Shown: piece by piece, positions 1 through 33,712 of the stretch
Layout: the number at the start of each line of letters is the position of its first letter
Numbering within the stretch: the first letter of the stretch is position 1
Assembly (NCBI GenBank): GCA_023957275.1
Contig: JAMLHF010000046.1
Span: 1 to 33,712 of the forward strand
Length of the DNA: 33,712 nucleotides
Reading direction: 5' to 3'
Origin: Lentimicrobium sp.
GTDB taxonomy: Bacteria; Bacteroidota; Bacteroidia; Bacteroidales; Lentimicrobiaceae
Translations under genes and position numbers: made by a program
Notes under the pieces: model-generated
What the model was told of the DNA's origin: nothing
Seen by the model: the letters and a program-made list of their open reading frames with translations, nothing else
Database searches by the model: none

Positions 1-95
1 TCATCCGCCACCATTTCCGGAATTGAGATCCTTAAAGCAAAGTAAGATGATGTAAAGCAAACCAAGGGATGATTAATCAGTAAACCTGAAAAAGT

Positions 96-2033
96 ATGCA
101 AGACATATCCCGCATCATCGCTTCCTGCCTGCTGCTGGCCCTTCCCTGCTTTTCGGGAGGCCAGCCCGCACGGCAAAATCTGCAGTCAACTCCGGGAAAA
201 AACAAAGTTGCTTCCATCGACACCCTGATCGCGCGCAGTGGGCGGATGGTTGAGGAAAATCCGGACACGGCATTCGTAATGGCCGGCAAAGCGCTGGAAA
301 TGGCGACGGGAATCAATGACCTGCAACGGCTCTCGCTGGCAGCAAGATGGATGGCTGAGGCCTGCTACTACAGAAACGATTACCTTAAAGCCATTGATTT
401 CTACCTGCAATCAGCCATGTATAGTTATAAAATTGACCGGGACTCATCCGGCTTTATGGCTGAAAGGCTCACCGATGCAGCTTTTTGCTACCAGGAGCTG
501 GGCATCTACGACAAGGCACTGGAACTGAATTTTGCTTCTTTAAAAATACAGCAAAAACTTGAAAATACACTAGAGATAAGCAATAACCTTTGCAATATCG
601 GCACCAACTATTTTTTCAGGGCGCAATACGATAAGGCGGTAGATTACTTTAACAGAACCCTTTCCATAGACAGAAAAAGCGGAGACTCTGCCGCCATTGC
701 CATTTCGCTGAATAACCTGGGCATGGTTTACAGCCGGTGGGGTAAACATCAGCGTGCACTGGAGTTCTATACCGAAGCGCTGAAACTCACCTCCGAGGAA
801 TCAAAAAAGTCAATAAAACTGAGCAATATCGGAATGGCCTGGTATTATCTGAAAGATTATGAAAAAGCGCTTCAGTACCTTAATCAGGCGCTTGAAATAG
901 ATATGAAATACAAACAACCCATACGTGCGGGAGTCAGGAAAAATGAAATCGGCAGCGTACTGGCTGCGATGGGGCAATATGCTGAGGCTATCCGCTTGCA
1001 CAAGGAAGCGCTGGCCGTTTTCAGGTCAGCCGGCATCCTGGAATCCCAGATCATTACCCTGGCAGATATGGGTGACTTATACCGGAAAACAGGCAACCTC
1101 CTGGCAGCGGAAACCTGTTACAAGGAAAGCGCCTCGATTGCATCGCGCAACCAGTCGTTACACCACCTGAGCCGCAGTTACAAAAGCCTTTTTGAGCTGG
1201 CGAAAGAACAGGGAAACAGCGACCTTGCATTAAATTACTACCTGGATTACTCCCGGGTAAAAGACTCCATTTTCACAAACGAAACGAATGACCTCATCTC
1301 CCGCTACGAGATTATGTATGAAACCGAAAAACATGAAAATGAAAACCAACTGCTGTTAAGGGACAATGAGATCAAGGCAAGAAGGCAGAAAATGTTGCTG
1401 ATTTTTACCGCAGGACTATTGCTGCTGCTGATCATGGCCCTGAGTCTTTTCAGGATAAGGTCGAAATACCTTAATCAACAACAGCTGATCCTGCAACAGG
1501 ACAATTATCTGGCAAATCTTGAGATTGCCCGGAAGGATGCAGCGAATCAGGCGCTGGAGGAGAGGATATTCGCCGAACAGCAGATAAACAGGCTGGAGCG
1601 GGAGAAACACCTGGCTGAAATTGAAGTAAAAAACAATGAGCTGGCCAACTCGCTGTTGAATATTGTCAGGAAAAATGAAATTATGTATGAAATCCGGGAA
1701 AGGATCCGGACATCCGGTAACGGTGATGCCTTAAATGAACTGGTCCGGTTTATCAATTCAAATACGGACACCGATCACAACTGGAAAAAGTTCAGGCTGG
1801 AATTTGAGCAGGTACATTCAGGTTTTTTCGACCGGCTTAAGGAAAACTATCCTGATCTTACCGAGCACGACACCCGCCTGGCAGCCTGTCTGCGCATCAA
1901 CCTGAGCTCCAGGGAAATTGCCGGCATGATGAATGTATCCCTCGAAACCGCGCATAAAAACAGGCAGCGGCTGCGAAAAAAAATGAACCTTTCTCCCGGA
2001 AGTGACCTGGCATCAGAACTGAGAAAGATCTGA
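96..2033 (+). CDS. Membrane-anchored TPR sensor / LuxR-type HTH transcriptional regulator (cassette 1)
   Basis: Predicted one-component regulator of 645 residues. Residues 1-22 form a signal-peptide-like hydrophobic stretch. Residues ~45-390 are TPR-like helical repeats (for example NNLGMVYSRWGKHQRALEFY near 206). Residues ~433-453 form one membrane helix and ~455-540 a charged coiled coil. Residues ~586-632 are a LuxR/GerE-like helix-turn-helix (LSSREIAGMMNVSLETAHKN). The layout implies a TPR sensor outside the cytoplasmic membrane and a DNA-binding domain inside, so DNA binding while membrane-tethered; this is inferred, not shown. It is co-linear throughout with the regulator at 9123. The next gene starts 113 bp downstream behind its own promoter with a twin direct repeat, the likely target. 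ATG 96 is chosen because it begins the signal peptide. The ligand is unknown. Confidence 0.9.
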   Translation: MQDISRIIASCLLLALPCFSGGQPARQNLQSTPGKNKVASIDTLIARSGRMVEENPDTAFVMAGKALEMATGINDLQRLSLAARWMAEACYYRNDYLKAIDFYLQSAMYSYKIDRDSSGFMAERLTDAAFCYQELGIYDKALELNFASLKIQQKLENTLEISNNLCNIGTNYFFRAQYDKAVDYFNRTLSIDRKSGDSAAIAISLNNLGMVYSRWGKHQRALEFYTEALKLTSEESKKSIKLSNIGMAWYYLKDYEKALQYLNQALEIDMKYKQPIRAGVRKNEIGSVLAAMGQYAEAIRLHKEALAVFRSAGILESQIITLADMGDLYRKTGNLLAAETCYKESASIASRNQSLHHLSRSYKSLFELAKEQGNSDLALNYYLDYSRVKDSIFTNETNDLISRYEIMYETEKHENENQLLLRDNEIKARRQKMLLIFTAGLLLLLIMALSLFRIRSKYLNQQQLILQQDNYLANLEIARKDAANQALEERIFAEQQINRLEREKHLAEIEVKNNELANSLLNIVRKNEIMYEIRERIRTSGNGDALNELVRFINSNTDTDHNWKKFRLEFEQVHSGFFDRLKENYPDLTEHDTRLAACLRINLSSREIAGMMNVSLETAHKNRQRLRKKMNLSPGSDLASELRKI

Positions 2034-2066
2034 ACAAAGATTCCCGCTGCAGGAAATATTCATTTC

Positions 2067-2126
2067 TGTCCCCCTCTTTGTCCCTCCTGAAAATTTGCAG
2101 GACCCCGGCCTGGCAGCTTAAATTTG
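2067..2126 (+). promoter_or_regulatory. Promoter with twin direct-repeat operator, cassette 1
   Basis: Two half-sites, TGTCCCCCT (2067-2075) and TGTCCCTCC (2079-2087), lie 12 bp apart. They are followed by a -33-like AAATTTG ending at 2097 and a Bacteroidota -7 box TAAATTTG at 2119-2126. The same order and near-identical spacing recur at 11101-11160 and 11611-11669, each time before an acylphosphatase-like gene. The twin sites lie just upstream of -33, where an activator would bind. Activation by the upstream TPR/LuxR regulator is inference. Confidence 0.7.
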
Positions 2127-2146
2127 TGTATCCGGCACATTCAGCT

Positions 2147-2428
2147 ATGAATACCTGCAACATGATTACGTTTCACCGGGCCACCTATGATGACGGCTTC
2201 GGTTTCTCATGTATGCAGGCTGCCTATAAGCTGGGCATCCGCGGGAGAATGGACTACAGCCCCCAGCAGGGAGTTACTATCCTGGCCGAAGGGAAGGAAG
2301 AGAGCCTTTCGGCTTTTATCGACTGGATCAACCAGCATGCCGGCCTTATCAACCACTTCAACAATCAGCAGTTAAACCGCCAGCCTTTCAACTACAAGGA
2401 ATTCGACATCTACCGGCACACCGCTTAG
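2147..2428 (+). CDS. Small acylphosphatase-like protein, degenerate active site (cassette 1)
   Basis: A 93-residue protein without signal peptide, so probably cytoplasmic. The pattern GFGF...A..LGIRG...(~15 residues)..AEG....L..FI.WI...FDIY follows the acylphosphatase fold (GVGFR...A..LGL.GWV.N....V...G......F). The catalytic Arg of GFR is Ser here and the Asn of the WVRN stretch is not kept, so acylphosphatase activity is doubtful and a binding or regulatory role is more likely. ATG 2147 is preferred over the longer frame from TTG 2078, because 2078 lies inside the operator. It also gives exactly 20 residues up to GFGF and 20-21 bp from the -7 box, matching the paralogue at 11689. A giant secreted protein gene follows after 53 bp. 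Confidence 0.7.
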   Translation: MNTCNMITFHRATYDDGFGFSCMQAAYKLGIRGRMDYSPQQGVTILAEGKEESLSAFIDWINQHAGLINHFNNQQLNRQPFNYKEFDIYRHTA

Positions 2429-2481
2429 TATTTGATTATCATTGATTTATACAATTCTGCTTTAATAAAAATACTGAAATC

Positions 2482-5400
2482 ATGAAAACACTGACCCGCC
2501 TAAGTATGGTGATGGCCCTGACGCTGATCACATTTTTATGCTCCGGACAAACCGCTGAGCAGGCACCTGAGAAACCGGTTCCGCCAACTTTTGGCAGTCT
2601 GGATTACTGGCAGGAGAAGATTCAGGACAGAGATATCAACTTCTTTGAACTTAAAAATGAGTTTCATGACTACTGGAAAGATAAAACCCCGGTAAAGGGT
2701 TCCGGATACAAGCAGATAAGCAGGTGGCTGACGCATAAGGAGGCCTATGCCAATCCGGATGGCACACTGCGGTTGCCGGAAGACGATCTCCAACAGGCTT
2801 TGGAACTAATGCAGCAAACGAATGCAATGACGATTACCGGAAATTGGTCTTACGCGGGTCCTTTTCAGCCAATCTATTTTGTAGGTGAAACAACCAGTGC
2901 CACCTCAGCAATGGGACGCGTAACCACAATCGGATTTAATCCTCATGATAACAACACAATTTATGTTGGAGCACCCCTGGGAGGGCTGTGGAAATCTACA
3001 AACTATGGCGCAACCTGGTACAATATGAATACAGATGTCATCACCTCATTGGGTGTATCGGCCGTAGCCGTGCACCCGACAGACCCCAATACTATTTTTA
3101 TAGGCACCGGAGACAGGGATAGTGAGAATACCCTTGGCAAGGGGATTTACAAATCAACAGACGGTGGCCTCACCTGGAACGCCAAGCCAATATCAACAAG
3201 ACATGATAAAATAGTTCATAAGATATATTTCAACCCTTCCGATCCAAACATTATGGCCATTGCCTCCAACTATGGAGTTTTTTATTCTGTGGATGGCGGG
3301 GAAACCTGGGAAAAAAGACTTACAGCCTACATTATTGATATGGAGCAAAAACCGGGAGAACCATTAACACTTTATGCCGTTAGTAAAACAACTTTTTATA
3401 AATCAACAGATTTCGGGTACAACTGGGATCCTCAGATGACAGTTCCGACCCACCGCATGGCAATAGGAGTCACGGCAGCAAACCCCGGGAAAGTGCTGCT
3501 ATTCACCACCAGGGATTCAAAGTTTTACAGGGTTTATCGTTCATATGATTCGGGTGTAACATTTGATACGATTTTTTCAACCGGAACGTCGCCGGGTGAA
3601 GGGCAGGGAGGTTACAACCTGGATGTAGTCATTGACCCCAACAATGAAAATATCGTTTATGCAGGCATGATTAACTTCTACAAATCAACGGACGGTGGTG
3701 TAACTTTTGTAAACCAGGAACCGGTTTATGCCGATGATCAGCACATCTTTGAGTTCCATCCTCTTACCCACCGGCTTTATATCGGAAATGATTCAGGCAT
3801 CTGGTACACAGACAATGGAACAGATTACTACTATTCAAGCAACGGGCTGAATATCACTTCAAGCTACCGCATTGATGTTTCGGCACAAAATCCAAACCGT
3901 ATTATCTCAGGGAATCAGGATGCAGCTACTTTTATTACCCTTAACAGCACTACCCATAAAGTTTGTGGAGGGGATGGCATGACCTGCCGTTTTGATTATA
4001 CAGATGAGAATTATATCTATACAAGCAGCCAAAATGGAAATGTAAGAAGAGCTATAAATGGAGGCGTTATTGATTCCCTGTATAGAACCATTGCTTCAAA
4101 TGGCGTTAATGGCATCACCCAAAACGGGAACTGGCAAACTGCATACGCAATCAGCTATTTTAATCCCAACATGATGTTTTACGGGGCCCACGATGTTTAT
4201 TGGAGTAACAACATCAAGACAGCCAATCCTGACAATGTGACTTTCTTTCAGATATCCGACAACATATCAGGTACCGATAATAGCACTACCATTGAGTATA
4301 TGAAACAATCCAGGGCGCAGGAAAGTCTTCTTTACATTGCTTACAACAACGGAAGGATGTTCCGGACGAGTAACGCACTTGACTACTCTCCCGTCTGGGT
4401 GGAATTAACGCAACCCAATAACATGGGTGGTGTAAGATTTGAAACGCATCCGACCAACCCGAACATTGTCTATATTGTAAAAGGCATCAATGTTTACCGT
4501 TCCAGCAACAGGGGCAACAGCTGGCAGGACATTACAGGTAACCTGCCCGAACTTGGCATGTTGTCCATTGCCTATATGAACGGCTCACCGGAAGGATTGT
4601 ATGTAGGAACTACCGCCGGGGTATATTATAAGGATACGACCATGACAGACTGGGTGCCCTTTAAAACCGGCCTTCCGTTGACCCAGGTAAGAGATATGGT
4701 TATCAATTATTCAACCACGCCGGCTCAGCTTTTTGCAGGAACTTTCGGCAGGGGCATCTGGAAAACAACGGTGTTACCCTCCTATGTACCCGATATTTAC
4801 TGCGGTACCGAAAATACCACCACCATCAACGGAACCTACGTGAATTCCTACAATCAGTACCATACCAGCCAATCGATGGTTACCATTGACCAGTTCAGTT
4901 ATGGATACTACCTTTCGGAAAATAATGTTATTTCAACCAACGACAATTTAGTAATTCAAACCGAAGTTTCCAACATTGCTCCGGGGATGAATCACCTGGC
5001 CCAGCTTGCCACCGATGTGGCTGCTGCGTTGCCGGAGCTTGCCCCGGGTACTTATTACCTGGGATTGCTGATCGACAACCTGGAAGAGGTAGACGAAACC
5101 AATGAAACGAACAATGAATGGGTAGCTTCCACCCAGGTAGTGATTCCGGCTATTCCAGCCGCACCGGTTAATGTGCAGGCCAGCGACGGCGATTATCCCG
5201 ACAAGGTGACCATAACCTGGGAAAACAATACCGGTGAACCGCTGTATTTTGCCGTTTTCAGGGCAGAGTCATTATTCGACCTGGCCCCTGATCAGATCAG
5301 CCCGGCCTGGACCACTTCACTGGCCTATGATGACTATTCGGCAGTGCCCGGTCAAACCTATTATTACCGGGTAAAAGCCTCCCGCTATCCGGAAGGCATC

Positions 5401-5907
5401 AGGGCTTCAGAATACAGCAGTTACAATATCGGTCATACTGCACTGGTAACACCGGCAAATGTGGAGGCCAGCGACGGCTCCTTCAGCGATCGCATAGTTA
5501 TTACCTGGACACCGGTAGTCGGGGCAACCCACTACAAGATTTACAGAAGCCTTACCCCTGTGGCAACCGAACAAAATGTCATCACCGGACTTACCTGGGT
5601 AGAACTCGACTCCAGCTATACCGATTACGGCCCTGCTTACGGGAACACCTATTACTACTGGGTGAGGGCCGCCATGAGTCAATTCGGGTCATATGCCACC
5701 GGCTTCAGCGCAGCCAACACCGGATATCTGGGATTTGTTACCGCTCCGACCGCAACGGCCAGCGACGGAACATACACCGACAGGGTGGAAGTTACCTGGA
5801 ATACCGTACCCGGGGCAACCCACTACCGGGTTTACCGGGGGACATATTCTCATCCGATCTTATCCGGATCCGGTCAGCGGCTGGCAAACTGCCACCTCAT
5901 TCAGTGA
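2482..5907 (+). CDS. Giant secreted sortilin/BNR-propeller protein, N-terminal part (gene continues to 8893 through frameshifts)
   Basis: 1141 residues are readable before the first frameshift. Residues 1-22 are a signal peptide (ALTLITFLCSG/Q). Residues ~100-770 are a sortilin/VPS10-like beta-propeller with Asp-box-type turns (STDGGLTWN, SVDGGETWEK, SNRGNSWQD). Residues ~775-885 are CARDB-like. Fn3-like domains begin near 891, 988 and 1087 (each with an ASDG.(Y/F)...V..TW core). It is co-linear with the intact 2125-residue paralogue at 12015, which has two further Fn3-like domains, a second CARDB-like domain, a beta-helix and a C-terminal module. The last ~20 residues before the stop at 5905 are out-of-frame translation. 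Likely role: large surface or secreted binding protein or hydrolase-like factor. No catalytic residues can be assigned and the substrate is unknown. Confidence 0.85.
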   Translation: MKTLTRLSMVMALTLITFLCSGQTAEQAPEKPVPPTFGSLDYWQEKIQDRDINFFELKNEFHDYWKDKTPVKGSGYKQISRWLTHKEAYANPDGTLRLPEDDLQQALELMQQTNAMTITGNWSYAGPFQPIYFVGETTSATSAMGRVTTIGFNPHDNNTIYVGAPLGGLWKSTNYGATWYNMNTDVITSLGVSAVAVHPTDPNTIFIGTGDRDSENTLGKGIYKSTDGGLTWNAKPISTRHDKIVHKIYFNPSDPNIMAIASNYGVFYSVDGGETWEKRLTAYIIDMEQKPGEPLTLYAVSKTTFYKSTDFGYNWDPQMTVPTHRMAIGVTAANPGKVLLFTTRDSKFYRVYRSYDSGVTFDTIFSTGTSPGEGQGGYNLDVVIDPNNENIVYAGMINFYKSTDGGVTFVNQEPVYADDQHIFEFHPLTHRLYIGNDSGIWYTDNGTDYYYSSNGLNITSSYRIDVSAQNPNRIISGNQDAATFITLNSTTHKVCGGDGMTCRFDYTDENYIYTSSQNGNVRRAINGGVIDSLYRTIASNGVNGITQNGNWQTAYAISYFNPNMMFYGAHDVYWSNNIKTANPDNVTFFQISDNISGTDNSTTIEYMKQSRAQESLLYIAYNNGRMFRTSNALDYSPVWVELTQPNNMGGVRFETHPTNPNIVYIVKGINVYRSSNRGNSWQDITGNLPELGMLSIAYMNGSPEGLYVGTTAGVYYKDTTMTDWVPFKTGLPLTQVRDMVINYSTTPAQLFAGTFGRGIWKTTVLPSYVPDIYCGTENTTTINGTYVNSYNQYHTSQSMVTIDQFSYGYYLSENNVISTNDNLVIQTEVSNIAPGMNHLAQLATDVAAALPELAPGTYYLGLLIDNLEEVDETNETNNEWVASTQVVIPAIPAAPVNVQASDGDYPDKVTITWENNTGEPLYFAVFRAESLFDLAPDQISPAWTTSLAYDDYSAVPGQTYYYRVKASRYPEGIRASEYSSYNIGHTALVTPANVEASDGSFSDRIVITWTPVVGATHYKIYRSLTPVATEQNVITGLTWVELDSSYTDYGPAYGNTYYYWVRAAMSQFGSYATGFSAANTGYLGFVTAPTATASDGTYTDRVEVTWNTVPGATHYRVYRGTYSHPILSGSGQRLANCHLIQ

Positions 5908-6591
5908 TCTTACGGCAGTAACTGCGGTAAAATATTATTACTGGATCAGGGCTTCACAGGATGCAACCGGGACTGTAACCACAGGCTACGGTGCAAAGAC
6001 GCGGGTTACCGAAACTTTATTCCGCCTCCTGTTACTGCTACCGACGGTACATCGACCTATTACACTTCCGTATCCTGGACCGCGGTCAGCGGAGCAACCT
6101 ATTATAAAGTTTACAGACGAAACAGTACCACTGACCCTTATGCCCCTGTATCAGGCTGGGTCACCCGTACCAGCCGCAGCGACGCTACAGGTGTTCCGGG
6201 CGCCCTGTATCAATACTCCATCAGGGTGGCCAGCGACACCAACTACATCGTGAGTAATTATCATACGATGCCGGCTACCGCCGGATCGCCGCACCTGTTG
6301 TCAGCACCACCATCGGTGCGCAGGCCGACAGGGTCACGATCGCATGGCAACCGGCCGAAGGAGCAACTTATTACCGGGTACAACGCTCCCCGGTTGAAAA
6401 CCCGGTGTACACCACCCTGGCCAACTACAGCAACACGCTCAACAATTATTACACAGACCTTACGGCCGTGCCCAATCAGCGGTATTACTACAGGGTAACC
6501 GGGGCCGTAAATTCATCGGGATTAAGGGCCGGAAACAATGGGATCGTTATTGGAATGGCGGGGGCATGCAGCAACCTGGCAGAGGAAGATT
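5837..6591 (+). pseudogene. Frameshifted middle of the giant gene (Fn3-like domains 3-5 and start of second CARDB-like domain)
   Basis: Reading against the paralogue at 12015 restores one continuous frame with four single-base changes. One G too many lies in the GGGGG run at 5837-5841; without it the text reads VYRGHILIRSYPDPVSGW, the same length as the paralogue. One G is missing at ~6002-6005 (restores GAKTRGYRNFIPPP). One G is missing at ~6273-6274 (restores PGYRRIAAP). One T is missing at ~6590-6591 (restores EEDFNHACNSLHG). All four are in homopolymer runs and no in-frame stop remains after correction. This could be a young pseudogene, but the clustering in homopolymers looks as much like sequencing error. 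Several short open frames here (5693-6253, 6226-6498, 6405-6641) are fragments of this one gene. Confidence 0.85.
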
Positions 6592-8893
6592 CAACCATGC
6601 GTGCAATAGCCTGCACGGCACCACCATTGATATCGGGATGAGGCTGGCCAACCAGGGATATTATAACCTTGCCGATTCCGTATCCATTACTGTTTATCTC
6701 GAGAGTTCCCCTCCGGATGGCACGCCCGAAGTTACCCTTGGAACTGCAAAAATCCCACCCCTTGAGGTGGATGAGTTCTATGATGCAACCTTCTCTGCCG
6801 ATGCCGGAAATATCCCGGATTTTGACTTCACTTACGGCACCTGGCACATCGCCCTTGGCCTCAATTGTGATAACGGAAACGGAAACTGCGACAACACCAC
6901 TGCCGACGACTATGTAATTTGGTATAATCCGGTGGTGAACCACACGGACGCGCTGCACGGCATTTATACAATCGGCAGTGCTGAATGCGATTTTGTAAGT
7001 CCGGCCGCAGCCCTGGATGCACTACTTACCCGCGGCATGTCTGACCCCGTGACCTTCCACCTGATGCCGGAAGAATTTATCGGACAACTGTATTTTACCC
7101 ACATCAACGGATCGGGGCCGGAAAAAGGAATCCTGTTTACCCGCCATCCGGACCATGCCGATACGGCAACCATTGTAGCGGTTCCGACAAAAACCAGCAA
7201 TTACACCATCCGGCTCGAGAACTGCACCAACCTGACCTTCGATGGCCTGCACCTGAAAACGCTGGGCGCTTCGGATTTCGAGGATACGTATGGCAGGGTA
7301 ATTCATCTGAGTGGCGAATCCAATCAATTGTCATTCATTAATAACGATATAGAAGGCTTTACCGATGACGCACACTACGGAATGGAGAACGGCGTGATTT
7401 ACGCCAGCTATTTTACAGGCAGCAACCTGCTGTTTGAAAATAACCGGATCCGCAACGGAACAACCGGCATTGATATACAAGGTGCAAACTTAATTACCGG
7501 ACCGGTCAGCAATCTGCTGATCAGGGACAATGAAATAACCGGATACCGGAAAATCGGAGTTGACCTGAGATTTATTAACCACCTTGAAATATGCGGAAAT
7601 TACCTTAGAAACGGCTTCCTGAGTTCCCAATGGTCAAACGGGATGTATATTTCAGATGTAGTAAACGGCGCTGATATCAGTCGTAACCGGATTCAACTTG
7701 AAGGAAATGCTGAAGTAAAGCATGCATTATCGTTTTATGACTGCAATATGGAGGCATCGCAACCCATACTGATTTCTAACAATTTCATCACCATGGAATC
7801 AGGCAGTTTCCTGAATTACGGGGTAAGTCTTGGGTCATCAACCCATCTCCTTTTTGCGCACAACAGCATCAATATTTACGGAACCCCGGGCACCTTTTCC
7901 TCAGCGCTGACTTTCCAGGGGGAAGATACGCCTCAGGAATACACCAACACGGTATTGAATAACAATCTGGTCAATCAGGCGGGCGGGACCTGCGTTGCAT
8001 ACAACAACTTCCTGGAAAACCCCGGATTTATCACGGAGATGAATTATAACAATCTGGTTACTGACGGACCGGTCATGTTTACCGTTGATCAGGCACCTTA
8101 TCCAGATATGGCCTCCTGGAGGTCGCTCACAGGGCTTGATATGAATTCCGTTTCTCTAGACCCCGGCTTTGCAAGCAATACCGACCTGCATTGCACCAAC
8201 CCGGCTTTCGACAACCTGGGCACGCCTGTCCCTGAAGTTTCAACCGACATTGATGGTGATCCCCGTTCACCGGCCACCCCGGATATAGGAGCAGATGAAT
8301 TTAACAATGAACCAGCTGAAACAACGCTCACGCTGGAGGTTTTCCTGGAAGGGCTTTACAACGGGGCGAATTCCATGCGTCAGGCATTTGATGAGAACGG
8401 GCCGCATTTCGGCCCCGGCGTTGCCGATCAGATTGTGATTGAACTTCACGATGCTTCCGGCTACGGAAATATTGCTTATACCTCACCACCGGTGAATCTG
8501 GGCACAAACGGTCAGGCCGTTATCACTGTTCCGGGCACATTCAGCGGTTCTTATTACATCACCATTCGCCACCGGAACAGCCTGGCCACCACCACTGCTG
8601 CACCTGTTTCGTTCAGCGCCAGCAATGTTGCGCTTAACCTTGATCATCCTTCAAAAGCCTTTGGCGGCAATCTGCTGATGATGATTGACGGAAAGTATGT
8701 GATTTACGGCGGCGATGTGAATCAGGACGGCTCGGTAGACACCGCCGATATGACTCCGGTTGACAATGACGCTTCCGCTTTTGTTACCGGCTACCTGGCA
8801 ACCGATGTGAATGGCGATGGCACCGTAGATACAGGAGATATGACCATTATCGACAACAATGCCGCGGCCTTTGTGAGCAGCATCACTCCCTGA
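6566..8893 (+). CDS. Giant secreted protein, C-terminal part: beta-helix plus dockerin-like C-terminal module
   Basis: Continuation of the gene begun at 2482. The homologous frame starts near 6590; ATG 6566 is probably not a real start, since no signal peptide or ribosome site is seen. In order: the rest of a CARDB-like domain (to ~6950), a linker with TIGSAECDF at ~6970, a right-handed parallel beta-helix (~7200-8150, repeats such as LLFENNRIRNGTTGIDIQG), a short IDGDPRSPATPDIGADE stretch typical of beta-helix ends, and a ~190-residue C-terminal module from ~8325. The module ends with two calcium-loop-like segments (DVNQDGSVDTAD and DVNGDGTVDTGD) and a final SSITP. The same module ends three more proteins in this window. 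No type IX YPNP sorting domain is present. Confidence 0.8.
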   Translation: MQQPGRGRFNHACNSLHGTTIDIGMRLANQGYYNLADSVSITVYLESSPPDGTPEVTLGTAKIPPLEVDEFYDATFSADAGNIPDFDFTYGTWHIALGLNCDNGNGNCDNTTADDYVIWYNPVVNHTDALHGIYTIGSAECDFVSPAAALDALLTRGMSDPVTFHLMPEEFIGQLYFTHINGSGPEKGILFTRHPDHADTATIVAVPTKTSNYTIRLENCTNLTFDGLHLKTLGASDFEDTYGRVIHLSGESNQLSFINNDIEGFTDDAHYGMENGVIYASYFTGSNLLFENNRIRNGTTGIDIQGANLITGPVSNLLIRDNEITGYRKIGVDLRFINHLEICGNYLRNGFLSSQWSNGMYISDVVNGADISRNRIQLEGNAEVKHALSFYDCNMEASQPILISNNFITMESGSFLNYGVSLGSSTHLLFAHNSINIYGTPGTFSSALTFQGEDTPQEYTNTVLNNNLVNQAGGTCVAYNNFLENPGFITEMNYNNLVTDGPVMFTVDQAPYPDMASWRSLTGLDMNSVSLDPGFASNTDLHCTNPAFDNLGTPVPEVSTDIDGDPRSPATPDIGADEFNNEPAETTLTLEVFLEGLYNGANSMRQAFDENGPHFGPGVADQIVIELHDASGYGNIAYTSPPVNLGTNGQAVITVPGTFSGSYYITIRHRNSLATTTAAPVSFSASNVALNLDHPSKAFGGNLLMMIDGKYVIYGGDVNQDGSVDTADMTPVDNDASAFVTGYLATDVNGDGTVDTGDMTIIDNNAAAFVSSITP
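8336..8893 (+). repeat. C-terminal module DNA, near-identical to 17835-18392
   Basis: The last 558 bp of the two giant genes align without any gap (constant offset of 9499 bp). Long stretches differ only at scattered, mostly silent positions, for example around 8636-8800 compared with 18135-18299. The rest of the two genes is much more diverged, which suggests recent gene conversion or module exchange. Confidence 0.8.
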
Positions 8894-8924
8894 ACGGGCC
8901 TTTTGAAATCCGGATTATCCTCTG

Positions 8925-8952
8925 AGACCTCTCCTGAAAAAGAGGTCTTTTT
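8925..8952 (+). terminator. Rho-independent terminator after cassette 1
   Basis: A perfect 8-bp stem AGACCTCT / AGAGGTCT with loop CCTGAAAA is followed by TTTTT at 8948-8952. It lies 32 bp after the stop codon of the giant gene and separates cassette 1 from cassette 2. Confidence 0.85.
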
Positions 8953-9038
8953 CCTGTACGACATTTTCATCCGGATTAACATATGCCAATACATAAGCAG
9001 CGTTTAAATTTATTCAGGTATTTACAATGAAAATTTAC

Positions 9039-9045
9039 TAATTTG
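9039..9045 (+). promoter_or_regulatory. Possible -7 box of the second TPR/LuxR regulator
   Basis: TAATTTG resembles a shortened Bacteroidota -7 box (TAnnTTTG) in the AT-rich gap between the terminator at 8925 and the regulator start at 9123. No clear -33 box is seen and the twin TGTC half-sites are absent here, so the regulator gene is probably not controlled like its neighbours. Confidence 0.25.
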
Positions 9046-9122
9046 CATAATATAATCAGAAACCAGGATTACCTGATAGTATTTAACGGATAAATAACTG
9101 ATAAACAGTAAAACAAAGTGCA

Positions 9123-11072
9123 ATGACACACAGGCTTTCTGTATTTATATTGATTTTGATATTTGCATTTCCCCTTATGAGTTCATACGGACAGGAAATT
9201 ATCCGGTATCCTGCTGTCAGGATCAAAGGATTGGGAAAAGCCGCAACCCTGGATTCCCTGCTGAAAAGCAGCGCCCGGCTGGCCGAATCCCACCCCGACT
9301 CGGCACTCAGGCTTGCCCATGGCGCTTATGGACTGGCCAAAAATGCGAACGACAACAAATCTTATGCAGCAGCGGCCAGAACCATTGCCGACGCGTGGTA
9401 TTACAAAAACGACTTTGTAAATGCCATTACCTTTTACAATGAATCGGCAGATGCGGCCCTGCTGTCCGGCAGCGGCAGCGACACCGGAAGCTATTATGCT
9501 GACCGGATCAGTGATGTGGCCTATTGTTATATGCAGCTGGGCATTTATGAAAAAGCCATAGAACTTGAAAACACCGCGCTTCGTATAAACCGCAGGCTGG
9601 GCAGAATGAGTGAAACAGGCTCGAGCCTCAACAATATAGGAAATAACTACTTTTATCTGGGGCATTACGACAAAGCCATACAATACCTGACAGAGGCCCA
9701 CGCGCTTGATCTTCAAACAGGTGACTCATCTGATATTTCCGTGTCGCTCAACAATATCGGAATGGTATACAGCCGTTGGGGAAAACACAGGCAGGCCCTG
9801 TCATTTTATGAGGACGCCCTGGGTTATACCACTTCCGAAATCCGCAAAGCGATCAGGTTAAGCAACATTGGCATGGAGTGGTATCATTTAGGGGATTACA
9901 GGAAAGCGCTTGAATACCTCAATCAGGCCCTTGAGTCAGACATCAGGAACAAACAGACCATAAAAGTCGGCATCCGTAAAAATGAAATCAGCACGGTGCT
10001 TTCAGCCATGGGGGAATACGAAAAAGCCATACTTCTCAATGAGGAAGCACTGCTGATTTTCAGGAGTACCGGCATCAGGGAATCCCAGATTATAACCCTG
10101 GCCGATATGGGCGACTTATACCTGAAAATGGACCAGCTTACCAAGGCTGAGCTTTGTTTTCTTGAAGGGCTTGAACTGGCGCGGGTAACCGGTTCACTGC
10201 ACAATCAGGCGCGGATTTATAAAAGTCTTTATGAGCTTTCGGAACGAAAGGGTGATTATCAAAAAGCACTGGACTATTTCAGAAATTATTCCATAGTGAA
10301 TGATTCCGTTTTCAATGAAATAAAACACAGGCAACTGGCCAACTTTGAAATACTTTACGAAACCGGGCAAAAAGAAAAGGAAAACCAGGTACTGCTGCGC
10401 GACAATGAGCTGAAAGAAAAAAGGCAACGGTTGTCCGTTGCAATCATCGCGGGATTGGGGATCATCCTGATGCTGATTTTCTTTCTTTACAGGATAAAAG
10501 CTGTCAGCCTGAAGCAAAGTAAAAAACTGCTTGCGCAGGAGCAGGAGCTGGCGCATCTGGAAATTGAAAAGAAAACAGCCGAGAACAAACTGCTTGAGGA
10601 CAGAATTTTTGCCGAGCAACAGATTAACCGCCTGGAGCGGGAAAAATACCAGTCGGAAATAGAATTTAAAAATGCCGAATTAGCGGGTACCACCTTAAGC
10701 CTTGTAAATAAAAATGAGATTCTGGGTGAGATCCGCAACAGACTTATGGATAATCACAAACCGGAAACCATTCCCGGGGTTATCCGGTTTATTAATGCGA
10801 ATACCGATATAGATCTGGACTGGAACAAATTCAGGCTGACTTATGAGGAGGTGCATCCGGGATTTTTCGAACGTATCCAGAAGCAATATCCGCAGCTTAC
10901 CGATCATGATGTTCGTTTATCGGCTTACCTGAGGATTAACCTGAGTTCACGTGAAATCGCAGGACTTATGAATGTTTCGCTTGACGCTACCAACAAGGGA
11001 AGGCAGCGGTTAAGAAAAAAGCTTGATCTGGCGCCTGAATCAGACCTCTGCGAGTTCCTTAAATCGGTGTAA
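9123..11072 (+). CDS. Membrane-anchored TPR sensor / LuxR-type HTH transcriptional regulator (cassette 2)
   Basis: 649 residues, co-linear with the regulator at 96. Residues 1-24 are a signal peptide ending ...SSYGQ. Residues ~50-395 are TPR-like repeats. Residues ~437-457 form a membrane helix and ~460-540 a coiled coil with the shared FAEQQINRLEREK segment. Residues ~590-636 are a LuxR-type helix-turn-helix (LSSREIAGLMNVSLDATNKG). The two proteins differ at the start of the predicted recognition helix (SLETAHKN in the first, SLDATNKG here), which could set different operator preferences. Two acylphosphatase-like genes, each with its own twin-site promoter, and a giant secreted-protein gene follow. 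The upstream terminator at 8925 makes this an independent unit. Signal and mode of activation are unknown. Confidence 0.9.
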   Translation: MTHRLSVFILILIFAFPLMSSYGQEIIRYPAVRIKGLGKAATLDSLLKSSARLAESHPDSALRLAHGAYGLAKNANDNKSYAAAARTIADAWYYKNDFVNAITFYNESADAALLSGSGSDTGSYYADRISDVAYCYMQLGIYEKAIELENTALRINRRLGRMSETGSSLNNIGNNYFYLGHYDKAIQYLTEAHALDLQTGDSSDISVSLNNIGMVYSRWGKHRQALSFYEDALGYTTSEIRKAIRLSNIGMEWYHLGDYRKALEYLNQALESDIRNKQTIKVGIRKNEISTVLSAMGEYEKAILLNEEALLIFRSTGIRESQIITLADMGDLYLKMDQLTKAELCFLEGLELARVTGSLHNQARIYKSLYELSERKGDYQKALDYFRNYSIVNDSVFNEIKHRQLANFEILYETGQKEKENQVLLRDNELKEKRQRLSVAIIAGLGIILMLIFFLYRIKAVSLKQSKKLLAQEQELAHLEIEKKTAENKLLEDRIFAEQQINRLEREKYQSEIEFKNAELAGTTLSLVNKNEILGEIRNRLMDNHKPETIPGVIRFINANTDIDLDWNKFRLTYEEVHPGFFERIQKQYPQLTDHDVRLSAYLRINLSSREIAGLMNVSLDATNKGRQRLRKKLDLAPESDLCEFLKSV

Positions 11073-11100
11073 TTGCAGGAATCATTGCGAATCTCCGAAT

Positions 11101-11160
11101 CGTCCCACCATTTGTCTTACCGCAAAATTTGGAAGCAGGCAGCGTACCTTCATAACTTTG
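11101..11160 (+). promoter_or_regulatory. Promoter with twin direct-repeat operator, cassette 2, first small gene
   Basis: Half-sites CGTCCCACC (11101-11109) and TGTCTTACC (11113-11121) lie 12 bp apart. They are followed by a -33-like AAATTTG ending at 11131 and a -7 box TAACTTTG at 11153-11160. The distance from half-site to -7 box is identical to that at 2067-2126. The operator starts ~30 bp after the regulator's stop codon. Confidence 0.7.
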
Positions 11161-11245
11161 TATCAGTTTCGGGTAACCTCCAGTAAAACATGGTATACAA
11201 ATACATTCTTAACATCAGATTCATTTTTATACAGTAAACAAAGCG

Positions 11246-11593
11246 ATGAGACAGGCAATAAGGATTCTGATACATTTCAAAAATGAAGCGCCCGGTTTCC
11301 GCTATTACGCGATGCGAAAAGGCAGGGAATGCGGTATAAAAGGAATTATTCCACTGATTACCAGGAATACCATAGTAATCCATGCCGAAGGTACGCCAGC
11401 ATCGCTGGATGCCTATCTCGACATTCTGAAAACCGGGACGCCCTTTTGCAACATTGAGCATTTCAGCACGTTCAATGCCCAGGTCTTTCATTATAACACA
11501 CTGGAAATCACAAATGAACAAAGTGCTGCCGCGGACCTTTATCCATCCGGAAGAAAGCCGCGCATCCTCCGTCTGGGGATTTTCGGGCTTTGA
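11246..11593 (+). CDS. Small acylphosphatase-like protein, divergent copy (cassette 2)
   Basis: 115 residues without signal peptide. Seventeen residues precede the GF pair, as in the two sister proteins. The GFRYYAMRKGRECGIKG stretch matches the acylphosphatase GFR...A..LGL.G region and keeps the Arg that the other two have lost. AEGTPASLDAYLDIL then matches the second half of the fold. The Asn of the usual catalytic pair is not evident. After the fold there is a ~25-residue tail, rich in Arg near its end, that the sisters lack. It is the most diverged of the three. Its own twin-site promoter precedes it with a ~80-base leader, and a second such promoter follows 17 bp after its stop, so it may be expressed separately from the giant gene. 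Function unknown; a small binding or regulatory protein is a guess. Confidence 0.6.
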   Translation: MRQAIRILIHFKNEAPGFRYYAMRKGRECGIKGIIPLITRNTIVIHAEGTPASLDAYLDILKTGTPFCNIEHFSTFNAQVFHYNTLEITNEQSAAADLYPSGRKPRILRLGIFGL

Positions 11594-11610
11594 TTTCATC
11601 GTTTCTGTAC

Positions 11611-11669
11611 TGTCCTACCAGTTGTCTTACCTTAAAATTTGGAGTGCCCTGCCCTACCGCTTAAATTTG
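11611..11669 (+). promoter_or_regulatory. Promoter with twin direct-repeat operator, cassette 2, second small gene and giant
   Basis: Half-sites TGTCCTACC (11611-11619) and TGTCTTACC (11623-11631) lie 12 bp apart, followed by AAATTTG ending at 11641 and -7 box TAAATTTG at 11662-11669. Two further related sequences, TGCCCTACC (11650-11658) and TGTCCTAAG (11668-11676), overlap the core promoter. It probably drives 11689-18392 as one transcript. Confidence 0.7.
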
Positions 11670-11688
11670 TCCTAAGCAGTGCAACTCC

Positions 11689-11982
11689 ATGATGATCAGT
11701 TCAAAAATCCGCTTCAGCAAATCCGATACCACCGACGGTTTCGGATTCAACTGCATGAAAACGGCTTACAGTCTCCGTATTAAGGGTCGGCTTGATTATT
11801 ATCCCGGAGGAGAAAATCAGATCATCGCGGAAGGCGAAGAAAACAGCTTGCAGGATTTTATCGCATGGATCAAAAACAACATAGAAGACACCAATCAGTT
11901 TACCTGTCATAACTCATTAATCTGCAGCGGAATTTTTAAAGAATTTGACATATTCCTGCATACTGCCATACAGCCATTCTGA
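11689..11982 (+). CDS. Small acylphosphatase-like protein, degenerate active site (cassette 2)
   Basis: 97 residues, no signal peptide. It is the closer sister of the protein at 2147: both have 20 residues up to and including DGFGF, then C.M..AY.L.I.GR.DY, AEG...SL..FI.WI and a KEFDI end. The acylphosphatase Arg (GFR) is replaced by Asn and the later Asn is missing, so the family's hydrolysis of acyl phosphates is unlikely. ATG 11689 lies 20 bp from the -7 box and is followed by a second ATG; the first is chosen for equal length with the sister. The giant gene starts 32 bp after its stop, so the two are probably cotranscribed. Its linkage to a TPR/LuxR regulator and a secreted giant in both cassettes suggests a regulatory or binding role. 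Confidence 0.7.
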   Translation: MMISSKIRFSKSDTTDGFGFNCMKTAYSLRIKGRLDYYPGGENQIIAEGEENSLQDFIAWIKNNIEDTNQFTCHNSLICSGIFKEFDIFLHTAIQPF

Positions 11983-12014
11983 ATCGCAAATTAATATTAT
12001 CAACTCCTGTAAAT

Positions 12015-15000
12015 ATGAAATCCATCATCAGAATTTTCATTGCCTGGTCAATGATAGCCTGCTTTTCCCCTGGCATAGCCCAGGAAACAAACAACGCTGA
12101 AATGAAACCGCCGGTACTTCAGACGGGCAGCCTGGAATACTGGTTTGATAAAATGAATGCCGCTGATTTCAGCTATAAAAATTTCAAAACAGAATTTGAC
12201 AATTACTGGAGAAACCGGGAAAAAGTCAAAGGATCGGGCTACAAACAGGTTGCCCGCTGGCTGATTCATCAGGAGGCTTATCTTAATCCTGACGGCAGCC
12301 TGCGACTGCCGGCAGAGGACCTTGAAAATGCTATGCAGTTCAACAGCCAGTATGCCAATCAGACCATAACCGGAACATGGACATATGGCGGGCCCGACAA
12401 CACCATCGCCGGCCGCACCACTGCCATTGCTTTCAGCCCGCATAACCCTCAGAAAGTATATGTAGGCGCTCCTTTGGGCGGCCTTTGGGCTTCCGATAAC
12501 GGAGGAGTAAGTTATTACAGCATGAATACTGACAATATCTCTGCACTTGGGGTTTCGGCCATTGCCGTGCATCCTGACGATCCGAATATCATTTTTATTG
12601 GTACCGGTGATCGGGACGGATGGAAAACAAGAGGCATAGGCATCTACAAATCCATAAACGGAGGGGCGACCTGGATTCCGAAACCGATAGATTCTGAAAG
12701 CAATAAAGTAGTAAATAAAATTTTTATTTACCCGGGCAATCCCGATATTATAGGCGCATTTACCAGCCACGGTTACTATTTGTCTTATAACGGTGGTGAT
12801 TCATGGTCCAGAAAACTGGTCGCATGCCTGCGTGACGCAGAACAAAAGCCGGGCAGTCCTTCTGTTCTTTATGCAGCCAGCAGCACAAGTTATTATAAAT
12901 CTTCTGATTTCGGAGCAACATGGCGACTGGTGCTACCTGAAATTGGTTCCCGCATTGCATTGGGGGTTACAGCCGCCAACCCGGAAAAAGTAGTAATGAT
13001 TACTTCGAGAAATGAAGGATTTCATCATTTTTATGTATCCAATAACTCGGGCGAGTCTTTTACGCTGGTTCAATCAACGGGAATTGTGAATGAAAGGCAG
13101 GGCTCGTATAATCTGGATGTTGTCGTAGATCCTTTGAACGAAAACATTATATATGCCGGTTTGGTTAACTTCTATAAATCAGTTAACGGAGGCCTTACCT
13201 GGGTTGAGCAGGCGCCTGTTTATGCCGACGACCAGCATACTTTTGAATTTCATCCGGTTAGCCACCGGTTGTTTATCGGCAACGATGACGGCGTATGGTA
13301 CACCGACAACGGACAGGATTACGTAAGATCTGTCAGCGGGCTGAATATTACGGAAATATACCGTATGGATGTGGCAGCCGAAAACCCGGACCATGTAATC
13401 ATTGGTAACCAGGATGGCTCAACCCGTGTAAGCGCTGGTGGCGCCTATTACAACTCAATCGGAGGAGACGGGATGACCTGCAAATTTGACACGACCGATG
13501 CGAATTTTGTTTACGGAAGCAGACAGTACGGATACATTGCGCGATCAACCAACGGCGGATTGGGCAACGGCTCATTTCATAGCATTGCCGGCTTAAATAT
13601 CAATGGCATCAATCAGGAAGGAAATTTTCAAACCGCTTTTCTCATAGACTATTTTAATCCAAACGTCATGTTTGCCGGAATGAAAGATTTATGGGGCAGC
13701 AACAACATCAAAACACCCGACCCGGAGAATATATACTGGCATAAGCTGTCCGACGGAGATTTCGGACCTGAATCAACCATTGAATTTATTGAACAATCAA
13801 GGGCTAATCCACAGATTGTTTATGTATTTAACGATCAGCAGCAGATTTTCAGAACAGACAACGCGTATGACGCTGATCCTTCATGGACACAACTTGAGAA
13901 TCCCACCCAGAGCAAGGGAGTCAGGTTTGAGTCACATCCTTCTGATCAGAATATCGTTTACATGGTTTGCGGGAAGAAAGTATATAAGTCAGTAGATCGC
14001 GGAATAGAATGGGATAGTATTCCCGGCAACCTGCCTGATCTCGGCATGATGTCAATAGCCTTTATGAATGGAAGTCCGGAGGGCCTCTATGTGGGCACAA
14101 CTGCCGGTGTTTACTACAAGGATTCAACCATGAGCGACTGGGTGCCTTTCAAAACAGGGCTTCCGTTAACACAGGTCCGCGATCTTGTTATCAACTATTC
14201 AACCAACCCGCCACAGTTATATGCCGCTTCTTTTGGCAGGGGATTCTGGAAAACAACGGTACTGCCTGCCTATAAACCTGACCTGGTAAAAGGATCAGGC
14301 AATGCACAGGTAAGCGGAACAACGGTCAGTTGTAATAACGGCATCCTGAATTCAGAATCAATGGTAACTGTAAATGGCTGCAGCGTTGGCTATTACATTT
14401 CGCCCGATGATGCCTTCAACACTTCTGACTATATGTTAGGGACGGCCGATGCACCGGCAATGGGCCCCGGGATTCTGGTTCAGGTGCAGCTGGATCCTGT
14501 TGATGTCGCACTATTAGAGCCGGAAATACCACCTGGAAGTTATTATGTAGGTATGCTGGTTGATCACCTCGATGAAATCGATGAATCCAACGAAAATAAC
14601 AATCAGTGGGTGTCTCCGAATATGGTTACCATTCCGGCCAATCCATCCGCGCCTGAGAATATCCAGGCCTCCGACGGAACTCATTTTGACAGGGTATCAC
14701 TCACATGGGAAAATAACACCGGTGAGCCACTGTACTATGCCATATTCCGGCATACCAGCAACATCACGCTCTTTCCCCAGCAGATCAGTCCTGAAACCTG
14801 GCAGACAGCAACCTCTTTCGAGGATTATACAGGTACCAGCGGGCAGACCTATTACTATTGGGTGAAGGCATCGCGTTATCCTGACGGCAGACGGGCATCG
14901 GCACTGAGTGCCTACAATACTGGCTGGCGTAAACTCGAGCCACCGGCAAATGTACAAGCCAGCGACGGGCTTTATCCTGACAAAATTCAAATCACCTGGG

Positions 15001-18000
15001 AGCCGGCGCCTGAGGCCGATTATTACCAGATATACAGAGAACCGGAAGGAGGCGTTCTCGAATGCATTTCAGGCCCCGGATGGCTGCCGTTTTATGGTAA
15101 CTACACTTTTGATGATACCGGGACCGGTGAGGGGACAATCTACACCTACTATGTAAAAGCGGCGCTGAATGTTGCCGGAAACAGGGCCTCAGAACTCAGT
15201 GACGGGGATGAAGGGTGGAAAGCATTCACCACAGCCCCTGCTGCCAATGCTACAGATGGTATCCATACCGATGGTATATCAATTACCTGGAATACAGTGA
15301 ACGGAGCCACCCACTATGCTGTTTTCAGGAGTCCGCTTTCTTATCCCTTTAACTCTTTGAACATTTCAGGATGGCAAACCGGTAATTCCTACTTTGACCC
15401 CAGCGTTACTGCCGGCACCCTCTATAATTATTGGGTGAAAGCGGCCAACAACCCCGAGGGTTTACAATCAACAGGTTATGGGCCCAAAGACAACGGGTTT
15501 CGCAATTTTGTGCCGCCCACATCGGTGGCTGCCTCTGACGGCACTTATACTGACCACACGCTCATCAGCTGGACAAATCCCGCTGGCTGTAACTATAGCA
15601 AGGTGTATCGCAGCAACAGTGAATCAACAGCAGAAAGTATTCCCATTAGTAACTGGATAATGAGTAATAGCTATTCTGACACTACCAGTATTCCGGGAGA
15701 ACTGTACTATTATTTTGTCAGAGCTGCCGGAAACGACACACTCGTAATTATTACTGATTTTTCCGCCTATAACCGGGGTTACCGCAGGATTGAGGCACCC
15801 ACGGTTGCCGCCAGCCATGGCATTTATGCTGATAAAGTACTTGTAACCTGGAACGAAGTGCCCGGGGCATCACACTACAGAATCAGCAGAAGCCGGGTTG
15901 AAAATCCGTCAGTTGTTACGAACCTGACAACCTGGAGCAGTTCAATGAATTTCGCTTTTGAGGATCACACAGCTGTACAGGGTCAATATTACAACTACTA
16001 TGTATCCGGAGCGACCAACAGTTCAGGTTTGCGCCCCGGAATTGCCGGATCAGCGGTTGGTCTGGCTGACGGTTGTGGCAATTATGTTGATCTCCCTGAT
16101 TACCGGACGATAATTTTCCATGGCACAACACTCGACCTTTCCGGCCGCATCCTGAATGAAGGCCCTTATGCACGGACCTCTGCCGGACAGATAGCCTTTG
16201 AACTTGAACTGGAAACTCCCGACGGAACGCCGGAATGCTTCCTCGGGACAATAGATATCCCACCCCTGGATGCCGGTGGAACTTATAATTACAATTTCAC
16301 GATTGATCTCTCCACTGTGGAAGAATGGGGATTGTCATACGGGCAGACCTGGTATGTCGTTTGCGAAACTTCATGGGACAATATACACTGCGATTCAGAT
16401 CCCTTAGACGACTATAATGTTTGGGACGATCTCCCGTTTTATTACAGTGATGCACTTTATGGCGTATACACCATCGGGCCTGAGTCCTCCGATTTTGAAA
16501 ACCTGACAGCAGCTATTGATGCACTGCATGCCCGGGGCATTTCCGATACTGTGGTTTTTCATCTGAAGCCAGTCACATTCTACGAAAAGATTGTGATTAA
16601 CCAAATCAACGGATCTTTTCCCTGGCGTATCATTACCTTCCGAACTGATCCGGCCTATTCTGCGCGGGCCACAATTATCGGAACCCCTTCACCGGATGAA
16701 AATTATACTTTAAAAATTAATCAAAGTTCCAATCTGCGTTTCGAAAATTTGCACCTGAGTACGGCAGGATATGGTGATTTCGCATCAACCTACGGAAGGG
16801 TTATTGAAATCAGCAATGGATGCAGCAATATTTCAATCCATAACAACCTGATTTCTGCCAATGCCGATTATTCATACTTCAATGGTGATAATGTTGCCAT
16901 TCATGCACTGAATGCATCAATTAATAACCTCACCATCAGTAACAATCAAATCCTTTATGGTGAAACCTCCATTAAACTTACCGGAGGAAATCTGCCCGAG
17001 AACTATATTCAAAACCTGACCATTACCGGTAATCAATGCGAAGAGTTTCATGACAAAGCCATGATGCTCGAGAAAATTGATAACCTGAACCTGTCAAACA
17101 ATCTGGCTACCCGGGATACTGCATTATATTTTGAATTAACCGGTTTTTACCTGATTAATATACAGGGATGCCAGATAAAGTCGAATCAGATAAGGCTGAA
17201 TGGCAACAATGTCAATGTCCGGGGTTTAATGATGAGCAACATTTACAATGAAGCCTATGAACCTGGCATTATTTCGAACAATATCATTGCATTGGGCGGC
17301 CAGAACTCAAGACACTACGGATTGTATATGTATGATTTCAATCATTGCAAAATCTTACACAACAGCATCAATCTTTACGGAACATCTTCGTTGTTTTCAA
17401 CAGCATTGCTGTTCGACTGCCAAAGCACAGGAGATGCGCTGAACAATACTTTCCTGAACAATACGGTCAGCAATGGCCCGGGCGGGTATAACATCATCTA
17501 CAATGAAAACGCTTTGAACCGCAACCTATTCACTGACTGCGATTACAACAACCTGCACAATACCGGCTCCTGGCTTGGAATGCTTGCAAATAATGATATT
17601 GAATCCTTTTCTGAATGGAGCACGGCTACGGGATTCGATGTAAATTCTCACTCGGTCAACCCGGGTTTTGTTTCAGATACAGACCTGCATGCTTCAAGTC
17701 AGGTTCTTAACAATGCGGGTATCCCTTGTCCGGAAGTTCTCACAGATATTGATGGTGAAACCCGCTCCACCACTTCTCCGGATATAGGAGCAGATGAATA
17801 CACCCCTGAGCCTTCGGACAAGACACTTACAGTTGAGGTTTTTCTGGAAGGGCTTTACAACGGATCAAATACCATGCGGCAGGCATTTGATGAAAACGGG
17901 CCGCATTTCGGCCCCGGCATTGCCGATCAGATTGTGATTGAGCTTCACAATGCTTCGGGTTACGGAAATATTGCTTATACCTCACCGCCGGTGAATCTGG

Positions 18001-18392
18001 GCACAAACGGTCAGGCCGTTATCACTGTTCCGGGCGCAATCAGCGGTTCGTATTTCATCACCATCCGCCACCGGAACAGCATTGCCACTGCAACGGCAGC
18101 ACCGGTTTCGTTCAGCAACAGTAGTGTTGCGCTTAACCTTGATCATCCTTCAAAAGCCTTTGGCGGCAATCTGCTGATGATGATTGACGGAAAATATGTG
18201 ATTTACGGCGGCGATGTGAATCAGGACGGTTCGGTGGATACCGCCGATATGACTCCGGTGGACAATGACGCTTCCGCTTTTGTTACCGGCTATCTGGCCA
18301 CTGATGTAAACGGGGATGGTACCATTGACACAGGAGATATGACCATTATCGACAACAATGCCGCGGCCTTTGTGAGCAGCATCGCTCCCTGA
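12015..18392 (+). CDS. Giant secreted sortilin/BNR-propeller, Fn3 and beta-helix protein with dockerin-like C-terminal module
   Basis: 2125 residues in one intact frame. Residues 1-22 are a signal peptide (...SPGIAQE). Residues ~100-750 are a sortilin/VPS10-like propeller with Asp-box-type turns (INGGATWIPK, VNGGLTWVEQ). Residues ~755-870 are CARDB-like. Five Fn3-like domains begin near 874, 974, 1071, 1165 and 1259. A second CARDB-like domain is at ~1350-1475. A parallel beta-helix runs ~1490-1920 with NN.I-type rungs. The C-terminal module starts near 1934 and has two calcium-loop-like segments from ~2065 (DVNQDGSVDTAD, DVNGDGTIDTGD). It is the undamaged counterpart of 2482-8893. It is expected to be exported through Sec and then displayed or released, but it lacks the usual type IX YPNP domain, so the C-terminal module is the candidate sorting or anchoring part. 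No enzyme activity can be assigned. Confidence 0.9.
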   Translation: MKSIIRIFIAWSMIACFSPGIAQETNNAEMKPPVLQTGSLEYWFDKMNAADFSYKNFKTEFDNYWRNREKVKGSGYKQVARWLIHQEAYLNPDGSLRLPAEDLENAMQFNSQYANQTITGTWTYGGPDNTIAGRTTAIAFSPHNPQKVYVGAPLGGLWASDNGGVSYYSMNTDNISALGVSAIAVHPDDPNIIFIGTGDRDGWKTRGIGIYKSINGGATWIPKPIDSESNKVVNKIFIYPGNPDIIGAFTSHGYYLSYNGGDSWSRKLVACLRDAEQKPGSPSVLYAASSTSYYKSSDFGATWRLVLPEIGSRIALGVTAANPEKVVMITSRNEGFHHFYVSNNSGESFTLVQSTGIVNERQGSYNLDVVVDPLNENIIYAGLVNFYKSVNGGLTWVEQAPVYADDQHTFEFHPVSHRLFIGNDDGVWYTDNGQDYVRSVSGLNITEIYRMDVAAENPDHVIIGNQDGSTRVSAGGAYYNSIGGDGMTCKFDTTDANFVYGSRQYGYIARSTNGGLGNGSFHSIAGLNINGINQEGNFQTAFLIDYFNPNVMFAGMKDLWGSNNIKTPDPENIYWHKLSDGDFGPESTIEFIEQSRANPQIVYVFNDQQQIFRTDNAYDADPSWTQLENPTQSKGVRFESHPSDQNIVYMVCGKKVYKSVDRGIEWDSIPGNLPDLGMMSIAFMNGSPEGLYVGTTAGVYYKDSTMSDWVPFKTGLPLTQVRDLVINYSTNPPQLYAASFGRGFWKTTVLPAYKPDLVKGSGNAQVSGTTVSCNNGILNSESMVTVNGCSVGYYISPDDAFNTSDYMLGTADAPAMGPGILVQVQLDPVDVALLEPEIPPGSYYVGMLVDHLDEIDESNENNNQWVSPNMVTIPANPSAPENIQASDGTHFDRVSLTWENNTGEPLYYAIFRHTSNITLFPQQISPETWQTATSFEDYTGTSGQTYYYWVKASRYPDGRRASALSAYNTGWRKLEPPANVQASDGLYPDKIQITWEPAPEADYYQIYREPEGGVLECISGPGWLPFYGNYTFDDTGTGEGTIYTYYVKAALNVAGNRASELSDGDEGWKAFTTAPAANATDGIHTDGISITWNTVNGATHYAVFRSPLSYPFNSLNISGWQTGNSYFDPSVTAGTLYNYWVKAANNPEGLQSTGYGPKDNGFRNFVPPTSVAASDGTYTDHTLISWTNPAGCNYSKVYRSNSESTAESIPISNWIMSNSYSDTTSIPGELYYYFVRAAGNDTLVIITDFSAYNRGYRRIEAPTVAASHGIYADKVLVTWNEVPGASHYRISRSRVENPSVVTNLTTWSSSMNFAFEDHTAVQGQYYNYYVSGATNSSGLRPGIAGSAVGLADGCGNYVDLPDYRTIIFHGTTLDLSGRILNEGPYARTSAGQIAFELELETPDGTPECFLGTIDIPPLDAGGTYNYNFTIDLSTVEEWGLSYGQTWYVVCETSWDNIHCDSDPLDDYNVWDDLPFYYSDALYGVYTIGPESSDFENLTAAIDALHARGISDTVVFHLKPVTFYEKIVINQINGSFPWRIITFRTDPAYSARATIIGTPSPDENYTLKINQSSNLRFENLHLSTAGYGDFASTYGRVIEISNGCSNISIHNNLISANADYSYFNGDNVAIHALNASINNLTISNNQILYGETSIKLTGGNLPENYIQNLTITGNQCEEFHDKAMMLEKIDNLNLSNNLATRDTALYFELTGFYLINIQGCQIKSNQIRLNGNNVNVRGLMMSNIYNEAYEPGIISNNIIALGGQNSRHYGLYMYDFNHCKILHNSINLYGTSSLFSTALLFDCQSTGDALNNTFLNNTVSNGPGGYNIIYNENALNRNLFTDCDYNNLHNTGSWLGMLANNDIESFSEWSTATGFDVNSHSVNPGFVSDTDLHASSQVLNNAGIPCPEVLTDIDGETRSTTSPDIGADEYTPEPSDKTLTVEVFLEGLYNGSNTMRQAFDENGPHFGPGIADQIVIELHNASGYGNIAYTSPPVNLGTNGQAVITVPGAISGSYFITIRHRNSIATATAAPVSFSNSSVALNLDHPSKAFGGNLLMMIDGKYVIYGGDVNQDGSVDTADMTPVDNDASAFVTGYLATDVNGDGTIDTGDMTIIDNNAAAFVSSIAP
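17835..18392 (+). repeat. C-terminal module DNA, near-identical to 8336-8893
   Basis: Partner of the copy at 8336-8893, aligned without gaps. Conservation is higher than in the rest of the two paralogous genes and drops off upstream. Confidence 0.8.
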
Positions 18393-18420
18393 AAAACCAG
18401 GATTTCAATGATCAGACAAA

Positions 18421-18453
18421 AGTCCCCGGTTGCTTTAGCGGCAGCCGGGGACT
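18421..18453 (+). terminator. Strong hairpin after cassette 2, no U-tract
   Basis: AGTCCCCGGTTGC pairs with GCAGCCGGGGACT (13 pairs with one G-T wobble) around the loop TTTAGCG. It lies 28 bp after the stop of the giant gene. No T-run follows on either strand, so it may slow or process the transcript rather than be a classic intrinsic terminator. Confidence 0.5.
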
Positions 18454-18522
18454 CATTGATTCAGATCCGGGCTGCCATGATAAAAAATATAATAATGATG
18501 CGCAGAATCAGGCATTTATACG

Positions 18523-18530
18523 TATATTTG
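18523..18530 (+). promoter_or_regulatory. -7 box before the alpha/beta hydrolase gene
   Basis: TATATTTG fits the Bacteroidota -7 consensus TAnnTTTG exactly and ends 14 bp before the ATG at 18545. No clear -33 TTG is seen. The leader would be very short. Confidence 0.45.
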
Positions 18531-18544
18531 AGAAAAGTAGTCCC

Positions 18545-20374
18545 ATGAAACCATTCAGTACCGCCAAATGGAAAATCATTGTGGCTGCCCTGGCCATCGG
18601 CGTATCACTCACAGGGATTGCGCAACCGTTTCAGACCGGGCACACAAGTGTTACTTTCACTGATCCGGCGCGGAACAACCGCAGCATCGCCACCGAAATT
18701 TATTATCCTGCCGATGTATCGGGCAACAATGTACCGGTCACAACAGCTGTGCAGGACCGGTTTCCGGTGCTGGTTTTCGGCCATGGTTTTACCATGACAT
18801 GGAGTGCCTATGAGAATATCTGGACAGCACTGGCGCCGCAGGGCTTTATCCTTGCGTTCCCGAAAACGGAAGGTTCGCTTTTCCCGTCGCACAGTGCCTT
18901 TGGCACCGATCTGGCTTTTGTGGCAACGCAGATGCAGGTGCTGGGGCAGAACAGTGCTTCGCTGTTATATCAGCGCATCGACAGCATGAACTGTGTGATG
19001 GGCCACAGCATGGGCGGCGGGGCAGCATTTCTGGCCGCCCAGCAGTCTGCATCCATCAAAGCCATCGCCACCCTGGCTGCGGCGGAAACCTCACCATCGG
19101 CCATCAATGCTGCCGCGTCACTATCCATTCCCTCCCTGCTGCTTGCCGGGGGCAACGATTGCGTTACTCCGCCCCCCGACCATCAGCTACCCATGTACAA
19201 CGCCTTGCAGAGTGATTGCAAAACCTATATCAGCATTACCGGCGGCAGTCACTGCCAGATGGCGGAATACAACTTTTACTGCGCTTTCGGGGAAGCCACC
19301 TGCAGTCCCTCGCCAGCCATCAGCCGGGCACAGCAACATGTAGTGATCAACCGGTACCTGATCCCCTGGCTTCAGTCAATATTGAAGGACGATGCAGCAG
19401 CCGGCGAGGTGTTTGATTCCACCCTGAGGGTCGATCCTGAAGTTACCTGGCTTAAAAACTGCGTTTTGTGCGATGAGATTGCACCTCCGCTTAACCTCAG
19501 CGCGATCGCCAACGGCAGCACCCAGGTAGAAATTACCTGGACACCAAACATTGCCGACCAGCCTGTGCTGCTCTGTTATGCACTGGATGGCTTGTTTGGC
19601 GAACCTGATGCGGGCACAGCATATCAGCCGGGAATAACAATCCCGGGCGGCGGTGAAGTGCTTTTTTCAGGGCCTGGAAACAGCTTTGTCCATAACGGGC
19701 TGATGGCGTCGTCCACCTGCCATTACAAGGCCTTTTCTTACAACAGCGCATTCACTTATTCACAGGGAGTTTTTGCCGAAACTACTACCTTGCCTGAAAA
19801 CAAGGTACTGACACTTACCGTGCTTCTGCAGGGATTGTATCAATCTGAAGGGACAATGAGAAAAGCCCGCAACGGTTCCGGCGATCAGTATGCCGGGAAT
19901 ATCGCCGACCTGATCACGGTAGAGCTGCATCCTGCAGATGGTTACGGAATCCCTGTCTACATCAGTGAAAATACTGAACTCACAACGGCAGGCCTGGCTC
20001 AGGTGTTAATTCCGGCTGAATTCCAGGCAGCATACTATATCACTGTAAAGCACCGCAACAGCATAGAGTCCGCTTCAGCGATCCCCGTTTCGTTGCTCAG
20101 CGATGAGATTGTTATTGATTTTACAGATCCCGGCAGTGTTTTCGGGGCCAACCTCTTTTTGGCTGCAGACGGGTCCGGGCTGATCTATTCGGGCGATGTG
20201 AATCAGGACGGCTTAATTGACACCGCCGACATGACGGAAGTAGAAAATGACGCTTTTAGCTTTTCTACCGGCTACCTGCCAACCGATGTAAACGGGGACG
20301 GCATTACCGATACTGCCGATATGACCCTTATAGACAATAACGCTGCAGCATTTGTGAATGCCGCACTTCCCTGA
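18545..20374 (+). CDS. Secreted alpha/beta hydrolase (chlorophyllase / polyester-hydrolase-like) with Fn3 and dockerin-like C-terminal module
   Basis: 609 residues. Residues 1-27 are a signal peptide (...SLTGIAQP). Residues ~30-305 are an alpha/beta hydrolase. EIYYPAD is followed by FGHGF (oxyanion region), then nucleophile S155 in GHSMGGG, acid D205 in GGND, and base H236 in GGSH. The spacing and these motifs resemble chlorophyllase-like and cutinase/PETase-like esterases (GxSMGGG ... G.xD.V.P ... SH). Cys residues around 206-275 could form disulfides. Residues ~315-418 are Fn3-like. Residues ~425-609 are the same C-terminal module as in the giant proteins, with DVNQDGLIDTAD and DVNGDGITDTAD loops. 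Likely function: extracellular ester hydrolysis; natural substrate unknown (lipid, plant ester or polyester). Hairpin 18421 and the -7 box at 18523 suggest its own transcript. Confidence 0.85.
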   Translation: MKPFSTAKWKIIVAALAIGVSLTGIAQPFQTGHTSVTFTDPARNNRSIATEIYYPADVSGNNVPVTTAVQDRFPVLVFGHGFTMTWSAYENIWTALAPQGFILAFPKTEGSLFPSHSAFGTDLAFVATQMQVLGQNSASLLYQRIDSMNCVMGHSMGGGAAFLAAQQSASIKAIATLAAAETSPSAINAAASLSIPSLLLAGGNDCVTPPPDHQLPMYNALQSDCKTYISITGGSHCQMAEYNFYCAFGEATCSPSPAISRAQQHVVINRYLIPWLQSILKDDAAAGEVFDSTLRVDPEVTWLKNCVLCDEIAPPLNLSAIANGSTQVEITWTPNIADQPVLLCYALDGLFGEPDAGTAYQPGITIPGGGEVLFSGPGNSFVHNGLMASSTCHYKAFSYNSAFTYSQGVFAETTTLPENKVLTLTVLLQGLYQSEGTMRKARNGSGDQYAGNIADLITVELHPADGYGIPVYISENTELTTAGLAQVLIPAEFQAAYYITVKHRNSIESASAIPVSLLSDEIVIDFTDPGSVFGANLFLAADGSGLIYSGDVNQDGLIDTADMTEVENDAFSFSTGYLPTDVNGDGITDTADMTLIDNNAAAFVNAALP

Positions 20375-20808
20375 GTCGCTATGAGTAATCCGGCAATTTT
20401 CAACGTTTTTTTTTTGCTGGTGACGGTTGCCATTCTCATTTAATGCTGAATCGATTCGCGTCAGATTCCAAAATCAATGGAAATACTATTGCAATTTATT
20501 TAATTATATTGTATATTTACAGGTATCAAGAATTGCCTGAGCAGACACAAACCTTAACTAAAGTCAATCAGACCTTTATTCTGCAAATTCCTGTAATTGC
20601 ATATGCCCCTGGATTACCCTGATTCACTGGCTAATCAAGCTGATCCTTCCCGCTTAAATTTCCAGAGGTCATATAACTTAACCTTGTCGTACTGGCAATT
20701 CTGACCAAAACATTTCAATTTTCAATATCCTGAGTCAGGGCTATAATACACTGCTGAACTGAATTCCATTTCTGGCTGAAAAATCATTCATTTATAAATC
20801 AGTTCCTT
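20375..20808 (+). other. 434-bp intergenic region upstream of the protease gene
   Basis: No gene seen. It contains a run of ten T at 20406-20415 without a convincing preceding stem, a promoter-like pair at 20489-20519, and at ~20641-20665 a sequence (CTTCCCGCTTAAATTTCCAG) partly resembling the operator/-33 part of the cassette promoters but lacking the second half-site. If the promoter is real, the protease mRNA has a leader of about 280 bases. Confidence 0.5.
20489..20519 (+). promoter_or_regulatory. Promoter-like -33/-7 pair upstream of the protease gene
   Basis: TTG at 20489-20491 and TATATTTA at 20512-20519 (7 of 8 to TAnnTTTG), separated by 20 bp, the usual Bacteroidota spacing. The region is AT-rich. 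Confidence 0.4.
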
Positions 20809-23800
20809 ATGAAAAAGATTCATTATCTGCTGGTTTTCTGCTTTCTGATGGATTACGCAATAAGCAATCCCTTAATGGCCCAAAGCGGCGGGCATGAAAA
20901 ATCATCCGTTTCGCATCCCGGATACGCCTGTGAACAGCAGTGGATAGAAGTTATGTTTGACCGGCAGTCCAGGGTAAGGATGCGCAACGGAACCATCATT
21001 GACCTTGAAACAAATGCGCTGGAAGGCGTTGCGTCGATCCTTGGGGCGCTCCCCTGGCATGAGTGGTACAGGATGACCGACCTTCCCGAGCCCCTGCTCG
21101 ATCAATGGGAAATCAATGGTGAACAGCGGACCGGCGAAGATCTCTATAACCTGAACAACATCTTCAGGCTGAAAATTCCCCGCGGGACTGATATCTGGTC
21201 GCTGGCTGCCGGGTTGGAATCCCTGCCGGGCATTTACCTTGCCCGTCCGGTACCAAAACCCATGCCCCTTCCGGCAATGCCGCCGGGCAGTTACCAGAGT
21301 CAACAAGGATACCTGAATGCCGCTTCAAACAACCCTTCAGGCGTAAACGCCCTTTATGCATGGACCCAAACCGGGGGGACGGGGACAGGAGTGACTGTAT
21401 GCGATCTTGAATACAGCTGGAATTACAATCATGCCGACCTCACCCAGGCCCCCGGCTCACAGATCAACCCCAACGCCATATCCGATCCGTTTAACGACAA
21501 CAATCATGGAACGGCAGTGATAGGTGAACTTGTCTCAGATAACAATGGCTGGGGGACCACCGGGATTTGCTACGGTGCAACCCTCATGACCTGCGGAACT
21601 TACTGGACTTCAGGCATTGGCTGGGATGTACCGGGGGCCATTGCTTATGCAATTGCCGCCCTCTCTGCCGGAGATATCATATTGCTTGAACAGCAATGGG
21701 AATATACCTCAGGAACGCAAAACTTTATCCCTATTGAATGGTGGACCGACTATTCTCCCAACCAACAAAGCTACAACGGCGTATATGCAGCCATTGTAAC
21801 CGCCATTGCCAACGGAATTCATGTAGTTGAAGCCGGAGGCAACGGCAATGTCAATACCCAGAATCTGCAGTGGTATGGCAACTCGGGAGCAATCATTGTC
21901 GGAGCCGGAGGAGCCACCACCTCAAACAACCTGCAGCGACTCAGTTTTTCAAGCTATGGCCCCCGTTTCGACATGCAGGGCTGGGGTGAGAATGTGTTCA
22001 CCACCGGCTACGGCACCTATTACAGCAGCGAAGGGCCGAACTATTATTACCGATCCGATTTCAGCGGCACTTCAAGCGCATCGCCCATCGTTGCGGGCGC
22101 CCTGGCCTGTGCACTGGGTTATTACAATGCCAATATTTCAACCATACCCCCCACCCCTTCATACATGCGGTCGCACCTTGCCACCTACGGCACTCCGCAG
22201 GTATCCGGGCCTTCAGGCAATATCGGACCCAGAGCTGATATCCAGGCGGCCATCCTGAATTTTCCTCCTCCCCAGACCTATTACGACTGGGGGGACGCCC
22301 CCGACGTACCCTATCCGACACGCTCGGCAAACAATGGCGCATATCACCTGATGGACGGGACCACTTACATGGGTAACACGGTGGATGCTGAAAACGACGG
22401 ACAACCAGATGCAAATGCAACCGGCGACGACCTTAACGGAAGCAATGATGACGACGGGGTTGTTTTTACCAGTCAACTGATCCCCGGCCAGACCGCCTCG
22501 GTACAGGTAACTGCTTCTGTAGCCGGCTGGCTGAATGCATGGATTGACTTTAACGGCTTAAATGTCTGGGCCGACCAGGGAGAATTTATCTTTCAGAACA
22601 TACAGCTGAGTGCCGGTATCAACAATCTTACATTCGCGGTTCCACCGGTCGCCGTGCCGGGTCAGACCTTTGCGCGATTCAGATTTAATACTTACGGAGG
22701 AATCCTTTTCTATGGCAATGGAGGCCCCGGGGAAGTCGAAGACTATCAGGTATTTATATCAGGATCAGGGCAGGATGAATACGACTGGGGCGATGCCCCC
22801 GACGGGCCTTACCCGACACTGAGCTCCGGCAACGGCGCCAGACACCTGATCGTACCGGGAATCCTTATGGGCACATCCATTGATCCGGAACCCGATGGAC
22901 AGCCAGACCCCATGTGCCTGGGCGATGATAACGATCTTATTTACCCGCCCCCCAACGATGATGAAGACGGTGTTGTTTTCCAGGGACAACTTATTCCAGG
23001 TCAGCCGGCAAATATCAACGTTACAGTATCTGTTCAGGGCTTCCTGAATGGTTGGTTTGACTTCAACAACAACGGATCCTGGCTTGATCCGGGTGAACAG
23101 TTATTCACCGATATCCTTATCCCTGCCGGGCTCAACCCTCTTGTGATGCTGATACCTCCCACTGCCTCAACCGGCCAGACCTATGCCAGGTTCCGCTTCA
23201 GCACCGTGCAGGGACTTTCTTTTACAGGAATGGCCCCCGACGGGGAAGTGGAAGATTACGCCGTAAATATTGAACCCCAGCCCGAAGAGTTCGACTGGGG
23301 CGATGCCCCCGACGGGCCTTACCCGACCCTGGGCGCCAGCAACGGGGCTTACCATACGATTGTCCCGGGATTTATGCTCGGCGCCTCCAACGATCCGGAA
23401 CCCGACGGGCAACCCGATCCGCAGGCCCTGGGCGACGACAACGACATCCTTTATCCGCCGCCCAATGATGATGAGGACGGGGTAACCTTTACCTCGGCCA
23501 TTGTCTCCGGACAGGCAGCCACCCTGAACATCGTTGCATCTGTAAACGGCCTGCTGAACGCCTGGATCGATTTCAACATGAACGGAACATGGAGCGATCC
23601 CAACGAGCAGATTTTTACCGATCTTATGCTTGTTCCGGGAGTCAACCAGCTATCATTCCCGGTTCCCGCTTCCCTCGCGGCCGGACAAACATTTGCCCGG
23701 TTCAGGTTCAGTTCGCTGGCCGGACTTTCTTTTACAGGAATGGCCCCCGACGGGGAAGTGGAAGATTACGCCGTAAATATTGAACCCCAGCCCGAAGAGT

Positions 23801-25485
23801 TCGACTGGGGCGATGCCCCCGACGGGCCTTACCCGACCCTGGGCGCCAGCAACGGGGCTTACCACAGGATTGTCCCCGGATTTATGCTCGGCGCCTCCAT
23901 CGATGCGGAACCCGACGGGCAACCCGATCCGCAGGCCCTGGGCGACGACAACGACATCCTTTATCCGCCGCCCAACGATGATGAGGACGGGGTAACCTTC
24001 AACTGGCCGCTATACACAGGATCACCGGGAAAAATTACCGTTACTGTAAGCGGCGGAGGCCTGATTAATGCCTGGTTCGACTTTAACAGGAATGGAAACT
24101 GGGATCAGGCAGGCGAACACGTTCTGATCGATTTCTACCTGGCCCCCGGGACACATGAATTAGGGTTTATTGTTCCTGTATGGGCCAGTGCCGGCCCCGC
24201 CTTTGCAAGGTTCAGGCTGAGCAACCAGCCCGGATTAAGCTATAGCGGTCCTGCAAATGACGGAGAAGTGGAGGATTATATGATTATGATTGAGGAAAAC
24301 CCCGAGCTCAAATGGAAACAACATCCTGATGCAGGTAAAAGCGGGCTGCATGCCCACGATTATATCAATACCTCAGGAATCCCCGAAAGCATTATTCTTG
24401 CTGATGACTGGCTGTGCAATGGCGGCAGGGTGACCGGCATCCGCTGGTGGGGGAATTATGAGCTGAACGCTTCCCTGCAGGAAAAACGCGGTGCCGGGAT
24501 CAGCCATTTCCACCTGAGCATACATTCGGATGACCCTTCGGGGACCTGCCTGCCGGCCGATCCGGAGATTCAGGGCTTCGATGTGCCTTTCTCTTCAATT
24601 ACCGAACAGTTTACAGGGATGCAAAGCGCAGACGGCAGCCCGGTATACCTTTATGAATTTATGCTGCCCCAGGCTTTTCTGCAGGAGGCAGGCAACAGAT
24701 ACTGGCTCGATATCAGGGCTTTTGCAACAGATCCGGCCAACCCGGCCATCTGGAGGTGGCAGGAATCCATGCGTTCAATGATTCCGATCCTATGCGGGGC
24801 CGCTTCCAAAACCGAGCCGGTACCGGCCACCTGGTCGAACATCACCTGGACAGGCCCTCAGGGCTGGCTGTATACCGATCTTGCCTTCGAAATTATCAAT
24901 CTGCCGGACAAGACCCTAAACCTGACATTCTATCTCGAAGGGCTTTACAACGGCAGCAATGCGATGAACAAGGCGCAGGATGTTTCGGGAGACCGGTTCG
25001 GAAGCGACACCGCCGATGTGGTAACGCTTGAATTTCATGATGCCTCCGATTATCAGTCGACCGTTTACTCGGTAAACCAACTGGCTGTCAGCACCGGCGG
25101 TCAGGCATCAGTCAGCACCATCCCTTACTGGCTTAACGGTAATTACTATATCACCATCAGGCACAGAAACAGCATAGAAACTACTTCTGCCAGCCCGGTT
25201 TCATTTACCGGAAACAACGTATCCTATGACTTCAGTACTGCGGCATCGCAGGCCTATGGCAGTAACCTGAAAAACACCGGAGGGGTATTCCTGATTTACG
25301 GCGGCGATGTAAATCAGGACGGCTCAGTGGATACCGCCGACATGACTCCCGTGGACAACGATGCTTCGTCCTTCACTACCGGCTATACGGCAACCGATGT
25401 AAACGGCGACGGCACCGTGGATACCGGCGATATGACCATCATCGATAATAATGCGGCAGGGTTTGTGAGCAGTATCACCCCCTGA
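20809..25485 (+). CDS. Secreted subtilisin-like serine protease with four GEVED modules and dockerin-like C-terminal module
   Basis: 1558 residues. Residues 1-25 are a signal peptide and ~40-155 a prodomain-like region. Residues ~180-480 are a peptidase S8 (subtilisin) domain with a complete triad: D199 (VTVCDLEYSW), H233 (NNHGTAVIGE) and S422 (SGTSSASPIVAG). Four modules of ~165-170 residues start with DWGDAP near 493, 660, 829 and 999 and end with GEVEDY (GEVED-type, rich in Asp, likely calcium-binding). Residues ~1165-1365 are a domain beginning WKQHPDAG with ILADDW..NG, seen in other secreted proteins but of unknown function. The C-terminal module runs from ~1370 with DVNQDGSVDTAD and DVNGDGTVDTGD. 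Likely an extracellular or surface protease; substrate unknown. Its end lies 10 bp from the convergent AI-2E gene. Confidence 0.9.
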   Translation: MKKIHYLLVFCFLMDYAISNPLMAQSGGHEKSSVSHPGYACEQQWIEVMFDRQSRVRMRNGTIIDLETNALEGVASILGALPWHEWYRMTDLPEPLLDQWEINGEQRTGEDLYNLNNIFRLKIPRGTDIWSLAAGLESLPGIYLARPVPKPMPLPAMPPGSYQSQQGYLNAASNNPSGVNALYAWTQTGGTGTGVTVCDLEYSWNYNHADLTQAPGSQINPNAISDPFNDNNHGTAVIGELVSDNNGWGTTGICYGATLMTCGTYWTSGIGWDVPGAIAYAIAALSAGDIILLEQQWEYTSGTQNFIPIEWWTDYSPNQQSYNGVYAAIVTAIANGIHVVEAGGNGNVNTQNLQWYGNSGAIIVGAGGATTSNNLQRLSFSSYGPRFDMQGWGENVFTTGYGTYYSSEGPNYYYRSDFSGTSSASPIVAGALACALGYYNANISTIPPTPSYMRSHLATYGTPQVSGPSGNIGPRADIQAAILNFPPPQTYYDWGDAPDVPYPTRSANNGAYHLMDGTTYMGNTVDAENDGQPDANATGDDLNGSNDDDGVVFTSQLIPGQTASVQVTASVAGWLNAWIDFNGLNVWADQGEFIFQNIQLSAGINNLTFAVPPVAVPGQTFARFRFNTYGGILFYGNGGPGEVEDYQVFISGSGQDEYDWGDAPDGPYPTLSSGNGARHLIVPGILMGTSIDPEPDGQPDPMCLGDDNDLIYPPPNDDEDGVVFQGQLIPGQPANINVTVSVQGFLNGWFDFNNNGSWLDPGEQLFTDILIPAGLNPLVMLIPPTASTGQTYARFRFSTVQGLSFTGMAPDGEVEDYAVNIEPQPEEFDWGDAPDGPYPTLGASNGAYHTIVPGFMLGASNDPEPDGQPDPQALGDDNDILYPPPNDDEDGVTFTSAIVSGQAATLNIVASVNGLLNAWIDFNMNGTWSDPNEQIFTDLMLVPGVNQLSFPVPASLAAGQTFARFRFSSLAGLSFTGMAPDGEVEDYAVNIEPQPEEFDWGDAPDGPYPTLGASNGAYHRIVPGFMLGASIDAEPDGQPDPQALGDDNDILYPPPNDDEDGVTFNWPLYTGSPGKITVTVSGGGLINAWFDFNRNGNWDQAGEHVLIDFYLAPGTHELGFIVPVWASAGPAFARFRLSNQPGLSYSGPANDGEVEDYMIMIEENPELKWKQHPDAGKSGLHAHDYINTSGIPESIILADDWLCNGGRVTGIRWWGNYELNASLQEKRGAGISHFHLSIHSDDPSGTCLPADPEIQGFDVPFSSITEQFTGMQSADGSPVYLYEFMLPQAFLQEAGNRYWLDIRAFATDPANPAIWRWQESMRSMIPILCGAASKTEPVPATWSNITWTGPQGWLYTDLAFEIINLPDKTLNLTFYLEGLYNGSNAMNKAQDVSGDRFGSDTADVVTLEFHDASDYQSTVYSVNQLAVSTGGQASVSTIPYWLNGNYYITIRHRNSIETTSASPVSFTGNNVSYDFSTAASQAYGSNLKNTGGVFLIYGGDVNQDGSVDTADMTPVDNDASSFTTGYTATDVNGDGTVDTGDMTIIDNNAAGFVSSITP
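23212..23490 (+). repeat. Near-identical GEVED repeat, copy 1
   Basis: 279 bp match 23722-24000 with about seven mismatches at a constant 510-bp (170-codon) offset. The repeat covers the end of one GEVED module and the start of the next, so module 4 probably arose by recent tandem duplication or conversion from module 3. Confidence 0.85.
23722..24000 (+). repeat. Near-identical GEVED repeat, copy 2
   Basis: Partner of 23212-23490. After 24000 the two modules diverge strongly (TSAIVSGQAATLNI against NWPLYTGSPGKITV). Confidence 0.85.
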
Positions 25486-25495
25486 ACTAGGATGT

Positions 25496-26590
25496 TTACA
25501 TTTTCTCCGTGAGTTTTTTAATCAGCCGCATTTCGCTGAAGAACTCACGGAGAATAACCCTGATCACCGTGTAGGCGGGAACCGCGAGGATCATTCCCGT
25601 GATCCCGAAAAGGCTGCCTGCAATGATGATCACCAGGAATATTTCTATCGGGTGAGCCTTCACACTGGTTGAATAGATGACCGGCTGAAGCAGCATATTG
25701 TCAACCACATTGGCACCGGCAAACACCCCGGCAATAGTGAGGCTGAGCGGGAGGATCGCGGTGTAGGCCCCCAGCGAGAGGCTGCCGATAATGCCGATGA
25801 CGATTCCTATGGTCGCGCCGATGAGGGGACCAAGATACGGGATGATATTCATCAACCCGCCGATGAAGCCGATCAGCAGGGCATTCTCCACGCCAAACAC
25901 CGTGAGACCAAGAGAAATCAGGGTAACCATAGAGGCTACTTCCATGCACAGCCCAAGAAAATAGCGGGTGAGCAGGCGTTTTACCTCCCTCAGAATGCGG
26001 GCCGCGGATTCATTGTATTTAAGCGGAACCAGCAGCATAAAGGCATTGTAAAACAGCTTTTCATCCTTCAGAAAGAAAAAACTGATGAAAAGAATGGAGA
26101 AAACGGCCATCATAAACGTTCCCGTAAAGGAAATAACATAATTGAAGGCATCGGTAAAAGTAGCCACGCTCACTATTGACTGCAGTCTTTCCAGCAGGGC
26201 TTCCTGCACCCCCTGGCCGGGTTGAAGTATGGACAACTGATGCAGGGCAGCATCTACCGCAGCCAGTGGTTCGCGGAAGGCAAAAGCCAACGCTTTGGTA
26301 TCGATGGCCGAAATAACCCTGGCCTGCTGGGCAATCAGCGGCACAAATATGGCAATGAATGAAACTACCAGCAGCAGAATCAGCAGCAACGAAAGCAGCG
26401 CGCTGATAACATGGGGGAATTTAAGCTTTCCAATCCTCAACCCGTCAAAAAAATGGACCAATGGCCTGCCGACCACCGAAATTACAGCCGCCGCGAGGAT
26501 GTAGAAAACGATGTTTGAAAAATACCAGATAAACAACAGACCGGCTATCCCAAGCACGATACTGGCAATCAACTTCACGGTGCGGTTCAT
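25496..26590 (-). CDS. AI-2E family transporter (PerM/YdiK-type membrane protein)
   Basis: 364 residues, the usual length for the family. Hydrophobic segments occur near 8-42, 62-90, 155-175, 215-240 and 240-345. Family landmarks are the conserved NIIPYLGPLIG segment and DNMLLQPVIYS..VKAHPIEIF before the last helices. Members are inner-membrane proteins grouped under AI-2E/PerM; the transported compound is often unknown and export of autoinducer-2 should not be assumed here. It lies 79 bp downstream of the DUF5686 gene on the same strand, and a 16-bp palindrome lies in the gap. The start is ATG 26590. Confidence 0.9.
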   Translation of the reverse strand: MNRTVKLIASIVLGIAGLLFIWYFSNIVFYILAAAVISVVGRPLVHFFDGLRIGKLKFPHVISALLSLLLILLLVVSFIAIFVPLIAQQARVISAIDTKALAFAFREPLAAVDAALHQLSILQPGQGVQEALLERLQSIVSVATFTDAFNYVISFTGTFMMAVFSILFISFFFLKDEKLFYNAFMLLVPLKYNESAARILREVKRLLTRYFLGLCMEVASMVTLISLGLTVFGVENALLIGFIGGLMNIIPYLGPLIGATIGIVIGIIGSLSLGAYTAILPLSLTIAGVFAGANVVDNMLLQPVIYSTSVKAHPIEIFLVIIIAGSLFGITGMILAVPAYTVIRVILREFFSEMRLIKKLTEKM

Positions 26591-26622
26591 TTTGCGCTAT
26601 TTTTATGCTAATATACTATTGA

Positions 26623-26638
26623 TTCCTGAATTCAGGAA
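26623..26638. promoter_or_regulatory. 16-bp perfect palindrome upstream of the AI-2E gene
   Basis: TTCCTGAATTCAGGAA is a perfect inverted repeat 33-48 bp before the AI-2E start. On the minus strand a weak -7-like TATATTAG lies between it and the start codon. It may be an operator for a dimeric repressor or activator, or chance. Confidence 0.35.
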
Positions 26639-26669
26639 ATGTAATTCCGGCTATAAATACTCAACCGGT

Positions 26670-29102
26670 TTAAAAGGAATAATTCAGGGTTAGCCGCCCC
26701 ATGATGTTTTTGCCGGGCCGGTCGTAGCTGTATGCCCCGCCACGGTACAAAACGGCAATACCAATACCTGAAAATGAAGACTTTATGATATTATTCAGGG
26801 CGAAGCCGGCTTCTGCATAGCCCTTCTCCATGGTACGAAACTGCGCGTATCTGTGTTTTTCGGGATGGTCAAGGCTTCCGATGCCAGTGTTGAAGATCAG
26901 GGCCGGTTCCGGCTCAAAATAACCGGAGCGGAAGAGCAGTTTACCGAAATTGTGGGTAATAAACACTGCCCCGAAGCGATCGTTCAGAAATTCCCCCGGC
27001 TTCATCGTACTGAAACTGACCGGCGAAAAAAGCGAGAATCCGTTGCCGGAACTTCCCCTGCCATTGACCATTTCGGAACAGGGCACTGCCTGATCAATGT
27101 AGCTTGCTGCCAGCCAGACCACCGTATTCCCGATAAACCGGGTATAAAACGACCACTTCATGCGCAGATCAAGCCTGTTGAAATCAAATTGTCCGCCGAG
27201 GAATCCTTCGCGGCCGGCCGTGTATTGCAGCCAGAGGATGGGGTATGCGGTTCCCAGCGAGAGCTGACTGTCCTTATCACGTATAAATTTCTCCCCCCAG
27301 GCAAAACGCAAACCGGTAATGATCTTCCCGTAAGTATGGTCAGTGGTCAGCACCCCTATACCATCGGTTCCCCTGTCGAAGGCATATCCGAAACCAGGGC
27401 GCTTGTATTCCCGGGAGATGCCGGCCCCCATCCTGATATACCTCAGCAACCGGAAGTCAAGCATAGCACGGTATCTTTCGGTAAGCTCCATCCGGTCAAT
27501 ATAAAAGCGCCTGTAATTCAGCGCGTTAAAGGGCTGGTTGTTGTCATCAAAAAAAGTAGTTCCTGCTGACTCTTCCAGGTCGTTGGTGTAGCTCAGGTTA
27601 AGCATCATGTTGCCATACCGCTGCAGCCTGAACGAAATTTCACCGCCGTATTTTGCCTGCTGATCCCCGAAACCGTAACCCCAATAGCCTCCGGCCTGAA
27701 CAATCCGTGACAGGCAGTTGCCGGTATAAAAGCCGATGCCGGCATAGAAACCTTCATATTTACTGTAACGGACCAGGCGGTTGAGGTCAAGTTCGAAACA
27801 GCCCAGCGGCAACCGCCCCGAAACCAGTGAAGCGAACCCTTTTGCCTTTTGGTCGAACCGGTGAACCCTTCCAATACTGTCGATGGTTTGATAAGTATAC
27901 CTTTCCTTCAGGCTCAGCGAATCCCCCCTGTGATAAAACCAGAAGGTTTCGTCGCGCCCTGCCGCGTCGGGCGTTAACTCAACGGCAATATTTCCCACCT
28001 CCCGACGGCTCAGCACCGTATCAAAAACAATATCGCGGCGATAGCTTTTACCGATACCCACAGGTCGCGACCTGTTCATATTAAGGTTATTGAAAGTGAT
28101 CTCCGTCTCGAGCTGTACCGGGAACCAGTACCGCCCGTCGAGAAATTCGTACATCTGCCGGATCCTGATGCCCATTTTTTCGTCCGGCCTTGCAGGTTCG
28201 GCAATCACATTCCTGATGGCCCAGCCATTGTTGCTGATATACAACAACCCTTTCAGCCCGTCGAAATTCCTGTCAGGACGTGGTTTGCAGGCAATCACAA
28301 AAGTGGTATCGCCGGGTGTTTCACTGTAAATCGTATCCTGAAGCGAAAAGAAATAACGCTGTTCCGAGCCCCTGCTCACAGGGTTAATATAATTTGAGCC
28401 CGCGATGTCAATCAATTCCCCGTAAAATGAGTTTGATTGCATGGAGGAGATCAAAAAAACGAACAAAGGATCCTTTAAACCGGAGACGCGTGTGGCGATA
28501 ACCCTGTCCTTGCTCCTGCCCGGCGCGATATACTGGTGTTCGGCCACCGATTCCATCAGAAAAAGATGCTGACGCTCAATAAATTCCAGCAGCCTTAGTT
28601 CGGATGAATCGGCCGGAAGATCGTTGTCCCTGCGAAGGGAATCGGCAGCTGCCGTAAAGTACATCTTATCATAAGAGGTATAGGTGTAGTAAGGGATATT
28701 CTCCGGATCGTTGATTTTGCGGTTGGCCACCGCGTTGCGGATGATCCGGTGCGCGGGATTCTCCCCGGCGGCAATCAGCACTTCTGAAAGTTCAAAACCA
28801 AGACTTACCAGTTTCACCTGCGCTTTCTCCTTTACCGGCGACAGCAGCAACGGCCGGTATCCCACATAACTGAACCGCAGCGATCGGACCGGTTCATGAC
28901 TTACCAGGTTGTAACGTCCATCGATATCCGTTACGCCGCCCTGCCGCCCATCGTTGATCACAATATTGACAAAAGCCAGCGGCTGAGCGGTTGCCGAATC
29001 ACTGACCCGGCCGCTCACCCGGTATTCCTGGGCATGCAGCAGTACACTGCTGAAAAACAACGCCGGAATTAAGACAGACCTGATATTGAAAAATAATTTC
29101 AC
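26670..29102 (-). CDS. CarboxypepD_reg-like plus DUF5686 outer-membrane protein
   Basis: 810 residues starting at GTG (29102), with AGGA about nine bases upstream. Residues 1-24 are a signal peptide (...SVLLHAQE). Residues ~26-115 are a carboxypeptidase-regulatory-like beta-sandwich (VSGRVSDSATAQPLAFVNIV ... GVTDIDGRYNL ... SYVGYRPL). The rest matches the DUF5686 type: a middle domain, then many alternating beta strands ending in LNYSF, suggesting a C-terminal outer-membrane barrel. Such proteins are common in Bacteroidota near the envelope; the function is not established and substrate or lipid transport is a guess. A possible -7 box (TAACTTTC on the minus strand, 29124-29131) precedes it. 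Confidence 0.85.
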   Translation of the reverse strand: MKLFFNIRSVLIPALFFSSVLLHAQEYRVSGRVSDSATAQPLAFVNIVINDGRQGGVTDIDGRYNLVSHEPVRSLRFSYVGYRPLLLSPVKEKAQVKLVSLGFELSEVLIAAGENPAHRIIRNAVANRKINDPENIPYYTYTSYDKMYFTAAADSLRRDNDLPADSSELRLLEFIERQHLFLMESVAEHQYIAPGRSKDRVIATRVSGLKDPLFVFLISSMQSNSFYGELIDIAGSNYINPVSRGSEQRYFFSLQDTIYSETPGDTTFVIACKPRPDRNFDGLKGLLYISNNGWAIRNVIAEPARPDEKMGIRIRQMYEFLDGRYWFPVQLETEITFNNLNMNRSRPVGIGKSYRRDIVFDTVLSRREVGNIAVELTPDAAGRDETFWFYHRGDSLSLKERYTYQTIDSIGRVHRFDQKAKGFASLVSGRLPLGCFELDLNRLVRYSKYEGFYAGIGFYTGNCLSRIVQAGGYWGYGFGDQQAKYGGEISFRLQRYGNMMLNLSYTNDLEESAGTTFFDDNNQPFNALNYRRFYIDRMELTERYRAMLDFRLLRYIRMGAGISREYKRPGFGYAFDRGTDGIGVLTTDHTYGKIITGLRFAWGEKFIRDKDSQLSLGTAYPILWLQYTAGREGFLGGQFDFNRLDLRMKWSFYTRFIGNTVVWLAASYIDQAVPCSEMVNGRGSSGNGFSLFSPVSFSTMKPGEFLNDRFGAVFITHNFGKLLFRSGYFEPEPALIFNTGIGSLDHPEKHRYAQFRTMEKGYAEAGFALNNIIKSSFSGIGIAVLYRGGAYSYDRPGKNIMGRLTLNYSF

Positions 29103-29123
29103 AGAATATCCTGTTTACGTATC

Positions 29124-29131
29124 GAAAGTTA
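29124..29131 (-). promoter_or_regulatory. Possible -7 box for the DUF5686 gene
   Basis: The minus strand reads TAACTTTC, 7 of 8 to TAnnTTTG, 22 bp before the GTG start. No clear -33 TTG is found. Confidence 0.3.
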
Positions 29132-29252
29132 CCACTGTTTCTCCGCTTCACATATTTTTCCGGATGCTTGCGTAAAATTAACAATGAATTTACATTCAGT
29201 CCGGATTAAAATCCAAATGATGCTTATTTTTACAATTCAACAAGGAATAACT

Positions 29253-30080
29253 ATGCACCAGCGCCTCAGCAACTACTTCGGGAAACAGTGCACCGCTTTT
29301 ACCGCAAATTTCGTAAAAGTTCGCGAATGCTTCGATACCGATGCCATACACGATATGCGGGTAGCTGTGAAGCGGATCCGGGCCGTGCTGATGCTGCTTG
29401 AAAAACTTGATCCGGCTTTCGATGCGGAGAAAGCCGAAGGGGAACTCAGCCGGCTTTTTAAATTATCGGGCAAAATGCGGGATGCGCAGGTGCAGCAACA
29501 ACTGATCAGAAAGTATGAAAGCGCGCTGAATCAGGATTTCAGCGATTTTATCCATTACCTTAACAGGTATGAGAAAAAGTCTATCCGCAGGTTTACCGGT
29601 TATGTTGAAGAACATAAGGTGCGGGACTATACCGCTTCGTTGCAGCAGACAGCGGATGAAATCCCCGGAAGGAAAAAAGGACAGGCCATAGGGGAAGCCA
29701 TCATTAACCTGGTAAATGAATTGCTTGAAATCTGCGGAAACCTGAAGAGTGATCAGGTGCATGATGAGAACCTGCATGAAATCAGGCGGAAACTAAAGCA
29801 ATGCAATTACCTGCTTTCAGTATTTCACCGCGACGATCCGGCCTTGCCGCGCCTGAGCCAGACGCTGAAACTGCTTGAAACGGCCAACGACCTGCTGGGC
29901 GAATGGCACGATCATGTGGTGGGGATGGAACTGCTCCGGAAATACATCAATAACGCGTCAAAAACCCAGGCGGAGCTGCCCGTACAATACCTGACGCTGG
30001 CGGAAGCCATGGCTGCACACCGGCATACCCTGCACCTGGAGGTGATCAACCTGATGGAGAAACAATTGGGGATACTGTGA
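29253..30080 (+). CDS. CHAD domain protein (polyphosphate-associated helical protein)
   Basis: 275 residues. The conserved-histidine alpha-helical domain covers nearly all of it. The first signature HDMRVAVKRIRA (H33, R36, K40, R41, R43) and the internal repeat HEIRRKLKQCNYLLSVF form the two halves of the four-helix-bundle repeat that binds polyphosphate through basic side chains. ATG 29253 is chosen over ATG 29184 because AAGGA lies just upstream and family members begin near this point; the extra 23 residues would be unrelated. No CYTH or triphosphatase domain is attached. It is divergent from the DUF5686 gene and convergent with the MazG-like gene. A role in polyphosphate granules or phosphate stress is known for the family and inferred here. 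Confidence 0.85.
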   Translation: MHQRLSNYFGKQCTAFTANFVKVRECFDTDAIHDMRVAVKRIRAVLMLLEKLDPAFDAEKAEGELSRLFKLSGKMRDAQVQQQLIRKYESALNQDFSDFIHYLNRYEKKSIRRFTGYVEEHKVRDYTASLQQTADEIPGRKKGQAIGEAIINLVNELLEICGNLKSDQVHDENLHEIRRKLKQCNYLLSVFHRDDPALPRLSQTLKLLETANDLLGEWHDHVVGMELLRKYINNASKTQAELPVQYLTLAEAMAAHRHTLHLEVINLMEKQLGIL

Positions 30081-30178
30081 CCTGCATCAGCCTGAAGGGA
30101 TCACGGGACTTTTAAATAAATGCTGATATACATCAGTGCTTCACAGGCAAAGGAATGCCGGGAGGTCATTCTGTGGTT

Positions 30179-30508
30179 TTATTTATTCAGTTTGGGATTA
30201 TTCCGGTGGCGGTCAGCATCGCGGCGGGTCTTCTTTCCGAGATTTTTTTCCAGGGCTGTCGTCAGGTCAACGCCGGTCTGATTGGCCAGGCAGATCAGTA
30301 CAAAAAGCACGTCGGCCATTTCATCGGCCAGGTCGGCCGCCTTGTCGGATTCCTTTGCCGACTGCTCACCATACCTGCGGGCCATGATGCGGGCCACCTC
30401 TCCCACCTCCTCCATCAATATGGCGGTATTGGTAAGTTCATTGAAATACCTCACGCCGGTGGTGGTTATCCATTGATCAACCATTTGTTGTGCTTCCTGC
30501 AATGTCAT
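30179..30508 (-). CDS. MazG-like nucleotide pyrophosphohydrolase
   Basis: 109 residues from ATG 30508 (MTLQEAQQMVDQWI), the typical start of this short family; the in-frame ATG 30538 adds ten unrelated residues. The all-alpha NTP-PPase metal motif is complete: E33-E34-x-x-E37 (EEVGE) and E63-x-x-D66 (ADEMADVL). The C-terminus KKTRRDADRHRNNPK is also typical. It probably hydrolyses a nucleoside triphosphate to the monophosphate and pyrophosphate, in house-cleaning of abnormal nucleotides or dCTP/dUTP-type substrates; which one is unknown. It faces the CHAD gene tail to tail with ~98 bp between, which holds no clear terminator. Confidence 0.9.
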   Translation of the reverse strand: MTLQEAQQMVDQWITTTGVRYFNELTNTAILMEEVGEVARIMARRYGEQSAKESDKAADLADEMADVLFVLICLANQTGVDLTTALEKNLGKKTRRDADRHRNNPKLNK

Positions 30509-30574
30509 TTTTGGATATTTAAAGAGTTTGTAATGCAAAGATACGGAAGGGGGCGGTGGTGTGCAATGCGGAGA

Positions 30575-30614
30575 TGTGTTCGGGTGTTCAGGTATTCAGG
30601 TGTTCGGGTACTTA
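30575..30614. repeat. 8-bp tandem repeat, about five units
   Basis: The units are TGTGTTCG, GGTGTTCA, GGTATTCA, GGTGTTCG and GGTACTTA. The sequence after 30640 resumes TTCAGGTG, the same phrase. Confidence 0.7.
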
Positions 30615-30641
30615 GTGAAGCGGAGTCCCGCAACTGCGGGA

Positions 30642-30725
30642 TTCAGGTGCGTTCTAATGTGTAAATGTATCAATATGTATATATGCAAATGAAATCCGGG
30701 AATTACTATGCGAAGTGTTGCCCGG
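30642..30725 (+). repeat. Intergenic direct repeat, copy 1 (left flank of the propeller gene)
   Basis: It begins TTCAGGTGCGTTCTAATG and ends TGCCCGG. It matches 33535-33617 with only a few C/T differences up to GGGAATT, then one 1-base indel and some changes. Orientation is the same as copy 2. Confidence 0.85.
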
Positions 30726-31070
30726 TTCGGCATTGCCTGTGACTACGAAGAAATAAGACATGCACAATCCGATCCTGATAACGATCGGGACAAAAAATCC
30801 AAAATCCAAAATCCAAATATCCCTCGTTATCCGGCTATCGTCGTCTCGCGGGACAAGTGAAATCAGAAAAATCAGCCTGAACGACTTGTGGTTAGCAACG
30901 GTGGCCGAGCGTAGCCGAGACAAGCCTGGACCAGCCCAGACCAAGTCGAATGGCCGAATCCGGAATCCTTTACTCTCAGGTTGACATGGACGCCCGGACG
31001 GATTGACTCAAAAATTAAAGAATCTCGGGGAAACATATGATTTTCCCCTACACATATTGGAAATCGGCGC

Positions 31071-33206
31071 TTAATACTTGATCATTTTCATAACTCTTGT
31101 CAAATAGTCTGATTTAATACATACTATGTACAGACCTGATGAGAACTCACTGACATTAATACGATGATCAGATTCTGAAATTACTTTATCTTTTAATAAA
31201 ACCCCTTGCAAATTATATATCCTGAAAGAATAATTGCCTGAAAATTGTTCATCATCAATTATCAGATAATCTATTACCGGATTCGGATATATATGGACTG
31301 AAAGCGGGAAATCAGTCAGATCAGGAATAGAATTGGGAACTCCCTGCTCATTAAAAACATTAATGCCTCCAAACTTTGTGCTGATCCATTTTGAACCATT
31401 ACTATCCAAGGTAATTGAATTTATATAATTATCTGAAAGAGGAGAATTTGAGGCATTGTAAACAGTCCAGCCAGATCCGTTAAAATAACCGATTCCATCA
31501 TTCCAGGTGCCGGCCCAGACCGATCCATTGCCATCCAAACAAATACTGCTCAGATATAAATCATGAAGCCCCTGATTAAGATTCTGCCACTCCACGCCAT
31601 TAAAGGTCACTAGTCCTCCGCCATCTGTGGCCACCCATAATAACCCGTCGTCATCTATCAAAATATCGACCACATAATTTGCCTCCAATCCTGAATTACT
31701 GATATCATAGGTTGTCCAGTTGCTTCCGTTATAGGCTGTCAAACCCGAACTGCTCCCAACCCAAATGACTCCCTGATTATCACTGGTTATGGTATTGACA
31801 TAGTTATCAGGAAGACCGGAATTTTGTTCATTGAATATTGTCCAGCCGGAACCATCAAAAACACTTATTCCACCCTGTGATGTACCTATCCATTTATGTC
31901 CGTTATTGTCGATGTATATACACCGGACTGAATTGCTGGACAAACCGGAGTTTGAAGTATTATAAACAGTCCAGCCGGAATTATCCATTTTCACAAGGCC
32001 ACCCCCGTAAGTTCCTATCCACTTAACACCATCCTCGTCAATTACTACTGAAAATATCCTATTGTTAGGTAAATCGGAATTATCGGTGTTATATTCTGTC
32101 CATTCAGAGCCGTCAAACTTCACTAATCCGGATCCACCGGTTCCTATCCACTTAACTCCGTACTTATCAATTGCTACTTTGCTGACAGAATTCTGCGGCA
32201 GACCGCAACTGGCGGTGTTGACTTGTGTCAGTTGCTCATTTTCCAGTTTAACCAGGCCGCTGATGGTTCCAACCCATTTCACAGACTCTGAATCAGTATT
32301 CACTGAAAGAATATAGTCAGCGGGCAGACCTGATCCGGAGTGATTATAATTAATCCAAGTCAAATCATCATATAATGACAAGCCTCCAGAATTTGTGCCC
32401 ACATACTTTACTCCATTGTTATCAATTGAAAGAGCAGTAACCTGATTATCCTGAATTCCTGAATTTGAGGTATTGAAAACAACCCATTCTGCTCCGTCAA
32501 ATTTAATCAGTCCTGCAAATGCTGTACCAATCCAAATATCATTGTTGATATCAAAAGCGATGGTTCTTATTAAATTTGAGGGTAGATCAGAATTATCCAT
32601 TTGATAATTAGACCATTCTGTACCATCAAAAACAGCCAGTCCCCTGTTTCGTGTGCCCACCCATAATCGCCCCTGACCGTCGATGGCCACACAAGTAATG
32701 GTATTCTCAGGAAGCGGCGAATTAGATGAATTAAAAACAGACCATTCGTTACCGTCAAATTTTACCAGTCCTTCATTATCGGTGCCAATCCAAACATTCC
32801 CTAAGCTATCCGTTATTATAGCATTGATAAGATTACCCGGTAAACCAGAATTCTCAGTAGTAAAAACGTCCCAATTATTCCCATCAAACCTGGCGAGTCC
32901 ACCAGTCCGTGAATCCATAGAGTTTCCCATTCCGATCCATAAATTTCCATCAATGTCAACGGTCAGTGCATTAATCAGGTTGAAAGGCAACTCCGAATTC
33001 AGTGAATTATAAAACATGAGATTCCCATTGTTCAATTCGATTTTAACCAATCCACTCAGCGTGCCCGCCCATAGAATATCATTTTCCAAAGCAAGCGCTT
33101 TGATATGCCTATGATCAAGATATTGAATCCACTGTGAATTCTGCGATTTGACAGCTCCCCAAAACGCACAAACCGTGAGCAGGAGCACAAAAATAAGTTT
33201 CTTCAT
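31071..33206 (-). CDS. Secreted two-propeller (14 repeats) protein with type IX secretion sorting domain
   Basis: 711 residues from ATG 33206 (MKKLIFVLLLTVCAFWGAVK), which begins a signal peptide; the upstream ATG 33278 would place a second hydrophobic stretch before it. Fourteen repeats of ~43 residues follow the pattern (K/L/I)W(I/V)GT...GL..FDG..W..(F/Y)N..NS.LP.N.V. This is the two-component-regulator-propeller type, and 14 equals two seven-bladed propellers. There is no histidine kinase, Y_Y_Y domain or membrane helix, so it is not a hybrid sensor. The last ~75 residues are a type A type IX sorting domain (YPNP, SGLYIV, final VMKMIKY). It is exported to the surface or medium; ligand unknown. 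The coding DNA is visibly AT-richer than its neighbours and is flanked by two direct repeats. Confidence 0.9.
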   Translation of the reverse strand: MKKLIFVLLLTVCAFWGAVKSQNSQWIQYLDHRHIKALALENDILWAGTLSGLVKIELNNGNLMFYNSLNSELPFNLINALTVDIDGNLWIGMGNSMDSRTGGLARFDGNNWDVFTTENSGLPGNLINAIITDSLGNVWIGTDNEGLVKFDGNEWSVFNSSNSPLPENTITCVAIDGQGRLWVGTRNRGLAVFDGTEWSNYQMDNSDLPSNLIRTIAFDINNDIWIGTAFAGLIKFDGAEWVVFNTSNSGIQDNQVTALSIDNNGVKYVGTNSGGLSLYDDLTWINYNHSGSGLPADYILSVNTDSESVKWVGTISGLVKLENEQLTQVNTASCGLPQNSVSKVAIDKYGVKWIGTGGSGLVKFDGSEWTEYNTDNSDLPNNRIFSVVIDEDGVKWIGTYGGGLVKMDNSGWTVYNTSNSGLSSNSVRCIYIDNNGHKWIGTSQGGISVFDGSGWTIFNEQNSGLPDNYVNTITSDNQGVIWVGSSSGLTAYNGSNWTTYDISNSGLEANYVVDILIDDDGLLWVATDGGGLVTFNGVEWQNLNQGLHDLYLSSICLDGNGSVWAGTWNDGIGYFNGSGWTVYNASNSPLSDNYINSITLDSNGSKWISTKFGGINVFNEQGVPNSIPDLTDFPLSVHIYPNPVIDYLIIDDEQFSGNYSFRIYNLQGVLLKDKVISESDHRINVSEFSSGLYIVCIKSDYLTRVMKMIKY

Positions 33207-33534
33207 CTTCAATAACTTTTGAAATTGAACTATTAACAATCCGATTATCAATAATACAAATAGATAACTATAAAGCACTGATGTGTGAATCTATGATTAA
33301 AAAACTTAAATTCAGCACTTTAATAAATTGTTCCGACGGATCCCTGTTGAGAGTTTACAAAAGATCCGGTACAAATGTATTGGTTTGCTTAATATCCGGA
33401 GAAATATATTTTGAATTATTTCTGATTCACTTAATGGAGTGAGTATAATTCAGTATGTTGACTTCACATAAATCTATGTTCTTTAATGTTGTGCCTGGTT
33501 GGCAATTCCATCTCTGACTGTCTATTTTCAGGGG

Positions 33535-33617
33535 TTCAGGTGCGTTCTAATGTGTAAATGTATTAATATGTATATATGTAAATGAAATTCGGGAATTTAA
33601 TTCGAAGTATTGTCCGG
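33535..33617 (+). repeat. Intergenic direct repeat, copy 2 (right flank of the propeller gene)
   Basis: Partner of 30642-30725 at an offset of 2893 bp. The preceding bases (GGGG TTCAGG here, GGGA TTCAGG in copy 1) are also alike. Confidence 0.85.
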
Positions 33618-33679
33618 CAAACATGGATCACCCGTACGGACAAAGAGCTTGACTTATCAAGGTTTAAACGTCTTTTTTA

Positions 33680-33712
33680 CACCTGACAGGTTGGAAGAAA
33701 ACCTTTCAGGTG
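33680..33712. repeat. Hairpin at the window edge
   Basis: CACCTGA-C-AGGTT pairs with AACCT-T-TCAGGTG (12 pairs, one mismatch) around GGAAGAA. It is preceded by TTTTTTA. It could be a terminator or part of a dispersed palindromic repeat; the window ends here. Confidence 0.5.

Follow-up and report, generated by a model that had tools for sequence, protein, structure and literature searches.

Transcription factors of the NarL/LuxR (GerE) family, among them DosR, LiaR/VraR and VpsT, use sites built as direct repeats ahead of the core promoter, and class II activators usually sit directly upstream of the -33 box. To our knowledge and in our view, transcription control in Bacteroidota is thinly mapped beyond SusR-like regulators, hybrid two-component systems and ECF sigma factors. 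These three classes are named in the part of PMC7366714 consulted, which also gives the sigma-ABfr promoter consensus of the phylum, -7 TAnnTTTG and -33 TTTG. The window (the whole stretch of 33,712 nucleotides analysed here, from Lentimicrobium sp.) carries three sites at which such a promoter is joined to a TGTCC direct repeat, distributed over two gene modules (Table 1).

Table 1. Genes and sites of the two modules in the window.
Feature	Position	Strand	Description	Basis
REG1	96..2033	+	645 aa; signal-like N-terminus, TPR repeats, one transmembrane segment, coiled coil, C-terminal HTH	Pfam TPR matches
Site 1 half-sites (operator 1)	2067-2075, 2079-2087	+	TGTCCCCCT, N3, TGTCCCTCC; direct repeat, 12-bp period	
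Site 1 -33	2094-2097	+	TTTG, end of AAATTTG; 10 bp past second TGTCC	
Site 1 -7	2119-2126	+	TAAATTTG	Read from sequence
APL protein 1	2147..2428	+	93 aa; without both catalytic residues	PF00708 26.0 bits, alignment, fold model
Large exported protein	2482..8893	+	Vps10/BNR, dockerin-like end; probable operon member	
REG2	9123..11072	+	649 aa; paralogue with REG1 architecture	49% identical to REG1
Site 2 half-sites (operator 2)	11101-11109, 11113-11121	+	CGTCCCACC, N3, TGTCTTACC	
Site 2 -33	11128-11131	+	TTTG (AAATTTG ending 11131)	
Site 2 -7	11153-11160	+	TAACTTTG	
APL protein 2	11246..11593	+	115 aa; Arg position kept, Asn absent; C-terminal tail ends GIFGL	PF00708 33.7 bits
Site 3 half-sites (operator 3)	11611-11619, 11623-11631	+	TGTCCTACC, N3, TGTCTTACC	
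Site 3 -33	11638-11641	+	TTTG (AAATTTG ending 11641)	
Site 3 -7	11662-11669	+	TAAATTTG	
APL protein 3	11689..11982	+	97 aa; without both catalytic residues	PF00708 21.2 bits, just below cut-off
Large exported protein	12015..18392	+	2125 aa; homologue of the 2482..8893 product; probable operon member	

The three-site observation is confirmed. On re-reading the sequence, all three sites were present where the original prediction had placed them, each with its -33 and -7 boxes at fixed spacing. These boxes are an ordinary sigma-ABfr promoter: the -7 boxes TAAATTTG, TAACTTTG and TAAATTTG of sites 1, 2 and 3 satisfy TAnnTTTG, and a -33 TTTG begins at 2094, 11128 and 11638. The new element here is the TGTCC direct repeat, of 11- or 12-bp period, which is added to that promoter at 10 bp from -33. 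The half-site had been written as TGTC-YYACC, a form that holds exactly in site 3 only, whereas site 2 departs from it by one mismatch and site 1 by three. At up to three mismatches, the twin half-site pattern has four matches in the window against 0.16 expected, a count attained by none of 100 shuffles; the fourth match (7038-7058) lies within a reading frame. With three mismatches allowed, a 31-base pattern derived from the three sites still matches nothing else in the genome (4.4 Mb), and reversed-pattern controls gave 0 matches. No Rfam match that would indicate an RNA element was found in positions 1-20000 of the window.

Site 1 lies directly downstream of the REG1 gene and site 2 directly downstream of the REG2 gene. 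As had been predicted, each site also precedes an acylphosphatase-like (APL) gene, the third product scoring slightly below the PF00708 cut-off of 22.5 bits. The catalytic residues of acylphosphatases are an arginine and an asparagine. Both are present in all three ordinary acylphosphatases of the genus; in the operator-linked APL proteins that were aligned, the Asn position is changed in 20 of 20 and the Arg is kept in 5 of 20. The fold model of APL protein 1 is that of an acylphosphatase. The operator-linked proteins lack the catalytic Arg and Asn pair and are best read as putative pseudo-acylphosphatases, non-catalytic. The motif is not a general mark of APL genes, being absent from the inspected APL genes that adjoin YyaL-like genes and from the ordinary acylphosphatases inspected. 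The 2482..8893 reading frame is broken in the window; the relative G001 has a single frame of 2138 aa.

The regulators have one transmembrane segment, at residues ~434-452 in REG1. A model of the REG2 HTH, made with an alignment that included REG1, shows the four-helix GerE fold, and the solved structures that it matches best, ranked by Z, are DosR (9.5), VpsT (8.9), LiaR (8.7) and VraR (8.4); Foldseek with this model returned no match at E<=0.001. REG1 reaches 13.0 bits against the Pfam GerE gathering score of 23.5, and REG2 has no GerE match. GerE matches at E<=0.1 occur in 61 of 72 C-terminal pieces (best 7.8e-10), and Sigma70_r4_2 matches in 62. Because the GerE score is below cut-off and pieces match both families, we term the regulators LuxR-like rather than members. 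The predicted helical HTH is held in common with the NarL/LuxR proteins, but REG1 and REG2 have, in place of a detected receiver or autoinducer domain, a signal-like N-terminus, TPR repeats and one transmembrane segment; no receiver domain is among their profile matches at E<=1 (for REG1, the best 25 of 26). The nearest curated NCBIfam entries are the BT3442 family (NF053779) across the C-terminal part, at 48.0 and 54.8 bits for REG1 and REG2 against a cut-off of 940, which leaves both outside the family, and Porphyromonas FimS (NF053520) across the TPR part, at 77.6 and 80.5 bits, far below the cut-off of 600. BT_3442 figures just as a multi-domain TPR protein in the part of PMC2954219 consulted. 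The 19 genomes of the genus contain 91 profile matches to this kind of C-terminal HTH, propeller-type proteins included.

In the same 19 genomes, the present one among them, all nine motif matches precede APL genes, and site 1 has matching sites in G001 and G006. The motif had been proposed to be selected in otherwise diverged DNA, and this is supported: the flanks align poorly, motif searches across this and related genomes show that it is not at background rate, and the same repeat geometry recurs before like kinds of genes in other families. When regulators of other families were found by protein alone, 15 of 39 were followed by a TGTCC repeat of 11- or 12-bp period whose second TGTCC has an NTTG exactly 10 bp beyond it, the 39 stretches having been picked by score and length from among the matches listed, not at random. 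Over 161 regulators, the controls for this rule gave 0 upstream, 0 in reverse complement, 0 reversed and 2 of 3220 shuffles. The geometry rule replaced a score matrix of 12-bp period, with which the relatives had scored low since their repeats recur every 11 bp; the rule was thus fitted to the same data that it is used to count. One set of sites has a 12-bp period and others an 11-bp period, and the distance from the second TGTCC to NTTG is exactly 10 bp in 27 of 34 sites.

Of the new matches in Bacteroidota found by motif alone, 6 of 15 lie directly downstream of a TPR-HTH-type regulator. One search returned 16 matches, nine adjoining a TPR-HTH gene, all at previously known loci; another gave 8 matches against 1 control match. 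A phylum-wide scan of 335 genomes yielded our own sites and one further match, against one control match, and the 3-kb locus of the further match holds no TPR-HTH or APL gene. The operator also occurs elsewhere at loci that have no APL gene, and at loci that have no regulator alongside. Two loci titled as Flavobacteriales lineages (L129 and L130) argue against restriction to one order. In a literature search, with subscription journals mostly outside its scope, none of the papers listed (for one query, 20 of 161) dealt with this operator or with the DNA sites of such TPR-HTH proteins.

The original prediction had read the tandem repeat as a selected operator for a LuxR-type activator bound directly upstream of -33. 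The non-background motif, its recurrence before the same kinds of genes and the adjoining genes with a predicted NarL/LuxR fold support this reading. On the computed sites, their conservation and geometry, their frequent position right after such a regulator gene, and the architecture and model folds of the regulators, we consider it likely that a membrane-anchored one-component activator of NarL/LuxR fold, encoded immediately upstream, binds the repeat beside -33 and turns on the operon. Each site would be the operator and promoter of a putative operon, with REG1 controlling site 1 and REG2 controlling sites 2 and 3. A probably periplasmic TPR part would sense a signal or partner, upon which the cytoplasmic HTH would bind both TGTCC half-sites. 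Since the promoter-proximal half-site is fixed at 10 bp from -33, the regulator would be positioned to contact sigma region 4, as in class II activation, and would switch on a small non-catalytic APL protein together with a very large exported protein. For some C-terminal-HTH regulators the finding thereby supplies the operator, the geometry of the promoter and a set of predicted targets, namely large exported proteins and a dead acylphosphatase family, so that part of a regulon becomes readable from sequence and testable by reporter.

Repression of the operon by the same adjacent TPR-HTH protein is unlikely. The genomic evidence for binding would be identical and repressor genes can likewise adjoin their targets, but the repeat lies entirely upstream of -33, mostly at the fixed 10-bp spacing, as is usual for a class II activator. 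Box quality cannot decide between activation and repression, since both the -7 and the -33 box are good at each of the window's three promoters.

That some other regulator binds the repeat in trans, the neighbouring TPR-HTH gene being a mere fellow member of the module, seems quite improbable. It would account for the two operators without an adjacent regulator at G004:C118, for the 7 of 16 motif-search matches without an adjacent TPR-HTH gene, and for the 7 of 9 order-set regulators with a KxRQR helix that have no site by the fixed rule. Against it, the site comes directly after the genes of diverged regulators that belong to different families of the order (the 15 of 39 above), and KSRNR-helix regulators pair with TGTCATAGC in place of TGTCC in all three cases that have a site, these three forming one clade.

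The prediction, set beforehand, that a KxRQR helix implies the TGTCC repeat largely failed, with 2 of 9 such regulators in the order set conforming; a third has the repeat but its NTTG is displaced by one base, and three of the other six had just 152-285 bp of downstream DNA. A wider K-helix rule, formulated after the order-set data, finds a site in 15 of 26 K and 0 of 12 non-K regulators of that set; in the class-level set the figures are 0 of 4 and 1 of 35, and 21 of 50 K-helix regulators have no site. Helix type and operator track the same clades, giving 3 supported contrasts only by which to judge independent descent of the helix-operator link. The comparison dropped 3 of 161 regulators for short downstream DNA; the helix pattern picked the wrong stretch in several propeller-type rows, which are non-K by eye and leave the counts unchanged.

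That the three copies are unselected relics of local promoter and gene duplication is very improbable: REG1 and REG2 are paralogous and both modules homologous, but the two proteins have diverged to the identity given in Table 1, alignment of the DNA flanking the motif is poor, the same geometry occurs in other families, and such relics would require the motif at background rate elsewhere, the opposite of what the searches show.

Going beyond the adjacent-activator reading, the order of the window may possess a signalling system dedicated to this purpose, of which no description was found. Its TPR-HTH activators, anchored in the membrane, would follow a code that links helix to DNA site (K-x-R-Q/H/Y to TGTCC, K-S-R-N to TGTCATAGC), the site lying at a constant spacing from -33; the regulator's feedback partner in metering the giant exported protein would be the pseudo-acylphosphatase, first in the operon. 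As a whole we regard this as doubtful. A sequence-blind search beside these regulators returned no other kind of repeat; a TGATGTAG repeat, which that search did not recover, was noticed on visual inspection downstream of a single propeller-type regulator (L087).

Downstream of the three sites of the window are genes for small acylphosphatase-like proteins and for exported proteins of very large size, which include Vps10/BNR and dockerin-like parts. The layout described for the sites is present in the sequence: two half-sites 12 bp apart, AAAATTTG after each pair, and the TTTG of a -7 box 24-25 bp further on. The half-site consensus TGTC-YYACC of the original prediction is exact for site 3 and inexact for sites 1 and 2. 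With up to 3 mismatches, the twin pattern has 4 matches in the window versus 0.16 expected, namely the three sites and one stretch within a reading frame. A genome-wide motif search (4.4 Mb), proposed as a check, used a 31-base pattern built from the three sites; it recovered these three alone, and nothing with the reversed pattern. The -33 and -7 boxes are standard sigma-ABfr elements, as described in PMC7366714, and are therefore unremarkable on their own. REG1 and REG2, two paralogues (49%), carry TPR repeats, a single transmembrane segment and a C-terminal HTH; site 1 is directly 3' of REG1 and site 2 directly 3' of REG2, and site 3 comes after the acylphosphatase-like gene that belongs to site 2.

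Features of the window
Feature	Position	Half-site pair	Remark
REG1	96-2033		TPR-transmembrane-HTH
Site 1	2067-2126	TGTCCCCCT/TGTCCCTCC	
Vps10/BNR gene	2482-8893		three reading frames (1141, 186, 775 aa)
C-terminal region of exported protein	8320-8893		dockerin-like repeats by eye; Pfam Dockerin_1 match
REG2	9123-11072		TPR-transmembrane-HTH
Site 2	11101-11160	CGTCCCACC/TGTCTTACC	
Acylphosphatase-like gene	11246-11593		keeps Arg
Site 3	11611-11669	TGTCCTACC/TGTCTTACC	
C-terminal region of exported protein	17820-18392		dockerin-like repeats by eye
C-terminal region of exported protein	19800-20374		dockerin-like repeats by eye; just under the Dockerin_1 cut-off

The three exported proteins have this C-terminal region in common; the Pfam scan covered the first and third. 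The counterpart of the split Vps10/BNR gene in a relative's genome (G001) is one 2138-aa frame, and the split means either that the gene is broken or that the assembly is wrong here. The Arg-keeping acylphosphatase-like protein and two others that also keep the Arg (L059, L044) share a common tail, ending in GIFGL, GLFGF or GFFGF. Four acylphosphatase-like genes elsewhere (L046, L053, L056, L060) lack the motif, and each follows a gene that we take to resemble a YyaL-type thioredoxin-domain protein.

The inner half-site is at a fixed 10 bp from the -33 box and the outer one 11 or 12 bp further upstream, the geometry that a class II activator contacting sigma region 4 would need. Hence we propose a chain in which a signal would reach the TPR part of the regulator and be passed through the transmembrane link to the HTH, which would sit on the TGTCC repeat and activate the operon. 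It is also possible that the repeat mediates repression instead. Genomes of the same genus (19, including that of the window) yielded 9 sites in 5 genomes with at most 3 mismatches (controls, 0), and by coordinates an acylphosphatase-like gene is directly downstream of all 9. Of 91 profile matches, the 7 that score above 300 bits make up the regulator subfamily. The next match scores 139.5, a gap that arises by construction since the profile was built from those same 7 regulators. All 7 are followed by a site, including that at G008:C49 in a relative's genome, which differs on the -33 side and was missed by the genus scan. Under a fixed geometry rule, 8 of the 77 distinct genus regulators examined have a site, the 7 and L086; four more (L139, L145, L152, L153) have TGTCC repeats outside the rule. 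The last three belong to a second TPR-HTH subfamily (RKTRYRIRKK helix), with a GTCCGCATTTT repeat about 30-35 bp past the stop codon. Two further sites on another contig of G004 have no adjoining regulator, as a trans-acting regulon would give. In a few, related genus cases, HTH subtype MMNVSxETxHKNRQ pairs with TGTCCCCCT as first half-site and LMNVxLxATNKxRQ with YGTCCYACC.

Regulators from other families of the order were collected by protein search (39 distinct; stretches chosen by score and length among the matches listed). The repeat predicted in advance for KxRQR regulators was carried by 2 of 9, and a third had it with NTTG one base off. Altogether, a TGTCC-type repeat with a period of 11 or 12, followed by NTTG at a distance of exactly 10 bp, was present in 15 of the 39. 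Split by helix residue, the counts are H 4/4, Y 7/7, N 2/6, Q 2/10 and non-K 0/12; both the geometry rule and the division into K-helix and non-K were derived from these same data, and one N-helix row with 3 bp of downstream DNA is outside the 26 K-helix regulators scored. Of 161 distinct regulators, 30 have a site downstream under the fixed rule, against none upstream (112 regulators with at least 100 nt), none in the reverse complement or reversed pattern, and 2 in 3220 shuffles. The downstream repeats still stand out against chance, though the rule was tuned on the same data. A search blind to repeat sequence found repeats after 25 of 161 regulators, all K-helix and all recognisably TGTCC/TGTCA-like (shuffles 1/1610, reverse complement 1, upstream 0, reversed 0). 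In 27 of 34 cases the distance from the second TGTC-x to NTTG is exactly 10 bp; TTG occurs there at 2.1% of positions. In the class set the fixed rule found 0 of 4 K-helix regulators and 1 of 35 others. Downstream of one propeller-type regulator (L087) are TGATGTAG repeats of period 11, which the sequence-blind search did not recover.

The operator is present for 29 of 50 K-helix versus 1 of 108 non-K regulators (Fisher p 4e-17, ignoring descent), but the tree offers only 3 supported independent contrasts for this association. Possibly a protein other than the adjoining TPR-HTH regulator binds the repeat. Q, H and Y helices pair with TGTCC, with few exceptions (L242), and downstream of three KSRNR regulators (L086, L243, L249) there are TGTCATAGC direct repeats, spaced from -33 as the TGTCC repeats are. 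The three form one clade and so count as one event; the pairing is a helix-swap lead, short of proof.

Scans with the motif alone extended beyond the genus. A looser pattern (at most 1 mismatch) gave 8 matches in 5 of 393 order genomes and 1 control match. Four come from other genera: in G300 a regulator, a site, an acylphosphatase-like gene and a BNR protein are arranged as in the window; in G150 a site and then an exported protein come after each of two regulators that share 30-32% identity with REG2, with no acylphosphatase-like gene at these loci; and in G188 a site without adjoining regulator precedes an acylphosphatase-like gene. Across 84,980 species (one genome each) there were 18 stretches, 14 of them titled Bacteroidota. 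A TPR-HTH gene lies immediately ahead of 9 of these, and another 3 precede an acylphosphatase-like gene; of the last two, one is at the edge of a contig, ahead of a large protein, and the other is within a gene. Nine of these 14 were loci found before that scan, and a TPR-HTH gene precedes 3 of the 5 new ones. The 4 other stretches have no TPR-HTH or acylphosphatase-like neighbour. When the pattern was made stricter but the half-site tails were left free, the 393 genomes yielded 16 matches and no control matches. Nine, all found earlier, directly follow a TPR-HTH gene, and in 7 of these an acylphosphatase-like gene comes next, with weak support in two (E 1e-7 and 3e-4); the other 7 lack a regulator, one of them before an acylphosphatase-like gene, and the 6 new matches among the 16 are without TPR-HTH neighbour. 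Overall, 6 of 15 new motif-only matches titled or placed in Bacteroidota directly follow a TPR-HTH regulator. In 335 phylum genomes the scan returned the window itself, 1 other match and 1 control match. Five operator-like sites without TPR-HTH neighbour (L278, L288, L289, L290, L291) are upstream of exported- or lipoprotein-looking genes, which are possible trans targets.

Our literature search found no account of this operator or of DNA sites for such TPR-HTH proteins. The nearest curated family for the C-terminal part of REG1 and REG2 is named after BT_3442, which PMC2954219 mentions as a TPR protein of unknown role. The proposed system resembles LuxR-like direct-repeat activation and differs in its unusual membrane TPR sensor and frequent pseudo-enzyme companion. 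After several operators (L123, L130, L209, L256, L259) the proteins start with a signal peptide and a VAINTDGS.PD.SAMLDVKS..GLLIPRM-like stretch, a putative recurring surface-protein start.
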